Shown: positions 1 to 64,000 of the stretch, piece by piece
How positions within the stretch are numbered: the stretch's first letter is position 1
How the letters are laid out: every line of letters starts with the position of its first letter
Assembly: GCF_000242255.2 (NCBI RefSeq)
Contig: NC_017033.1
Location: forward strand, 1,922,001 to 1,986,000
DNA: 64,000 nucleotides
From: Frateuria aurantia DSM 6220
GTDB taxonomy: Bacteria; Pseudomonadota; Gammaproteobacteria; Xanthomonadales; Rhodanobacteraceae
Direction: 5' to 3'
Made by a program: the position numbers and the translations under genes
The notes under the pieces: generated by a model
The model's database searches: none
The model's input: the letters and a program-made list of their open reading frames with translations, nothing else
What the model was told of the DNA's origin: nothing

Positions 1-246
1 GGCATCGGGCGAGGCGTCTGCGCGGCGGGCGTCCGCGCGCAGACGGCGTGAAAAAAACGCATTGAAATGTGGATAGGCATAGGGGTCGGGCTGGGCAGCC
101 TCAGCCATGTTGACCTGATAGCGCTTGACGATCTGGCCGATCAGCAGGTTTTTCCACGGCGTCCAGGTCCAGCGGGTGGCCCAGTACACCAGTCGGGACA
201 GCGCCCGGTGCGGCAGCAGATATTGCAGGAGAATCTTGGGTTTCAT
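1..246 (-). CDS. psd: Phosphatidylserine decarboxylase, N-terminal part (runs off the window)
   Basis: The minus strand reads from an ATG at 246 without a stop to base 1, giving 82 codons. The N-terminus (MKPKILLQYLLPHRALSRL, then a WTPWKNLLIG stretch and a YPHFNAFFSRRLR stretch) matches the start of proteobacterial Psd, the enzyme that forms phosphatidylethanolamine at the inner membrane from phosphatidylserine. The FxxFFxRxLR pattern is a recognised part of the family. The pyruvoyl-forming LGST self-cleavage site lies outside the window, so activity cannot be judged. It is transcribed divergently from prmB, so bases 247-407 should hold both promoters. Confidence 0.85.
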   Translation of the reverse strand, partial: MKPKILLQYLLPHRALSRLVYWATRWTWTPWKNLLIGQIVKRYQVNMAEAAQPDPYAYPHFNAFFSRRLRADARRADASPDA

Positions 247-407
247 GGCCGCAAGTATAGCCGTCGTCGTCTTCGCGATGGCGTCCTCGACAGCCTGCGG
301 TCATCCTTTCAGCGCGGGCTGCGGCGGCAGGCCCGGGATGCGCGGCACTCCGTGGCCGGGCAGAGCAGGTATACTCTGCGGTCCTCTTCGTTCAACGATG
401 CCCGCCC

Positions 408-1331
408 GTGACTGCCGAACTTGCTTCCATCATCGATTTCATCCGCTATGCCGCCAGCCGTTTTTCGGCCGCCGGCCTGACTTTCGGGCACAGTCACGAC
501 AACCCGATCGATGAAGCCACCCATCTGGTCTTGTCCAGTCTGCATCTGCCTCCGGATCTGCCGCCGGCCTACGGTGCCGGGCGGCTGACCCTGGCGGAGC
601 GCAGCGCGATCCTTGCCTTGATCGAGCGCCGGATCAGCGAGCGGGTGCCGGTCTCGTATCTGGTCGGTGAAACCTGGTTTGCCGGTCTGAAGTTCAAAAG
701 CGATCATCGTGCACTGGTGCCGCGCTCGCCGATTGCCGAGCTGATCGAAAACGGTTTCTCGCCTTGGCTGGATGAGCGCGAAATCACCCGAGCCCTTGAT
801 CTGTGCACGGGCTCGGGCTGCATCGGCATCGCGATGGCCGAATACAATCCCTCGTGGACCGTGGACCTGGTCGACGTCAGCGACGACGCCTTGTCACTGG
901 CACGCGAAAACATCGCCTTCCAGCATCTGGAAGGGCGCGTCCATGCGGTCAAGTCCGATCTTTTCGCCGGCATCGAAGGGCAGCGCTACGATCTGATCGT
1001 GTCGAATCCGCCTTATGTCACCGAGGACGAATATGCCGCGCTGCCTGGCGAATATGCCCACGAACCCAAGCTGGGGCTGACCTCGGGGCAGGACGGGCTG
1101 GATATCTGTCTGGAAATCCTGGATCGGGCCGCCGATCACCTGACGGAGGAGGGCCTGCTGATCGTCGAGGTGGGCGAGAGCGAGCATGCCCTGACCGCCT
1201 TGCTGCCTTCGGTGCCGTTTGTCTGGATCGAATTCAAGGTCGGGCTGATGGGTATTTTCGCGCTGGAACGGCGCGATCTGATCGAACATGCCGGCGCGAT
1301 CCACGCCGCGGCCCAGGCTCGGGCCGCCTGA
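408..1331 (+). CDS. prmB: 50S ribosomal protein L3 N5-glutamine methyltransferase
   Basis: A 307-residue SAM-dependent methyltransferase. The SAM-binding region ([15 protein letters not shown], about residues 127-141) is followed by the NPPY motif (about 201-204) that marks the glutamine N5-methyltransferases PrmA/PrmB/PrmC. An all-helical N-terminal domain of about 110 residues and the total length fit PrmB, which methylates a glutamine of ribosomal protein L3, better than PrmC, which is shorter and sits beside prfA. The start is GTG at 408. aroC follows 67 bases downstream in the same direction, a linkage common in gammaproteobacteria. Confidence 0.92.
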
Positions 1332-1398
1332 AAAGGGCTCAGTTCACCGCGCCCCGATTACACTCGACTCGAACGGCAGACCTCAGGAAGGCGTATCC

Positions 1399-2487
1399 GT
1401 GTCCAGCAACAGTTTTGGCAAGCTCTTTACCCTGACCACCTTCGGCGAGAGCCACGGTCCGGCCATCGGCTGCGTCGTGGATGGCTGTCCGCCAGGCCTG
1501 GAACTGGACACGGATGACTTCGCCATGGACCTTGGGCGACGTGCGACAGGCCGCAGCCGCCATACGTCTCAACGGCGCGAAACCGATGCCATCGAGATCC
1601 TGTCCGGCGTCTACGAGGGCCGTACCACCGGTACGCCCATCGGTCTGCTGATCCGCAATACCGACCAGCGCAGCAAGGACTACGGCAATCTGCTGGAAAC
1701 CTTTCGTCCCGGTCACGCCGATTACACCTATTGGCAAAAGTATGGCATTCGCGATCCCCGTGGCGGTGGACGTTCTTCGGCGCGCGAAACCACGATGCGG
1801 GTCGCGGCCGGGGTCATTGCCAAGAAGTGGCTGGCTGCGCGCTACGGCATTCGGATTCGCGGCTGTCTGAGCCAGTTGGGCCCGCACCGACCTGAGGCCA
1901 TGGATTGGGACGTGGTTGAAACCAATCCCTTTTTCTGGCCGGATGCCGATCAGGTGCCGATGCTGGAAGCCTATATGGATGCCTTGCGCAAGTCCGGTGA
2001 TTCAGTCGGCGCCAAGGTCACCGTGGTAGCCGAGGGCGTGCCGCCCGGCTGGGGCGCACCGATCTATGACAAATTGTCCAGCGGCATCGCTTCGGCCCTG
2101 ATGTCGATCAATGCGGTCAAGGCCGTGGAAATCGGTGATGGTATCGAGGCGGCCGCCCAGCTGGGCAGTGCGCACCGCGACAGCATGGGTGTGGATGGCT
2201 TTGCATCCAATCATGCCGGCGGCATTCTTGGCGGCATCAGCAGCGGCCAGCCGGTGGTGGCGCATATGACCTTGAAGCCAACTTCCAGCATTCTGATTCC
2301 GGGCGACAGTATCGACTTGCAGGGCCGGCCGGTGGAAGTAGTGACCAAAGGCCGGCATGATCCATGTGTAGGCATCCGCGCCACTCCGATCGCCGAGGCG
2401 ATGCTGGCATTGGTGCTGGCCGACCAGGCTTTGTTGCATCGTGCCCAATGTGGGGATGTCGGTGAGGTCCTGCCTCGCCTGGTATGA
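1399..2487 (+). CDS. aroC: Chorismate synthase
   Basis: A 362-residue chorismate synthase, the last step of the shikimate pathway (5-enolpyruvylshikimate-3-phosphate to chorismate, reduced FMN as cofactor). Family signatures are visible: [18 protein letters not shown] near the N-terminus, a [13 protein letters not shown] segment, RPGHADYTY and [14 protein letters not shown] in the middle, and the C-terminal [19 protein letters not shown] block. The frame is open further upstream, but GTG at 1399 is preceded by AGGAAG at 1385-1390 and aligns with the usual N-terminus ([19 protein letters not shown]), so it was chosen. Confidence 0.96.
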
Positions 2488-2604
2488 GAGGCGATGCCTG
2501 AATCGCCGGCATCGACACGGATTCCATCAGCGCCGCCGGCTGATCCATCGGTCAGTATCCGGCCGGTACCGCGCAGAAACGCTGCATGGGTGCAGGAGAA
2601 CAGC

Positions 2605-3657
2605 ATGAAGCCTTTGGCGACCGACGCCGACGCCGCAACCTTGCTCGACACGCTGGGAAGACCGTTGCGTGACCTGCGGATATCCGTCATGGACCGCTGC
2701 AATTTCCGCTGCCCGTATTGCATGCCTGAGTCGAAATATGGCGAGCATTTCCGGTTTCTGGGAAACGACGAGCGTCTGAGCTATGCCGAGATCTACAGGA
2801 TTGCGCGGTTGGCGGCCAAGCTGGGTGTTCGCAAGCTGCGGATCACCGGCGGCGAGCCTCTGCTGCGGCCTGATCTCGCCGAGCTGATCGGTCAGTTGCG
2901 CTCCATTCCCGGGATTGCCGATATCGCCCTGACCACCAATGGGGTTCTGTTGCCACGCCAGGCCGAGCGTCTGAAGCAAGCCGGACTGGATCGCGTCACG
3001 ATCAGCCTGGACAGCCTTGATCCAACGGTTTTCGCGCGCATGAGCGGCGGAAAAGGAGACGTGAAAGACGTGCTGGCCGGTATTTCGGCCGCAGAGGCAG
3101 CGGATTTCGGCGGTGGCATCAAGATCAATATGGTGGTGCAGCGAGGCGTCAACGAGGCGGATGTGCTGGCCATGGCCGAGCATTTCCGTGGCAGCGGCCA
3201 TGTGGTCCGATTCATCGAATTCATGGACGTCGGCAACCGCAATGCATGGCAGGCATCCGGCGTGGTACCGTCGGCCGAACTGGTCCGGCGCATTGATGGC
3301 CGCTGGCCACTGCAGGCGGTGGAGTCGATGGATCGCAGTGCGGTGGCCACGCGCTGGCGCTATCAGGACGGCGCCGGCGAAATCGGTTTCATTTCATCGG
3401 TGAGCGCGCCATTCTGCGGCGGCTGCACACGGGCGCGGCTGTCTTCCGACGGCAAGCTCTATACCTGCCTGTTTGCCCAGACCGGCATGGATCTGCGCCA
3501 GCCGATACGCCAGCAGGCCAGTGATCTGGAGCTGCTGCAGCTGATCGGTGGACGCTGGCGCAATCGTGGTGATCGCTACAGCGAAGTCCGCGGCCTGCAG
3601 TTGCAGGAGTCGGCCGGCCCGACCCGGAAAATTGAAATGCATTACATCGGGGGCTGA
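2605..3657 (+). CDS. moaA: GTP 3',8-cyclase, molybdenum cofactor biosynthesis
   Basis: A 350-residue radical SAM enzyme that with MoaC converts GTP to cyclic pyranopterin monophosphate, the first step of molybdopterin synthesis. The N-terminal 4Fe-4S site is CNFRCPYC (CxxxCxxC) and the second cluster site near the C-terminus is CxxC-x13-C within a CGGCTRARLSSDG-type block. The protein ends in GG, as is usual for MoaA. The open frame extends back to 2494, but ATG 2605 has AGGAGA at 2594-2599. It begins a run of molybdenum genes (mobA, moeA, molybdo-oxidoreductase, fdhD). MoaC, MoaD and MoaE are not in this window. Confidence 0.95.
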   Translation: MKPLATDADAATLLDTLGRPLRDLRISVMDRCNFRCPYCMPESKYGEHFRFLGNDERLSYAEIYRIARLAAKLGVRKLRITGGEPLLRPDLAELIGQLRSIPGIADIALTTNGVLLPRQAERLKQAGLDRVTISLDSLDPTVFARMSGGKGDVKDVLAGISAAEAADFGGGIKINMVVQRGVNEADVLAMAEHFRGSGHVVRFIEFMDVGNRNAWQASGVVPSAELVRRIDGRWPLQAVESMDRSAVATRWRYQDGAGEIGFISSVSAPFCGGCTRARLSSDGKLYTCLFAQTGMDLRQPIRQQASDLELLQLIGGRWRNRGDRYSEVRGLQLQESAGPTRKIEMHYIGG

Positions 3658-3662
3658 AACCG

Positions 3663-4289
3663 ATGACTGCAAGCTTGCGCCGTCCTGACGATGCCGCCGA
3701 GACAACGGAGCGTGTGGCAGGTCTGTTGCTTGCCGGTGGATACAGTCGGCGAATGGGCAGGGACAAGGCAGGCATGATTTATCATGGCCGTGACCAGCTG
3801 CACCATGCTTTTGATCTGCTGCAGTCTCTGACCACGGCCTGTTATGTCGCCATTCGTGAAGATCAGCTTGCGGAAGACCATCGGTCCACATTGCCCTGCC
3901 TGCTAGATATCGCGGGTGTGGCAGGACCTGCCGCTGGATTGCTGGCTGCCCAGCGGAGGCACCCGGAAGCCAGCTGGCTGCTGCTGGCCTGCGACATGCC
4001 CTTGATGGATCGCTCGACGCTGCAAGCACTGCTGTTGGCGGCAAAGGTGGATCAGCAAGCCGCGGTGATCGCTTATGCAGCAGCAGATGGCAGGATCGAG
4101 CCGATGTGCTCGCTGTGGCGCCCAGCCAGCAAGGTCTGCCTGCAACGCGAGGCGACAACATCGAGAAACGGGTTGCGGCATATCGCCGAACAGTTGCGGA
4201 TCAGGCTGTTGCAGGCAGCTGAACCGGAACGTCTGGTCAATGCCAATACGCCGGACGAATCCGCTGCTATCCTGAGCCGATTGCAATAG
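3663..4289 (+). CDS. mobA: Molybdenum cofactor guanylyltransferase
   Basis: A 208-residue nucleotidyltransferase that attaches GMP to Mo-molybdopterin, giving the guanine dinucleotide cofactor used by DMSO-reductase-family enzymes. The N-terminal nucleotide loop LLLAGGYSRRMGRDKA (about residues 20-35) and the metal-binding LLACDMPLMD segment (about 113-122) are typical MobA motifs. It starts 5 bases after moaA. The product would serve the DMSO-reductase-type enzyme encoded three genes downstream. Confidence 0.93.
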   Translation: MTASLRRPDDAAETTERVAGLLLAGGYSRRMGRDKAGMIYHGRDQLHHAFDLLQSLTTACYVAIREDQLAEDHRSTLPCLLDIAGVAGPAAGLLAAQRRHPEASWLLLACDMPLMDRSTLQALLLAAKVDQQAAVIAYAAADGRIEPMCSLWRPASKVCLQREATTSRNGLRHIAEQLRIRLLQAAEPERLVNANTPDESAAILSRLQ

Positions 4290-4322
4290 CGCACGATTCT
4301 CGGGACGTCTGGATTTCATGGA

Positions 4323-5594
4323 ATGATCAGTTACGCCGAAGCCATGGCTGAGGTGCTTCAGCATACGGGACGGCTGTCCGTGGAATCCATTCCGCTGGAA
4401 GTCGCCCAAGGCCGGACCCTGGCCGAAGCAGTGGTCAGTCGTTGCCCGATACCGCCTGTCGATCAGGCCGCCGTGGATGGCTATGCCCTGCATTGCGGAT
4501 CGAAGTCGTTGCCCGCGGGCAGCGAGCTGCCCTTGGTATCGATACGCAGGCTGTCACGCGGACATGACCCTGCCCAGCTTGGCTGGGCTCGACGTATCCA
4601 CACGAATGCGCCGATGTCCGACGGCATGGATGCGGTGCTGCCCCTGGAGCAGGGCCAGCGATTGCCACCGGACGCCGATGGCAATTTGCGTTTGAGGCTG
4701 AAAGCTCCACTGCACCGCGGCGACCATGTGCACCGGCAAGGGGCCGAGGCTGATACCGGGACCGAGATATTGCCGGCCGGAGAAGTGCTGGATGGTCCGC
4801 GCATTCTGCTGGCCGGCACGGTGGGGGCCGAGCGACTGAGAGTGGTCAGCAGGCCTCAGGTGGCCATTTTCAGCACGGGGCACGACCGGCACGGCGGACT
4901 GGAGGGCTACTGCCCAGGCAACTCCGGCCGCGATGTCAATGGCTCCTACCTGGAGATGATGGCACGCACGGTCGGGGCCGAAGTGCGAATGAATCAGCCG
5001 CTGGGGCAGTGTGGCGACTATTTTCAGGCCATGCTGCAACAGGTCCGTGATCTTTCGTTGGACGTGATCATCTGCACACGTGGAGAGGCGGCTCCGCGTG
5101 ATGAACAAATGATGTCCAGTCTGCGCGCCCTTGACGCCCGCATCCTGTTTTCCAAGGTGGCCGTCACTCCGGGTTCGTCCCTGATCTGTGCGCAGTTTCC
5201 CGGGGGCAGCTTGTTCTTCGGCATTTCGGCGGAGCCCGCAGCCATGGCTGCGGCTTGCCGTTTCTTTCTGATGCCGACACTGGCCAGAATGCAGGGACGG
5301 GCCGCGGAGAGGCCTGTCCTGGCCCGGCTGGCGCCACCGTTGTGGCCGGCCGGGAGCCGATTGCCGGGTTTTCGTCGTGCCCGACTGTACCAGCACGCCG
5401 ACGGAACGCTGTGGGTACAGATTCCGCGCAGTGATGATCCGCTGGCGTTGCAAGGGGTGCGCCGCACAAACGCCTGGGCGGTGGTTCCGCCACATGCCCC
5501 GACATGGCGTGGCGAGACACGACTTGAAGTCTATGGCACCCTCCCGGATATGCTGGACATTCCGCTGGAGCGGCATCGGAGCGAGACCGGATGA
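4323..5594 (+). CDS. moeA: Divergent MoeA-like molybdopterin molybdenumtransferase
   Basis: A 423-residue protein with MoeA domain order. N-terminal landmarks remain (PPVDQAAVDGYAL near residues 44-55; IHTNAPMSDGMDAVLPLE in place of the usual TGAPxPxGADAVV; FSTGHD in place of STGDEL). The segment that in ordinary MoeA reads GGVSVGxxD is here TRGEAAPRDEQM (about residues 254-265). MoeA inserts molybdate into adenylylated molybdopterin, and the altered loop lies in the region that binds molybdate and molybdopterin. The gene sits between mobA and a molybdo-oxidoreductase, so a role in cofactor maturation is likely, but it may be a specialised or weakened paralogue. Confidence 0.82.
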   Translation: MISYAEAMAEVLQHTGRLSVESIPLEVAQGRTLAEAVVSRCPIPPVDQAAVDGYALHCGSKSLPAGSELPLVSIRRLSRGHDPAQLGWARRIHTNAPMSDGMDAVLPLEQGQRLPPDADGNLRLRLKAPLHRGDHVHRQGAEADTGTEILPAGEVLDGPRILLAGTVGAERLRVVSRPQVAIFSTGHDRHGGLEGYCPGNSGRDVNGSYLEMMARTVGAEVRMNQPLGQCGDYFQAMLQQVRDLSLDVIICTRGEAAPRDEQMMSSLRALDARILFSKVAVTPGSSLICAQFPGGSLFFGISAEPAAMAAACRFFLMPTLARMQGRAAERPVLARLAPPLWPAGSRLPGFRRARLYQHADGTLWVQIPRSDDPLALQGVRRTNAWAVVPPHAPTWRGETRLEVYGTLPDMLDIPLERHRSETG

Positions 5595-5929
5595 GATACC
5601 AACTGGATCAGCAGCGCTTGCGGCTGCGACTGAGCCCTGCGGAATTTGACGAATTGCTGGAGAGTGCCTGCCTGCAGACAGAGACCCGTTTTCTGGACTG
5701 CTTCTCGGTGATCGTTTCGGCAAGGGTTCTGGACCAGACCGAGGCCAGGCTGGATGGTGACAGCGCTCACTGGCGGATCGGCCTGCCACGTGCCAGCCTG
5801 CTGGAACTGGCCGGGCGTCTGCCATGCCGTGATGGCCTGAAGTTCGAGCTTGAGAGCGCGGACGGTGATCGCGCGAAGACGTTCGAGTTGATCGTGGATG
5901 TCGACCTGCATGACAAGCGGCGGGTCTGA
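5591..5929 (+). CDS. Small conserved hypothetical protein, possibly DUF7009-like
   Basis: A 112-residue soluble protein whose ATG overlaps the moeA stop by four bases (ATGA), suggesting translational coupling. The N-terminus (RYQLDQQRLRLRLSPAEFDELL) resembles small proteins annotated DUF7009 that begin with a strand-rich segment followed by RLRLTxSE. No catalytic motif, signal peptide or membrane segment is visible. The position between moeA and the molybdo-oxidoreductase gene suggests a helper in molybdenum enzyme assembly, but this rests on context only. Confidence 0.7.
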   Translation: MRYQLDQQRLRLRLSPAEFDELLESACLQTETRFLDCFSVIVSARVLDQTEARLDGDSAHWRIGLPRASLLELAGRLPCRDGLKFELESADGDRAKTFELIVDVDLHDKRRV

Positions 5930-6011
5930 ACGGGGTGGAGGGGCTGGCAGGTTCAGGAGGCTTTGAAAGTGGCGTAGCATATCGTCCACCATCGGAGCGA
6001 GGGCACGGCCA

Positions 6012-8327
6012 GTGAGCGAGAAGACATCCACTTCCGAAACCGCCGGATCGGTTCCCGGCGTCAAGCCCTATGACGGCCCCGCCGGTGGCTGGGGGGCGCT
6101 GGGTGCGGTGGCACGTGCCGTCAAGGAACAGATGGCGGTCGGTCGCGAAGGCGCGGCCCTGCGCAAGGTCAACCAGCCCAACGGCTTCGACTGTCCAGGT
6201 TGTGCCTGGCCGGATCCCGATCACCATTCGACTTTTGAATTCTGCGAGAACGGCGCCAAGGCGGTGGCCTGGGAGGCCACCGCGAAGCGGGTGACACCGG
6301 CCTTCTTCGCCGAACATACAGTCAGCGAACTCTGGAACTGGTCGGATTTCGCGCTGGAAGGCGAGGGCAGGCTGACCGATCCGATGCGCTATGACGCGGC
6401 CAGCGACACGTTCCAGCCGGTGCCCTGGGACGAAGCTTTCGGCCAGATCGGTGCGGCCCTGCGAAACTTGCCCGAAGCCGATGCGGCCGAGTTCTATACC
6501 TCGGGCCGGGCATCCAATGAGGCGGCCTTTCTGTACCAGTTGTTTGTCCGCGCCTACGGTACCAACAATTTTCCCGACTGCTCCAACATGTGTCATGAGG
6601 CGACCAGTGTCGGCCTGCCGGCCTCGATCGGCGTGGGCAAGGGTACGGTGACACTGGCTGATTTCGATCACTGTGATGCCTTGTTCAGCTTCGGTCACAA
6701 CCCGGGCACCAACCACCCGCGCATGCTGGCGACGCTGCGCGAGGTCTCGAGGCGCGGGGTGCCGATCATTGCTTTCAATCCCCTGCGCGAGCGCGGACTG
6801 GAGCGATTCCTGTCGCCGCAGAGTCCGAAGGAGATGCTGACAGGCGATGCCACCGAGATCGCCAAAAGCTATTACCAGGTCAGGATCGGCGGCGATCTGG
6901 CCGTGCTGAAGGGGATGATGAAGTGGCTGGTCGAGGCTGATGCAGTCGACCTTGAGCAGGGTGGCAACGGGCTGCTGGATCGCGAGTTCATTGCTGAACA
7001 TACCGATGGCGTACAGGCCCTGCTTGATGATCTGCGGGACACCCGCTGGGACGACATTGTCAGCCGTTCCGGCCTGAGCCGTGCCGATATCGAGGCGGCG
7101 GCGAAAGTCTATGCGCGTGCCGAGCGTGTCATCATCTGCTATGGCATGGGGATGACCCAGCATCGCCACGGCACAGAGAACGTGCAGCAGATGGCCAATC
7201 TGCTGCTGTTGCGCGGCAATATCGGGCGCCAGGGCGCAGGCATCGCGCCGATTCGCGGACATTCCAACGTCCAGGGTGACCGGACGGTGGGGATCACCGA
7301 AAAGCCCGATGCGGCACTGATCGAGGGGATTCGGCGTACCTACGGCTTCACGCCTCCGGCAAAGCACGGTCATGATGCAGTGGCGGCAGTGAAGGCGATC
7401 AACGAAGGCCGTTCCAGAGCACTGATCTGCCTGGGCGGCAATCTGGCAGTGGCCATGCCAGATCCCGATCTCACCTTTGCCGCGATGCGCAAACTCGATC
7501 TGGCGGTCCATATCGCCACCAAGCTCAATCGCTCTCATCTGATTACCGCAGGGCAGAGTTTCATTCTGCCCTGTCTGGGTCGTACCGAACTCGACATGCA
7601 GGCCAGTGGTCCGCAGTCGGTGACGGTGGAGGACTCGATGTCGATGGTGCATGCCTCCCAGGGCGGGTTGCAGCCGGCCTCTCTGCAGCTGCGATCGGAA
7701 GTGGCCATCATCGGAGGTATCGCCCAGGCCGCCTTGCCGGAAAGCACTATCGACTGGCAGGGGATGGTCGACAATTATGATCTGATCCGGGATGGCATCG
7801 AATCGGTTTTCCCCGCGTTCAGGGATTTCAACGAGCGAGTGCGCAAGCCCCGCGGCTTCCGGCTCTATGTCGGTGCGTCGGAACGCGATTGGGGCGGGCC
7901 GGGGGCACGCGCGCATTTCCTGCTGGCGCCCGGTCTGGACGAGGATCCCGGATTGCCGGCCGATGCTCTGACGATGGCGACGATCCGTTCGCACGACCAG
8001 TACAACACCACCATCTACGGCCTCAACGACCGTTATCGCGGTATTGCCGGCCGGCGGGATATCGTATTCGTCAATGCCGATGACTTGAGTGCCCGCGGCC
8101 TGGCGCACGGCGATCTGGTCGATATCACGTCGCTGGCCGTGCCCGGCTTGTCCGATCCGCCGATGGTGAGGCGGTATACCGCTGTCGCTTACGATATTCC
8201 TCGCGGATCAGTCGCCATGTATTACCCTGAGGGCAACGGCCTGCTGCCCCTGGCTGCGCACGATCCGCAATCGGGAACACCGGCCTACAAGTCGATCCCC
8301 GTGGCGCTTCGCCCAGCCGCGGCCTGA
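6012..8327 (+). CDS. FdhF/YdeP-family molybdopterin oxidoreductase
   Basis: A 771-residue DMSO-reductase-superfamily enzyme of the YdeP type. A CPGCAWPD segment followed by FEFCENGAKA near the N-terminus (about residues 59-83) supplies the cysteines expected for a 4Fe-4S cluster. CSNMCHEATSVGLP (about 194-207) carries the cysteine position that ligates molybdenum, and bis-MGD-binding segments such as FGHNPGTNHPR follow. E. coli YdeP is linked to acid resistance and its substrate is not established. No signal peptide is seen, so it should be cytoplasmic. The start is GTG at 6012. fdhD follows after 6 bases, matching the need of these enzymes for sulfuration. Confidence 0.9.
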   Translation: MSEKTSTSETAGSVPGVKPYDGPAGGWGALGAVARAVKEQMAVGREGAALRKVNQPNGFDCPGCAWPDPDHHSTFEFCENGAKAVAWEATAKRVTPAFFAEHTVSELWNWSDFALEGEGRLTDPMRYDAASDTFQPVPWDEAFGQIGAALRNLPEADAAEFYTSGRASNEAAFLYQLFVRAYGTNNFPDCSNMCHEATSVGLPASIGVGKGTVTLADFDHCDALFSFGHNPGTNHPRMLATLREVSRRGVPIIAFNPLRERGLERFLSPQSPKEMLTGDATEIAKSYYQVRIGGDLAVLKGMMKWLVEADAVDLEQGGNGLLDREFIAEHTDGVQALLDDLRDTRWDDIVSRSGLSRADIEAAAKVYARAERVIICYGMGMTQHRHGTENVQQMANLLLLRGNIGRQGAGIAPIRGHSNVQGDRTVGITEKPDAALIEGIRRTYGFTPPAKHGHDAVAAVKAINEGRSRALICLGGNLAVAMPDPDLTFAAMRKLDLAVHIATKLNRSHLITAGQSFILPCLGRTELDMQASGPQSVTVEDSMSMVHASQGGLQPASLQLRSEVAIIGGIAQAALPESTIDWQGMVDNYDLIRDGIESVFPAFRDFNERVRKPRGFRLYVGASERDWGGPGARAHFLLAPGLDEDPGLPADALTMATIRSHDQYNTTIYGLNDRYRGIAGRRDIVFVNADDLSARGLAHGDLVDITSLAVPGLSDPPMVRRYTAVAYDIPRGSVAMYYPEGNGLLPLAAHDPQSGTPAYKSIPVALRPAAA

Positions 8328-8333
8328 GGGGCG

Positions 8334-9176
8334 GTGGTGCCTGTGGAAGCCGATTGCCCGGAGGCCTTGGCGGCCCGCTTGGAGGTGGTCCGTGCCGGGG
8401 GGAGCCACAGCGGCAGGGCCCGGGACTGGGTAAGCGCCGAGGTGCCCGTGGAAATCAGTTTCGACGGACAGGCTTTTGCGGTCATGATGGCCAGTCCTGC
8501 CGATCTGGAGGATTTCGCCTGCGGTTTTGCCCGCACCGAAGCTGGCATCGAAGATCTGGCGGCGATCCAGGCGATCACGGTCCAGCACCGGCTGGAAGGC
8601 ATCCAGCTCGATATCCGGCTGGTCGGTCAGACGGCGATGGCATTTGCGGAACGATTGCTGCCTGGCCGCAGCGGTTGCGGCCTCTGCGGCTCGCGCACGT
8701 TGGAGGATGTGGTGCGCCAGCCGGCCATGATCGAATCCGGCCCGGTCATGACGCATGCCGCCCTGGATCGGGCCTTGGCCGTGCTGCATGATGCTCAGCC
8801 CGCCGGTCAGCTGACCGGCTCCCTGCATGCCGCCGCCTGGTTTTCGATACAGGGCGAACTGCGACTGGTACGCGAAGATATTGGCCGCCATAATGCGCTG
8901 GACAAACTGCTGGGTTCGCTGTGGCGACAAGGGCTGTCGATGGACGAGGGCTTTCTGGTAGTGACCAGCCGGGCCAGCTATGAAATGGTGACCAAGGCGG
9001 CAACGGCCGGCATTGCCATCATGGCCGCCATCTCGGCGCCGACGGCACTGGCGGTCCGGCTGGCTGACAGTTGCGGCCTGACACTGATCGGTTTTGCCCG
9101 TCCTGGCCGTTGTCTGATCTATTCCCATGAGCATCGATTTCTTGATACCCCCGAGTTCGACAGTCCGCCCGCCTAA
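8334..9176 (+). CDS. fdhD: FdhD sulfurtransferase/chaperone for molybdo-oxidoreductases
   Basis: A 280-residue FdhD protein, which passes sulfur from a cysteine desulfurase to the molybdenum cofactor of formate-dehydrogenase-type enzymes. The cysteine loop CGLCG (about residues 119-123), which in E. coli FdhD is CxxC and essential, is present. The central ARED-type motif appears as LVREDIGRHNALDKLLG and the C-terminus has VTSRASYEMV and AISAPTALAV, all family landmarks. GTG at 8334 is the first start, but it has no strong ribosome-binding site, so the true start may be a few codons later. The gene overlaps the next reading frame by 50 bases. Confidence 0.92.
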   Translation: MVPVEADCPEALAARLEVVRAGGSHSGRARDWVSAEVPVEISFDGQAFAVMMASPADLEDFACGFARTEAGIEDLAAIQAITVQHRLEGIQLDIRLVGQTAMAFAERLLPGRSGCGLCGSRTLEDVVRQPAMIESGPVMTHAALDRALAVLHDAQPAGQLTGSLHAAAWFSIQGELRLVREDIGRHNALDKLLGSLWRQGLSMDEGFLVVTSRASYEMVTKAATAGIAIMAAISAPTALAVRLADSCGLTLIGFARPGRCLIYSHEHRFLDTPEFDSPPA

Positions 9177-10245
9177 ATGGCCTTCGACCCCGGTCGGGAG
9201 GTCTTGCCTTGATCGAATCCGGCTTTCCGCCCTGCGCCGGCTTGGGCCATGCCTGCTGATCCTGGTGCTGGGCTGGACCGGACTGGCGTCCGCGGCAGAG
9301 CGGACCGTGCAGGATCTGGCCGGCGAGACGGTGGCATTGCCGGCGCATCCGGCACGGATTGCCGATCTGTGGTTTGCCCACAACGAGCTGCTGGTGATGC
9401 TGGGTGGTGCCGGATGCATCAGGATGACCGTGGACCGGCCCGAGACCACGCCATGGATGTTCAAGCTGGCGCCGGTCCTGCATCAGGCCACCCAGATCCG
9501 CGGCCAGGCCAATCCCGAGGCCTTGCTTGCCGAAGGCATCGATCTTGCGTTCGTTTCTTCGCCACGCTCGGCCTTGCCGTACCGTCGTCTGGGCATTCCC
9601 ACGCTGGCCATGGAATTCCAGAATGCCGATGGTCTGATGCACGCCGTCAGTCTGACGGCCGATGCTCTCGGTTCGACGGCGGCGCAGGCGGTTGCCCGGC
9701 GTTACAATCAAGAGTTGCTGCAGGTGATGGCCGGCTTGAAGCAGCGACTGGGCGATCTGACCGAGGCGCAGCGTCCTCGCGTATTGCATATCGAATCCCT
9801 GGTGCCCTTGCGCGTCGATGGCGGCGGCAGCCTGATCGACCAGTGGATACATCTTGCCGGCGGTCGCAATGCCGCGGCCAGTGTGAAGGGCAGCAAACAG
9901 CCCGTCGATTTCGAACAGGTCCTGGCCTGGCAGCCCGACATCATCATTGTCGGTGCCTCGGCGGCCAAGATCGACCAGGTGGCGGCCAATGCCTGGTGGC
10001 GGTCACTGCCGGCGGTTCGCCAGGGCCGGGTCTATCGTGATCCGCTGGGGATCTTTCCCTGGGACCGATATGGCAGCGAATTCCTGCTGCAATTGCAGTG
10101 GGCGGCCAAGACCTTGCATCCGGAGCGATTCCGGGATCTGGACATGCCGGCCGTCGCACATCGCTTCTACGCCGACTATTTTCAGCATGACCTGAGCGAG
10201 GCCGATATCCGGCGGATGCTGCAGGGACTGCCTCCGGCATCGTGA
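9127..10245 (+). CDS. Periplasmic metal/oxyanion-binding protein of a BtuF/FecB-type ABC importer, MolA-like candidate
   Basis: A 372-residue substrate-binding protein. After a poorly supported N-terminus of about 33 residues comes a hydrophobic signal segment (ALRRLGPCLLILVLGWTGLA, about residues 36-55), so the true start may be internal. Mature sequence begins around AAERTVQDLAGETVALP, the typical opening of class III binding proteins (iron-siderophore, cobalamin, molybdate). Two lobes joined by a long helix are expected from the length. The following permease and ATPase overlap by four bases each. Since five molybdenum genes lie immediately upstream, a MolA-type molybdate/tungstate binder is the best contextual guess. 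Heme, cobalamin or ferric chelates cannot be excluded. Confidence 0.85.
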   Translation: MSIDFLIPPSSTVRPPKWPSTPVGRSCLDRIRLSALRRLGPCLLILVLGWTGLASAAERTVQDLAGETVALPAHPARIADLWFAHNELLVMLGGAGCIRMTVDRPETTPWMFKLAPVLHQATQIRGQANPEALLAEGIDLAFVSSPRSALPYRRLGIPTLAMEFQNADGLMHAVSLTADALGSTAAQAVARRYNQELLQVMAGLKQRLGDLTEAQRPRVLHIESLVPLRVDGGGSLIDQWIHLAGGRNAAASVKGSKQPVDFEQVLAWQPDIIIVGASAAKIDQVAANAWWRSLPAVRQGRVYRDPLGIFPWDRYGSEFLLQLQWAAKTLHPERFRDLDMPAVAHRFYADYFQHDLSEADIRRMLQGLPPAS

Positions 10246-11270
10246 GAGCCGTTTCCTTGTCTGCCGGTGGCTGGCTGGCACTGGCCGGGGGGATCTGGCT
10301 GGGCAGCTGCCTGATCGCCCTCTGCGCCGGCCGCTATCCGCTGGACTTGTCTGCCTTGGCCGGCTATGTCTGGCATCTGGCCGGAGGCCGCAGTGATCTG
10401 ACCGGCGCTCAGCTGCAGACCATGCATGCGCTGATCTACGAATCCCGATTGCCGCGGTTGCTGGGTGCCAGCATGATGGGGGCGGCCCTTGCTCTGGCTG
10501 GCGCTACCTATCAGTCGGCTTTTCGCAATCCGCTGGTATCACCCGGGCTGCTGGGCGTGCTCAGCGGGGCCGGCTTCGGTGCCGCGCTGGCCATCGTGCT
10601 GGGGCTTCCGGCCCTTGCCATTCAGGGCACAGCTTTTGCGGGAGGGCTGCTGGCCTCGGCGGTGGGCGTGGGCATCGCTCACCGGCTGGGCGGCGGCAGC
10701 CCGATGACCCTGATTTTTGGCGGACTGATCAGCAACGCCTTGTTCACCGCCTTGTTGTCGATTCTGAAATTCGTCGCCGACCCCGACCAGCAATTGTCCG
10801 ACATCGTGTTCTGGCTGCTGGGCAGCCTGGATCGCCTGAGCATGCCGGGCCTGCTGCCGCTGGCCTTGGTGCTGGTGCCGGGCTGCCTGCTCCTGTTGGC
10901 GATGGCACGATTGCTTGACCTGTTGACCCTAGGTGATGACGAGGCCAATGCCCTGGGCATTCCGGCGGTGCGACTGCGCTATCTGGTGATCGCGACGGCC
11001 ACCCTGATCGCGGCGATGACAGTGGCCGCCGCCGGCATCATCGGTTGGCTGGGCCTGATCGTGCCGCATGTCACCCGTTTGCTGGTCGGGCCTCAGCATC
11101 GGCGGATGATGCCGGTGGCGGCCTTGTTGGGCGCCAGTTTTCTGGTGCTGGCCGATACCTTGTCGCGCAGCCTCAGCAGCACCGAGATTCCGGTCGGCAT
11201 CATGACAGAACTGGCTGGTGCCCTGAGTCTGCTGGCTGTATTGCATATCATTCGGCGGTATCTGTGGTGA
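10242..11270 (+). CDS. FecCD/BtuC-type ABC transporter permease, MolB-like candidate
   Basis: A 342-residue, very hydrophobic protein with about nine to ten membrane segments. The FecCD signature is clear: SRLPRLLGASMMGAALALAGATYQSAFRNPLVSPGLLG near residues 68-105 and the C-terminal GLIVPHVTRLLVGPQHRRMMP block that contacts the ATPase. Two copies would form the inner-membrane channel. The start is GTG at 10242, overlapping the binding-protein stop (GTGA), so the genes are translationally coupled. In Haemophilus influenzae the MolBCA importer of this same architecture carries molybdate, and the molybdenum genes upstream make that the leading hypothesis. Confidence 0.9.
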   Translation: MRAVSLSAGGWLALAGGIWLGSCLIALCAGRYPLDLSALAGYVWHLAGGRSDLTGAQLQTMHALIYESRLPRLLGASMMGAALALAGATYQSAFRNPLVSPGLLGVLSGAGFGAALAIVLGLPALAIQGTAFAGGLLASAVGVGIAHRLGGGSPMTLIFGGLISNALFTALLSILKFVADPDQQLSDIVFWLLGSLDRLSMPGLLPLALVLVPGCLLLLAMARLLDLLTLGDDEANALGIPAVRLRYLVIATATLIAAMTVAAAGIIGWLGLIVPHVTRLLVGPQHRRMMPVAALLGASFLVLADTLSRSLSSTEIPVGIMTELAGALSLLAVLHIIRRYLW

Positions 11271-12016
11271 GCCTGCTTGAAGTCGATGCGATCAGCTATG
11301 CCTTGGGTGGGCGGCCGGTGCTGGATCAGGTCAGCCTTGCACTGGAGGCAGGCGATCTGGTCGGTCTGCTGGGGCCCAACGGCGCCGGCAAGTCCAGTTT
11401 GCTGCGGCTGATGATGGGGCTGGCCCGTCCTGCGACCGGGCATATCCGGCTGCACGGGCGGGACCTCGGCCACTGGAGCCGGATGGCGATGGCCGCCGAG
11501 GTCGGCTATGTACCGCAAGCTCATGTGGCGGTCTTTCCCTATCCGGTGGTTGATGTCGTGGCCATGGGCCGTTCGGTCCAGCACGGTCTGTGGCGATCAC
11601 CCCGCCAGACGGATCGCGATGCGGTGGCATCCGCACTGGAGCAGCTCGGCATTGCCCATCTGGCCAGGCGCGCCTATACCGAACTGTCCGGCGGCGAGCG
11701 ACAGAGCGTGCTGCTGGCTCGCGCCATGGCTCAGGGCTGCCGGATTCTGTTGCTGGATGAGCCGACCACAGGCCTGGATTTCGGACAGCAGCAGCGGCTC
11801 TACACCCTGCTGCAGCTATTGAGCCGGCAGGGCTATGCGATTGTCGCCAGCAGTCACGATCCTTATCGTGCCCGAGAGGTATTCGATCAGGCGCTGATGC
11901 TGCGGGCCGGTGCCGTGGTCGGATACGGTCCCAGCCAGGACTTGCTGGATGATGCCGCCATACGGGCGCTGTATGGCTTGAGCGAGCCGCTCCGGACCGG
12001 ACCGGCCATCGACTGA
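11267..12016 (+). CDS. ABC transporter ATPase of the BtuD/FecE type, MolC-like candidate
   Basis: A 249-residue ATP-binding subunit. Walker A is GPNGAGKSS (about residues 36-44), the signature motif is LSGGERQSV, Walker B is ILLLDEPTTGLD and the switch histidine follows in ASSHDP. The frame is open far upstream inside the permease gene, but GTG at 11267 overlaps the permease stop (GTGA) and gives the usual N-terminus. It completes the binding protein-permease-ATPase set and ends the molybdenum block. A GC-rich hairpin follows the stop. Confidence 0.92.
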   Translation: MSLLEVDAISYALGGRPVLDQVSLALEAGDLVGLLGPNGAGKSSLLRLMMGLARPATGHIRLHGRDLGHWSRMAMAAEVGYVPQAHVAVFPYPVVDVVAMGRSVQHGLWRSPRQTDRDAVASALEQLGIAHLARRAYTELSGGERQSVLLARAMAQGCRILLLDEPTTGLDFGQQQRLYTLLQLLSRQGYAIVASSHDPYRAREVFDQALMLRAGAVVGYGPSQDLLDDAAIRALYGLSEPLRTGPAID

Positions 12017-12042
12017 GCCCGGCGCCGCAGCGCGCCTCGGGC
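12017..12042 (+). terminator. Possible transcription terminator hairpin after the importer operon
   Basis: Directly after the ATPase stop, GCCC and GGCGC pair with GCGCC and GGGC around a six-base loop. There is no following T-run, so this would be a weak or Rho-assisted end rather than a canonical intrinsic terminator. Confidence 0.35.
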
Positions 12043-12241
12043 ACCATCTCTTGGAGCCCGGGCAGTGGCAAACCGCTTCCCCAGGGCATCCCATGGCTGC
12101 GGCCAGAGACGGATGAACGGTGGCGGGCGGCCCCATGCATACCGGTCGCCAGATTCAGACAACTCTCGAACGCCGACGCAGCGGGGCGATGCCCTCGGTC
12201 TCGACAATGCCTGCTCGAAGCGCGGACTGTCCGCACGGCCT

Positions 12242-12272
12242 GTTGTTTCCTTTCTCGGATAGTGGCTATAAT
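12242..12272 (+). promoter_or_regulatory. Candidate sigma-70 promoter of the catabolic operon
   Basis: A perfect TATAAT lies at 12267-12272, with TTGTTT at 12242-12247 as a possible -35 element at a long 19-base spacing. It is AT-rich within otherwise GC-rich DNA and reads toward the cupin gene. The stretch 12017-12607 between the importer and the cupin gene holds no convincing coding region, so a transcript from here would carry a leader of about 330 bases. No regulator gene lies next to the operon. Confidence 0.45.
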
Positions 12273-12607
12273 TTGCTCAAGGAACACCGTTTCATATATA
12301 AAACAATTGCACGGCATGGATGAATGCATCAGCAGCTTCACAGGCGTGGCCCTGGTGGAAAGCATCGTCCGCACCAGCGGGCCGGCTCAGGCGACAAGTC
12401 CATCATCCATTCCGTTGCAATGAGCGCCGGCAGGTCCCAGCCAAGGAGCCAGGATTGCATGGGCAGGGACTTTATCGGCAAGGCCTTCATGCCGCGCCTG
12501 CAGGGTGTGGCAGGCGACCGCGACGACTGGGCGAACATGGCCGGTGCCGTGATCGCGACGGGCCGCAGGCAGCCGATCCGTGAATTGCCCACCAAGAGGA
12601 GTGCATC

Positions 12608-13138
12608 ATGGTCACCGTCGAAAAGGAACGCGCATCCTGGCAGCAGCCCGAAGACAGCAGCTTTGCCGATTGGCTGGCCGGGCGGGTGGCTCGACTGCAG
12701 ACACGCAGGTACGACTGGGACGCCCTGAAATTTCAGGCGGATTACGACCCACGGTATCGAAGGGCCCAGATGCGCTATGTGGGCACCGGTGGTACCGGAG
12801 TGGCCAGCGACAGCAATACGGTTCCCGCCGGCGCCTTCACCTTCTCCACCATGGTGGTACCGGCCGGGCATATCGGGCCCAGTCACATCCATGTCGATGT
12901 CGAGGAAATCTTTTTCGTCTTGCGCGGCAAGATGCAGGTGGTCTGCGAACGCGATGGCGAGCGCTGGGAAGCGGAGCTGGGCGAACGGGATCTGATTTCG
13001 GTACCGCCCGGCGTCTACCGTTCCGAAACCAATATCGGCGAAGAAGACGCCTTGATGTGCGTCATGCTGGGCTCGCCACGACCCGTCACGCCGACCTATC
13101 CGCCGGACTCGCCGCTGTCTCGCATCAAACGGCAGTGA
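12608..13138 (+). CDS. Cupin-domain protein (first gene of catabolic operon)
   Basis: A 176-residue single-domain cupin. Cupin motif 1 is seen as GPSHIHVDVEEIFFVLRGK (about residues 97-115), with the HxH and glutamate metal ligands. Motif 2 reads GERDLISVPPGVYRSETN, in which the fourth ligand histidine is replaced (PPGVYR instead of PxGxxH). Such proteins bind Fe or Mn and act as dioxygenases, isomerases or sensors. The role here is unknown, but the position at the head of an eight-gene set argues for a catabolic step. AGAGGAG precedes the ATG at a good distance. The next gene starts one base after its stop. Confidence 0.85.
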   Translation: MVTVEKERASWQQPEDSSFADWLAGRVARLQTRRYDWDALKFQADYDPRYRRAQMRYVGTGGTGVASDSNTVPAGAFTFSTMVVPAGHIGPSHIHVDVEEIFFVLRGKMQVVCERDGERWEAELGERDLISVPPGVYRSETNIGEEDALMCVMLGSPRPVTPTYPPDSPLSRIKRQ

Positions 13139-13139
13139 G

Positions 13140-14045
13140 ATGAGCACTGAAGCAGAAGGACACGGGTTCAGCGGAGCAGCCGCCAGCCGCCTTCACGAAC
13201 GGCTGGCAGGCCTGCCACAAGCAGAAGCGGCAGGCATCCGCTACCTGCAGGTGGCAGGCGATGCATTGGATGGATTGCCGCTGGTTCTGCTGCACGGCAT
13301 CGGATCGGGCGCGGCATCGTGGCTTCCGCTGATCCTCGCCGTCGGATCGTCACGCCGGATGCTGGCCTGGAACCAGCCGGGATATGCGGGTTCGGGCGCC
13401 TTGCCCCGGACCCGCGTGAAGGCAACCGACTATGCCAAGGTGCTGATCTGTTGGCTGGATGCGATAGGCATCGACCGTTGCCAGCTGGTAGGCCATTCGC
13501 TGGGCGCCTTGATTGCCGCTGCCGCAGCGGCCAGGCATCCGCAGCGGTTCAGTTCGTTGTTGCTGATTTCTCCGGCGCAGGGCTATGCCCGGTTACCGGC
13601 CGAGGAACGCCAGCGTCGGCTGTTTGAGCGCATGGAGCGGATGCGCCGCCAGGGGCCTGCGGCGATGGCGGCGGAAAGGGCACCCCAGCTGTTGTCGGCG
13701 CAGGCTTCAGAGGAAGCCAGGGCCTGGGTGGAGTGGAACATGGCCCGGCTGGACCCTGCCGGTTACGCTCAGGCCCTGCAGGTGCTGGGGCAGGGGGATA
13801 TCGTGGCGGATCTGAAGTTCTGGCAGGGACCGATGCATATCGCGGTGGGTACCGAGGACCGGATCACCCCGTTGGCCGGGTGTGCCGAACTGGCGGATGC
13901 GCTGGGCTGTGCATTGAGCCTGATTCCGGGGGCTGGCCATGCCAGTCCGGTGGAAGCGCCTGCGGTTTGCGCCGGACTTGTCGACCAAATGGAGGCACTC
14001 GGGAAAGAGGGGCAGAGCTTCACCCGATCATCTCCTGCGGGCTGA
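13140..14045 (+). CDS. Alpha/beta-fold hydrolase
   Basis: A 301-residue alpha/beta hydrolase. The oxyanion region LLHGIGSGAASW (about residues 50-61), the nucleophile elbow GHSLGA (about 119-124), an acid in GTEDRITP (about 238-245) and a histidine in GAGHASPVEAP complete a Ser-Asp-His triad. This layout is common among C-C bond hydrolases of meta-cleavage pathways and among esterases and lactonases. It begins one base after the cupin stop. With an extradiol-type VOC protein later in the operon, hydrolysis of a ring-cleavage product is plausible, but the substrate cannot be read from sequence. Confidence 0.88.
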   Translation: MSTEAEGHGFSGAAASRLHERLAGLPQAEAAGIRYLQVAGDALDGLPLVLLHGIGSGAASWLPLILAVGSSRRMLAWNQPGYAGSGALPRTRVKATDYAKVLICWLDAIGIDRCQLVGHSLGALIAAAAAARHPQRFSSLLLISPAQGYARLPAEERQRRLFERMERMRRQGPAAMAAERAPQLLSAQASEEARAWVEWNMARLDPAGYAQALQVLGQGDIVADLKFWQGPMHIAVGTEDRITPLAGCAELADALGCALSLIPGAGHASPVEAPAVCAGLVDQMEALGKEGQSFTRSSPAG

Positions 14046-14191
14046 GAAAGGCGGGCCGGAACCCGCAACGGAACGGGGCGCTGCGGCGATCGACGGTTCC
14101 AGGCGCGGAGAGGCGCCGCAATGCTCCCGGGAAAGGGCCTCCGATGCCGGGATTCTTCATGGATGTGCAGCTTGACGAGCAGGAGCGCGAG

Positions 14192-14989
14192 ATGAAGCTT
14201 GAGTCCTACGCCCAAGGTCAGGTGGCGGTGGTCACCGGGGGGAGTGCAGGTATCGGACTGGCTACGGCCGGACTCTTTCTGGCTTCGGGTGCCGCCGTCG
14301 CGATCTGCGGTCGTGATCCGGAGCGCCTGGCGGCGGCCGAAGATGAATTGCGGCAACGCCATCCGGGAGCGCACCTGCTGGGTTTCTGTTGTGACGTGCT
14401 GGATGGCGAGGCCGTCGAGAAGTTTGCGCAGGCCGTGGCGGCCCGTTACGGTCGGATCGACATATTGATCAACAATGCCGGGGAAGGGCGCAGCTCGACC
14501 TTTTCTGATACCTCTGACGAGGCCTGGCGGCGGGAGCTGGAACTGAAGTATTTCAGCATCATCCGGCCGGTCCGGGCATTCCTGCCCTGGTTGAAACAGT
14601 CTTCGAGTCCCTCGATCACCTGCGTGAGTTCCCTGCTTGCGGTCCAGCCGGAACCGCATATGGTGGCGACATCGTCCGCCCGTGCAGGCACCCTGAACCT
14701 GATCAAGTCCCTGGCCGCGGAACTGGCGCCCTTCCGGATCCGGGTCAATGCCATTCTGGTCGGCATCGTCGAATCCGGGCAGTGGCGCCGCCGCTTCCGG
14801 GCACAGCATGAACAGCCGGACTGGGCGGAGTGGAGTCACGGGCTGGCCTTGCAGAAAGGCATTCCATGGGGGCGGTTTGGCCATCCGGACGAAGCGGCGA
14901 GGGCATTGTATTTTCTTGCCACGTCCATGTCGTCCTACACAACGGGAAGCACCGTCGATGTCTCAGGAGGACTTGCACGCCATGTCTGA
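14192..14989 (+). CDS. Atypical short-chain dehydrogenase/reductase lacking the YxxxK catalytic motif
   Basis: A 265-residue SDR-fold protein. The NAD(P)-binding TGGSAGIGLA loop (about residues 15-24), the NNAGEG segment (about 93-98) and the serine of CVSSLLA are present. At the place where classical SDRs carry YSASK, this protein reads TSSARAG, so the catalytic tyrosine and lysine are replaced by threonine and arginine. The C-terminal VDVSGG end is normal. ATG 14192 has AGGAG at 14181-14185, although an earlier in-frame ATG exists at 14144. The gene overlaps the next by eight bases. It may use a different mechanism or bind cofactor without classical redox catalysis. Confidence 0.85.
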   Translation: MKLESYAQGQVAVVTGGSAGIGLATAGLFLASGAAVAICGRDPERLAAAEDELRQRHPGAHLLGFCCDVLDGEAVEKFAQAVAARYGRIDILINNAGEGRSSTFSDTSDEAWRRELELKYFSIIRPVRAFLPWLKQSSSPSITCVSSLLAVQPEPHMVATSSARAGTLNLIKSLAAELAPFRIRVNAILVGIVESGQWRRRFRAQHEQPDWAEWSHGLALQKGIPWGRFGHPDEAARALYFLATSMSSYTTGSTVDVSGGLARHV

Positions 14990-16667
14990 CGCAGCCCCCA
15001 ACCCCGTTCGCGCCACGGTCGCCGAGGTGATCGCGGCCTTTATCGAGCAATGCCAGGTCCATACCGTATTCGGCGTCATCTCGATCCACAATATGCCGAT
15101 GCTGGATGCCATCCATCGTCGTGGCCGCATCCGCTATGTGGGAGCGCGCGGCGAGGCGGGTGCCGTCAACATGGCCGATGGCCATGCACGCGTCAGCGGC
15201 GGACTCGGCGTCGTCTTCACCAGCACGGGTACTGCAGCAGGCAATGCGGCAGGGGCCTTGGTCGAGGCGCTGACGGCGGGGACGCCGCTGCTGCATCTCA
15301 CCGGGCAGATCGAAACCCCTTTTCTGGACCGTGACCTGGCTTATATCCATGAAGCGCCTGCGCAGCTGGCGATGCTGCAGGCCGTCTCCAAGGCCGCTTA
15401 TCGGGTGGCTTCGGCATCGACGGCGCTGGCTGTTGTCCGCGAGGCTGTGCGAGTAGCCCTGACTGCACCGGCCGGCCCGGTCTCGGTGGAACTTCCGATT
15501 GATATCCAGGCCACTGAGATCGACTGGCCGGTGGATATCGCACCCGCCCCGGTCCGGACATGGCCGGTCGACAACGACCGCGTGTTGCAGCTCGCCGAGC
15601 GTCTGGTCAAGGCCCGTCGACCGCTGTTGTGGCTGGGTGGCGGATCGCGGGCGGCGGGTGAAGCCGTGGGCCGCTTGCTGGCGCTGGGCTTCGGCGTGGT
15701 GACCAGTGTCCAGGGGCGTGGCGTGGTCGCTGAAGATCATACGCAGTCGTTGGGGGCCTTCAATGTGCACCCTGCCGTCGAACGCTTCTACCAGACTTGC
15801 GATGCCCTGCTGGTGGTGGGTTCCCGCCTGCGCGGCAACGAAACCCTGACCTATCGGCTGGCACTGCCTACGCCCTTGTACCGTATTGATGCCAATCCGC
15901 TGGCCGATCAGCGCGGCTATCCCAATGCCTTGTTCCTGCAGGGCGATGCCTCGGCTGTGCTGCATCAGCTGGCCGATGCCTTGCAGGGCCGCCTGCGTAT
16001 CGATCCCGACTTCCTGCCGGCACTGGCGGCGGCGCGGGCCGAGGCCGAGGCCGGCGTGCAGGCCGGTCTGGGTCCCTATGCCGGGCTGGTGACCAGCCTG
16101 CGGCGGCACGCAGGGAGCGATTTCAACTGGGTGCGCGATGTCACCATCTCCAACAGCACCTGGGGCAATCGTCTGCTTCCGTTGCATCAGCCTCGGGCCG
16201 GCGTGCATGCGCTGGGCGGTGGCATCGGGCAGGGCATGCCGATGGCGATCGGAGCAGCCTTGGCCGGAACGGCCGCGCGGACCTGGTGTCTGGTCGGTGA
16301 CGGCGGGCTGATGCTCAATGTCGGCGAGCTGGCCACCGCCGTGCAGGAGCGCGCCGACGTGGTGATCCTGCTGATGAACGATCAGGCCTATGGCGTGATC
16401 AGGAATATCCAGGATGCAGTCTATGGTGGCCGGCACGCCTATGTCGAGCTGCAGCAGCCGGACTTCGGTCAGCTCTGTCGCAGCCTTGGCCTGCCCTGGC
16501 ATCGCATCGATGCCATCGAGCAGGCCGATGCGGTGTTCCAGGCAGCCCTGGTCGAGAAGGGGCCGGTGCTGATCGAGGTGGATATGTGCGGCATCGGCGA
16601 TTTCAGCGTCGCCTTTGCCGGTCCCCCGGTGAAGCCTGCGGTTGTATCGGAGCCGACTGATGAATGA
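14982..16667 (+). CDS. Thiamine-diphosphate enzyme of the acetolactate synthase/benzoylformate decarboxylase group
   Basis: A 561-residue ThDP enzyme with three domains: N-terminal Pyr domain with the activating glutamate in GARGEAGAVNMADG (about residues 52-65), central domain, and C-terminal PP domain with the diphosphate motif GDGGLMLNVGELATAVQ ending in LLMND (about 438-469). Such enzymes decarboxylate 2-oxo acids, ligate aldehydes or cleave C-C bonds. AGGAGG at 14965-14970 lies inside the end of the preceding gene, and ATG 14982 was chosen for it. It overlaps both neighbours by eight bases, a sign of tight co-translation. Conversion of a 2-oxo acid to an aldehyde for the downstream ALDH is a reasonable inference. 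Confidence 0.9.
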   Translation: MSDAAPNPVRATVAEVIAAFIEQCQVHTVFGVISIHNMPMLDAIHRRGRIRYVGARGEAGAVNMADGHARVSGGLGVVFTSTGTAAGNAAGALVEALTAGTPLLHLTGQIETPFLDRDLAYIHEAPAQLAMLQAVSKAAYRVASASTALAVVREAVRVALTAPAGPVSVELPIDIQATEIDWPVDIAPAPVRTWPVDNDRVLQLAERLVKARRPLLWLGGGSRAAGEAVGRLLALGFGVVTSVQGRGVVAEDHTQSLGAFNVHPAVERFYQTCDALLVVGSRLRGNETLTYRLALPTPLYRIDANPLADQRGYPNALFLQGDASAVLHQLADALQGRLRIDPDFLPALAAARAEAEAGVQAGLGPYAGLVTSLRRHAGSDFNWVRDVTISNSTWGNRLLPLHQPRAGVHALGGGIGQGMPMAIGAALAGTAARTWCLVGDGGLMLNVGELATAVQERADVVILLMNDQAYGVIRNIQDAVYGGRHAYVELQQPDFGQLCRSLGLPWHRIDAIEQADAVFQAALVEKGPVLIEVDMCGIGDFSVAFAGPPVKPAVVSEPTDE

Positions 16668-17487
16668 GACCGCGAAATCCTCTCGCCTCGCCACGCGGGT
16701 GGCCTTGATCGGCTTCGGTGCGGTAGGGCGGCACCTGTTCGACGCCTTGCGCGATGATGCCTCGGTGCGGATCGCCCAGATCATCACCCGGCCGGCAGCC
16801 CATCCCGACATCCGACAACAGGTGGGGCCGACGGTGGAGGTCGTGGGCCACGTCTCGGAGCTGGCCCGCCCGCCGGACTACGCCCTTGAATGCGCCGGGC
16901 ATGCCGCTCTCCTGGATCATGTGCTGCCGCTGCTGCGCAAGGGGGTTGATTGCGGGGTGATTTCAACCGGTGGCCTGGCCGATGCCGCGATCTTCGAAGC
17001 CTTGCTGGAGGCGTCGCGAGACGGCGGTGGGCGGCTGGAGGTCCTCGCCGGAGCCGTGGGTGCCATCGATGTCTTGGCGGCCGGTTTTTATGGGGAGCTG
17101 CAGTCCGTGCAGTATGAGGGTCGCAAACCGCCGCGAAGCTGGCTCGGCACACCGGCCGAACAGCGATGTGACCTGACCGGATTGAAACAGGCCTTCACAT
17201 TCTTCGACGGCAGCGCACGCGAGGCCGCCAGGGACTATCCGAAAAATGCCAATGTCACGGCCACCGTTGCCTTGGCAGGTCTGGGCTTCGAAGCGACACG
17301 GGTCCGCCTTACGGCCGATCCCCGGCTGGACGGCAATCAGCACCTTGTCCATGCACAAGGCGCATTCGGCGAGTTCCATTTCCAGTTGCAGGGCCGGACC
17401 CTGCCCGACAATCCCAGGACATCGATGCTTGCCGCGTTGAGCGCCTTGCGCGCGCTGCGCAACCGCAAGGCGCCCTATATCGTCTGA
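16660..17487 (+). CDS. Aspartate dehydrogenase-like NAD(P)-dependent oxidoreductase
   Basis: A 275-residue protein of the NadX/AspDH family. The Rossmann motif VALIGFGAVGRHL lies near the N-terminus (about residues 14-26), ECAGHAAL and VISTGGLAD follow, and the C-terminal half has YPKNANVTATVALAGLGF and LPDNPRTSMLA, both typical of this family. Known members oxidatively deaminate L-aspartate or reductively aminate oxaloacetate. Members encoded in catabolic clusters of this type have no established substrate. ATG 16660 overlaps the ThDP gene (ATGAATGA). Its presence suggests that the pathway handles an amino or imino intermediate. Confidence 0.85.
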   Translation: MNETAKSSRLATRVALIGFGAVGRHLFDALRDDASVRIAQIITRPAAHPDIRQQVGPTVEVVGHVSELARPPDYALECAGHAALLDHVLPLLRKGVDCGVISTGGLADAAIFEALLEASRDGGGRLEVLAGAVGAIDVLAAGFYGELQSVQYEGRKPPRSWLGTPAEQRCDLTGLKQAFTFFDGSAREAARDYPKNANVTATVALAGLGFEATRVRLTADPRLDGNQHLVHAQGAFGEFHFQLQGRTLPDNPRTSMLAALSALRALRNRKAPYIV

Positions 17488-17506
17488 GTCAGCCCAGGAG
17501 CCACTC

Positions 17507-18997
17507 ATGTCGTATCACGCTTCCAGTTTGTTGCCCACGACGGAGCTGTATATCGCCGGTCATTGGCGGGCGGGACATGGGCCGGTCACGGCCTCGCACA
17601 ATCCGGCAGACGGCACGGTGAATGCCGAGTGGCGGATGGCTGACGTCACCGATGTCGACGAAGCGGTTCAGGCCGCCGATCTGGCCTGGCGCCAGACCGA
17701 CTGGGCCGGACTGTATCCGCATCAACGGGCTCGTGTGCTGTTGAACATCGCGCAGCTGATCGAAAGCCATCAGGAGGCCCTGGCCCAACTGCAGCGCCGC
17801 GACAATGGCAAACCCATTCGGGAGGCGCGTGGACTGGTCGCCAGCGCCGCCGCCACCTTCCGCTATTTTGCGGCCTGTCTGGAGTCGACGGATGAGGCAC
17901 TGACCGCTCCGCGCGGCGAGTTTCTGACCTTGAGCATGCACCAGCCACTGGGCGTGGTCGCGGCCATCACCCCATGGAATGCGCCGGTAGCTTCGGATGC
18001 GCAAAAGCTCGCCCCCGCGTTGGCCGCCGGCAATGCCGTGGTACTGAAACCCGCCGAGCTGACCCCGCTGGTGTCGCTGGCTCTGGCTCGTCTGTGCGAG
18101 CAGGCGGGTGTGCCGCCAGGGGTGGTATCGGTCGTTCCGGGCCGCGGATCGCTGATCGGTGATGCCTTGGTCAGACATCCTCTGGTCCGCAAGGTGACGT
18201 TTACCGGCGGTACCGAGGTCGGCCGCGGCATCGCCCGGATTGCCGCTGAACGGCTGATTCCGGCCTCGCTGGAACTGGGCGGAAAATCCCCGACCATCGT
18301 ACTGGAAGATGCGGATCTGGATCATGCCGTCAACGGCGTGCTGTACGGCATCTTCGGCTCGTCCGGACAGTCCTGCATCGCCGGTTCCCGCCTGCTGGTC
18401 CAGCGGTCCGTCCGGCAGGACTTCGTGGGCCGGCTGATCCGGCGGGCAGGGCAGTTGAGGATGGGTGACCCGGCCGATGAGCGCACCCAGCTGGGGCCCT
18501 TGATCAGCGAGGCGCACCGGGCCTCGGTCGAGCAACATGTCGCCGAGGCACTGGCAGAAGGGGGAGAGCTGCTTTGCGGTGGGCAACGACCGCAAGGCGG
18601 GAGCCTCGCGCATGGTTATTTTTATCCCCCTACGGTATTCGCCGGTCTGGACAACCAGTCCGCGCTGTGCAGGCAGGAGGTCTTTGGCCCGGTGCTGGCG
18701 ATTCTGCCCTTCGAGGACGATAACGAGTTGCTGGCGATCGCCAATGACAGCGTCTTCGGCCTGGCCGCCGGTATCTGGAGCCGCGACTATCAACGCGCCT
18801 GGCGGCTGGCCGTCGCCTTGCAGGCCGGCACCGTCTGGATCAATACCTACAAGCAATTCTCCATCTCGACGCCCTTCGGCGGCTGGAAAGACAGCGGACT
18901 GGGTCTGGAAAAGGGACGCGAGAACATGCGCGGCTATCAACAGCAGAAAAGCATTTTTCTGGGCCTGAATGCCGCGCCTCTGGCCTGGGCGGATTGA
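17507..18997 (+). CDS. NAD(P)-dependent aldehyde dehydrogenase
   Basis: A 496-residue ALDH-superfamily enzyme that oxidises an aldehyde to an acid. Visible landmarks are ITPWNAPVASDAQKLAPALAAGN (about residues 157-179), the FTGGTEVG nucleotide loop, LELGGKSP with the general-base glutamate (about 258-265) and GQSCIAGSRLLV with the catalytic cysteine (about residue 292). The C-terminal TPFGGWKDSGLGLEKG block is also typical. AGGAG precedes the ATG. The gene follows the AspDH-like gene by 19 bases and precedes the VOC gene by 12, so it belongs to the same operon and may take the aldehyde made by the ThDP enzyme. Confidence 0.93.
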   Translation: MSYHASSLLPTTELYIAGHWRAGHGPVTASHNPADGTVNAEWRMADVTDVDEAVQAADLAWRQTDWAGLYPHQRARVLLNIAQLIESHQEALAQLQRRDNGKPIREARGLVASAAATFRYFAACLESTDEALTAPRGEFLTLSMHQPLGVVAAITPWNAPVASDAQKLAPALAAGNAVVLKPAELTPLVSLALARLCEQAGVPPGVVSVVPGRGSLIGDALVRHPLVRKVTFTGGTEVGRGIARIAAERLIPASLELGGKSPTIVLEDADLDHAVNGVLYGIFGSSGQSCIAGSRLLVQRSVRQDFVGRLIRRAGQLRMGDPADERTQLGPLISEAHRASVEQHVAEALAEGGELLCGGQRPQGGSLAHGYFYPPTVFAGLDNQSALCRQEVFGPVLAILPFEDDNELLAIANDSVFGLAAGIWSRDYQRAWRLAVALQAGTVWINTYKQFSISTPFGGWKDSGLGLEKGRENMRGYQQQKSIFLGLNAAPLAWAD

Positions 18998-19009
18998 AGG
19001 GGAAAGATC

Positions 19010-19978
19010 ATGAGCGTGCTTGGCATCGAACAAATCACCTACGGCGTCACCGACCTGGAGGAATGTCGCCGTTTCCTGCTTGACTGGGGGTTGCGCGAAC
19101 TCCCCTCCAGCGACGACCGCTATCGCTATGAGACCTTGAACGGCGCCACGGTGGTACTGGCGGACATCACCGACCCGCATTTGCCCGAGGCCATCGAGCC
19201 GGGCCCGACCTTGCGCGAGGTGACCTGGGGTGTCGCCGGTCCGGCCGAACTGGAGTCGCTGGCCCACCGATTGAGGGAGCAGCCGGGCTTCTATCGTGAA
19301 CCCTTGGCCGTCGGTTGTCTGGATACCAATGGTCTGGCGATCCGCATCGAGCCGAGCCGGCGTCGCGCGCTGGATATCACCGGTTCGCCGGCCAATGTCT
19401 GGGGACGGCCACAACGGATCGATCGCGCCAGCCCGGTCTATGCGCGGGCCGAGCCGATCGAGATCGGCCACGTGGTGTTCTTCACGCGATGTCTTGAGGA
19501 ACAGGTTGCCTTCTATCGGGATCGCCTGGGCTTCGTCGTATCCGATCGTTATACCGGCCAACGTGGAACCTTTCTGCGGGCGGCAGCGCAAGGCGGTCAT
19601 CATGATCTGTTCCTGCTTCCGTTGCCGGATGGCCGGCGCGGACTCAACCATGTCGCCTTCACGGTGCGCGATATCCACGAAGTCTTCGGCGGCGGCCTGC
19701 ATATCAGCCGGAAGGGCTGGACCACCCAGTTGGGGCCGGGCCGACACCCGATTTCCTCGGCGTATTTCTGGTATTTCAGAAACCCCGCCGGTGGTCTGAT
19801 CGAGTACTACGCTGACGAAGATGTACTGACCGGTGCCTGGCAGGCCCGCGAGGTGGAGCCCGGTCCGACAGTGTTTGCCGAATGGGCGATTGATGGGGGA
19901 CTGGACGGCCATACCCGCCGACAGGTGCATGCCGCCGCGCCTGCCGCGCGGTTCATGACGGATATCGAGCCAGGCTGA
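19010..19978 (+). CDS. Two-domain VOC protein, extradiol (type I) ring-cleavage dioxygenase-like
   Basis: A 322-residue protein with two vicinal-oxygen-chelate domains (about residues 1-120 and 145-270). The C-terminal domain keeps the 2-His-1-Glu iron site of BphC-type extradiol dioxygenases: a histidine in EIGHVVFFT, one in LNHVAFTV and a glutamate in GGLIEYYAD. The N-terminal domain lacks this triad, as is normal in the family. Length and layout match catechol-type 2,3-dioxygenases, but specificity cannot be assigned. It is the main hint that the operon degrades an aromatic or enediol compound. Confidence 0.85.
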   Translation: MSVLGIEQITYGVTDLEECRRFLLDWGLRELPSSDDRYRYETLNGATVVLADITDPHLPEAIEPGPTLREVTWGVAGPAELESLAHRLREQPGFYREPLAVGCLDTNGLAIRIEPSRRRALDITGSPANVWGRPQRIDRASPVYARAEPIEIGHVVFFTRCLEEQVAFYRDRLGFVVSDRYTGQRGTFLRAAAQGGHHDLFLLPLPDGRRGLNHVAFTVRDIHEVFGGGLHISRKGWTTQLGPGRHPISSAYFWYFRNPAGGLIEYYADEDVLTGAWQAREVEPGPTVFAEWAIDGGLDGHTRRQVHAAAPAARFMTDIEPG

Positions 19979-20055
19979 GGCCGGCCCCGGCGAGGGACTG
20001 GCCATGCTCCGATCAAATCGTCGTTGTTCCGGTCGCGACACCGTCCGAACGAGGA

Positions 20056-21486
20056 ATGGACATGAGCAATCAAGCCAGCGGGCCGCCGCCCGCCGCCAAG
20101 CCGCCGGCGGGCACCACCGCCGTTCCCGTCCACGGTGCCGTGATTGCCCGGCTGGAACAGCTGACCGGGACCCCGATGCAGATTCGGGCCCGCATCATGG
20201 TGGGCGCCGCAACTTTCTTTGACGGTTTCGATGTCATCTCGATTGCCGCGGTTCTGCCCCTGCTGATCCGGCAATGGTCGCTGACGCCCTGGCAGATTGG
20301 TTTTCTGCTGTCAGCCGGCGCCGGCGGGCAGCTGATAGGAGCTTTGCTGTTTCCGCTGCTGGCCGAGCGCTGGGGCCGGATCAGAGCCATCACGCTCAGC
20401 TCCGGACTGACCGGGCTGCTCAGCATCGGCTGTGCCCTGACTGATCATTACGGCTTGTTCATGCTGCTGCGCTTTCTTCAGGGCATTGGACTGGGCGGCG
20501 AATTGCCGGTGGCGGCCAGCTATATCAATGAAATCATCCGTGCCGAAGGCCGTGGCCGTTTTGTCCTGATGTATGAAACCATTTTCCCGCTGGGCCTGCT
20601 GAGTTCCATGGCGTTGAGCACCTGGCTGGTGCCGACGTATGGCTGGCACAGCATGTACTGGGTGGGTGGTCTGCCGCTGCTGATCGCCGTCAGCCTGCCG
20701 TGGCTGGTACCGGAATCGCCGCGCTGGCTGGCCGGCCGCGGGCGCCTGGCGGAAGCCGGCCAGGCCTTGACGCGGCTGGAGCGCGCGGTGGCGGAGGCCG
20801 AGCCGGTCGCCTTGGATCCCGCCAGAGTCGCGAGCTTTCAGCATCTGCTGGATACTCAGGTCTCACGCCGGGCGCGCGACCTGTTCAGACCTGACTATCT
20901 CCGGCGGACCTTGGTGGTGGCTACCATCTGGATCACCTGCGGAGTGTTGCAATATGGCCTGTCGTCCTGGCTGCCGACAATTTATCGAGAGGTCTATCAC
21001 GCCCCCTTGCGACTGGCATTGAATCTGGCGGTGGCCGGATCGGTCAGCAGCCTGCTCGGCTCGCTGGCCTCGGCCTTGCTGGTGGATGCCGTGGGGCGCA
21101 AGCCGGTCATCGTCCACTCCTTTCTGGGCTGTACGCTCAGTCTGGTGCTGGCCGGACTGTTCCGGCACGAATCCGTCTATCTGGTCGCTGGCCTCTGTGC
21201 CTTGGCGCTGGGGCTGATGTCCTGCGGCTTTCTTACCGCCTATGTCTACACCCCCGAGCAATATCCCACCAGCATCCGTGCCATCGGCGCCGGTCTGGGT
21301 GGCGCCTGGCTGAAAATAGCTTCGCTGGGCGCGCCGCTGGTGATCTCCGGAGCCATGCAGCACGGGCATCTGGGACCGGCCTTCTACGGACTGGCGCTGG
21401 TGCCACTGCTCGCCGCCGTGGCGGTATGGGGCTATGGCATTGAAACCCGTGGGCAAGTGCTGGAACAACTGGAAATTCGACGCTGA
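20056..21486 (+). CDS. MFS transporter, aromatic-acid:proton symporter-like
   Basis: A 476-residue transporter with about twelve membrane segments. The first helix carries FFDGFDVISIAAVLP, the DGxD pattern of the AAHS (PcaK/BenK/MhpT-type) family, followed by LAERWGRIRA between helices 2 and 3 and PESPRWLAGRGR before the central loop. Such carriers import aromatic or related carboxylic acids with protons. It closes the co-directional operon, 77 bases after the VOC gene, and is the likely uptake system for the pathway substrate. A second ATG two codons later is an alternative start. Confidence 0.9.
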   Translation: MDMSNQASGPPPAAKPPAGTTAVPVHGAVIARLEQLTGTPMQIRARIMVGAATFFDGFDVISIAAVLPLLIRQWSLTPWQIGFLLSAGAGGQLIGALLFPLLAERWGRIRAITLSSGLTGLLSIGCALTDHYGLFMLLRFLQGIGLGGELPVAASYINEIIRAEGRGRFVLMYETIFPLGLLSSMALSTWLVPTYGWHSMYWVGGLPLLIAVSLPWLVPESPRWLAGRGRLAEAGQALTRLERAVAEAEPVALDPARVASFQHLLDTQVSRRARDLFRPDYLRRTLVVATIWITCGVLQYGLSSWLPTIYREVYHAPLRLALNLAVAGSVSSLLGSLASALLVDAVGRKPVIVHSFLGCTLSLVLAGLFRHESVYLVAGLCALALGLMSCGFLTAYVYTPEQYPTSIRAIGAGLGGAWLKIASLGAPLVISGAMQHGHLGPAFYGLALVPLLAAVAVWGYGIETRGQVLEQLEIRR

Positions 21487-21661
21487 CGCGGAGGCGACTT
21501 GCCAGATCCGGCCTTGATGTGTCCCGATTGTTTCCCGCTGGAAACAAGCTGATCCCGGTACGCTGGCTGAATTGGAGCGAAGTGCGGACTATGCTTGATT
21601 CATATCGCCAAGACCCCGGTCATGCGCGATCCCGTCGTCCATCCTGCAAGGAACCATGCCC

Positions 21662-22261
21662 ATGTCCAGCCAATTGCTCGAGCTCATCACCCAGCGCCGC
21701 ACCCAGTATGCCTTGGGTCGCAATGCCGCCATCGACAAGGCCGCCACCTCGGCACTTATCAAGAATGTGATCAAGCAGGCACCTTCCTCGTTCAATTCAC
21801 AGAGCTCGCGGGCCGTGATCCTGTACGGTGAGCAGAGCATCAAGTTCTGGGGCCTTGTCAAGCAGGAGCTGGCCAAGCTGATCTCGGCCGAGGCACTGGT
21901 CGCGACCTCCGCCAAGCTCGACAGCTTTGCGGCCGGACTAGGCACCATCCTGTTCTACGAAGACCAGAATGTCGTGAAGGGCCTGCAGGAAAAGTTCGCG
22001 CTCTATGCCGACAACTTCCCGATCTGGTCGGAACAGTCCAGCGGCATGGCCCAGTTCGCGGTATGGGTCGCTCTGCGCGAAGCCGGTCTCGGTGCAAGCC
22101 TGCAGCACTACAGCCCGGTCGTTGATGCTGCCGCGGCTGCCGAATGGAATATTCCCGCCCATTGGAGGCTGCGCGCACAGATGCCGTTTGGTTCCAACGA
22201 AGCCCCGATCGGCGAGAAAGCCTTTATCGATGATGCCGAGCGCTTTATCGAAGCGGGCTGA
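21662..22261 (+). CDS. Nitroreductase-family oxidoreductase of the hydroxybenzoate-nitroreductase-like (Frm2/Hbn1) group
   Basis: A 199-residue FMN-dependent nitroreductase-fold protein. The N-terminus QRRTQYALGRNAAID and the APSSFNSQSSRAVIL block are typical of the YdgI/Hbn1 subgroup, and FGSNEAPIGEK is the usual C-terminal motif. These proteins reduce nitro or quinone compounds with NAD(P)H and are often linked to redox or lipid stress. Two in-frame ATGs lie close together. The second (21662) has AAGGAA at 21648-21653 eight bases upstream and is preferred. It stands alone, with a strong hairpin after the gene. Confidence 0.9.
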   Translation: MSSQLLELITQRRTQYALGRNAAIDKAATSALIKNVIKQAPSSFNSQSSRAVILYGEQSIKFWGLVKQELAKLISAEALVATSAKLDSFAAGLGTILFYEDQNVVKGLQEKFALYADNFPIWSEQSSGMAQFAVWVALREAGLGASLQHYSPVVDAAAAAEWNIPAHWRLRAQMPFGSNEAPIGEKAFIDDAERFIEAG

Positions 22262-22282
22262 GTCTGCAAATCATGATTTATG

Positions 22283-22308
22283 GAGCCGGCTGACAGCCGG
22301 CTCATTTC
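22283..22308 (+). terminator. Intrinsic terminator-like hairpin after the nitroreductase gene
   Basis: A perfect nine-base-pair stem, GAGCCGGCT and AGCCGGCTC around a GAC loop, followed by ATTTC, lies 22 bases past the stop codon. The T-run is short, so termination efficiency is uncertain. Confidence 0.65.
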
Positions 22309-22482
22309 AGATGGCACCGACCTGACCATATCGGCGGCATTGCAATGGAAGTGCAGGGCAATGGCGCAGCCAGATGTCCCCAACGGTGCCGCTGGTCAAG
22401 ACGGCACTATTTCGCGATGGACCCGCGACGGGCATCGCAGAACTAAACCCCGTCCCGGAGGGCCTGGCAATCCGGCGATCGA

Positions 22483-22872
22483 TCAAGCCGGTTGCAGCAG
22501 ATCCCAGGCATTGCCGCAGATGTCCTCGAAGACAGCTACGGTGCCATAGGCTTCGTGGCGGGGGGATTCGCGAAAATGTACCCCCTCGGACAACATCCGG
22601 GCATGATCGCGCTCAAAGTTGTCGGTATGCAGGAACAGCAGTACCCGACCTCCGGCCTGATTCCCGATCTGCTCGCGTTCCGCATCGGTGGTCGCCTTGA
22701 CCAACAGCAAGCGGGTTTCGCTGTCGGCACTCGGTGCCAGCACTACCCAGCGACGGTCGGCAGTGAATGAAATATCTTCGACGACCGCGAAGCCCAGGGC
22801 GCGGGCATACCAGGCAATAGCCTCGTCGTGATCGGCGACCAGCAAGGCGATCTGGGCAATATGGCGTTTCAT
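22483..22872 (-). CDS. VOC-family (glyoxalase/bleomycin-resistance fold) protein
   Basis: A 129-residue single-domain VOC protein. It begins MKRHIAQIALLVADHDEAIAWYARALGF, the usual first beta-alpha-beta unit with histidine, and ends with GTVAVFEDICGNAWDLLQP, where the glutamate ligand and the DxxGNxWDL pattern are seen. Related proteins include glyoxalase I, fosfomycin thiol transferases and uncharacterised enzymes, so the substrate cannot be told. It is transcribed opposite to both neighbours. Confidence 0.85.
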   Translation of the reverse strand: MKRHIAQIALLVADHDEAIAWYARALGFAVVEDISFTADRRWVVLAPSADSETRLLLVKATTDAEREQIGNQAGGRVLLFLHTDNFERDHARMLSEGVHFRESPRHEAYGTVAVFEDICGNAWDLLQPA

Positions 22873-23111
22873 CTACGGAAGTCCTGCAAGCGGGTGAAGG
22901 CATGGGACTGACGCCGACGACAACGCACAGGTGGCGCCTGCATTCGTCCCCGTGCCGGCGTGGGCGAGGCTGTGATTATCCTCTGCCGCCGTCAACTTGT
23001 CCTGAGCCGGATCAAACGGAGGATCATCAGGGAATCAGTCCCGGCCTTGACAGAGGGTCCTTCCACGCGCTGTCCTGTGTCTAAGATCATGGCCAGTCAC
23101 GGTGAAAAAGC

Positions 23112-24515
23112 ATGATGACCCTGCTGGAAAAGCAGCGTCGCAGCTGGCTGCAGCAGGGCCCGCCGACGCTGTCGCAACGTCGCCAGGCACTCTCGCGTCT
23201 GCGTGAGGCTGTACTGCTCCGTCGCCAGGCGCTGGAAGATGCCGTCAGCACCGACTTCGGGTATCGTTCCCGGCATGAAACCGCGTTGCTGGAACTGGTG
23301 GGCGTGGTTCAGGCCATCGATTATCTGCGCCGCCACCTGCCGGCATTCATGCGACCGCAACGCCGGCAGGTGGCGCTGACCTATCGCAGCGGCCATGCCT
23401 GGGTCGAGTACCAGCCCAAAGGTGTGGTCGGCATCATGGTGCCCTGGAATTATCCCGTCTCGCTGGCACTGATTCCATTGGCCACGGCCGTGGCGGCAGG
23501 TAACCGGGTCATGCTCAAGCCCTCGGAATTCACGCCACAGACCAATATCGTGCTGCAAAGCTTGCTGGCCGATTGTTTTGAAGAAACCGAGGTGGCCGTC
23601 GTGACCGGAGACGCTGATACGGGAGCCGCATTCAGCGCCTTGCCGTTCGATCATCTGCTGTTTACCGGCAGCACAGCCGTCGGACATCAGGTCATGCGTG
23701 CCGCCGCCGGGCATCTGGTGCCACTAACCCTGGAACTGGGCGGCAAGAGCCCGGTAGTGGTTGCCCGCGGGCATGTGAATGCCCGGACACTGGACAGTAT
23801 CGTGTTCGGCAAGCTGTCCAACAGCGGCCAGACCTGCGTGGCTCCCGATTACGCCTTGGTCCATCAGGATGACATGGCCGCATTTGTCCGCCAGTACGAC
23901 GCCAGTGTCCGCTCGGCATATCCGGAAGGTCCGGCCGGAAAGGACTGCGCCAGCATCATCAGTGAAAAGCATCATCAGCGTCTGCAGGGGCTGCTGGCAG
24001 ATGCACGTCGGCACGGTGCACAAATCATTGAAAGCGGACTGCATCCGGAGCGGGCAGGGCAGCGCGAGCGCTGCATGGCTCCGACCCTGGTCATCGGTGC
24101 CGATGACGGGATGGCGATCATGCAGCAAGAAATCTTCGGGCCGATTCTGCTGGTACATCCCTATCGGACCATGGCCGAAGTGATCGCCCATATCAATGCC
24201 AGACCACGGCCCTTGGCCTTGTACTATTTCGGTACGCAGGATGAGGCGTGCAGACAGCTTCTGAGCCGGACCACCTCAGGAAATGTCGGCATCAACCATA
24301 CCTTGCTGCATGTCGCCCAGCACGACTTGCCCTTCGGCGGCATCGGCCCCAGCGGCATGGGGGCCTGTCACGGCATCGAAGGCTTTCGATCCATGAGCCA
24401 TGCCAAGGGCATCTTCAAACAAGGGCGCTGGAATCTGCCGGCCTTTCTGCGGCCACCCTATGGACGGCTGGCTGATACCGTGCTGCGCTACCTGTTGCCT
24501 CGTCGTCGTCCCTGA
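23112..24515 (+). CDS. calB: Coniferyl aldehyde dehydrogenase-type aldehyde dehydrogenase
   Basis: A 467-residue ALDH without the N-terminal extension of class 1/2 enzymes. It shows VPWNYPVSLALIPLATAVAAGN (about residues 112-133), FTGSTAVG, LELGGKSPVVV with the catalytic glutamate, and SGQTCVAPDYALV with the catalytic cysteine. A FGGIGPSGMGACHGIEGF block near the C-terminus is typical of the coniferyl/fatty aldehyde dehydrogenase branch (class 3-like). The basic, hydrophobic tail (LADTVLRYLLPRRRP) could associate with membrane. The symbol is by family resemblance, and the true substrate may be a fatty or aromatic aldehyde. Confidence 0.85.
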   Translation: MMTLLEKQRRSWLQQGPPTLSQRRQALSRLREAVLLRRQALEDAVSTDFGYRSRHETALLELVGVVQAIDYLRRHLPAFMRPQRRQVALTYRSGHAWVEYQPKGVVGIMVPWNYPVSLALIPLATAVAAGNRVMLKPSEFTPQTNIVLQSLLADCFEETEVAVVTGDADTGAAFSALPFDHLLFTGSTAVGHQVMRAAAGHLVPLTLELGGKSPVVVARGHVNARTLDSIVFGKLSNSGQTCVAPDYALVHQDDMAAFVRQYDASVRSAYPEGPAGKDCASIISEKHHQRLQGLLADARRHGAQIIESGLHPERAGQRERCMAPTLVIGADDGMAIMQQEIFGPILLVHPYRTMAEVIAHINARPRPLALYYFGTQDEACRQLLSRTTSGNVGINHTLLHVAQHDLPFGGIGPSGMGACHGIEGFRSMSHAKGIFKQGRWNLPAFLRPPYGRLADTVLRYLLPRRRP

Positions 24516-24815
24516 CATGCTGCTGACGTACTGATCTCCGTCTCCTGCTTCAACGGGGAAGTCAGACACCCGTCCGCTTTGCCAGCCCATACGCAGAACA
24601 GCAGTGGCCAGGCCTGTCAGCCATTCATGCTGACAGACATTTCGTTGCCGGCTTCAAGCTTCTCGGCGGCACCGGGCTGGCTCGATGCCATTGTGCAGGA
24701 CATCTGCAACAGGCTGAGATGCCGGCAGTCTGACGAGCTCACTCAGGTTGGCGACGATGGAACCTTGAGATTCGAGCTGAGTCGGATCATCTCTATCCAG
24801 TCGAGGTGCTTCGGA

Positions 24816-26327
<1,512 letters not shown>

Positions 26328-27029
26328 TTGCCGTTACGTATTGCCACCGTTCTTTTTCTGATCTACCAACTGATTATGGTGATCAAGGTATGGCAGGCCA
26401 GGCATGCTGCAAATCCTGAAGCGGCACTGATTCAAGCTCAGACTGAGCCAGGTGCCAAAGGCAGATGGTTGCATGCGGTGCAAGGCTGGGAACGCAGGTT
26501 CTGGATTTATGCGCTTTTGACCCGCAAACCCGACACGAACTCTTTTGCCGGCAGCACCCATTTCGGAACGGGGGAGCAGGGCGGCAATGCCAGCTGTTGG
26601 CGTGCCTGGGCCTTCATCAACCTGATTCCCATGCCGATCATCCATTTGATACTGCATCATCGGCATCCTGCGGTAGCTGATATCACCACAGCGGCATCCT
26701 TGATGGGGTCACTTTGGCTGTGGGCAGAATACCGTGCCGCCAGTATCCGGCCTGTTTCCGTGGATGATCAGCATCTGTATCTCAGATATGGATTGTTGAC
26801 AGACCGCTGCATTGACAGGGAGCAGATCGTCGATGTGAAGCCTGCCGATTTCCGTGACTTGCATGGTCAGATCAGCCGATACGCTGGACTGGGTGCACCT
26901 AATGTACTGATCACCTTGCTCGACGGAGAGGTGATGGCCGTCGGCGTGGACCATCCCGGTCAGCTGATCGCGAATCTACGAGCAGGATCCCGAACAAGCC
27001 GGGTGGGGTGCAGACCTGTCGCTGACTGA
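26328..27029 (+). CDS. Hypothetical membrane protein
   Basis: A 233-residue protein with an N-terminal hydrophobic helix (about residues 3-21), a second membrane stretch AWAFINLIPMPIIHLILHH (about 92-110) and a third around ITTAASLMGSLWLWAEY. The C-terminal 90 residues are soluble and strand-rich (VDDQHLYLRYGLLTDRCIDREQIVDVKP), resembling a small membrane-anchored PH-like or YdbS-like domain. The start is a TTG at 26328 preceded by GGAG at 26316-26319, with an in-frame stop shortly upstream. No function is proposed. Confidence 0.6.
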   Translation: MPLRIATVLFLIYQLIMVIKVWQARHAANPEAALIQAQTEPGAKGRWLHAVQGWERRFWIYALLTRKPDTNSFAGSTHFGTGEQGGNASCWRAWAFINLIPMPIIHLILHHRHPAVADITTAASLMGSLWLWAEYRAASIRPVSVDDQHLYLRYGLLTDRCIDREQIVDVKPADFRDLHGQISRYAGLGAPNVLITLLDGEVMAVGVDHPGQLIANLRAGSRTSRVGCRPVAD

Positions 27030-27218
27030 CAGCAAGAGCGGCTTGCCAAGGACAAGACAGGCCCGAAGTCCTTGTCAGATCTGCGCATTGCAGAGGGGCT
27101 GCAATCGGCGGCTAGATGATCGCAAGACGAGGCATTGCGACGAATCCAACACAGCAGAATCCATCCTTTCATCCAATTTATCATCATCTGACAATGGCAG
27201 TTATCAGATTGGTATATT

Positions 27219-27235
27219 TATGGTAAAATACCATA
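27219..27235. promoter_or_regulatory. Palindrome upstream of the recombinase gene
   Basis: TATGGTA, AAA, TACCATA forms a perfect seven-base inverted repeat in a markedly AT-rich patch about 105 bases before the recombinase start. The gap 27030-27340 contains nothing else recognisable. It could be an operator or part of a recombination site. Confidence 0.45.
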
Positions 27236-27340
27236 AAAACAGTCCCCTGCCGTCAACATGTCGTTATCGTGCCCGCCCTGCCGTCCAGAGGTCGCGGAAC
27301 AGGAGCAGGGGAGTGACATGCTCTTCCATACCGAGTCCCG

Positions 27341-28657
27341 ATGAACGACAGCAGCAATCCCCCGAAACGACCTCGCGGCCGGCCGCGCAAGCTCGTGGAG
27401 CCCAAGGCGCCGCGTTACCCGGCATTGGCATTTTCAGAGGAGCGGCGCCTGCTTGATCAATTGCGCAAGCAATCTGCCGCCAGTCATCCAGGCCACGACG
27501 CTACGGTGACGGTCAGCGATCTGGCCACGTTGGCCGAACAACCGAAGCCGGGCGTGCCTGCCAGTATTGCGATGCCGACAGGCCGGCGGCTGCGCTTCGA
27601 GCTTGATGACAGTCAGCGAGCCGTTGCCGCCGGATATGTCGCCGAGCGTGCAGAGCTGGGCATCACCGGGCTGGCGCCCAACAGCCGCCGAGGACTGGCT
27701 TCGGACTGGCTGAACTGGCTGGCGTTCTGCATGCATACCGGCGCTACAGTATTGCCGACTGAATTCATTGATCTTAAAAGATTTATAGACATGCTTGTCG
27801 CCGGCGAGCGCAAGAAAGCCACCATCGAGCATCATGTCTGGGCCATTACCGAAGTCAACCGTCGCTATGGCTGCCCCGATCCGATGGCCTCGGAACTTGC
27901 CCGGGATTATTGGCGGGACCTGCTGCGAGACCGCCTTCATGGCGAGCAGAAACAGGCGACCGGCCTCGGCCTTGATCAGGTCGAGCAGATGGTCGCCATG
28001 CTGCGTGATCCGGATCTGGATCTTCCGGCCCGCCATGCCAAGCCGGAAGACCAGGCTGCAGTGGTCGAGGCACAACGCCGACGCGCCTTGCGTGATGCCG
28101 CCTTGATCAACGCGGCCTATGATCTGGCCATGCGATCGGCCGAATTGGTCGCCATACGCTGGGACCGTATCTTCCGCGATCCGGACGGCAGCGGTGCCTA
28201 CCGGGTGGGGAAGTCCAAGACTGACCAGCTTGGCCAAGGACAGCTGCGCTATCTGCGGCCCGAAACCATGGCCGACCTGGAAGCGTGGCAAGCCGTGGCC
28301 GGTCCTTCACCATTCGCATTTCATCGTGTGCTCGAGCATAACGCTGATCATCAACCCATCCAGTCCAGCGATGCCACCGAACGTCTGATCTGGCCAACCT
28401 TGACCACACGGGAAATCGGCGTGATCTACAAGCGCGCCGCGCGACTGATCGGTATCGAATCACCGACATTCAGCGGTCACTCGACACGCGTGGGTGCAAC
28501 TCAGGATCTGATCGAAAGTGGTGGCACCACGGAGGAAGCCCAGCAAATGGGCGGCTGGCGTGATGGCCGGATGGTGGCCAGGTACGCGGAACGGCCACTG
28601 GCCAAACGCGCCGGACAAGGACGGTTCGGCAAGCTGGCCAAGCACCGGAACAGCTGA
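27341..28657 (+). CDS. Tyrosine recombinase/integrase with N-terminal AT-hook-like motif
   Basis: A 438-residue site-specific recombinase. Residues 9-17 (KRPRGRPRK) form an AT-hook-like basic motif. A SAM-like core-binding domain spans roughly residues 90-195. The catalytic domain shows arginine in MRSAELVAIRW (about residue 262), lysine in GKSKTD, HxxR in SGHSTRVG (about 382-385) and the nucleophile tyrosine in GRMVARYAE (about residue 412). A tryptophan (GGWRDG) stands where many relatives have the second histidine. All catalytic residues are present, so it should be active. It probably mobilises or once mobilised the accessory region that follows. Confidence 0.9.
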   Translation: MNDSSNPPKRPRGRPRKLVEPKAPRYPALAFSEERRLLDQLRKQSAASHPGHDATVTVSDLATLAEQPKPGVPASIAMPTGRRLRFELDDSQRAVAAGYVAERAELGITGLAPNSRRGLASDWLNWLAFCMHTGATVLPTEFIDLKRFIDMLVAGERKKATIEHHVWAITEVNRRYGCPDPMASELARDYWRDLLRDRLHGEQKQATGLGLDQVEQMVAMLRDPDLDLPARHAKPEDQAAVVEAQRRRALRDAALINAAYDLAMRSAELVAIRWDRIFRDPDGSGAYRVGKSKTDQLGQGQLRYLRPETMADLEAWQAVAGPSPFAFHRVLEHNADHQPIQSSDATERLIWPTLTTREIGVIYKRAARLIGIESPTFSGHSTRVGATQDLIESGGTTEEAQQMGGWRDGRMVARYAERPLAKRAGQGRFGKLAKHRNS

Positions 28658-28690
28658 CAGCTGTTCCGGTCATCAAGCTGACTCATATGC

Positions 28691-28700
28691 GTTACATAAC
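28691..28700. repeat. GTTACATAAC site downstream of the recombinase
   Basis: This ten-base near-palindrome (GTTA, CA, TAAC) lies 34 bases after the recombinase stop. The same ten bases recur in reverse orientation at 36827-36836 before the coiled-coil gene, and close variants occur at 36800-36809 and 36006-36015. Confidence 0.45.
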
Positions 28701-28849
28701 AACAAATACGATCATGGCTACAAAGCAAAGTCATAACTGTCAGCGGCTGCGGTCCATCGAATCCAGAACAAGGTTCATGGTGTCGCGTTCACAGGCCCCA
28801 TTAGACCAGACTTCATATTTTACATAATATACATTATGCGAAGTGGGAT

Positions 28850-29326
28850 GTGAGGCCAGTAAGCCAGCTCCGCGCCGTCGTCGCCGCCGCGGGATCCAGA
28901 CCCGCATGGATGTTGGATGCGTCCGGCTTCAAGGGTCTGCTGCACAGTTGCTTTCTGAGTCCGCAGCGTTGCGCCGACTATCTCGGCGTCACCCTGTGCA
29001 CCGTCCAGCACTGGATATCTGGCACGCGTCGTGTGCCGTGGTCTGTGCTTCGCCTGCTGCGGCTGCATCGTTGTGGCTAGCTGGGCGCACTGCTTGATCG
29101 CTGGAAAGGCAGGTACATCCGCGAAGATGCGATCTATGCGCCAGCTGGCAAGCCGTTTCGGTTCGAGCTACTGGATCTGTTCTTCTTGACCATCGAGCGC
29201 GCCAGGTTCTGGCAGCTCGATTATGACCGCCCAGGCTCGGTCCAGGCCGATGCTGTGACGCGCCCCAAAACAAAGATGAGGCCTCGGGTTGCCATAGCGC
29301 TTCACAAATCATCAATGCCTACCTGA
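28850..29326 (+). pseudogene. VC1465-family Xer recombination activation factor-like gene interrupted by an amber codon
   Basis: A GTG at 28850 opens a frame that runs to TAG at 29078-29080 and then continues, in the same frame and with clear family sequence, to TGA at 29324-29326 (about 158 codons in all). The first part holds a helix-turn-helix-like CADYLGVTLCTVQHWISGTRRVPWSVLRLLRL. The second part reads LGALLDRWKGRYIREDAIYAP and FRFELLDLFFLTIERARFW. This layout resembles the small phage/element proteins annotated VC1465-family Xer recombination activation factor (XafT). An inverted repeat CATAAT, ATAC, ATTATG sits just upstream (28823-28838). The single stop codon suggests recent inactivation, or a split product. 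Confidence 0.6.
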
Positions 29327-29632
29327 TCAAAAGTGTTACCGCCTGAGGGTAAATGTGACGTAACGGATATTGACTGGCGACAGGGCTACTGCAATGCCGT
29401 CAAACCACCCTGCCCAATTACTCTCTGCTCGGGGGTCTTCTCGGGCGGTGTAGATGCATTGCAAACACCATCACCATTGTTGGCAATGATCCTGCAAATA
29501 CTCCTAGAAACAGGAAATGCGTACCCTGCTCCGTCAGGCAGTTACGGTGGTCCGGATGGCATCCGTCTCAAGGTCTTCGAACGGGCTAAGCCGTGAGGCT
29601 GGCGATTGGATGCTCAAGTTGGGGCAGTGCAC

Positions 29633-31216
29633 TCAGTACCTGGAGGGCTTTAAATACACCACCTGATCGGAATCATCGAATGTAGTTACCAGATGCTTTA
29701 GTACACCGCTTCCTATAAAGCCTGCCACACCCTCCATGCCATTCATCCCCTTGGTGTCAGTACCAAGCGTAAATTCAGGAAGCTGCGCATGAATCGGACC
29801 CAATTCGAATGGTTGATTATGCGCGACAAGGTCCTGGATGACTCCATCGTAGCCATGGATCTTGCCCTTCCCTTGCTCAGCATGAAACAGTCGATATAGA
29901 TTATGCTCTCGAGAAAATGGCGCAAGCAGATCCATCAAATCATTGAATCCAGTGTCAAGCACGAACCAACCACCAATACCACCTACCGATGCCCAAACGG
30001 CTGGCAGCTGATGAACATCATGCAGAGGCAGGCGAATAGCCGTGGGGTCCGGATGAAAGGCCGCCGAGCGGATCAGAATGACTTTCCTTGCTGCATAATC
30101 AATGCTGGCCACATAACCGTTGAACAGCTCCAATCCACCGATCGCGCCGTCTGCATCCAGCATGGGCTGAACAGCAAAGGTCTGATTGTCAAAACTCAAT
30201 TGATGGCCTAGAGAAATGTGCTTGACTGTTGTAAATGCTTGAGCAACATGTCCGGAGCCTAGGCCCATCCCGGTCGCTTGCCCCTGGCTGGCAAGTCCTA
30301 ACTCCTTGGTCACCCGTTCCGATAGCACGTTGGTCCCACCGCTATCCAGCATGAAGCGAAAGTGCTGACCCTGTATGGTGACTGGCAGATAGATATATCC
30401 ATGTTCAAATTCAAATGGCAAGCTGACTTGGTCAGCGCCGGCAGGCAAGGATAGTGCCGTATGCAGAACAGGAGTATCAAAATTTTTCTGAGTCACACTG
30501 GTATTCAGATGAACCTGTATGACTTGGGACAGCTGCCTGGCCTGCTGCCCACTCGGAATACTCAATGTACGGAAAGGGAGTTGTATGCCCTGTACGTCAC
30601 GATAATCATCCCATTGAGTGGTGATCTTGTCTTTGTCCTCAGTAGTAACCAGTTGAGCGATAAGGTGGGACTTGGCATCAATCCACAAGTCTAGAGCCAC
30701 CCCTCCTTTGGGTATAATATGTATTATATCAAATGTCTTGCCCTGTCTGCTGACTCGTCCGGCGGCAACAATCTTGGCTGGCCAACGCTTTGGATACCAC
30801 CATGCACTGAAATTCTGGTAAAGCTGAGTTACTTCGGAAGGTGTCGGTGGTTTATGCACTACAAGGTGATTGCCATTACTGCTATGCCAATAGCTTTGGC
30901 CATCGTAACCCATAGCCTGTTGAAACGGCCCAACATGAGCACTGCCTGCCATGCGCTTGGCGCAGAGATCGGTCAAGTATTCCATCGTGCCCGCTAATTG
31001 GGCGACGTGAACATCTTCTTGCACCTTTATCCTGCAGATTTTGTCCCACGCCCATCCTCCCATCGCAACTTTGCTTTGGGCAAGCATAGCCTCAGCTATC
31101 GCCCCCGCCCCTTGATGATCAGCTGATGTCGGGATTGTCTCCACGCATGATGCGGTGCATGTGAGGCCTCCAACGAACAAGCCAAGCCATGGCACCAACT
31201 TTCTGACAATATTCAT
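29633..31216 (-). CDS. Secreted retropepsin-like aspartic protease-like protein
   Basis: A 527-residue protein with an N-terminal signal segment (about residues 1-24; the CTASC region could be a lipobox). The C-terminal half contains two aspartyl-protease-like motifs, FMLDSGGTNVLSERV (about residue 292) and FVLDTGFNDLMDLL (about 427), the double DTG arrangement of periplasmic retropepsin-like proteins. The first is DSGG rather than DTG. The N-terminal half resembles outer-membrane-lipoprotein-sorting-like folds with many strands. Base composition is clearly more AT-rich than in the flanking core genes, which suggests transfer. No partner gene is adjacent. Confidence 0.75.
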   Translation of the reverse strand: MNIVRKLVPWLGLFVGGLTCTASCVETIPTSADHQGAGAIAEAMLAQSKVAMGGWAWDKICRIKVQEDVHVAQLAGTMEYLTDLCAKRMAGSAHVGPFQQAMGYDGQSYWHSSNGNHLVVHKPPTPSEVTQLYQNFSAWWYPKRWPAKIVAAGRVSRQGKTFDIIHIIPKGGVALDLWIDAKSHLIAQLVTTEDKDKITTQWDDYRDVQGIQLPFRTLSIPSGQQARQLSQVIQVHLNTSVTQKNFDTPVLHTALSLPAGADQVSLPFEFEHGYIYLPVTIQGQHFRFMLDSGGTNVLSERVTKELGLASQGQATGMGLGSGHVAQAFTTVKHISLGHQLSFDNQTFAVQPMLDADGAIGGLELFNGYVASIDYAARKVILIRSAAFHPDPTAIRLPLHDVHQLPAVWASVGGIGGWFVLDTGFNDLMDLLAPFSREHNLYRLFHAEQGKGKIHGYDGVIQDLVAHNQPFELGPIHAQLPEFTLGTDTKGMNGMEGVAGFIGSGVLKHLVTTFDDSDQVVYLKPSRY

Positions 31217-32239
31217 CTCACCCCCGGGTCAAAATAATCTGAAACCCACATAAAATCGTGCCTGCAAGATTATCCACTCCTCCTGTGAACCACATTACCC
31301 TCATGATGATGCCTTGTTTTCGAAGTGGTTCCGGAGCTATCGAGGAAGCTTGAGAATAAATCCCGCAATCATCGTTTGCAATCGAAGATCCCGAGACAGA
31401 TTGAAAAAATGAAAACGTAGGTTATTGCATCTTAAGTTGGACTTACCCTGCTCTTAGACACTCCGCACCCTCACAAAAAGCCTGTTCAAAGGCCTCGGGA
31501 CTGACGCCGCGGATGTGGCTATGACAACGGGTTCCATTGCAGAAGACCTCGATGTAGTCGAAGATATCGGCACGGGCGAGATCGCGGGTTTTATAAACGG
31601 GCTTGCGGATACGTTCCTTCTTCAAGCTGCTGAAGAAGGACCCACGATGGCATTGTCCCAGCAATTGCCACGTCGGCTCATACTGGGCTGCAGGTTGTGT
31701 TCTCGGCAGAAGCGCCGCCAGTCATCGCTGCCAAACTGTGTCCCCTGGTCGGAATGAACGAGAACGCGTTGCTGAGGATTGCGTCGGAGCACGGCCATGA
31801 ACAAGGCGTCCAGAACGATCTCGCGCGCCAGCGTCGGCTTCATTGACCACCCCACGATCTTGCGGGCATAGAGATCCACTACGACCGCCAGATAAAGCCA
31901 GCCCTGCCACGTCCGGATATAGGTAATATCCGTCACCCATACTTGATCCGGCCGCTCGACGGTAAAGGCCCGATTGAGATGATTGGGCGCAATGATCGAG
32001 GGCCGGCCTGCGATGTGGCGTGGTGCTTTGTATCACCGTAACGCCTTGATCTTGTGCGCACGCATGATCTGGGCCACACGATGCCTTCAGACATGGGTTT
32101 TGTGCAACCACGCATAAAAGCCGCTGCGCGAAGCGCCTGGCACGCGACACATCGTGGCCACGCGGTAGGTGTCCCTATGCTCGTTGATAAACCGGTACTT
32201 CACTCGGGCTGCTGAGCAAAGTACCTGGCGGTGGGTCCA

Positions 32240-32482
32240 ATTGGTCGTTGCAACACCTGAATATTCGGCTTAACCGTCGAGAGGTGACCAATGGCCACAC
32301 TGGGAAGACCGGGCTTAACCAACGCGCAAAAGGCTGAACTATGGGATCGCTGGCAGAAAGGTGAGTTTCAAAGCGAATTTGGGCGAGTGGTGGGGAAGTT
32401 TCCCGCATCAATCTTCGGCATCCTGCGATTACATGGCGGCATCCGGCCGGCCATACCAAAGCGTGCGCCGCTGACGTTGACA
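32240..32482 (+). mobile_element. IS30-family transposase fragment inside the IS3 remnant
   Basis: An ATG at 32291 opens MATLGRPGLTNAQKAELWDRWQ and continues GRVVGKFPASIFGILRLHGGIRP, the N-terminal helix-turn-helix region of IS30-family transposases. The likeness ends near residue 64, where sequence turns into the reverse of the IS3 orfA. ATTGGTCGTTGCAAC at 32240-32254 looks like an IS30-type end. Only about 240 bases remain, so the right end and DDE domain are gone. Confidence 0.6.
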
Positions 32483-32663
32483 CGCTGCTCCGAATCATCC
32501 GGTTTTGCAGCCTTGATCCACTTGTAAAGGCTGTGGGCCGACACGCCGAGCCGCTCGGATACTTCGGCCACTGAATAGCCGCGCTCGATGACTTGCCGAA
32601 CGGCCTCGTCTTTAAATTCCGGGGTAAATCTCTGGTTGCTCATGGCACTTCCTCCTATGCTCA

Positions 32664-32743
32664 AATCATAGGGCCGAAGTGTCTATGAGAGCCGGGCAAG
32701 TCCAATCATAGGGCCGAAATGTCTATGAGAGTCGGGCAAGTCC
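32664..32743. repeat. Tandem 40-bp duplication of the IS3 right end
   Basis: Bases 32664-32703 and 32704-32743 are the same 40-base unit with two mismatches. Each unit contains the terminal inverted repeat of the IS3 element (ending GGGCAAGTCC), so the element has two right ends in tandem. Confidence 0.85.
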
Positions 32744-32957
32744 AGCATTGAATGCAGGAGTATGCGGTGTCAGCTGTCATATGCCGTATGGGCATTGCGC
32801 ATGTTGCTTTGCAATCATCATATGCAGTGAGATATCGTCCTCTGAACCCGGCATCATCGCCCTTTTAGGATGCACTGTAGTACCCAGGACGAATTTCGCT
32901 TCGACATCGCAATTCGTTCGTGCCAGGGCTCAGGGACAATCATAAGGAGATGTATTC

Positions 32958-33392
32958 ATGATCATGTGGCATCCCGCGAAAGCTTCGCGATCGTCGGCAC
33001 GTATCGCTCCCCGGATCGTATTGGCCGTCGCCTGCCTCTGGATGTGCCTGGTCGCACAGGTCGCCATGGGAGCTGAGATGACATCTCAGTCGCTGTTGGG
33101 TCGTTGGGCCATGCGCGGGATACCCGTCGAGGCAGGTGACGCGATGATAACGGTGATTCAAAAGACCGATGGCGACCAGCTCAAGGTCATCCCGCCTCGC
33201 GATCTTGCGAATGCCACCGGGGGCGCCGTGGTGGTGGCAAAGACCGGGGACGGGAAGTATGCCTCGCTACCCTCGCAGGATGCCCAGGTAACACTCACCT
33301 TCCAATCACCACATGCGGCACACCTCGAGATATTGCGCGATCATCGAGGCGAGAAAGCGAATTACTCCATCGATCTCGTGCATCTGAATTAG
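32958..33392 (+). CDS. Small secreted hypothetical protein
   Basis: A 144-residue protein with a long basic N-terminus and a hydrophobic segment (IVLAVACLWMCLVAQVAMGA, about residues 20-39) typical of a Sec signal peptide, with cleavage likely after VAMGA. The remaining 105 residues are polar and strand-rich (a LLGRWAMRG start, then VTLTFQSPHAAHLEILRDHRGE), like lipocalin-like or DUF-type periplasmic proteins. AAGGAGA at 32944-32950 supports ATG 32958. A strong terminator follows directly, so it is a single-gene unit. No function is recognised. Confidence 0.75.
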   Translation: MIMWHPAKASRSSARIAPRIVLAVACLWMCLVAQVAMGAEMTSQSLLGRWAMRGIPVEAGDAMITVIQKTDGDQLKVIPPRDLANATGGAVVVAKTGDGKYASLPSQDAQVTLTFQSPHAAHLEILRDHRGEKANYSIDLVHLN

Positions 33393-33394
33393 TC

Positions 33395-33427
33395 AACGAG
33401 GGCGCCCATGGTGCCCTCGTTGTTTAT
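33395..33427 (+). terminator. Intrinsic terminator after the small secreted protein gene
   Basis: AACGAGGGCGCC pairs with GGTGCCCTCGTT (twelve base pairs including one wobble) around a CAT loop, followed by GTTTATT. It begins two bases after the stop codon. Confidence 0.85.
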
Positions 33428-33638
33428 TGCTCCGCAGCTGGCAGTTTTGAGGGGGTTCTACCCCATTATCGGCCCATGATAAGAACAACTTACGGACACA
33501 ACCGCCTGTTGCGCCCACATTTGCCCTGCTCCATCAAGCAGCTGCGCGATCCGGATGGCATCGCAAACTGTTTTTTCCTGCAAACTACATCGTCATAATC
33601 CGCACGTCCGTGTGCGGGACAATCTTTGATGTACAGAC

Positions 33639-34559
33639 TTATGCTTGGGCCAGCGCGTGATTGATGGCCGCGCAAATCGCGGCGACCTGGGCATCGTTGC
33701 ATTGCTGCGGCGTGGCTTTGGGGCTATCCGGATAGACTTCGGTGGTGGTCACGAATCGGGCATGGGTAATGCCTGCGCACAGGCCCAGCTGCTTGACGGG
33801 ATATTCGATAACACCGGGTGCTACCACCGGGCTGCCGATGATCATGCCGTCCGCATCGGCCGGTGCGATATGGGTCACGGCCTGCACGGCGGCGATGATC
33901 GCCTGCTGGAAGTCGCGCTGCGGATGCTCGCTGTCATCGACCAGGTAAAACCCGTCGGGAATACCACCTGGCGGCAAGGGCTTGCCATCACGCGCGGCCA
34001 GCGCCGGCCGGAATTCGGAATCGTCGGTATCGGTGGTTTCGTGCAGATCGATATGCATCAGGCAGTCGCCGCGCAACGGTTCGGTCAACGCCCACAAGGC
34101 TGCCGATTCAGCGGCCGGGCTGTCTTCGCGGAATGAACGGTTCGGATCGATGGCATCGGGATTCCAGCGCTGGATGTGTTCATAGCCCCAGGGGCTGACG
34201 CAAGGCACCACCAGCAGATTCGCGCGATCGGCAAAGCCCCCTGCCCGTGTTTTCAGAAACTGCAGCGCACCATGAACGCCACTGGTTTCATATCCATGGA
34301 CGCCGCCCGTCACAAGCACGGTTGGCAGCGCCTGATTCCAGGACTTGCTTCGCACAGCATAAAGAGGATAGATATCATGGCCATAGGTGTGTCGGCCATA
34401 TTCGCTCACCTCGAAATCGGTCCGCAAGTCGTCGATTTCGCGTACCACCTCATCGTGATAGCTGCGCTTGCGCGTCTGGGTCGCCAACCACCGTGCCTTT
34501 TCTTCGCTCCCCCACGGCTGTCCGGGCGTGCCGATGGGAAAAAATGCCTCGTTGCTCAT
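33639..34559 (-). CDS. M14-family zinc carboxypeptidase/succinylglutamate desuccinylase-like protein
   Basis: A 306-residue M14-like metallopeptidase. The zinc site is HxxE in GGVHGYETSG (about residues 88-91) plus a histidine in MHIDLHETTDTDD (about residue 172). DPNRSF corresponds to the substrate-binding NR pair of the family. A glutamate in TTTEVYPDS near the C-terminus is a candidate catalytic base. There is no signal peptide, so a cytoplasmic peptidase or amidohydrolase is likely. Its base composition resembles the core genome more than the IS-rich flank does. Confidence 0.85.
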   Translation of the reverse strand: MSNEAFFPIGTPGQPWGSEEKARWLATQTRKRSYHDEVVREIDDLRTDFEVSEYGRHTYGHDIYPLYAVRSKSWNQALPTVLVTGGVHGYETSGVHGALQFLKTRAGGFADRANLLVVPCVSPWGYEHIQRWNPDAIDPNRSFREDSPAAESAALWALTEPLRGDCLMHIDLHETTDTDDSEFRPALAARDGKPLPPGGIPDGFYLVDDSEHPQRDFQQAIIAAVQAVTHIAPADADGMIIGSPVVAPGVIEYPVKQLGLCAGITHARFVTTTEVYPDSPKATPQQCNDAQVAAICAAINHALAQA

Positions 34560-34851
34560 GCTGCGGTCGATCTCGTCATGGAACTGCCCGAATTGTAACG
34601 AACATAGCGTATCGAGTATTCAGTGAATCAGGCGCCCTCCCCCTTCGGCACATCGTTGTTTGTCGTTTTCTGATCATCATGAAGACCGCCTTGCAGTCGC
34701 ATCACCAGGCCGGTAACTCAGGCGGCCGCGCGTCAAGGGATCTGGCTGCCATGCAGAGGGATACCGTCTCGGTCGACGTCAAACCCTGAGTGCCTGAGCC
34801 TCGCTCCACTCCCGCAGTGCGGGCGTGCCGTCCACTCGTGATCCGGCTCGT

Positions 34852-35994
34852 TCAGCTCTTGCGTGGCCGCCCTCGCCGGTCGGGGTCGATACGCTTCAGG
34901 CTGACTTCTCCATTTTCCTGCAGCGGCCCGATTTCATAACGCTGTACGTCACGCAGTCGACGCAGCCGAGGAGAACTGTCTGGGTCCAGATCGACCAATG
35001 GTCGACGACACGTGGTGCAGATCAGTTCGAAATCAGCCGGCGCTGAGCAGATCTTTCTGCATCCCGGGCACTGCTTGCGGTGACGGGAACTGGGCCCCTT
35101 CACCGACGAACTGACATCAAGATGATGGACTACCCGGTTGTAGCGCTCTTCCGGCACGCCCTGCTGACTGAAGGCCTTGCCCGCCTGACGACGCACCACG
35201 TTCAAGGCCTCGCGACGGCTGCCCTGAGCACGTTGACGGGCCGGCATCAACTCGGTGTCATCTGGGCTCCAGTACTGCGGTGCCGCCTCCTTCAGTCCGA
35301 GATCGGCTGGCATGGGCAAATGGCCCGGATCAGGCAAGGCCGCAATCCGGCGGCCGATCCAGCTGAAAGCAAAGCCGGTGGCCAGCAGCTTGCCGCAGGC
35401 CTGGTCAAAGGCCCCGCCAATAATGATGGCATGCCCTATTCTTCTGCCGGTCTGTCGTTGACCGGGAATACCTTCGGCGCAGGGCAGCAATCCGATACGG
35501 ATCATCTGGTCCGCCAGCAGGCGATCATGATAGCCGTCATCGACATAACTTCGCATGGCCGGCTCATCGTCCAGATCAAGCACAGCCTCCTCGTCCGGCC
35601 CAGCCTCATCGTCATCTTTCTCCAGTTCATCCAGCCAATGACGAGGCGGATCGCGGTGAGCATCGAGCGCCTGCAGGCGGACTTCCTCGTCCTTGATCCG
35701 CCCCCGCCAAGCTCGGGCCATCTGGTGAACCATGGTCGACAACGTCGCCTGCAAGGGTCGCAGCACGATCATGTTCGGATTCAGGGATATCTCGTCGACC
35801 TGCAAGGCCTCACCCTCCGGAGCCGGTGCATACAAGAGATTTTTTCTCGCGTAATGACCGTTGCGTCCGCGACAAGGACTGTAGGAAATCATGCAACGGG
35901 GAACGGCTCCGTCGAACAACTCCCGATTGAAGAAATCGAAAGCCTCGACCAGTTCGTCCTTGATCTGCTCGTAGGGAATCGTGGGTGTACTCAC
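34852..35994 (-). CDS. SprT-like protein with destroyed zinc motif and C-terminal AT-hook-like tail
   Basis: A 380-residue protein. The N-terminal domain (about residues 9-105) has the SprT/Spartan layout: ELVEAFDFFNRELFDGAVP, a strand pair ending in DEISLNP, then the helix that should hold HExxH. Here it reads STMVHQMARAWRG, so the catalytic glutamate is glutamine and the second histidine is arginine. An acidic linker, a basic middle and a CPGC...CTTC zinc ribbon (about 309-332) follow, and the protein ends RRGRPRKS, an AT-hook-like tail. SprT-like proteins are common on integrative elements, where their role is unknown. This one should bind DNA but not cleave protein. Confidence 0.75.
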   Translation of the reverse strand: MSTPTIPYEQIKDELVEAFDFFNRELFDGAVPRCMISYSPCRGRNGHYARKNLLYAPAPEGEALQVDEISLNPNMIVLRPLQATLSTMVHQMARAWRGRIKDEEVRLQALDAHRDPPRHWLDELEKDDDEAGPDEEAVLDLDDEPAMRSYVDDGYHDRLLADQMIRIGLLPCAEGIPGQRQTGRRIGHAIIIGGAFDQACGKLLATGFAFSWIGRRIAALPDPGHLPMPADLGLKEAAPQYWSPDDTELMPARQRAQGSRREALNVVRRQAGKAFSQQGVPEERYNRVVHHLDVSSSVKGPSSRHRKQCPGCRKICSAPADFELICTTCRRPLVDLDPDSSPRLRRLRDVQRYEIGPLQENGEVSLKRIDPDRRGRPRKS

Positions 35995-36005
35995 TGCTAT
36001 TCTCC

Positions 36006-36015
36006 GTTACAAAAC
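36006..36015. repeat. GTTACAAAAC site upstream of the SprT-like gene
   Basis: One mismatch from the GTTACATAAC motif seen elsewhere in this region, placed 12 bases before the SprT-like start in AT-rich DNA. The stretch 35995-36399 otherwise shows no supported gene and probably holds the promoter. Confidence 0.35.
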
Positions 36016-36399
36016 AGAACTATTTTAAAACAATACATTGCATTATATTTATCTGATCTTCCAGCCAGGAAAATTGACCGGCGGATGCGCAAGAAGGCGG
36101 CCCGGTCATACACAAGACCTGGCTCGCCATGACATGGCTTGGATCTGCCTTGGGCAGACCAGGTGCTGCATGGTGCCGACCACGAAGCCACTCAGTCTGG
36201 CCTGTCCCTGGCAGTGGAAGAAATCGCGCCAGGCTGACAGGATATGCCCGATAGCTTGCCGGGGCAGGCGGATACGCCTGAACAGCCCGCCCGTCACCTG
36301 AATCGCTGGTCCAGGTTGCCCCTCGCTCCGGCCAGTCTGGGGGACCCTCATCGCGCGATCACTCTCGCGAGTATCGCGCCGGCCTTACGGCGACCTCGA

Positions 36400-36765
36400 T
36401 CAGTCCGGTGACGAGCTCCGCAGCAAGGCAAGTTCAGCTTCCAGTTCAGCCAACCGGAACTGCAACTGATCCCGCTCGGACTGCAAGCTCAAGGCCCGGC
36501 TGCGCCAGTAGCCCGTTTCCAGCCCCACATTGACCAATTGTTCGGTCAACCGTTCCGAATGAGCTTTTTCGATACCGAGGCCGCTGTCCCGCCCGGCCAT
36601 CAAGGCATGCCGGGCGGCGAGCTCACGCGCCTCCTCTGCGCGGCGCTCCCGCCAGCGACGCTGACGCTCGGCGTTGGACAAGGCATCCGGCTTGCGAGGA
36701 CGGCCGCGACCTCGGCGTGGCTTGAGCTCCATGCCGACAGTACCGGGGTCGTTTTCATCAATCAT
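36400..36765 (-). CDS. Basic coiled-coil protein with AT-hook-like motif
   Basis: A 121-residue protein. Residues about 16-25 (PRRGRGRPRK) form an AT-hook-like motif, followed by a strongly basic helix (SNAERQRRWRERRAEEA) and a C-terminal coiled coil rich in leucine and glutamate (LQSERDQLQFRLAELEAELALL). The layout recalls KfrA-type or phage-borne DNA-binding proteins, but no family is certain. ATG 36765 is preferred over an upstream TTG. Two GTTACATA-type sites lie 35-71 bases before the start, suggesting autoregulation. The same GRPRK motif occurs in the recombinase and the SprT-like protein. Confidence 0.7.
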   Translation of the reverse strand: MIDENDPGTVGMELKPRRGRGRPRKPDALSNAERQRRWRERRAEEARELAARHALMAGRDSGLGIEKAHSERLTEQLVNVGLETGYWRSRALSLQSERDQLQFRLAELEAELALLRSSSPD

Positions 36766-36799
36766 TGGGCGCACCTGCAAGGTTGGCCTGACATTTTAC

Positions 36800-36836
36800 G
36801 TTACATAGCATAAAACAGTCACTGACGTTATGTAAC
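36800..36836. promoter_or_regulatory. Inverted pair of GTTACATA sites before the coiled-coil gene
   Basis: GTTACATA at 36800-36807 faces TATGTAAC at 36829-36836, a perfect eight-base inverted repeat across an AT-rich spacer, in the position of the minus-strand promoter. The extended right half equals the site at 28691-28700. Confidence 0.5.
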
Positions 36837-37382
36837 AGATATCATCCACGCAGGCCGTCTACACTGCCTGTCCTGCATCCAGAACATCCTGATCATTCAC
36901 CCGATCCACCGTGATGACGGCACTCCGGCAGGCAAACGACGACCGGTCGCGGCCGAGTCCACAAGCGACCCTGCAGCATCTCCATGCTTCAGACAGACCG
37001 CCTGCCTTGCCATTGAATGCACCACCTGAGCCGAAACCCACGCCCCCTCCTTGGCCGATCGAGCGACATGAGCTGACCCGCATCGCATCGCCGGACAGAG
37101 ACCGATGCGGCGGATTCCGAAGTGAGCTCCAACAAGCTGATCAGTCGTCTGCTCCAGACATCACTACACCGGCATCATGACGCGTCCAGCGGCGAATAGG
37201 CGGACGGCTGTGAGTGCTGCGCCGGCCAGAAACCGCCCGAAACGGCCTCATTAGACCGCCCGGCCTTGCCATTTCCCGTATCGCAAGACCGGCGGCCTGC
37301 CTCAGTGCATTCTGTCCGGCAGAGGCTGCCTTCCGCACCGATACCAAGGGCCGGACCAGGATTCGATGGCCCGGCCTTTCGC
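36837..37382 (+). other. Intergenic stretch with no supported gene
   Basis: About 545 GC-rich bases between the coiled-coil gene and the AhpD-like gene. Several short open frames exist but none has a convincing start signal or motif. It may contain the right-hand boundary of the accessory region, but no attachment-site repeat was recognised. Confidence 0.4.
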
Positions 37383-37727
37383 TTACTTGGCCGCTTCGTG
37401 GGCCTTGACCGCATCCAGGGCTCGCGCCGAGTAGACCAGAGCCGCACCGGCATTCAAGGCAACGGCAACGCCGAGCGCTTCGGCGATCTCTGCCTCGCTG
37501 GCTCCATGCTTCACGGCTTCACCCGCATGCACGGTGATACAGCCATCACAGCGTGTGGTGACAGCCACGGCAAGGGCGATCAACTCACGGGTCTTGGCAT
37601 CGAGATGCCCGGTCTTGGTGCCCGCTCCTGACAGGGCCTGGTAGCCGGCGACGGTGCCGGGGCTGAGTTGACCGATGTCGCCGATGCGACCCAGCAATTC
37701 ATTGCGGTATTGCAGCCAATCCAACAT
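37383..37727 (-). CDS. Carboxymuconolactone decarboxylase-family (AhpD-like) protein
   Basis: A 114-residue single-domain protein. The AhpD-type redox motif appears as TRCDGCITVHAGEAVKHG (about residues 51-68) with CxxC and a histidine four residues on, as in alkylhydroperoxidase-D-like proteins. KTRELIALAVAV precedes it as usual. It is thus likelier a peroxidase-type or thiol-redox protein than a true decarboxylase. ATG 37727 has AAGGAAGG just upstream. The gene is divergent from the TetR gene and shares its operator region, so it is probably under the same control. Confidence 0.88.
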   Translation of the reverse strand: MLDWLQYRNELLGRIGDIGQLSPGTVAGYQALSGAGTKTGHLDAKTRELIALAVAVTTRCDGCITVHAGEAVKHGASEAEIAEALGVAVALNAGAALVYSARALDAVKAHEAAK

Positions 37728-37905
37728 GCGATCCTTCCTTTGCTTGGGTGAAGTGATGAAGGGAAACCGTTCCGGCACAACCTGCCGATGGCGCCAGCTT
37801 GGGAGCATGGGACGGTCTTGGCAAGCCCAGACCGTCCGGCTCGCCATGTATTCCGATCTCATGTCGAGGAACGCCCTGGATGGTATCGGCGGTTAACATC
37901 ATCTC

Positions 37906-37922
37906 TAGACGACCGGTCTAAT
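37906..37922. promoter_or_regulatory. TetR operator, copy 1
   Basis: TAGACGACCGGTCTAAT contains the inverted repeat TAGAC/GTCTA with the inner palindrome GACCGGTC. It lies between the divergent AhpD-like gene and the regulator gene, 20 bases before the latter. The same 17 bases recur exactly at 38601. NemR-type boxes of enterobacteria also contain TAGACC and GGTCTA. Confidence 0.8.
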
Positions 37923-37941
37923 CGGCTGCTAGACTCAAGTC

Positions 37942-38556
37942 ATGGCCAAGAGCTCCCTCCATTCCGATGTACGCACGCACATCCTGCAGACCGCCCAACC
38001 CATCATCAGCGGCAAGGGTTATTCGGCCGTTGGCCTGAACGAGATCCTGCAGGCATCCGGTGTGCCCAAGGGTTCGTTCTACCACTACTTCGGCTCCAAA
38101 GATGCTTTTGGCCAGGCATTGCTCGAACACTATTTCGAGCATTACCAGCTTGATCTTGACGCGCTGCTGCAGCCCCCCGCCATGCCTGCAGGCCATCGTC
38201 TGATGCAGTACTGGACGCGCTGGCTGGAACTTGAAGTCAACGGTGATTGCAAAGGCCGATGCCTGGCGGTGAAACTGGCCGCCGAGGTCAGCGACCTTTC
38301 GGAAGCGATGCGCGCCGTTCTGCAGCGGGGAACCCAGCAGATCATTGCCAGGCTCGCCGGCTGTATCAGTGAAGGTCTTGAAGATCATTCACTGCCACCG
38401 TTGCGGCTGGGCCATCCAGAGTTGACGGCGACTACGCTCTACCAGCTGTGGCTGGGCGCGAGTCTGCGATCCAAGATTACCAGGAATCGCGAGCCGGCCG
38501 ACGCAGCCATGACTGCCACCCGACGGTTACTCGGACTGGAGCCATGCCCCCGATGA
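37942..38556 (+). CDS. TetR/AcrR-family regulator, NemR/AcuR-like
   Basis: A 204-residue repressor. The N-terminal helix-turn-helix (about residues 25-55: GKGYSAVGLNEILQASGVPKGSFYHYFGSKDAFG) is of the NemR/AcuR/YxaF subtype. The ligand domain contains cysteines in GDCKGRCLAVKLAAEVSDLSEAMR, a segment that in NemR-type regulators senses electrophiles through cysteine. It is followed by an alcohol dehydrogenase, a CurA-like reductase and a DJ-1 protein, and identical operators flank it on both sides. It likely represses itself, the downstream operon and the divergent AhpD-like gene. Confidence 0.92.
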   Translation: MAKSSLHSDVRTHILQTAQPIISGKGYSAVGLNEILQASGVPKGSFYHYFGSKDAFGQALLEHYFEHYQLDLDALLQPPAMPAGHRLMQYWTRWLELEVNGDCKGRCLAVKLAAEVSDLSEAMRAVLQRGTQQIIARLAGCISEGLEDHSLPPLRLGHPELTATTLYQLWLGASLRSKITRNREPADAAMTATRRLLGLEPCPR

Positions 38557-38600
38557 ACCAGCCAGGGCGATTTGTTCGCCCTTTTCTTGCACTTGGCTTA

Positions 38601-38617
38601 TAGACGACCGGTCTAAT
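38601..38617. promoter_or_regulatory. TetR operator, copy 2
   Basis: An exact 17-base copy of the operator at 37906, placed 18 bases before the YqhD-type gene start and 45 bases after the regulator stop. The operon downstream therefore has its own regulated promoter. Confidence 0.82.
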
Positions 38618-38634
38618 TCAAACAGGAGATGTTT

Positions 38635-39792
38635 ATGCTCAATTTCAATTTCTACAATCCGACCCGGATCGTGTTCGGCAGCGACACCATCAAGCAGCTG
38701 GATCAACTGGTCCCTGCCCAGGCCCGCGTATTGATCTTGTTCGGAGGCGAAAGTGCCCGCAAGAACGGCACTCTGGACGAAGTCCGTCAGGCCCTGGGCA
38801 ATCGCGACGTCCGGGAATTCGGCGGCATCGAGCCCAACCCCAGTTATGAAACCCTGATGCGTGCGGTTGAGGAGGTCCGGACCGAAAAGGTGGACTTTCT
38901 GCTGGCGGTCGGTGGCGGTTCGGTCATCGACGGCACCAAGTTCGTCGCCGCTGCCATCGACTATCCCAACGATCCCTGGGAAATTCTGCAAAGCTTCGGC
39001 CAGCATATTGAAAAGGCCATGCCCTTCGGCAGCGTGCTGACCTTGCCGGCCACCGGTTCGGAAATGAACAAGGCCTCGGTCATCACTCGCAAGGCTACTC
39101 AGGAGAAACTGCCATTCATGAGTGAGAAAGTGTTTCCGGAGTTTTCGATTCTGGATCCGACCAAGACCTATACCCTGCCCCCGCGCCAGGTCGCCAATGG
39201 CGTCGTCGATGCCTATGTGCATATCATGGAGCAGTACCTGACCTACCCAGCCGATGGCATGGTTCAGGACCGCTTTGCCGAAGGCCTGCTGCAGACACTG
39301 ATCGAAATCGGTCCCCGGGTGCTGGCCGAGCCCCATGACTACGAGCTGCGTGCCAATCTGATGTGGGCGGCGACCCTTGCCCTGAACGGGCTGATCGGTG
39401 CCGGCGTACCGCAGGACTGGTCGACCCACATGATAGGGCATGAACTGACGGCCGCTTTCGACATCGACCACGCACGCACCCTGGCCGTGGTACTGCCGTC
39501 GAATCTGCAGCTGCGCCGCGAGGCCAAGCAAGGCAAACTGCTGCAGTATGCCGAACGGGTCTGGGGTATCACGGAAGGCAGTGACGCGGAGAAGATCGAT
39601 GCTGCGATCGTGCGCACCCGCCAGTTCTTCGAAAGCCTGGACATCCCCACCCGCCTGTCCGATTACAAGGTCACTGCCGGGGATATTGACGGCATCATCA
39701 GCCAGTTGCAGCAGCACGGCATGACGGCCCTGGGCGAACGCCAGGATGTGAACCTGACGCTGAGCCGGCAGATTCTGGAAGCCAGCCTGTAA
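38635..39792 (+). CDS. yqhD: NADPH-dependent iron-containing alcohol dehydrogenase/aldehyde reductase (YqhD type)
   Basis: A 385-residue group III alcohol dehydrogenase, co-linear with E. coli YqhD. Landmarks are VFGSDTIKQL, the nucleotide loop LAVGGGSVIDGTKF (about residues 94-107), LPATGSEMNKA, and the metal ligands in NGVVDAYVHIMEQY and MIGHELTAAFDIDHARTLAVV. YqhD reduces short aldehydes such as acrolein, malondialdehyde and glyoxal, protecting against lipid-peroxidation products. ATG 38635 is preferred to one two codons earlier because AGGAG ends six bases before it. First gene of a TetR-controlled operon. Confidence 0.93.
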   Translation: MLNFNFYNPTRIVFGSDTIKQLDQLVPAQARVLILFGGESARKNGTLDEVRQALGNRDVREFGGIEPNPSYETLMRAVEEVRTEKVDFLLAVGGGSVIDGTKFVAAAIDYPNDPWEILQSFGQHIEKAMPFGSVLTLPATGSEMNKASVITRKATQEKLPFMSEKVFPEFSILDPTKTYTLPPRQVANGVVDAYVHIMEQYLTYPADGMVQDRFAEGLLQTLIEIGPRVLAEPHDYELRANLMWAATLALNGLIGAGVPQDWSTHMIGHELTAAFDIDHARTLAVVLPSNLQLRREAKQGKLLQYAERVWGITEGSDAEKIDAAIVRTRQFFESLDIPTRLSDYKVTAGDIDGIISQLQQHGMTALGERQDVNLTLSRQILEASL

Positions 39793-39820
39793 TCACTGCG
39801 ATCCACGCGAGGAAACCTTC

Positions 39821-40861
39821 ATGAATACCGGCACCGCGCTCCATGGCGTCAACCGTCGTATCGTCTTGCAGGCACGCCCGACCGGGACGCCTGTTCCAGC
39901 GGACTTTTTGCTGCAGGAGGTCCCCATCCCGCGTCCAGCCGAAGGGCAGCTTCTGCTGAAAAACCTGTATCTGTCGCTGGATCCGTATATGCGCGGGCGC
40001 ATGAACGAGGGACCCTCCTATGCACCAGCGGTAGAACTGGGTGCCGTGATGGTCGGCGGCACGGTCAGCGAAGTGATCGAATCGCGTCATCCCCGGTTCA
40101 AGCCCGGTGACCGCGTCGTGACCCAGGGGGGATGGCAGACCCATACGCTCTCGGACGGCACCGGGCTGGGCCTGCTGCCTGCCGATATGACGCACATCTC
40201 GCTGGCCCTCAGCCTGCTAGGCATGCCCGGCTTTACCGCCTGGTATGGACTGTTGCGCATTGGTGAACCCCGCCCCGGCGATACCGTGGTGGTAGCGTCG
40301 GCCACGGGCACGGTCGGCGCCGTGGTCGGCCAGCTGGCCAAGCGCAAGGGATCGCGCGCCATCGGCATTGCCGGCGGTGCCGAAAAGTGCCGAATCGCCG
40401 TCGAGGAACTGGGTTTCGATGCCTGCATCGATCACCGCAGCCCCGATTTTGCCGGGCAGCTGGCCGCCGCCACGCCCGAAGGCATCGATGTCTATTTCGA
40501 GAATGTCGGCGGTGCCGTGTTTGATGCCGTGCTGCCCCGGCTCAATATCGGCGCACGCGTACCCTTGTGCGGACTGATCGCCCAATACAACAGCAAGGGC
40601 CTGTACCCCGGACCGGATCGTCTGCCGAGAGTGATGGGGCAGCTGCTGGCGCGTCGGATCAAGATCCAAGGATTCATCATCAGCGACCACTATGCCGACG
40701 ACTACGCCAACTTTATGCGCGAGATGAGCCCCGAAGTGGCGCATGGGCATATCCGTGTCCGTGAGAACGTGCTGCAAGGCCTGAGCCAGGCGCCGCAAGG
40801 CCTGATCGATCTGCTGGACAGCCGCTTCACTGGCAAGGTCGTGGTCCAGCTGACCGACTGA
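39821..40861 (+). CDS. NADP-dependent medium-chain oxidoreductase, CurA/YncB-like
   Basis: A 346-residue zinc-independent MDR enzyme of the leukotriene B4 12-hydroxydehydrogenase group, which reduces alpha,beta-unsaturated ketones and aldehydes (E. coli CurA reduces curcumin). Visible are LYLSLDPYMRGRMNE (about residues 48-62), MPGFTAWYGLLRIGEPRPGDTVVVASATGTVGAVVGQLAK with the nucleotide loop, and IDVYFENVGG. It follows the YqhD gene by 28 bases and has a ribosome-binding site. The activity fits the electrophile-response theme of the operon. Confidence 0.92.
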   Translation: MNTGTALHGVNRRIVLQARPTGTPVPADFLLQEVPIPRPAEGQLLLKNLYLSLDPYMRGRMNEGPSYAPAVELGAVMVGGTVSEVIESRHPRFKPGDRVVTQGGWQTHTLSDGTGLGLLPADMTHISLALSLLGMPGFTAWYGLLRIGEPRPGDTVVVASATGTVGAVVGQLAKRKGSRAIGIAGGAEKCRIAVEELGFDACIDHRSPDFAGQLAAATPEGIDVYFENVGGAVFDAVLPRLNIGARVPLCGLIAQYNSKGLYPGPDRLPRVMGQLLARRIKIQGFIISDHYADDYANFMREMSPEVAHGHIRVRENVLQGLSQAPQGLIDLLDSRFTGKVVVQLTD

Positions 40862-40891
40862 GCCAGCCTCTCCATCAAAGGAAACCCGTTC

Positions 40892-41569
40892 ATGAAAATT
40901 CTCGTCGTACTGACCTCCCACGATCAACTGGGTGACACCGGTGAAAAGACCGGTTTCTGGCTGGAAGAACTGGCTGCGCCCTACTACCGCTTTGTCGATG
41001 CCGGTGCCGAGCTGACCCTGGTCTCGCCCAAGGGTGGACAACCGCCACTGGACCCCAAGAGCAATCTGCCGGACTTCCAGACCGACGCTACCCGCCGCTT
41101 CGAGGCTGACCCGCTGGCAGCCCGGGCGCTGGCGCATACCGGCCGCCTGGCCGAGGTCGATATTGCTCGCTTCGACGCCGTGTTCTACCCGGGCGGTCAC
41201 GGTCCGCTGTGGGATCTGGCCGAGGATGCCGATTCCATTCGGTTGATCGAGCATGCTCTGCAGGCCGGCAAGCCGGTGGCGGCCGTCTGCCATGCACCCG
41301 GCGTATTGCGTCATGTGAAACAGGCAGATGGGCGAGCACTGGTGGCCGGCAGGCAGGTCACCGGCTTCAGCAACAGCGAGGAAGAGGCAGTCGGCCTGAC
41401 CGGCATCGTGCCCTTTCTGGTCGAGGACATGCTCAAGGCGCAAGGTGGCGACTACAGCAAGGGCCCCGACTGGCAGGCTTATGTAGTGGTCGACGGGCTG
41501 TTGGTCACCGGCCAGAATCCGGGCTCTTCCGAGGCCACCGCCGAAGCGCTGCTCGATCAGCTGGTCTGA
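40892..41569 (+). CDS. DJ-1/PfpI-family protein (glyoxalase III/class I amidotransferase-like)
   Basis: A 225-residue DJ-1/PfpI-fold protein. The nucleophile elbow is VAAVCHAPGVL (about residues 129-139) with the reactive cysteine, and the early glutamate occurs in EKTGFWLEELAAPY. VFYPGGHGPLWDL is a typical oxyanion region. The closest functional types are Hsp31-like glyoxalases, which detoxify methylglyoxal. It is the third gene after the TetR operator and fits a reactive-aldehyde defence role. Confidence 0.9.
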   Translation: MKILVVLTSHDQLGDTGEKTGFWLEELAAPYYRFVDAGAELTLVSPKGGQPPLDPKSNLPDFQTDATRRFEADPLAARALAHTGRLAEVDIARFDAVFYPGGHGPLWDLAEDADSIRLIEHALQAGKPVAAVCHAPGVLRHVKQADGRALVAGRQVTGFSNSEEEAVGLTGIVPFLVEDMLKAQGGDYSKGPDWQAYVVVDGLLVTGQNPGSSEATAEALLDQLV

Positions 41570-41720
41570 TCCGTGCCGCCCTGAAGCATGGGCGACTCCA
41601 TCTTGATGACCGGCATTTGGCAGCCCCCGGGTTTGACAGCGTTTCGCTTGACATGCGAAAACCCGGCAGCTGTCGCGCCAGACGCGCCCCATTTCACGCA
41701 TCAAGAGGCCAGGAGCCGCC

Positions 41721-42635
41721 GTGAACCGCTTCAACAGCATGGAAGTACTGGTCGCCGTGATCGAAACGGGGTCTTTTTCTGCGGCGGCCCGCCGGCTGGA
41801 CCTGGGTCAGCCGGCGGTATCGAAGATCGTCGCTCAGCTGGAAGCCCACCTGGGTATCCGCCTGTTTCTGCGAACCACACGGGGGCTGGCCCCCACCGAG
41901 GCCGCTGACGCTTATTACATCCATGCCTTGGAAGCCTTGGCCGCCAGCGAGTCAGCCGAACAGGCCGCACGGGATCTGGGTGGCGGACTGGCCGGTCGGC
42001 TGCGTATCAGTGCACCGACCACGTTCTCCAGGCTGCATGTCGTCCCCGCACTGGGACCGTTTCTGCACCGGTATCCATTGCTGGAGATCGACGTGGCGCT
42101 CGATGACCGCCCCATCGACCTGCTGCAGGAAGGCATCGATGTCGCGCTGAGGATAGGACCACAGGCCGACTCGTCGATGACGGCGAGGCATCTGCTGAAG
42201 GGATCCCGTCAGGTGCTCGCCACACCCGGCTATTTTGCCCGCCACGGGATTCCGCAGCACCCTGATGAGCTGGCCGCCCACAACTGTATGGTCTATGCGC
42301 AGGGCAGCGGTGCCGGCAAAACCGTATTCATGCGCAATGGGCAGACTCTGGAAATAGACCTGCAAGGGCGTCTGCGTACCAACGCGGCCGAAGGCGTGCG
42401 CGCCGCCGTGCTGGCCGAACTGGGCCTGGCTGTGGTTTCCACCTGGATGTTCGCCCCCGAGCTGGCGAGCGGCCAGGTGGTCCGGGCTCTGGACTCATGG
42501 AGCCTGCCGGCCGTGGACTTGTGGGCCGTATTCCCGGCTGGCCGTTTGCCCAGCCTCAAGGCCCGCCGTTTCATCGACTATCTGGGTGAGCAGCTGCAGG
42601 ACAACCCGGTACTGAAACACCAGCCACCGCTCTGA
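41721..42635 (+). CDS. LysR-family transcriptional regulator
   Basis: A 304-residue LTTR. The winged helix-turn-helix spans residues 1-60 (MEVLVAVIETGSFSAAARRLDLGQPAVSKIVAQLEAHLGIRLF), and the effector domain follows with LRISAPTTFSRLHVVPALGPFL and VALRIG, typical of the CrgA/DsdC-like subgroup. The start is GTG at 41721. It lies 151 bases after the DJ-1 gene in the same direction and convergent with an MFS gene, so its targets cannot be fixed from position alone. Confidence 0.92.
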   Translation: MNRFNSMEVLVAVIETGSFSAAARRLDLGQPAVSKIVAQLEAHLGIRLFLRTTRGLAPTEAADAYYIHALEALAASESAEQAARDLGGGLAGRLRISAPTTFSRLHVVPALGPFLHRYPLLEIDVALDDRPIDLLQEGIDVALRIGPQADSSMTARHLLKGSRQVLATPGYFARHGIPQHPDELAAHNCMVYAQGSGAGKTVFMRNGQTLEIDLQGRLRTNAAEGVRAAVLAELGLAVVSTWMFAPELASGQVVRALDSWSLPAVDLWAVFPAGRLPSLKARRFIDYLGEQLQDNPVLKHQPPL

Positions 42636-42732
42636 AGCCGGCATTCATCGGGCCTCGGTCCGGGAGGGCCGCTGGCCTCCCCATGCATGGGATCCGCCAG
42701 CGGCTGTGTCTCTCTAACTGATCGCCGTCGAG

Positions 42733-43935
42733 TCAATGCACGTCGACGGCCGGCATCGCGGCTGACCGCGGCCGCAAGTGGCTGAGCAAAGCCATCAGCG
42801 CAAGGCTGCCACCCAGCATCGTCACCCCGGGCCAGGCGGCATGTCGCCATACTGCCGCAGCCAGTGCCGAACCGGCCGCACCGCCGACAAACATGGTCGT
42901 CATATACAAGGTGTTGAGCCGACTCTTGTATTCCGGGTGCAGGCCATAGACCAGGTGCTGATGCGAGACCATCGCGATCTGCACACCGAAATCCAGCAGA
43001 ATCACACCGGCAACAAGCCCGGACAATCCGGGGCAGAACGCGAACACCAACCAGGCCAGCAAGGTCACCAGTGCACCCACCGCGATCACCGGTGCCGGCC
43101 CCCGACGGTCGGCGATACGTCCTGCCACCGGTGCCATGGTGACACCGACCGCCCCGACGATGCCGAACAGTCCTGCTGCGGCCGCGCCCAGATGCAGAGG
43201 CGATTGTGCCAGCCGGAGTGACAGCACCGTCCAGAAGGCCGAGAAAGAAGCAAACAGCATGCTCTGAGTCATCGCCGAACGCCGCAGAACCGGTTCACGG
43301 CGCCACAGGTGATACAGCGAGCCAAGCAGCTGCCCGTAACCCCATTGACTGGCCGGGCGATGCGCAGGCAGGCGGCGCTGCATCAGCAGCGCCGTCAGCA
43401 AGGTGAGCGGCACCGCCAGCCAGAACATCATGCGCCAACCTGCCATGCTGGAAACCAGCCCGGCCAGGGTCCGGCTCAGCAGAATGCCGGTCAACAGACC
43501 GCTCATCACGGTACCGATCGCCGCGCCACGCTGACTCGGCGGCGCCAGAATGGCGGCGTAAGGCACGATCTGCTGTGCCACCGTGGCGGCCGCGCCCACC
43601 AGCACCGAAGCAAGCGCCAGCGTCGCCAGCCCCGGTGCCAGTGCGGCCAGACAGAGGGCCAGTGCCAGTACCAGAAACTGCACCACGATCAGGCGACGTC
43701 GCTCAAGCATGTCGCCCAGAGGCAGCAGAAACAGCAGGCCGGCGGCGTAGCCCAACTGGGTGAGCGTAGGTATGAGACTGGCCACCTTCGGGTCGGCCAG
43801 ATCGTGAGACATGACACCCAGCATGGGCTGGTTGTAATAGATATTGGCCACACCCAGACCTGAAGCCAACGCCATGGCGTAAAGCGTGGCCCGGGACAAA
43901 GCCGGCGTGGAAGGAGATGCTGCTGGAGCCGTCAT
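42733..43935 (-). CDS. MFS efflux transporter (DHA1-like)
   Basis: A 400-residue protein with about twelve membrane segments. The N-terminal half has GVANIYYNQPMLGVMSHDL in helix 1, LPLGDMLERRRLIV in the loop between helices 2 and 3, and GTVMSGLLTGILLSRTLAGL, an efflux-type motif C-like segment in helix 5. GRIADRRGPAPVIAVG is the repeated loop in the second half. These are features of drug:H+ antiporters related to YttB/YgaY. The gene stands convergent with the LysR regulator. The substrate is unknown. Confidence 0.9.
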   Translation of the reverse strand: MTAPAASPSTPALSRATLYAMALASGLGVANIYYNQPMLGVMSHDLADPKVASLIPTLTQLGYAAGLLFLLPLGDMLERRRLIVVQFLVLALALCLAALAPGLATLALASVLVGAAATVAQQIVPYAAILAPPSQRGAAIGTVMSGLLTGILLSRTLAGLVSSMAGWRMMFWLAVPLTLLTALLMQRRLPAHRPASQWGYGQLLGSLYHLWRREPVLRRSAMTQSMLFASFSAFWTVLSLRLAQSPLHLGAAAAGLFGIVGAVGVTMAPVAGRIADRRGPAPVIAVGALVTLLAWLVFAFCPGLSGLVAGVILLDFGVQIAMVSHQHLVYGLHPEYKSRLNTLYMTTMFVGGAAGSALAAAVWRHAAWPGVTMLGGSLALMALLSHLRPRSAAMPAVDVH

Positions 43936-44111
43936 GGTGGGGAAGATCCGTACTGTTCGATGCCGGGCATGGTAGTGCCTGCTTGTCGAGCCGGGGATCC
44001 CTTCGTGACCATATCATCTATTCCGTCATGGAATGCCTGCGCCCGTCAAACGACGGTCCCGCCGATGGACAAGACCACCATCAGCAAGGCCTCAACCGTA
44101 TCCGCCCCCCA

Positions 44112-44447
44112 TCACCGGCCGCCCAGGCAGGACGCCGGGAATCCACCTTCAAGCTGTTGCACATAGGCGGACGTGACCCCGTGCATTTCACGACGCACCA
44201 CGGTACCACCCAGGCAATGGACACCATTTGCCAGCCTGTAGCGCTCTGCCGGGGCCGAAACTGTCATCACATGACGCAGGCCCGACGACGCGGCAGGAAG
44301 CTGGCCGGGCGGCAAGACACCACGGACCACGCCATAGCTCACGGCGTGCAAGGCCGAGGCACCCTGGGTCACCACGCAGGAAGGCACGTAGCGGGTGGCC
44401 ATACCGGAAAGCCACAGATTGCGTTGCGTCTCGGTAGTGCCGCCCAT
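44112..44447 (-). CDS. Possible small hypothetical protein
   Basis: A 111-codon open frame on the minus strand starting at an ATG with GAGGAAACG immediately upstream. The sequence (GGTTETQRNLWLSGMATRYVP and later VHCLGGTVVRREMHGVTSAYV) is of balanced composition but matches no family I know. It is the only candidate in the stretch 43936-44661. The opposite strand is also open, as often happens in GC-rich DNA, so it may not be real. Confidence 0.25.
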   Translation of the reverse strand: MGGTTETQRNLWLSGMATRYVPSCVVTQGASALHAVSYGVVRGVLPPGQLPAASSGLRHVMTVSAPAERYRLANGVHCLGGTVVRREMHGVTSAYVQQLEGGFPASCLGGR

Positions 44448-44661
44448 CGTTTCCTCGACATCCGTCAGACCTCCCCGCAAGCAACACACTGCTGCCCTTG
44501 CAGGAAATCCTGCATGAGTCACCCCATATCGCCTCGTCGTGCCGAAGCCACCCTGCCCTGATCTGTCCGCGAGAGATTGATCAGGGCCCCGTCCCGACAT
44601 CATCCAACCTTCGATGCCGAGCCGGGCCCGCCCCAGACCTGGCAACCGCCCTGCGGCCTGC

Positions 44662-47600
44662 CTAGCCCTCGCAGTAGCGGTCACGACCGCCATGCTTGGC
44701 CCGATACAGCGCCTCGTCTACCCGCCGCATCAGGTTTTCCGGGTCCGCCTGCTCCGGATCCATCTGCGCCAGTCCCGCGCTGAAGGTGACATGGAGTCCG
44801 GCAATGCCCAGCCAGTCAGTGTTGACGGCGAACGTCTCGCGCAATCGTTGCAGCGCCCTGCGTGCATCCTCGATGTCGGTATTGGCCAGAATGATCGCGA
44901 ACTCTTCCCCGCCCAGTCTGGCAGCCAGATCGCTGGCCCGACAGCCGCCGCGCAGCAGCCGGCCGACTTCCCGCAGGACAGCATCGCCGACCTGGTGGCT
45001 ATGGCGATCATTGACCTGTTTGAAATGGTCGACATCCAGCATGATCAGACACAACGGATGCCCGTGCCGACGTCCCCGCTGAATATCCCGCGCCAGAGCT
45101 TCATCAAAGGCCCGACGGTTGGGCAGACCCGTCAAGGCATCTTCATGCGCCTGGCGCTCGTAAGCCTCCGACTGCAGCTTCAGCTGCTCCAGCAAGAGGC
45201 TCTTCTCGTGATTGGCGGCCAGCAACTGCTCGGTCTGAGACTGCAGGTCACGGGTCCGTTCAGCCACGACGCGAGCCAGGCGCGCATTGCTGCGTTTGTA
45301 TTGGTTGACCATGAAGCGGTAAGTCAGCACGATCGCCGCCACGACCAGCAGGCCGAACAGCAGCCGCACGCCCGGCCGCTGCCACCACAACGGCAGCACC
45401 GTGAATCTCAGCACGGCTTCGTGCCCACTCCAGGTTCCGCCGGGGTGCGCTGCCGCCACATGCAGAACATAATCTCCCGGAGGCAGACCGATATACTCCA
45501 CACTGCGCTGGTGCCCGCGGGCCACCCAGTGACTGTCCAGACCATCCAGCCGGGTGCGGTATTCGATCCGCTGCGAAAGCAGATAACTCAAGCCCACATA
45601 GTCCACCGCCAGCTGCCTGTGCCGGGGAATCTGCAGCAATTTACCGGCGGCTGGAATCCGCTGTTGCACGCCGTCGAGGCTCAACTTCTCGATCACCACC
45701 GGTGGCGCCGGCAGCTCGCGATAAGCCGCCAGCTTGCGAGGATCCAGCATGGCCACGCCGCCAGCGGTGGCCAAGGCAATCGTCCCATCCTGGCGCAGGA
45801 TGATGTCCGGGCTGGAACTGCCATTGCCCTGGGAGCTGTTCATTCCGTCCATCTCGTCATAACGCTCGGGATGAATGGTCGTGCCGTAGTCTGCCGCCGC
45901 ATTCAGCGCGGTCAACGAGGTGCGCAGCAGACCGCGATTGGTATTGATCCAGATATTCCCCAGTCGGTCCTCCACCCACTCGAACACCGAGTCGACCGGA
46001 AGCCCCTGCTCCAGCCCCACTCTCCGCAACTGTCCCTTCCGATAGCGATACAAGCCGCGGTCCGAGCTGATCCATGTGCTGCCATCCGCCGTACGGGCAA
46101 AACCGAAGACAGTACGTCCTCCGCCCAGCGCATCCAGGTCCAGGTGCCTGATCTGGCCGCCACGCAGCAGCCAGGCACCCTGCAGGGTGCCTATCCACAG
46201 ATCGTCGCCGATGCTGTCGAGCGCCGTGATCAATCCGCCGGGCAGGCCGGAGACCGCTGGCCGCTCCACCCTGTCGCCTTCGATCCATACCACGCCACGC
46301 TGGGTCGCCGCCCATACACGCCCGTCCGGGCCGATACTGATGGCACGGACATTGCCTGCCGGCAAGCCATGCTGAGCGTCGATATGGCGGATATTCCACA
46401 TCGGATCGATCGCATAGATTCCGTCATGATAGGTGCCGATCCAGAGATTGCCCCGTGGATCTTCCGCCAGACTGTAGACCTCCGGCTGGACACCTGTCGC
46501 CGTCGGCAGACTGACAGGGTGCGAATGACCACCGCCATCGACCATGTCAAGTCCACCCGCGTGACCGATCCAGAGTCGTCCGCGATGATCTTCCAGCACC
46601 GCTCGCACATAATTGTTGCCCAGCCCGTCATGCTGGGTGTAATTGCTGAACAAGGTATGCCGCAACCGGAACAGGCCACCGTTGGAGCCCACCCAGATAC
46701 TGCCTTCGGCATCCTCGAGCAGACTGACGATACGCCCCGCCGACAGCGCGGCATTGCGATGCAGCGATTCGATCCGATGGCCATAGATGCGCAGAATGCC
46801 CTGATTTTCCGTACCGACCCACAAGGCATGCTGCCGATCCTCCAGCAGAGCCGTGATCTGACCGGCACCCGACAAGTCATAGGCCAGCTCCGGGCCCTGC
46901 CGGCGCATGCGATACAGATGATCGGCCGAGACCACCCACATCGCTCCATCGGGCGCGATATAGGGCCAGATCAGACCATGCCCCGGACCCAAGACTCCTG
47001 CTGCGCGATGCGTACTGCCATCAGGATCCTGATAGACCAGGCCGTCGTAGCTGCCTATCCAGATGCGACCGTCATGGTCGATCACCATATGCGAATAGAC
47101 GGTGGCCAAGGGCGACCCGGCGACCGGAGCATGATGGTGCAGGCGACCATCGGTGCCGAGATAACCCAGGCCATTGCCCTCGTACTGCAGCCATAGACGG
47201 CCCTGCCCATCCATCTGGATGGATTGCACGATCATATGTTCCGAATGAGCCGGAGAGGGCCAGAAGCGCCAACGGCCATTGGCCTGCAGGCAAGACAGGT
47301 TTCCTCGCGAATCACTCAGCCACAAGTTGCCGTGGGGATCGACATACAAGGCACCGATGCCACCATCCAGCAGAGCAGGCCGACTGCTGCGGTCATATAC
47401 CGAGAAATCCAGTCCGTTGTAACTGACCAGACCTTCCCAGGTGCCAAACCACAAATGATGGTCAGGTGTCTGTGCGATAGCGCGAATCGCGTTGTGAGGC
47501 AGACCATCACCCGTCGTCCAGTGATCTACGGCGTAGTCGTGCAGCAAAGGCAAGCTCTGCTCGGCCCCCCCCGCGATCTGCGCGCACGCGGACCGCTCAA

Positions 47601-47790
47601 CCAGCAGGTTGAGTCCGCATCCCCACATCAGCCACAGCTGCAAAGCCATCAATGCGCGACAACAGGCTCCTGGGCGGCCCGGGCGAGCAAGGAATAACCG
47701 CAGCAGATTCCGATATCGATGCTGGAGCACGATCGCTTTCGAGCCCTCATTCATTCGAAAAGGCAGAACCCTGATCTTCAAGCCGGCCAT
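44662..47790 (-). CDS. Two-component-propeller/Y_Y_Y sensor fused to a GGDEF diguanylate cyclase
   Basis: A 1042-residue membrane protein. After an N-terminal signal or anchor (about residues 45-70) come many propeller repeats ending in LWxGT or IWIGS motifs (about 80-690), which form a large periplasmic beta-propeller sensor, then a Y_Y_Y-type strand domain ending in LPPGDYVLHVAAAHPGG (about 770). A membrane helix lies near residues 805-825, followed by a coiled coil and a GGDEF domain (about 870-1042). The active-site motif is GGEEF (near 960) with the product-inhibition site RASD five residues before it. It should make cyclic-di-GMP under control of an external, probably carbohydrate-linked signal. 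Confidence 0.93.
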   Translation of the reverse strand: MAGLKIRVLPFRMNEGSKAIVLQHRYRNLLRLFLARPGRPGACCRALMALQLWLMWGCGLNLLVERSACAQIAGGAEQSLPLLHDYAVDHWTTGDGLPHNAIRAIAQTPDHHLWFGTWEGLVSYNGLDFSVYDRSSRPALLDGGIGALYVDPHGNLWLSDSRGNLSCLQANGRWRFWPSPAHSEHMIVQSIQMDGQGRLWLQYEGNGLGYLGTDGRLHHHAPVAGSPLATVYSHMVIDHDGRIWIGSYDGLVYQDPDGSTHRAAGVLGPGHGLIWPYIAPDGAMWVVSADHLYRMRRQGPELAYDLSGAGQITALLEDRQHALWVGTENQGILRIYGHRIESLHRNAALSAGRIVSLLEDAEGSIWVGSNGGLFRLRHTLFSNYTQHDGLGNNYVRAVLEDHRGRLWIGHAGGLDMVDGGGHSHPVSLPTATGVQPEVYSLAEDPRGNLWIGTYHDGIYAIDPMWNIRHIDAQHGLPAGNVRAISIGPDGRVWAATQRGVVWIEGDRVERPAVSGLPGGLITALDSIGDDLWIGTLQGAWLLRGGQIRHLDLDALGGGRTVFGFARTADGSTWISSDRGLYRYRKGQLRRVGLEQGLPVDSVFEWVEDRLGNIWINTNRGLLRTSLTALNAAADYGTTIHPERYDEMDGMNSSQGNGSSSPDIILRQDGTIALATAGGVAMLDPRKLAAYRELPAPPVVIEKLSLDGVQQRIPAAGKLLQIPRHRQLAVDYVGLSYLLSQRIEYRTRLDGLDSHWVARGHQRSVEYIGLPPGDYVLHVAAAHPGGTWSGHEAVLRFTVLPLWWQRPGVRLLFGLLVVAAIVLTYRFMVNQYKRSNARLARVVAERTRDLQSQTEQLLAANHEKSLLLEQLKLQSEAYERQAHEDALTGLPNRRAFDEALARDIQRGRRHGHPLCLIMLDVDHFKQVNDRHSHQVGDAVLREVGRLLRGGCRASDLAARLGGEEFAIILANTDIEDARRALQRLRETFAVNTDWLGIAGLHVTFSAGLAQMDPEQADPENLMRRVDEALYRAKHGGRDRYCEG

Positions 47791-47908
47791 AATAACCGCG
47801 AATACCCGTCATTTGAAAATGACAGGGTAAAAACGCGCGCCCCAGCCTCGTGCAATAAATTGAAACTGCTGCCGATGCGAAAAACAATATCTATATAATT
47901 CGTGAGAT

Positions 47909-47924
47909 TGAAGCACGTGCTTCA
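47909..47924. promoter_or_regulatory. 16-bp palindrome upstream of the diguanylate cyclase gene
   Basis: TGAAGCACGTGCTTCA is a perfect palindrome about 120 bases before the cyclase start, next to AT-rich sequence with promoter-like TATA elements on both strands (near 47890). It is a good operator candidate. Just beyond it (47958-48001) lie two overlapping inverted repeats, CCGGGCAC/GTGCCCGG and CCGAGCAC/GTGCTCGG, about 50-90 bases past the ivy stop on the minus strand. Confidence 0.5.
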
Positions 47925-48049
47925 CAGTTCACGTTGAAACCGGACCTACAAGAATACCGGGCACACCGAGCACTCTCGCGGGGGAGTGCCCGGTGCTCGG
48001 ACAGGTCGGCTACAGAAGCCTTGCCGCCTGCACAACAGGCGGCAACGAC

Positions 48050-48481
48050 TCAATTGACATCCAGCTGCCCCAACAGCAAGCGACGCTCTTCGGCCACCGA
48101 CTTGCCCAGCCATTGCAACCGGGTCTGTGAGGCCGGGCTCGCTTCGTCATCATGCCGGTTGCGGACGAAGACGCCAGACATATGGCCATCGGAAGGACGG
48201 TAGTAGATCAGTATCTGCTCCGAGGCGCAGTCATGCGGCTTGCAGGAGGCATAAATACTGGCCGGACCCGCCTTGTCCTTGACGGCCACCGCCGGCGTGG
48301 CCGTGCCGCCACGGGCCACCCAGGCCGGCAGACCGGCTTTCCGGATCAAGGGGGTATACAGGGTGGCGAAAGCGGGCTTGCTCAAGGCATCAAAAAGATA
48401 ATCTTCTGTGCCGGCCGACACGACTGACGCCAGCATCCCCACCGTTGCAGCCGAGATGGCCAGGATCAATAACTTGCGCAT
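48050..48481 (-). CDS. ivy: Periplasmic lysozyme inhibitor, Ivy family
   Basis: A 143-residue secreted protein with a Sec signal peptide (MRKLLILAISAATVGMLASVVSA). The diagnostic Ivy loop CKPHDC (about residues 80-85), which plugs the active site of C-type lysozyme, is intact and bounded by cysteines. Total length fits the family. The ribosome-binding site GGAGGG precedes the ATG. It lies 33 bases downstream of ddl in the same direction, so the two may be co-transcribed, pairing peptidoglycan precursor synthesis with protection from lysozyme. Confidence 0.88.
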   Translation of the reverse strand: MRKLLILAISAATVGMLASVVSAGTEDYLFDALSKPAFATLYTPLIRKAGLPAWVARGGTATPAVAVKDKAGPASIYASCKPHDCASEQILIYYRPSDGHMSGVFVRNRHDDEASPASQTRLQWLGKSVAEERRLLLGQLDVN

Positions 48482-48514
48482 GCTTACCCTCCGTGGATTT
48501 TGAACAAGATCATT

Positions 48515-49666
48515 TTATCCGCAGCCGGCTGCTTCGGGTATGTACCCCGCCATCCGGTCCGTCCCATCCGCGCCAGCCGCATGGCGCCGCTCCGCGTGTG
48601 CCAGCAACATAGCAATCACCTGCCTATCGATACAACCCTGCCGGCGCCACAAAGCAGGAAACAGGCTGTGGCGGGTCAATCCCGGCATGGTATTGATTTC
48701 ATTTATATAGATCATGCCACCCGCCGCAGGGCTCAACAGAAAATCGACCCGAGCCAGGCCTTCACAAGCCAGCACCTGACAGGCCCTGTCCGCGAGATCC
48801 CGAATGCGCGCGGCCACATCTTCTGCCAACTCCGCCGGCAAGCGAAGCGAAATCGCTTCGGCATCCATGTATTTGGCCTGATAGCTGTAGAACCTGTACG
48901 CCGGCGCCAGTTCTATCTCGGCCACGGCCGACCACTGACGATGACCATCGCTCCGCTCCAGCATGCCGATCTCCAGCTCGCGCGGACGAGCCAGCGCCGG
49001 CTCGATCATCACCCTGGGCCCATAGCTGCGGGCCGACTCCAGTGCCGCCTGGAACTCCGATGCCTGCTCGACCTTGCTGATACCCACCGAGGAACCCTGC
49101 CCCACCGGCTTCACCATCAAGATCGAGGTCTCAAGCTGCAGACAGGCCTGCGCATAACTCAGTCGCTGCCCCGCTGCCAGCGTCAACGCAGGCAATACCG
49201 GCAGACCGGCCTCATGCAGCAGACGCCGGCAGACGGCCTTGTCCATGCACGCGGCGGAGGCCGTGACGCCATTGCCGACATAGGCTACAGCCGCCTGCTC
49301 AAGCAAACCCTGCAGGGTTCCATCTTCTCCGCCCGGCCCATGCAGGACCGGAAACACCATGTCGACTTGGCGAGGGAGATCACGATGAGCTGCCGTCCAG
49401 TCCGGATAGATCAACCGCCCCCCGCCGCCCGGCGCAAGCATCACGTGCTGTCCCTGGCGCAACTGTTCATCACGCGCCTGGTCCGCGACCCCGAGCACCT
49501 CTTCATTCACCAGATGCCAGATGCCCTGCCGATCAATGCCGATCAGCACCAGTGCATGTCGCTCGCGGTCCAGGCCGGCGACGACATAGGCCGCCGACTC
49601 CCAGGAAACATCGTGCTCCGGCGAACAGCCACCGAACATCACCGCCACCGTCGTTTTTGCCGCCAT
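48515..49666 (-). CDS. ddl: D-alanine-D-alanine ligase
   Basis: A 383-residue ATP-grasp ligase that makes D-Ala-D-Ala for peptidoglycan. Motifs in order: VMFGGCSPEHDVSWESA (about residues 9-25), FPVLHGPGGEDGTLQGLLE (about 105-123), KPVGQGSSVGISKV (about 185-198) and the metal-binding INEINTMPGLTRHSLFPAL near the C-terminus. A second ATG (49666) was chosen because GGAG lies eight bases upstream of it. The length slightly exceeds E. coli DdlB and is close to DdlA. The gene lies outside a division/cell-wall cluster, so a second Ddl may exist elsewhere. Confidence 0.93.
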   Translation of the reverse strand: MAAKTTVAVMFGGCSPEHDVSWESAAYVVAGLDRERHALVLIGIDRQGIWHLVNEEVLGVADQARDEQLRQGQHVMLAPGGGGRLIYPDWTAAHRDLPRQVDMVFPVLHGPGGEDGTLQGLLEQAAVAYVGNGVTASAACMDKAVCRRLLHEAGLPVLPALTLAAGQRLSYAQACLQLETSILMVKPVGQGSSVGISKVEQASEFQAALESARSYGPRVMIEPALARPRELEIGMLERSDGHRQWSAVAEIELAPAYRFYSYQAKYMDAEAISLRLPAELAEDVAARIRDLADRACQVLACEGLARVDFLLSPAAGGMIYINEINTMPGLTRHSLFPALWRRQGCIDRQVIAMLLAHAERRHAAGADGTDRMAGYIPEAAGCG

Positions 49667-49878
49667 GGGCATGCTCCAGACATATCGCTTATTGAGTGGA
49701 GCTCAGCTTACGAGGCGCAGACGAGGGAGATATGGCCAAATCAAGACGATCGGGTGGCTTGGCCAAGATGGCCTGCGTGCAAGGCGCCGATCGATACTGG
49801 CGCCGTAGAGTGCAGCTGCCTGCCCGACGGCAGCTGCATGCGAGTACACTGTGCGGCCTCCCGATTCGACCTCGACGC

Positions 49879-50436
49879 ATGGCTCTCACCGCAACGATTT
49901 ACAAGGCCGAACTGCAGATCAGTGACATGGATCGGCATTATTACGCCACGCATGCCTTGACGCTGGCACAGCACCCCTCCGAAACCGAAGCCCGGCTGAT
50001 GGCCCGGCTGCTTGCCTTTGCATTGTATGCCGATGACCGGCTGGAGTTCGGCAAGGGACTCAGCGATGACAGCGAGCCCGCCTTGCTGCGACGCGCCTAC
50101 ACTCAGGAGATCGAGCTTTGGATCGAGCTGGGGCAGCCTGACGAGGCCCGCATCCGCAAGGCCTGCCACCGGGCCGAACAAGTCGTCGTCATCAATTTCG
50201 CCGGCCCGGTCGGCGATATCTGGTGGGACAAGACCGCCGGCAGCCTGCGCCGCTTCGACAACCTCACCGTGCTCGAAGTGCCCGCCGAAGCCATTGCCAC
50301 CATGGTCGACATCGTCGAGCGCAGTTCGCGCTGGCAGTGCCTGATCCAGGACGGCGAAATGCAGCTGATCAATGAAGATGCCGTCGTCGTCGTGACCCCG
50401 CACGTACGGATGGGACGCTACCTGGTCGAGGCCTGA
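49879..50436 (+). CDS. yaeQ: YaeQ-family protein
   Basis: A 185-residue YaeQ protein, a PD-(D/E)XK-nuclease-fold family of unknown function first noted as an RfaH-bypass suppressor. MALTATIYKAELQISDMDRHYYATHALTLAQHPSETEARLMARLLAFALYA is the standard opening, and the C-terminal half contains WIELGQPDEARIRKAC, which fits the family. The frame is open 61 codons further upstream, but the ATG at 49879 matches the common N-terminus. No operon partner is evident. Confidence 0.92.
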   Translation: MALTATIYKAELQISDMDRHYYATHALTLAQHPSETEARLMARLLAFALYADDRLEFGKGLSDDSEPALLRRAYTQEIELWIELGQPDEARIRKACHRAEQVVVINFAGPVGDIWWDKTAGSLRRFDNLTVLEVPAEAIATMVDIVERSSRWQCLIQDGEMQLINEDAVVVVTPHVRMGRYLVEA

Positions 50437-50687
50437 TCCCGAGCCTCGCGGCAGGCCTGCCGGCGATCTCGCGCAAGCCGGATATTCAGCCACCACGTGA
50501 TTCTGCGGCCTTCGTTGACCGGCAACGGCAAGGGATGAGCCATTCGCCAGGTCGGCGATAGAACCCGGCTGCATCCAATGTCACAATAGCTGTAGGCGGG
50601 TCTGCACGAAGGACCACGCTTCAGGACAGGTGATGGCGGCGCACTCGGACGCAGCCACGCCGGGTTGAAAGAACAAAGGGGTAATCA

Positions 50688-51710
50688 ATGGGTAACAGCA
50701 CGATCGACTGGAACAGTCTGGGCTTCAGCTATATCAAGACCGACTACCGCTATGTATCCCACTGGAAAGATGGACAGTGGGATCAGGGCCATCTGACCGA
50801 AGACAACCGTCTGGCGATCAGCGAGGCCTCCACGGCCCTGCACTACGGCCAGCAGTGCTTTGAAGGTCTCAAGGCCTACCGCTGCAAGGACGGGTCGATC
50901 AACCTGTTTCGCCCCGATCAGAACGCCAAGCGGATGCAGCGCAGCTGCGAACGACTGCTGGCTCCGCTGGTCAGCGAAGAGAAGTTCATTGACGCCTGCC
51001 GTCAGGTGATTCTGGCCAACGAGCACTTCATTCCTCCCTACGGTACGGGTGGCGCACTCTATCTGCGCCCGTTCCTGATCGGCGTCGGTGACAACATGGG
51101 GGTGAACTCCGCCCCTGAGTTCATCTTCTCGGTGTTCTGCATCCCCGTCGGCAACTACTTCAAGAACGGCCTCTCACCCAGCAATTTCGTGGTCTCCGAA
51201 TATGACCGCGCCGCCCCGCAGGGCACAGGTGCCGCCAAGGTCGGCGGCAACTACGCCGCCAGCCTGCTGCCCGGTGTCCAGGCCAAGAAGCGCAATTTCA
51301 GCGACTGTATCTATCTGGATCCGCTGACCCATACCAAGATCGAGGAAGTGGGCACCGCCAATTTCTTCGGCATCACCCGCGACAACCAGTTCGTCACTCC
51401 CGTCTCGCCCTCGATCCTGCCCAGCATCACCAAATATTCGCTGCTGCATGTCGCCAAGGAACGCCTTGGCCTGGAAGCCATCGAGGGCGATATCTACATC
51501 GATCAGCTCGATCGCTTCAAGGAAGCCGGCGCTTGCGGCACCGCCGTGGTCATCGCTCCCATCGGTGGCATCCAATATGGTGAGCAGTTCCATGTCTTCC
51601 ACAGCGAAACCGAAGTCGGCCCGGTGACCCGCAAGCTCTATCAGGAACTGACCGGCATCCAGTTCGGGGATGTCGAGGCGCCGGAAGGCTGGATCATCAA
51701 GATCGCCTGA
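50688..51710 (+). CDS. ilvE: Branched-chain amino acid aminotransferase
   Basis: A 340-residue class IV PLP transaminase of the larger, eukaryote-like (type II) form. YGQQCFEGLKAYR (about residues 59-71), RPFLIGVGDNMGV, the PLP lysine in GAAKVGGNYAAS (about residue 186) and EEVGTANFFGI are characteristic. It interconverts valine, leucine and isoleucine with their 2-oxo acids. AAAGGGG precedes the ATG. A hairpin terminator follows the stop at 51745. Confidence 0.95.
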   Translation: MGNSTIDWNSLGFSYIKTDYRYVSHWKDGQWDQGHLTEDNRLAISEASTALHYGQQCFEGLKAYRCKDGSINLFRPDQNAKRMQRSCERLLAPLVSEEKFIDACRQVILANEHFIPPYGTGGALYLRPFLIGVGDNMGVNSAPEFIFSVFCIPVGNYFKNGLSPSNFVVSEYDRAAPQGTGAAKVGGNYAASLLPGVQAKKRNFSDCIYLDPLTHTKIEEVGTANFFGITRDNQFVTPVSPSILPSITKYSLLHVAKERLGLEAIEGDIYIDQLDRFKEAGACGTAVVIAPIGGIQYGEQFHVFHSETEVGPVTRKLYQELTGIQFGDVEAPEGWIIKIA

Positions 51711-51744
51711 TTTTCCGACGCTCCTGGCAAGCGGTTTCGACCCA

Positions 51745-51772
51745 CGGTCCGGGCAGCGATGCGCCCGGACCG
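51745..51772 (+). terminator. Terminator-like hairpin after ilvE
   Basis: CGGTCCGGGC and GCCCGGACCG form a perfect ten-base-pair stem with an eight-base loop, 35 bases after the stop codon. It is followed by TGCCTCTG, so the T-run is poor. Confidence 0.6.
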
Positions 51773-51904
51773 TGCCTCTGTCCGGTGCGTGGCCTCAGTG
51801 GCCTGCCGCGGCGGGTACTGAATGATCACATGCTGATAATTGACCCCCTATTGACGTCAATTTGACGCATAGATACCATCGACGCAGGTCCCTGTAAGCT
51901 TCTG

Positions 51905-51925
51905 ACGCGCTTGGCGCGTTTTTTT
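51905..51925 (+). terminator. Intrinsic terminator in the ilvE-dehydrogenase intergenic region
   Basis: ACGCGC, TTG, GCGCGT followed by a run of seven T residues is a classical short intrinsic terminator. It lies about 130 bases beyond the hairpin after ilvE and before the dehydrogenase operon. Upstream, between 51835 and 51870, are GATAAT, the palindrome ATTGACGTCAAT (51850-51861) and repeated TTGAC elements. Confidence 0.7.
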
Positions 51926-51937
51926 GCTCATGCGATA

Positions 51938-51949
51938 GAGAGCGCTCTC
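51938..51949. promoter_or_regulatory. Candidate LacI-family operator upstream of the dehydrogenase operon
   Basis: GAGAGCGCTCTC is a perfect 12-base palindrome with a central CG step, the form typical of LacI-family operators. It lies about 190 bases before the small-subunit gene. A LacI-family regulator is encoded just beyond the three dehydrogenase genes. Confidence 0.55.
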
Positions 51950-52137
51950 ATGACTTGCCAGCCTGTCTCAGGCCCAGCCCGATGCCGCCAAGGTTTCCGG
52001 CTGCCGCAACCCGGCTGGCCGTCGCGAATCGAACTCGCGCACCTCACCAGCTTGTGCCCACCCGCAGGTCGATGGCGGGCCAAGGATACCAACGGGTATG
52101 ACTGACATCCGCACCGCTTTGACAAGGTCATGTAAGC

Positions 52138-52731
52138 ATGAAATCAAAAAATCCGAATGATACCGTCGCGACCGTCAATCAAGGCCGGCGCCAGTGGCTG
52201 ACCTCCACGAGCCTGCTGGTGGCCGGCGGCGCCCTGCTCCCGCTGGGACAGGCTGCCACAGCCGCCACGGCGGCAACCACCGCACAGGCCGCTCCGGCGC
52301 CGACCAGCGCCGAAATCGATGCCTTCCATGAACTCGGTCTGCTGCTGACCGGTCGCAAAGACCTGCCGCTGGATGTTTCGACCCGCCTGCTGACGGCTCT
52401 CAACCATGACGATGCCGGATTCACCGGCAAGGCGCAGCAGCTGAGCAAGGCCTTGGCCGATACCGGCGTCAAGGATATCAATGCCTTTTCCGCCTCCAGC
52501 GTGGCGGCCGACCCGGCACTGAAAGACACCGCCATGAAAATCATCAGTGGCTGGTATCTGGGCTACACCGGAACACCTGTCTCCCTGTCCGACACGGATG
52601 ACACCCAGTTCATCACCTATACCGGCGCCCTGATGTTCGAGCGCACACGCGAAGTCACGGTGATTCCGACCTATTCCAGGGCCGGCACGGATTACTGGAA
52701 AGAAGCGCCGCCTGGCATCAAAGGCACCTGA
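52138..52731 (+). CDS. Flavin sugar dehydrogenase, Tat-targeted small (gamma) subunit
   Basis: A 197-residue protein with a twin-arginine signal peptide (QGRRQWLTSTSLLVAGGALLPLG, about residues 15-37, followed by an alanine-rich stretch). The mature part (IDAFHELGLLLTGRKDLPLDVSTRLLTAL and KIISGWYLGYTGTP) matches the small subunit of membrane-bound sorbitol, fructose, gluconate and glucose dehydrogenases. This subunit escorts the folded flavin subunit, which has no signal of its own, through the Tat pore. It is followed by the GMC and cytochrome c genes. Confidence 0.9.
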   Translation: MKSKNPNDTVATVNQGRRQWLTSTSLLVAGGALLPLGQAATAATAATTAQAAPAPTSAEIDAFHELGLLLTGRKDLPLDVSTRLLTALNHDDAGFTGKAQQLSKALADTGVKDINAFSASSVAADPALKDTAMKIISGWYLGYTGTPVSLSDTDDTQFITYTGALMFERTREVTVIPTYSRAGTDYWKEAPPGIKGT

Positions 52732-52816
52732 GCACTCCCTGCCCACCTTCCGATCCCAGATTTCGCCGACCGGCCGAAGCCGGATGGCTACCCATTGATG
52801 CAACAGGTACATCTTT

Positions 52817-54403
52817 ATGACGACTCAATATGATGCCGATGTGATTGTCATCGGCTCCGGCGCCTTGGGCAGCAATGCCGCCTACGAACTGGCCAAGCAG
52901 GGCCGCTCGGTAATCATGCTGGAAGCGGGTTCCCGCGTGCCGCGCTGGAAGATCCTGGAAAATTTCCGCTCATCCTCGCGCAAGGCCAACTTCAACGACC
53001 CCTATCCCAACGAGCCTTGGGCCTATACGTCCTACAACAAGGACTATATCGAGAACGTCGGCTCGTTCAACTTCCGCCCCGGCATGCTGAAACTGGTCGG
53101 CGGCACGACCTGGCATTGGGCCGCCGCCTGCTGGCGCTACCTGCCCAACGACATGAAGCTGAAGACCCTTTATGGCGTAGGCCGCGACTGGCCGATCGAG
53201 TACGACGTACTGGAACCCTATTATCTGCGGGCCGAACGCGCGCTGGGCGTGGCTGGCAACGGTGAAGAAGACCAGAGCGGCCAGGATGGCAAGCCATGGC
53301 CTCCGCGCTCCGCGCCCTATCCGCTGCCGCCGGATGCCACCACCTATATGAACCAGCGCCTGAACGTGCGCTTGAAGGAGGCGGGTTATCACTACATCCA
53401 TGAGCCCAATGGCCGTGTGACCAAGCCCTATGATGGCCGTCCGGCCTGCTGCGGCAACAACAACTGCATGCCCGTCTGCCCGATCGGTGCCATGTACAGC
53501 GGCAATATGCATGCCGATCATGCCGAGAAGGCCGGTGTGAAGCTGCTGACCGAAGCGACGGCTTACAAGCTGGAGAAAGGTGCTGGCGGCAAAATTGTGG
53601 CCGTGCATTACCGCAAGCCGGATGGCACCGACCAGCGACTCACCGCCCGCTATTTCGTGGTGGCCGCCAACGGCCTGGAAACCCCGAAGCTGCTGCTGAT
53701 TTCCGAAGTGGCCAACAGCTCCGACCAGGTCGGCCGAAATCTCATGGATCACACCGGCATCAGCCTGAGCCTGATTGGCGACGAAGACCTGTGGCCAGGT
53801 CGTGGCGCCGTGCAGCAGGGCGGCATCTTCAACTGGCGTGATGGTGATTTCCGCAAGCGCCATTCGGCCGTCAAGCACTCCATGTCCAATGCGGTGGCCA
53901 ATCGCGGCGTGACCGAGCGCCTGCTGAAGATGGGCGTGGTCGGCAAGGAGCTGGATGATCGCATTGTCCATGACTCCGCCCGCTGGATCGATGTCGGTAC
54001 GGTTTTCGAGGCCCTGCCGGAAGCCAGCAACCGCATCACCCCGGCAGCCAAGAAGGATGCCCTGGGCATTCCGATGATGCGGGTGCATTACGACGTCAGC
54101 GACTACATGAAGGCCGGTGCCGAAGTCGCCAAGCAGGATTACGTGAAGTTCACCAAACTGTTCAACGCCGAAGTCGTCCAGGACGACTCGGGCTGGGAAA
54201 ACCGCGATCACTTGATGGGCAGCGTCATCATGGGCTCCGATCCCAAGAACTCGGTGGTCAATGGCGATTGCCGCACCCACGATCACGACAATCTGTTCCT
54301 GGCGACCACCGGCGTGATTCCTGCCTCCGGCGTCATCAACCCCACCCTGACCGGCGTGGCCCTGTCCATACGCATCGCCGACACCATCGGCAAGGAAATC
54401 TGA
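52817..54403 (+). CDS. GMC-type flavin sugar dehydrogenase, catalytic (alpha) subunit with 3Fe-4S cysteine motif
   Basis: A 528-residue GMC oxidoreductase. The FAD loop is VIVIGSGALGSNAAYELAKQG (about residues 9-29), and the C-terminal catalytic region has DHLMGSVIMGSDP and the NPTLTGVALSIRIAD end. Cysteines at residues 211, 212 and 217 (ACCGNNNCMPVCP) correspond to the 3Fe-4S ligands of Burkholderia cepacia FAD-glucose dehydrogenase (212, 213, 218), which relay electrons to the cytochrome. It oxidises a sugar, polyol or sugar acid in the periplasm. Which one cannot be decided from sequence. There is no signal peptide, in keeping with co-export by the small subunit. Confidence 0.93.
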   Translation: MTTQYDADVIVIGSGALGSNAAYELAKQGRSVIMLEAGSRVPRWKILENFRSSSRKANFNDPYPNEPWAYTSYNKDYIENVGSFNFRPGMLKLVGGTTWHWAAACWRYLPNDMKLKTLYGVGRDWPIEYDVLEPYYLRAERALGVAGNGEEDQSGQDGKPWPPRSAPYPLPPDATTYMNQRLNVRLKEAGYHYIHEPNGRVTKPYDGRPACCGNNNCMPVCPIGAMYSGNMHADHAEKAGVKLLTEATAYKLEKGAGGKIVAVHYRKPDGTDQRLTARYFVVAANGLETPKLLLISEVANSSDQVGRNLMDHTGISLSLIGDEDLWPGRGAVQQGGIFNWRDGDFRKRHSAVKHSMSNAVANRGVTERLLKMGVVGKELDDRIVHDSARWIDVGTVFEALPEASNRITPAAKKDALGIPMMRVHYDVSDYMKAGAEVAKQDYVKFTKLFNAEVVQDDSGWENRDHLMGSVIMGSDPKNSVVNGDCRTHDHDNLFLATTGVIPASGVINPTLTGVALSIRIADTIGKEI

Positions 54404-54410
54404 GACAGTC

Positions 54411-55850
54411 ATGAGCATCAAGTCATTGTTTTCCTTGCGCGGCACGCAGCTGGCCTTGTCGATGGCCTTGGGCCTTGGCCTGCAGCTGGGTGCTGCGGCC
54501 AGCCATGCCCAGAGCACCACGGATGCCGGCCTGATCCAGCAGGGCCAGGCACTGGCCACCGCGGCTGATTGTGCCGCCTGCCATACCGCCCAGCCCGCTC
54601 ATCCGTTTGCCGGCGGCCTGGCCCTGCACTCGCCGATGGGCACGATCTATGCGTCCAATATCACGCCCTCGCAGAAAGCGGGCATCGGCGGCTATTCCGA
54701 ACAGCAGTTCGCCGATGCCTTGCGCCGGGGCGTCAACGCCTCGGGGCAGCATCTGTATCCGGCGATGCCATATACCGCTTATGCCGGCCTGAGCGATCAG
54801 GACGTGCACGCCCTGTATGCCTATTTCATGCACGGCGTACAGCCGGATGACCAGCCGGCGCCGCAGACCCATCTGGGCTTCCCCTTCAATATCCGCGCCT
54901 CGATGATCGGCTGGAATCTGCTGTATCTGCATGGCACGCCGCCGCAGACCAGCCCGGCCGCCGACGGCAGCGTCGCGCGCGGCAAATATCTTGCCGACAC
55001 GCTGGGCCACTGCAGCACCTGTCATACCCCCCGCAACACCATGATGGCGGAAGATACCGGGCGCTATCTGGGCGGTGGCGTGGTCGATGGCTGGATCGCG
55101 CCCAACATCACCTCGGATGCGGTCAGCGGCATCGGCGGCTGGAGCAACGATGAGCTGGTGGCCTACCTGAAGACCGGCCACGTGGCCGGCAAGGGCCAGG
55201 CCGGTGGTTCGATGGCCGAGGCCATCAGCAAGAGCTTCCGGCATCTCTCTGACAGCGATCTGCAGGCCATAGCCGCCTACTTGAAGACCGTCCCGGCCAT
55301 TCGCAATCCTGCAGAGACCCGCCCCGCCTTTGACTACACTGGCGATGGCAAACTGCCGTCGCTGACCGAGCGGGAACCGGTATTGCCCCTTGGCGGCAAG
55401 GGAGCCGATGCCCGACGCCTGGCCACCACGGACAATGCCGCCGAGCTGTATACCAGCGCCTGCGCCAGCTGCCATCAACCGACCGGCGACGGCACCCGGG
55501 GCCAGTATTTCCCCTCGCTCAGCCACAATCGCGCGGTAGGCATGTCTTCGCCAGACAACCTGATTCAGGTCATCCTGCATGGCCTCGAGCGTGACGGCGC
55601 CGACCTTGCAGTGTCCATGCCCGCTTTTGGCAAGGATCTCGATGACACCCAGGTGGCCAATATCGTCAACTATGTAGAAACCCATTTCGGCAATCCAAAC
55701 ATGCAGACTACGCCAGCTCATGTCGCACTGCTGCGGTCCGGTGGTGAGGCACCGTTGCTGATGAAGGCCATGCCATGGCTGACGGGGCTGGGCGGATTGG
55801 CATTGCTGCTGATCGTGCTGCTTGTGGCGAGCCGGGTGCGCCGACGCTGA
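54411..55850 (+). CDS. Triheme cytochrome c subunit of the membrane-bound sugar dehydrogenase
   Basis: A 479-residue protein with a signal peptide (cleavage near ASHAQS, about residue 34) and three heme-binding motifs: CAACH at 54-58, CSTCH at 201-205 and CASCH at 351-355. A C-terminal membrane helix (WLTGLGGLALLLIVLLVASRVRRR) anchors it to the outer face of the inner membrane. Such subunits pass electrons from the flavin/iron-sulfur subunit to ubiquinone. It starts seven bases after the GMC gene, completing a three-gene operon. Confidence 0.95.
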   Translation: MSIKSLFSLRGTQLALSMALGLGLQLGAAASHAQSTTDAGLIQQGQALATAADCAACHTAQPAHPFAGGLALHSPMGTIYASNITPSQKAGIGGYSEQQFADALRRGVNASGQHLYPAMPYTAYAGLSDQDVHALYAYFMHGVQPDDQPAPQTHLGFPFNIRASMIGWNLLYLHGTPPQTSPAADGSVARGKYLADTLGHCSTCHTPRNTMMAEDTGRYLGGGVVDGWIAPNITSDAVSGIGGWSNDELVAYLKTGHVAGKGQAGGSMAEAISKSFRHLSDSDLQAIAAYLKTVPAIRNPAETRPAFDYTGDGKLPSLTEREPVLPLGGKGADARRLATTDNAAELYTSACASCHQPTGDGTRGQYFPSLSHNRAVGMSSPDNLIQVILHGLERDGADLAVSMPAFGKDLDDTQVANIVNYVETHFGNPNMQTTPAHVALLRSGGEAPLLMKAMPWLTGLGGLALLLIVLLVASRVRRR

Positions 55851-56059
55851 CGTAGCCGGGGGCGCCGGCTTCGGCCCTCACCCGGCCCCTGCCTTTCCGT
55901 CGGCCCGCTTTGCCGGGCCGACGGATCAAGCCGAGCATGCTCTGCCCAACACTTAGACCCTCTTCTTCACGCAGGACCTTGCAGCGCAACATCACGCATG
56001 CACTGCTATGCTAGCCGCTCACATGGACGGATCCATGTATCCACGGCGGAGCAGACTGG

Positions 56060-57073
56060 GTGATACGGGCATTTGCAACACTTGAAGATGTGGCGCGCGC
56101 AGTGAACATGTCGCGCGCCCAGGTATCGCGTGCGCTGCGCGGCGATCCCGGCGTCCGTGAGCAGACCCGTGAACTGATCAAGGCCATGGCCGATCAGTTG
56201 AACTATCGACCTAATCTGGCTGCACGCAGTCTTGCCGAGTCACGCTCGGCCACCATTGGCCTGATCATCGGCGAACTCAGCAATCCTTTCCATGTCCAGC
56301 AGGCCCAAGCCGTCGATGATGAACTTCGACAACAAGGTTATGAGCCAGCCGTTTCGCTGCGTGCCGTAAATGAAGCTTCTTCCGCTGCCGAAGCAGAACG
56401 CCTGCTGCGTCTGCGTGCCCGTGGCGTCATCCTGCTGGCCACGCCGCGCAGCAGCGAGGCCATCATCAGTCTGGCACGGAGCTTGCCCGCGGTATACATT
56501 GGCAGCACCAGCGCCAGTCATCGCCAGCTGGCGACCATCGCGACCGATGATGCCGACGGTGTCCGGCAGATCATGCAGCATCTGTTCCAGCTCGGGCACC
56601 GGCGGATCGCTCATATCGCTGGCGGACAGGAAGCCTCGGCGGCGGATCGCACGGCCTGTTATCGAGCAATGATGGAGGAAGCCGGTCTGGTCCCGCGTGT
56701 CGTCCATGGTGCCCACGACGCCATTTCCGGCTGGAAAGGCGCCGAAACCCTGTTTTCCGAAGGCCCGCCCCCAACCGCCATCTTTGCCTCCAACGATGTG
56801 ATGGCCTTTGGCGCACTGGACCGTCTGAAAAGTCTGGGTCTCAGCGTGCCCGAGGATGTCTCGCTCGTCGGCTTCGACGATATACCCGATGCGGCCAGCG
56901 AGCTGTTTTCGCTTTCGACCGTCCGCCAGGATATCCGGGCCCAGGCCGAGCTTGCAGTGAATATGATCAAGAGCCTGACCGATGGACCGTCACTGAGTGC
57001 ACCAAGACAGACCACCCCGTTGCGTCTGATCGTGCGCCGCTCGGTAGCCCCTCCTCGCGAACGACTGGACTGA
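56060..57073 (+). CDS. LacI-family transcriptional regulator
   Basis: A 337-residue LacI/GalR regulator. The helix-turn-helix and hinge region occupy residues 8-60 (LEDVARAVNMSRAQVSRALRGDPGVREQTRELI... NYRPNLAARSLAESRSATIGLI). The periplasmic-binding-protein-like domain follows, with IFASNDVMAFGALDRLKSLGLSVPEDVSLVGFDD near the C-terminus. The start is GTG at 56060. It lies 209 bases after the cytochrome gene in the same direction. It probably controls the dehydrogenase genes through the palindrome at 51938, and perhaps itself through ATGGA/TCCAT repeats near 56022-56037. Confidence 0.92.
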   Translation: MIRAFATLEDVARAVNMSRAQVSRALRGDPGVREQTRELIKAMADQLNYRPNLAARSLAESRSATIGLIIGELSNPFHVQQAQAVDDELRQQGYEPAVSLRAVNEASSAAEAERLLRLRARGVILLATPRSSEAIISLARSLPAVYIGSTSASHRQLATIATDDADGVRQIMQHLFQLGHRRIAHIAGGQEASAADRTACYRAMMEEAGLVPRVVHGAHDAISGWKGAETLFSEGPPPTAIFASNDVMAFGALDRLKSLGLSVPEDVSLVGFDDIPDAASELFSLSTVRQDIRAQAELAVNMIKSLTDGPSLSAPRQTTPLRLIVRRSVAPPRERLD

Positions 57074-57246
57074 GAGGCGCCTTGCAAGACCAAGGCCCTG
57101 ACCCGGAAACCACAACATGGCCTGCCCTGGAGTCCGCGTGACCCCGGCTCCGCGCTGGCCCGGCGGATTGCCGGCGCCCTGCAGCAAGCGCCTTCGTTGC
57201 CAGAGCCGCTTCGGAAATCCGCCCCATCTTGACGGGGAAGCACCCG

Positions 57247-57567
57247 TCAGTGGCTGGACACCAGCTTCAGGCCGGCGACCGAGGCGACCAGCACGCAGAG
57301 CAATACCATGCGAGGGATAGTGACTGGCTCCCCATAAAACATCATACCGACGACCACGGTGCCAAAGGCGCCCAATCCCGTCCAGACTGCATAGACCGTA
57401 CCCATCGGCAGTGTCTTGATCGCAAGTCCAACCAAAAACAGGCTGGCGCACATCGCAGCGACAAAGGCCAGCGTCCAGCCGACATGGCGAAAGCCGTCCA
57501 CGTAACGCAGGCAGGTCGTAAACAAGACCTCGAAGCAGCCTGCAAAAATCACATACCACCAAGCCAT
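57247..57567 (-). CDS. sugE: SMR-family transporter, SugE/Gdx type (guanidinium exporter-like)
   Basis: A 106-residue, four-helix small multidrug resistance protein. MAWWYVIFAGCFEV places the essential glutamate at residue 13. LPMGTVYAVWTGLGAFG (about residues 55-71) is the signature of the SugE/Gdx branch, whose members export guanidinium rather than bulky drugs. The reading frame is open seven codons further upstream. ATG 57567 aligns with E. coli SugE. It is a single gene on the minus strand downstream of the tRNA array. Confidence 0.88.
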   Translation of the reverse strand: MAWWYVIFAGCFEVLFTTCLRYVDGFRHVGWTLAFVAAMCASLFLVGLAIKTLPMGTVYAVWTGLGAFGTVVVGMMFYGEPVTIPRMVLLCVLVASVAGLKLVSSH

Positions 57568-57590
57568 GTGTAGCCATCCATGCATCAAAA

Positions 57591-57615
57591 GCCGATCAGT
57601 CTAGCAGTCATCGGC
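57591..57615 (-). promoter_or_regulatory. Terminator-like hairpin in the sugE leader
   Basis: On the minus strand GCCGAT and ATCGGC pair around a 13-base loop and are followed by TTTTG, only about 24 bases before the sugE ATG. It could be a back-up terminator for the tRNA operon or an attenuator in the sugE leader. Conserved guanidine-riboswitch motifs were not seen. Confidence 0.4.
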
Positions 57616-57670
57616 CATCGCCATCTCCACACATACTGTCTTGACCCGCAGCCGGCCAGAAATCAGACAT

Positions 57671-57701
57671 AAAAAAACAGCCGCATGAGACATGCGGCTG
57701 T
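57671..57701 (-). terminator. Intrinsic terminator of the tRNA operon
   Basis: On the minus strand ACAGCCGCATG, TCT, CATGCGGCTGT is followed by six or more T residues: a perfect eleven-base-pair terminator five bases after the CCA end of the last tRNA. Confidence 0.92.
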
Positions 57702-57706
57702 TCAAA

Positions 57707-57782
<76 letters not shown>

Positions 57783-57892
57783 TTGAATTGTACCGGGACA
57801 TGCATAGTTGCATTCCCTTGTTCCATCTGGAGAGGCTTACTACCCTCCGCGACAGAACCACCTCTAGAGGTGAAGTCTTTCGACTCGATGTA

Positions 57893-57969
57893 TGGTGCGC
57901 CCGGAGAGATTCGAACTCCCGACCACCAAGTTCGTAGCCTGGTACTCTATCCAACTGAGCTACGGGCGC
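57893..57969 (-). tRNA. tRNA-Arg (ACG), copy 1
   Basis: Begins GCGCCCGTAGCTCAGTTGG on the minus strand, with anticodon loop CTACGAA (anticodon ACG, normally edited to ICG), a TTCGAAT T-loop and an encoded CCA end. It is identical in sequence to the copies at 58338 and 59018. Confidence 0.97.
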
Positions 57970-58034
57970 ACTTCAAACTGCAGGAGCTCAAACTCAGCTC
58001 CCTGAAATCCATACCCGCAGGCGAATTTCAAAAA

Positions 58035-58110
<76 letters not shown>

Positions 58111-58127
58111 GTAAAACTTGTTGTTAT

Positions 58128-58204
58128 TGGGGTGGACGATGGGACTTGAACCCACGACATCCGGAATCACAATCCGGTACTCTAACCAGCTGAGCTACGC
58201 CCAC
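58128..58204 (-). tRNA. tRNA-His (GTG), copy 1
   Basis: Minus-strand sequence GTGGGCGTAGCTCAGCTGG with anticodon loop TTGTGAT (anticodon GTG), a TTCAAGT T-loop and a CACCCCA 3' end. The extra G-1 is encoded at base 58205 and pairs with the discriminator C. Confidence 0.96.
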
Positions 58205-58337
58205 CAAAAACCGGGTATTCCCATGGCAGATGCGTGGTTTCCCACAGCAATCACACCCCGCCCTGACGACAAATCATCCCGAAAGACGCTTCTTGCCAGC
58301 AGCTGACCATGACGACGAATCAACATGATCCTTGAAA

Positions 58338-58414
58338 TGGTGCGCCCGGAGAGATTCGAACTCCCGACCACCAAGTTCGTAGCCTGGTACTCTATCCAAC
58401 TGAGCTACGGGCGC
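58338..58414 (-). tRNA. tRNA-Arg (ACG), copy 2
   Basis: Same sequence as copy 1, anticodon ACG, encoded CCA. It is the 3'-terminal gene of the second Arg-Lys-His cassette when read on the plus strand. Confidence 0.97.
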
Positions 58415-58478
58415 ACTTCAAACTGAAGGAGCTCAAAATCGCTCCCTGAAATCCAATCCCGCAGGCGGATTTCAAAAA

Positions 58479-58554
<76 letters not shown>

Positions 58555-58571
58555 GTAAAACGTATTGTTAT

Positions 58572-58648
58572 TGGGGTGGACGATGGGACTTGAACCCACG
58601 ACATCCGGAATCACAATCCGGTACTCTAACCAGCTGAGCTACGCCCAC
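58572..58648 (-). tRNA. tRNA-His (GTG), copy 2
   Basis: Same sequence as the tRNA-His at 58128, anticodon GTG, with encoded G-1 at 58649 and CCA end. Confidence 0.96.
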
Positions 58649-58671
58649 CAAAAACCATGTTGTAACGACTG

Positions 58672-58748
58672 TGGCGCGCCCGACAGGAATCGAACCTGCA
58701 ACCCTCGGCTTAGAAGGCCGATGCTCTATCCGGTTGAGCTACAGGCGC
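58672..58748 (-). tRNA. tRNA-Arg (TCT)
   Basis: Minus strand begins GCGCCTGTAGCTCAACCGG, has anticodon loop CTTCTAA (anticodon TCT), a TTCGATT T-loop and encoded GCCA end. It decodes AGA/AGG and is present once in the array. Confidence 0.96.
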
Positions 58749-58773
58749 ATTCACCTTGACGAGAACGCCTGCC

Positions 58774-58850
58774 TGGTCGGGGCAGAGGGATTCGAACCCC
58801 CGACATCCAGCTCCCAAAGCTGGCGCTCTACCAGACTGAGCTATACCCCG
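58774..58850 (-). tRNA. tRNA-Pro (TGG)
   Basis: Minus strand begins CGGGGTATAGCTCAGTCTGG, with anticodon loop TTTGGGA (anticodon TGG), a TTCGAAT T-loop and encoded ACCA end. Its C1 start is normal for tRNA-Pro. Confidence 0.96.
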
Positions 58851-59017
58851 AATTCCAAACTTTAAGCCAATGAACCAGCTGAAGTTCCGAAACCCTTTCG
58901 AGCGACTTGCCGTCCAGTCAATTCATCTTGCAACATCTTGCCATCATCAGAAACTTCTGATTCCAGCCTTTTGAAATCCATAGGATTATCAAGAGGCCTG
59001 TCAGCTTTCCTGATCAA

Positions 59018-59094
59018 TGGTGCGCCCGGAGAGATTCGAACTCCCGACCACCAAGTTCGTAGCCTGGTACTCTATCCAACTGAGCTACGGGCGC
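59018..59094 (-). tRNA. tRNA-Arg (ACG), copy 3
   Basis: Same sequence as the two other tRNA-Arg(ACG) genes. It is the first gene transcribed, about 70 bases downstream of the strong promoter at 59163-59191. Confidence 0.97.
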
Positions 59095-59162
59095 TTATCA
59101 ACTTTTCGGCACAGCAACCACAACATCGTGACGCCGGAGTGGGCTGCCAACCGAGGAGTGAG

Positions 59163-59191
59163 ATTATTCGTGTTTCACGCTGGCGCGTCAA
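59163..59191 (-). promoter_or_regulatory. Strong sigma-70 promoter of the tRNA operon
   Basis: On the minus strand TTGACG (59191-59186) and AATAAT (59168-59163) are separated by exactly 17 bases, upstream of the first tRNA-Arg gene. An A-rich stretch (GACGAAAAAAAACTGAAG) directly upstream of the -35 resembles an UP element, as expected for stable-RNA genes. The stretch 59192-59627 between this promoter and the ftsH terminator shows no gene. Confidence 0.8.
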
Positions 59192-59627
59192 CACTTTTCT
59201 TCAGTTTTTTTTCGTCCAGATGAACTTTTGATCGTATTTCGTGATCTGCATCTCGATTCGTCACACCATTTCATGGAGGCACATCCCTCCTGAGCCGGGC
59301 CGCCGCCTCCGCTCATCGCATGCCATCCATATCCCATGGCGACGCAGCCCGGCTTGCCAATGACAGAGCCGTCGCCAACAGATGCGGCGGCCCGGCCGGA
59401 ACAGGCCGCCCTGCCCTCGGCATCGGCCATGCCGGGTGGCTGAAAGCTGACTTATGCATAATCCATCAGAAGACATCACGACAACCTGCGCCTCCGCGCT
59501 GGAAGGCCCGGAACGGAACGCCTGAAAGGACCAGGCCCGCGCGGCGCGGCGCGAACACCCGAAACCTGGCTGGATCCCGGCCACAGCCAGCCTGCCCATG
59601 CCGCTCTGTCATACAGCAGTCAGCGCA

Positions 59628-59661
59628 TACAGCAAAGGCGCCTGACGGCGCCTTTGCTGTA
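59628..59661 (-). terminator. Hairpin terminator after ftsH
   Basis: TACAGCAAAGGCGCC and GGCGCCTTTGCTGTA form a perfect fifteen-base-pair stem with a four-base loop, 20 bases past the ftsH stop. The stem itself carries A and T runs at its base, so it could act in both directions. Confidence 0.8.
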
Positions 59662-59680
59662 TTCAAGCGAAGCTGGGCAA

Positions 59681-61633
59681 TTACAGCTCGCGACGGCTCT
59701 GAGTGGCCGGGTCACCGACCTTGGCGCCGGCATCGCCCCGCGGGGGTGGCGGCGGCGGCACATTGCTGCCGGATACCGGAGCGGACTTGCCCCAATCCGC
59801 CGGCGGCCCGGGGACCTCGCCCGCCATGATCGCATCGATCTGCTGCGCATCGATGGTTTCGTACTGCAGCAGCGCATCGGCCATCACATGCAGCTTGTCG
59901 ATGTTTTCGGTCAGCAAGGTCTGGGTCCGGCCATAGGCCTGATCCAGAATGCCCCGAACTTCCTCGTCGATCTTGCGTGCGGTCTCGTTGGACACGCTCT
60001 TGTGCTGGGTCACGGTACGGCCAAGGAATACCTCGTCCTCGTCCTCGCCGTAGGTGATCGGCCCCAGCACCCGGGACAGCCCCCACTTGGTCGCCATATT
60101 GCGAGCCATCTTGGTGGCACGCTCGATATCATTGGAAGCCCCCGTGGTGACCTTGTCTTCACCAAAGATCAGGGCTTCGGCCACGCGGCCACCGTACAAG
60201 GAGCAGAGCTGCGATTCGATCGCCACCCGGTTCATGCTGTACTTGTCACCTTCCGGCAGATACATCGTCACACCAAGGGCGCGGCCGCGTGGAATGATGG
60301 TGACCTTGTAGACCGGATCGTGCTCCGGCACCAATCGGCCGACGATGGCATGACCGGCCTCGTGATAGGCGGTCAACTTCTTCTCGTCCTCGCTCATCGC
60401 CATCGAACGGCGCTCGGCGCCCATCAGGATCTTGTCCCGCGCCTTGTCCAGATGAATCATCCGCACATCGCGCGAATTCTCGCGTGCAGCAAACAAGGCC
60501 GCCTCGTTGACCAGATTGGCCAGGTCGGCACCCGAGAAACCGGGGGTGCCGCGGGCAATCGTCATGGCACTGACATCGCTGGCCATCGGCACCTTGCGCA
60601 GATGCACCTTCAGAATCTGCTCCCGCCCTTTGACATCCGGCAGACCGACCACGACCTGGCGGTCGAAGCGACCTGGGCGCAGCAATGCCGGATCCAGCAC
60701 GTCAGGACGATTGGTGGCCGCGATGACGATAATGCCCTCGGTGCCTTCGAAACCGTCCATTTCCACCAGCAGCTGGTTCAGGGTCTGCTCGCGCTCGTCA
60801 TGACCGCCGCCCAGACCGGCGCCACGATGGCGACCGACCGCATCGATTTCGTCGATGAAGATGATGCAGGGCGCGTGCTTCTTGGCCTGCTCGAACATGT
60901 CGCGGACACGGCTGGCACCGACGCCGACAAACATTTCGACAAAGTCCGAACCCGAGATCGAGAAGAACGGCACCTTGGCCTCGCCCGCAATGGCCTTGGC
61001 AAGCAGGGTCTTGCCGGTACCCGGCGGGCCAACCATCAGCACACCGCGCGGAATCTTGCCGCCCAGCTTCTGGAACTTGGAAGGATCGCGCAGGAACTCG
61101 ACCAGTTCGCCGACCTCCTCCTTGGCCTCGTCACAGCCGGCGACATCAGAGAAATTGACCTTGATCTGATCTTCACCTTGCAGCTTGGCGCGGGAACGGC
61201 CGAAACTCATCGCACCACGGCCACCGCCACCCGACTGCATCTGCCGCATGATCCAGATGAACATGCCGATCATGAAAATCGGTGGCAGCCAGTTCAACAG
61301 CAGGCCGATCAGGGAAAAGCCATTGCTGGCCGCTTCCTGGCGCACGGTCACACCCTTGTCCTGCATCTCCTTCACGACCTGGTTGGTCGAGAAACCCAGC
61401 ACGGGAACCACGGTATGCACCGTGCTGCCGTCCTTCAGTTTGCCGGTGATGGTGGCCGGCTGCTCGGCACTGATCGTCGCCGAGTCCACATTGCCCGCAG
61501 CCACGCTGGAAGAGAAGCTGCTGTAAGGCAGATCCGAAGCGGCACTGCCATGCGGACTGAAGCTCTGGAAGATGGTGAACAGGACCAGCACGATGATGAT
61601 CCAGAGCACCACATTTTTAATCGTTTCGTTCAT
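59681..61633 (-). CDS. ftsH: ATP-dependent inner-membrane zinc protease FtsH
   Basis: A 650-residue FtsH. Two membrane helices (about residues 5-25 and 104-126) flank a periplasmic loop. The AAA module has Walker [14 protein letters not shown] (about 204), Walker [12 protein letters not shown] and the second region of homology [20 protein letters not shown]. The zinc site is HEAGH (about 426-430). A proline-rich tail ([11 protein letters not shown]) ends the protein. It degrades unstable cytoplasmic and membrane proteins such as LpxC and sigma-32. Its ATG overlaps the rlmE stop by three bases, the conserved rlmE-ftsH operon. Confidence 0.97.
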
Positions 61634-62280
61634 GCGTGATTCTCGCCCGAAGATCCGGAGGGGGGCCGGAACCCCACGGCTAAAGCATATGTTTCACGCG
61701 ACCGGGCGCGTGAGGCCTTTGGTTTACGCATCGTCACTCGTGTAAAGCTGGCGCGCAAGCTGCGCAGGTAATCATCGAAACCCGCCCCCTGAAACAGCTT
61801 GATCAGAAGCGAGCCACCCGGCTTCAGCCAATCCTGGCTGAACTGCAAGGCAAGCTCGGCCAGATCCATGGCCCGGATCTGATCCGCGAGAGCAACACCA
61901 CTCATATTGGGGGCCATATCGGAGAGCACAAGATCCAGTTTCTGCCCGTTCAGCTGGGCTTCCAGCGCTGACAGTACTTCGGGCTCGCGAAAATCACCCT
62001 GGATGAAGTCGACGCCGGCCAGACCCTGCATGGGCAGGATATCCAATGCCACCACGGTACCATTGTCACCCAGCCGCTGTCGCACCAGCTGCGACCAGCC
62101 ACCGGGCGCCGCGCCGAGATCGACGATACGCATGCCGGGCTTCAGCAGTCGATCGCGTTCGATCAGCTCATCAAGCTTGAATACGGCGCGCGAACGATAG
62201 CCCTCGGCCTGGGCTTTTTTTACATAGACATCATCGAAGTGCTCCCGCAACCAGCGGGAGCTGCTTTTACTGCGCGGCAT
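61630..62280 (-). CDS. rlmE: 23S rRNA 2'-O-ribose methyltransferase
   Basis: A 216-residue RlmE (FtsJ), which methylates the 2'-hydroxyl of U2552 in 23S rRNA. The SAM loop is [12 protein letters not shown] (about residues 54-65), DMAPNMSG (about 125-132) carries the catalytic aspartate, and the lysines and glutamate of the K-D-K-E tetrad are in place ([41 protein letters not shown]). ATG 62280 gives the standard [11 protein letters not shown] start. The open frame extends 12 codons upstream without support. ftsH follows with overlap. Confidence 0.95.
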
Positions 62281-62361
62281 GAGACATGGAAACACATCAA
62301 GATCGGAAGCCGGCATGATAACCTTTACCGCTCCATGTACGCGAATCCGAGTCTTACAACC

Positions 62362-62658
62362 ATGTCACTCACCCCGACCCAGCGCCGTTACCTGCGCACA
62401 CTGACCCACGATCTGCGGCCGGTGATCCTGCTTGGCGCCAAAGGGGCCACCGATGCCGTCGCCAAGGAACTGGGGAACGCCCTGGACCAGCATGAACTCG
62501 TCAAGATCCGCCTTTCCGGCGGCGACAAGGACGAGCGACAGGCCCAGATCGATTTCCTGATCGCAGGCACCGGCGCCGAAAGCATCCAGCAGATCGGCCA
62601 TGTGGTGGTGCTGTTCCGTCGCAACAACGACGATCCGAAACTGGCTCTGCCACGCTGA
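62362..62658 (+). CDS. yhbY: YhbY-family RNA-binding protein (CRM domain)
   Basis: A 98-residue protein with a single CRM domain. MSLTPTQRRYLRTLTHDLRPVILLGAKGATDAVAKELGNALDQHELVKIRL is the usual opening, with the GxxG-type GAKG loop, and the C-terminal IGHVVVLFRRN strand is typical. YhbY associates with the assembling 50S ribosome subunit. It is divergent from rlmE, as in many gammaproteobacteria. The frame is open upstream, but ATG 62362 matches the family start. Confidence 0.95.
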   Translation: MSLTPTQRRYLRTLTHDLRPVILLGAKGATDAVAKELGNALDQHELVKIRLSGGDKDERQAQIDFLIAGTGAESIQQIGHVVVLFRRNNDDPKLALPR

Positions 62659-62668
62659 GACAACGACG

Positions 62669-63061
62669 ATGGAACTGGTCCTCGACAAACCGGAAGGCTA
62701 CCTGTTCATCCGCCGCCAGGCCGATGACAGCATCACGGTGATGGACCGGACCCTTCGTCGCAGCTTCATTCTGGCGCGCCGGCAACTGCTGGAAGACTGG
62801 CCGATCACCCATGCCGGCCAGCTGGATGCCGCGCTGGCCGCACCGATCATGGCACTCAAGCCCGAGCTGGTGCTACTGGGAACGGGGCCGACCCAGATCT
62901 TCCCGTCCAGCGACGTGCTCGCCCTGTTCGTCGATCAGGGCATCGGCGTCGAAGTGATGAGCAACGCTTCTGCCGCCCGCACCCACGGCCTGCTTGCAGC
63001 GGAAGGTCGCCAGGTGGTGGCGGCCTTCATTCTGGCCGAGCCATCGCGACCCGGCGAATGA
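62669..63061 (+). CDS. Mth938/DUF498-domain (Xcc1710-like) protein
   Basis: A 130-residue protein of the Mth938/NDUFAF3-like fold, close to Xanthomonas Xcc1710. LRRSFILARRQLLEDWP, ALKPELVLLGTGPTQIFPS and GIGVEVMSNASAARTHGLLAAEGRQVVAAFIL are the characteristic blocks. The biochemical function in bacteria is unknown. ATG 62669 lies ten bases after the yhbY stop, so the two genes are likely co-transcribed. Confidence 0.9.
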   Translation: MELVLDKPEGYLFIRRQADDSITVMDRTLRRSFILARRQLLEDWPITHAGQLDAALAAPIMALKPELVLLGTGPTQIFPSSDVLALFVDQGIGVEVMSNASAARTHGLLAAEGRQVVAAFILAEPSRPGE

Positions 63062-63074
63062 TCCCTGCATCGCC

Positions 63075-63998
63075 TTATTGGGGCGGCAGGTAGGCCATCG
63101 GATCCACCGGATTGCCATCGCGCCGGACCTGGAATTGCAGCTCCACCCGCGAAGCCCCGCTGGAACCCATTTCAGCGATTTTCTGCCCCGACTTCACGGT
63201 CTGGCCCTCCTTGACCAGACGCGTGCTGTTGTGGCCATAAGCCGACAGCAGCGCATCGCTGTGCTTGATGATGATCAGCTCGCCATAACCGACCAGCCCG
63301 TTGCCGCTGTAAACCACGACACCATCGGCGGCCGCCCTGACCGGGTCACCCGCCTTGCCGGCGATCTCGATCCCGGGAATCGCGTCGCCGGCCTGGTAAC
63401 GCTTGATCAGAGGGCCGGAGGCCGGCCAGCGCCAGGTGATCCCGCCGCTGTTGCGGGAAGCGCCGTTGGCGAGCGCCGCGGCGGGTGCAGCCACCACGGG
63501 CGGTGCCGCGGCCGGCTTGACGGCAGCCGGTATCTCGGCCCGTGCGGCAGGAGCCGCTGCCGCCGGGGTCGCCACTACGGCACGACTCACCGGCGGCGAA
63601 GGCAGGACCACCGGTCTGGATGCCGCAGCGAGCGGCTGCGCCGCAGGCGCAGCCTCGACCACCGGGCTGAAGCCGGTGCCGCTCCCTGCCGGCGCGGCGG
63701 CGGGGGCTTTCAGACGCAGCGACTGCCCCGGCCAGATCCGGTAGGGCTCGGCAATGTTGTTCCACGAGGCAAGCGTACGAAAATCGACGCCGTTGCGAAA
63801 AGCGATGCTGTAAAGCGTATCGCCCTTGCCGACAATGTAGTGATCGCCATCCAGGCGGCCCCGTGCGGCCGCGCCGCTGAGGGCCGAAGCAGGCCGCGCA
63901 TCACCTGGCTGGACCACGACCGTGCTGTGACGGATGCCGCAACCGGCGAGCAAACCGAGGGCAAGGCTGATTCCAGTAACGCGTAGACGTAAATCCAT
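63075..63998 (-). CDS. NlpD-like LysM/M23 lipoprotein with degenerate peptidase site
   Basis: A 307-residue protein. The N-terminus has a lipoprotein signal (ISLALGLLAGCG, lipobox LAGC near residue 20). A LysM domain spans about residues 53-97 (YIVGKGDTLYSIAFRNGVDFRTLASWNNI), then an alanine/proline-rich linker and an M23 domain (about 190-305). Of the zinc ligands only the histidine in AYGHN remains: the HxxxD site reads AIPGIEI and the last histidine is glutamine in VELQFQVR. This is the pattern of NlpD/EnvC-type activators of cell-wall amidases, which work without catalysis. It is convergent with the Mth938-type gene. Confidence 0.92.
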   Translation of the reverse strand: MDLRLRVTGISLALGLLAGCGIRHSTVVVQPGDARPASALSGAAARGRLDGDHYIVGKGDTLYSIAFRNGVDFRTLASWNNIAEPYRIWPGQSLRLKAPAAAPAGSGTGFSPVVEAAPAAQPLAAASRPVVLPSPPVSRAVVATPAAAAPAARAEIPAAVKPAAAPPVVAAPAAALANGASRNSGGITWRWPASGPLIKRYQAGDAIPGIEIAGKAGDPVRAAADGVVVYSGNGLVGYGELIIIKHSDALLSAYGHNSTRLVKEGQTVKSGQKIAEMGSSGASRVELQFQVRRDGNPVDPMAYLPPQ

Positions 63999-64000
63999 AA

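Follow-up and report, generated by a model that had tools for sequence, protein, structure and literature searches.

A MolABC-like type II ABC importer encoded behind the molybdenum-cofactor genes of Frateuria aurantia as a candidate for molybdate uptake

Which substrate is carried by the ABC importer whose genes follow the molybdenum-cofactor (Moco) genes of Frateuria aurantia? The window, the whole stretch of 64,000 nucleotides that was analysed, holds these features:

2605..3657, + strand: moaA (TIGR02666, 374.1 bits, over cut-off)
3663..4289, + strand: mobA-like gene (PF12804, 99.2 bits)
4323..5594, + strand: moeA-like gene (PF03453, 100.8 bits)
5591..5929, + strand: ORF of 112 aa with no family match in Pfam or NCBIfam
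6012..8327, + strand: molybdopterin oxidoreductase of the FdhF/YdeP family (TIGR01701, 964 bits, over cut-off)
8334..9176, + strand: fdhD, sulfurtransferase for Mo oxidoreductases (TIGR00129, 212.7 bits, over cut-off)
9127..10245, + strand: periplasmic substrate-binding protein, Peripla_BP_2, MolA-like group (PF01497, 70.0 bits, cut-off 27.5)
10242..11270, + strand: FecCD-type permease, MolB/BtuC-like (PF01032, 251.3 bits, cut-off 26.5)
11267..12016, + strand: ABC ATPase, MolC/BtuD-like (PF00005, 113.8 bits, cut-off 25)

The order of the six upstream genes, which the earlier note had proposed, was borne out by Pfam and NCBIfam. The mechanical ORF of moaA opens at 2494, but the model match begins only at its residue 50, which makes 2605 the likely start. 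All three importer proteins scored over their Pfam gathering scores and their genes overlap, which places them in the type II (FecCD/BtuCD) class. The overlaps, claimed earlier and confirmed from the ORFs and the sequence, are of four bases each, at 10242-10245 between binding protein and permease and at 11267-11270 between permease and ATPase. The binding-protein ORF has an ATG start and a TGA stop, while permease and ATPase each have GTG and TGA. Since the fdhD stop is at 9176, the predicted ATG at 9127 lies 50 bases within the 3' end of fdhD, as had also been stated; the one alternative in-frame start with which the signal peptide would be retained, TTG at 9142, likewise lies inside fdhD. 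The three genes make up an ordinary, complete ABC importer, and chance is no issue. A scan for promoters and terminators as operon boundaries gave no signal above shuffles, and no Moco riboswitch was found in the window at the gathering threshold. The possibility that the importer genes are foreign was set aside; their GC (64-66%) and GC3 (74-78%) are near the values of their neighbours.

We argue that import of molybdate by these genes is probable because they stand at the end of a Moco operon and the usual molybdate pump is missing. The F. aurantia genome is a single contig of 3,603,458 bases with a full Moco pathway; moaD, moaE, moaC/moaB, moeA and a MocA-like protein, together with a second molybdoenzyme of the xanthine-dehydrogenase family, are located at 2.038-2.047 Mb. 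ModABC, an unrelated type I family, would fill the same role. A profile search of the genome found no modA (TIGR01256), no modB match over cut-off and no modB/CysT-type permease other than sugar- and Pst-like systems; the weak modB matches were assigned to a sugar importer and to Pst. The earlier note had suggested looking for modABC, and the absence of modA and of any credible modB favours the molybdate reading. In F. aurantia this search, which covered modA and modB/CysT-type permeases, left the Mol-like system as the sole candidate for dedicated molybdate import. We consider it likely that the importer is a type II ABC system for molybdate, a MolABC-like variant replacing ModABC, with its substrate inferred from this combined evidence. 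The MolABC-like candidate named in the earlier note is supported by the absent modA, by MolB and MolA as near relatives and by the distribution of the family in Acetobacteraceae.

Among solved structures the best relative of the permease was HI1471 (MolB, 2nq2; E 3.6e-55). The binding protein matched the PDB profiles 4ovk and 4hn9 and then, in third place, MolA HI_1472 (3psa), its best-scoring characterised relative. Its AF2 model (pLDDT 85 overall, residues 1-55 of low confidence) superposed on MolA 3psa with a VIA Z of 31.6 and an rmsd of 2.0 over 294, second by Z; two other structures scored at or above the Z level of MolA, neither with a ligand known here. YiuA (iron-catechol) and Helicobacter pylori CeuE (Ni) were also structurally close, only 2.5-3 Z under MolA. 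These cluster A-2 binding proteins share fold and length class with the window protein (Z 28-29), but their ligands are iron chelates or nickel; the basic triad of YiuA consists of Arg64, Arg165 and Arg223 (PMC5683015). Identity between the binding protein and MolA is about 24%, and FPWDRYG and other conserved motifs of the window family are missing from MolA in the alignment. The tree gives the window binding protein no firm position.

MolBC-A of Haemophilus influenzae (HI1470-HI1472), a type II molybdate/tungstate importer, is built from the same three protein families, exists there besides ModABC and is employed at high molybdate (PMC4031551). F. aurantia, on the other hand, is without ModABC and has its importer genes in the Moco operon. 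The low-affinity role beside ModABC, as in Haemophilus, does not carry over because ModABC is absent from F. aurantia. Coexistence with ModABC belongs to the circumstances of Haemophilus and not to the Mol proteins themselves. By analogy with MolBC-A, the periplasmic protein would capture molybdate, and probably tungstate too, and deliver it to a dimer of the permease, which two ATPase subunits would power. The importer is probably cotranscribed with moaA-mobA-moeA, the FdhF/YdeP oxidoreductase gene and fdhD, so that the enzyme would be made at the same time as the proteins for molybdenum uptake, for cofactor synthesis and for insertion, and the system would stand in for ModABC in this organism.

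The distribution of the binding-protein family in Acetobacteraceae adds support for a molybdate role, beyond the evidence of the earlier note. We sampled 200 genomes and counted modA at E<=1e-17, where fragmented modA may be missed. The family occurred in 30 genomes, every one of them positive for moaA and 27 without modA, against 33 without modA among the 144 moaA-positive genomes lacking the family (Fisher p=5e-12, uncorrected for ancestry). A permease gene adjoins the binding-protein gene in 20 of the 30 carriers, and 17 of those 20 lack modA (p=1e-7). None of the 26 genomes that scored moaA below cut-off, three of them with partial matches (G593, G642, G653), carried the family, while 27 of the 60 genomes with moaA and without modA did. 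When genomes of at most 2.7 Mb were taken, a post hoc limit set after seeing the data, 18 were moaA-positive, of which 8 had only the family and 4 only modA, and the 12 without moaA had neither. Some observations count against this role: 33 of the 174 moaA-positive Acetobacteraceae have neither modA nor the family, and all 14 gammaproteobacterial genomes tested have modA as well. A further point against it is that in Rhodanobacteraceae, the family of F. aurantia, modA was missing from 70 of 147 genomes (present in 77) while the binding-protein family occurred in only 3; with so few carriers this profile is uninformative.

We also examined the gene neighbourhoods of homologues. Genes of the Moco/mod panel (at least 35% identity) were found within 10 kb at none of the 80 named loci, which counts against the molybdate reading and rules out synteny with Moco genes as a general rule; such synteny was seen only in the window and in a Limosilactobacillus record. 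There the binding-protein family sits in a Moco/nitrate-reductase island, with permease and ATPase genes 740 bp from moaE-moaD-moaA and with narK, mobA, moaC, moeA, moaB, narH and narJ also nearby. The Limosilactobacillus binding protein shows 32% identity and keeps 41 of the 49 family-invariant residues.

Iron siderophores, cobalamin and heme are the usual substrates of the general family, and the importer could carry one of these, its position behind fdhD being accidental. TonB receptors adjoining homologues are annotated as siderophore receptors, and the genome has just two FecCD permeases, the other one within a HemS/TonB-receptor heme locus; therefore B12 or siderophore import would otherwise be without a carrier of the FecCD type. 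The vitamin B12 importer BtuCDF has the type II architecture and a BtuC-like permease in common with the window importer. However, the NCBIfam cut-offs were missed for BtuF (31.1 against 234) and BtuC (NF003001, 166.1 against 334; NF007081, 204.9 against 461), and no cobalamin riboswitch was found in the window at the gathering threshold. The ATPase model of the heme importer HmuTUV (NF010068) also remained below cut-off (209 against 261), and heme is served by the separate locus elsewhere in the genome. In profile comparison the binding protein reached E 6e-26 to MolA and only about 2e-6 to BtuF and HmuT. Such substrates would moreover leave the modA/moaA pattern and the Limosilactobacillus island unexplained, and we regard them as unlikely.

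Import of molybdenum as a chelate, for example a catecholate-type molybdophore complex, would go with a TonB receptor, which many gammaproteobacteria have and which here would be elsewhere or lost. The earlier note had held that homologues lying consistently beside TonB-receptor genes would speak against molybdate; a receptor adjoins the homologue in 32 of 35 gammaproteobacterial loci, and also a 45%-identical copy in a genome of the same family as F. aurantia (G014), but in only 3 of 44 acetic acid bacterial loci, and the copy in Limosilactobacillus, a Gram-positive, needs no passage through an outer membrane. The AD-W-AH and FPWDRYG motifs are common to TonB-linked and stand-alone copies, which suggests one ligand, and in another genome (G017) a 30% relative is grouped with ModE, DUF364, TonB receptors and modCBA. 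On the other hand, reading and annotation of the genes between 1 and 20 kb of the window revealed no TonB receptor gene, a result that tells against a siderophore importer as well. We give the chelate little probability. Another metal or oxyanion (nickel, vanadate or tungstate only) is very improbable, for although H. pylori CeuE is structurally related (Z 28.8) and tungstate is chemically close to molybdate, the genes stand in a Moco-specific setting in two widely separated lineages and the Acetobacteraceae profile tracks moaA and modA.

Molybdate remains the preferred substrate, and we put forward tentatively a wider proposal: that a widespread, largely unnamed type II subfamily, whose binding protein bears AD-W-AH and FPWDRYG, might have taken the place of ModABC as the principal importer of molybdate in acetic acid bacteria, Frateuria and some lactobacilli, and might be TonB-coupled in gammaproteobacteria for chelated Mo. 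Titles and abstract openings of the papers listed in literature searches contained no description of the family or of Mol in acetic acid bacteria, nor of the counterpart in lactobacilli, which does not prove absence from print. A survey of Mo use in prokaryotes counted ModABC, WtpABC and TupABC only, recorded 278 of 3683 Mo-using bacteria without a known transporter and suggested further systems; MolA is not mentioned in its main text (PMC6147048). If the proposal is true, the AD-W-AH/FPWDRYG subfamily would explain part of these bacteria. The binding-protein family is a concrete, testable candidate for the missing transporters, and 'iron' or 'siderophore' annotations on it may be wrong.

The earlier note had placed three mutually overlapping importer genes (9127-12016; binding protein, FecCD permease and ABC ATPase) behind a run of molybdenum cofactor (Moco) genes, and inspection of the open reading frames and sequence bore out both the overlaps and the run, comprising moaA, mobA, moeA, a 112-aa ORF, an FdhF/YdeP-family oxidoreductase and fdhD. 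Since all genes from moaA to the ATPase lie on a single strand with intergenic gaps of at most 82 bases, they are likely to form one transcript; a promoter and terminator scan of the operon was uninformative. The 112-aa ORF (5591-5929) overlaps moeA by four bases and has no match in Pfam or NCBIfam. Molybdate is the best-supported substrate of the importer, on circumstantial evidence from three directions, namely this operon, the missing ModABC, and the phylogenetic profile plus a second lineage.

The host genome (single contig, 3,603,458 bases; PMC3910546 gives 'Acetobacter aurantius' as the former name of Frateuria aurantia Kondo 67T) carries a second Moco cluster at 2.038-2.047 Mb, which encodes moaD (assigned by reading only), moaE, a moaC/moaB fusion, XdhC-like and MocA-like proteins, moeA and a two-subunit xanthine-dehydrogenase-family enzyme. 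The modA model found no match in this genome, and the modB model gave weak matches only (45.9 bits at most), which by reading fall in an apparent sugar importer and an apparent Pst operon; the same modB model also detects strong CysT/W-like permeases in two genomes of the same family, G014 and G017. There are two FecCD permeases in the host genome, that of the importer and one beside HemS and a TonB receptor.

We profiled moaA, modA and relatives of the binding protein in one set of 200 Acetobacteraceae genomes, where moaA was above cut-off in 174, modA (E<=1e-17) in 125 and the binding-protein family (E<=1e-25) in 30. All 30 family-positive genomes had moaA and 27 lacked modA. Among moaA-positive genomes the modA-positive/negative counts were 3/27 with the family vs 111/33 without it (p=5e-12), and among modA-negative genomes moaA occurred in 27/27 with the family vs 33/48 without it (p=6e-4); restricted to the 20 family-positive genomes with an adjacent permease, the split was 3/17 (p=1e-7), shared ancestry being uncontrolled in all three comparisons. 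In the named genomes (n=50), modA was above cut-off in 14/14 gammaproteobacteria, 7/35 acetic acid bacteria and 1/1 Beijerinckia.

The second lineage is Limosilactobacillus fermentum, whose CP033372.1 (labelled a 760-kb plasmid) carries relatives of all three importer genes (32% for the binding protein, 44% for the permease, 36% for the ATPase). A four-base overlap joins the permease and ATPase genes, moaE-moaD-moaA lies about 740 bases from the permease, and the next 20 kb hold narK, mobA, moaC, moeA, moaB, a HesA/MoeB/ThiF protein, narH and narJ; the panel modA search found no match in this stretch. The binding protein lies about 7 kb off; of the 49 positions that do not vary across the family alignment, it retains 41. 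In this Moco/nitrate-reductase island (L202/L203, 655000-725000) moaA is divided between two overlapping reading frames.

The main difficulty for the molybdate reading is the TonB-linked relatives, which may point to use of a chelate form in those bacteria. The genome scan gave 179 relatives, and context was analysed for the best 80. In the 35 gammaproteobacterial loci a TonB receptor was present in 32, 21 of which also had the permease; the 44 acetic acid bacterial loci had a permease without a receptor in 27, a receptor in 3 and neither in 14, and the sole Beijerinckia locus had the permease alone. None of these 80 loci had a Moco/mod panel gene within 10 kb at >=35% identity, and six had an FdhF/YdeP relative within that distance. 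In Raoultella, Klebsiella and Enterobacter loci (L091, L094, L110, L115, L121, L131), an FdhF/YdeP relative (54-58% identity) is located 4-9 kb from the pair of TonB receptor and binding-protein genes. In the tree, the gammaproteobacterial binding proteins linked to TonB receptors cluster together with support, and the window protein falls outside their group.

Within the window's own family, G014 has a 45% relative in which a TonB receptor gene separates the binding-protein gene from that of the permease. The 30% relative in G017 is part of a larger cluster that offers a lead to TonB-dependent molybdenum uptake: ModE is at one end and modCBA at the other, with DUF364, the importer and TonB receptors in between. 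This cluster (L045, contig C115, 1-20000) has three TonB receptors and also encodes methyltransferase-like and DUF2478 proteins. It is resembled by L059 on Paracoccus ferrooxidans pFER3, with a TonB receptor, a methyltransferase, two permease-ATPase-binding protein sets and then a DUF364 protein.

By sequence, the nearest solved protein to the window permease is HI1471 MolB. Profile ranking of the binding protein gave 4ovk, 4hn9, MolA and 4pag in descending order, with BtuF and HmuT far lower. Its AlphaFold2 model (mean pLDDT 85) aligned best with 4ovk (Z 33.9), then MolA (Z 31.6, rmsd 2.0 over 294), 4hn9 (Z 31.0), YiuA (Z 29.1) and H. pylori CeuE (Z 28.8). Fold and sequence are thus compatible with molybdate without singling it out.

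On the same strand 3' of the importer, 12608-19978 encodes a cupin, an alpha/beta hydrolase, an SDR (by reading), a thiamine-diphosphate enzyme, an aspartate-dehydrogenase-like protein, an aldehyde dehydrogenase and a glyoxalase-fold dioxygenase, which looks like a catabolic operon. At 57707-59094 the minus strand carries ten tRNA genes, with Lys(ctt), Arg(acg) and His(gtg) in repeated copies, a pattern resembling the duplication of a small unit.
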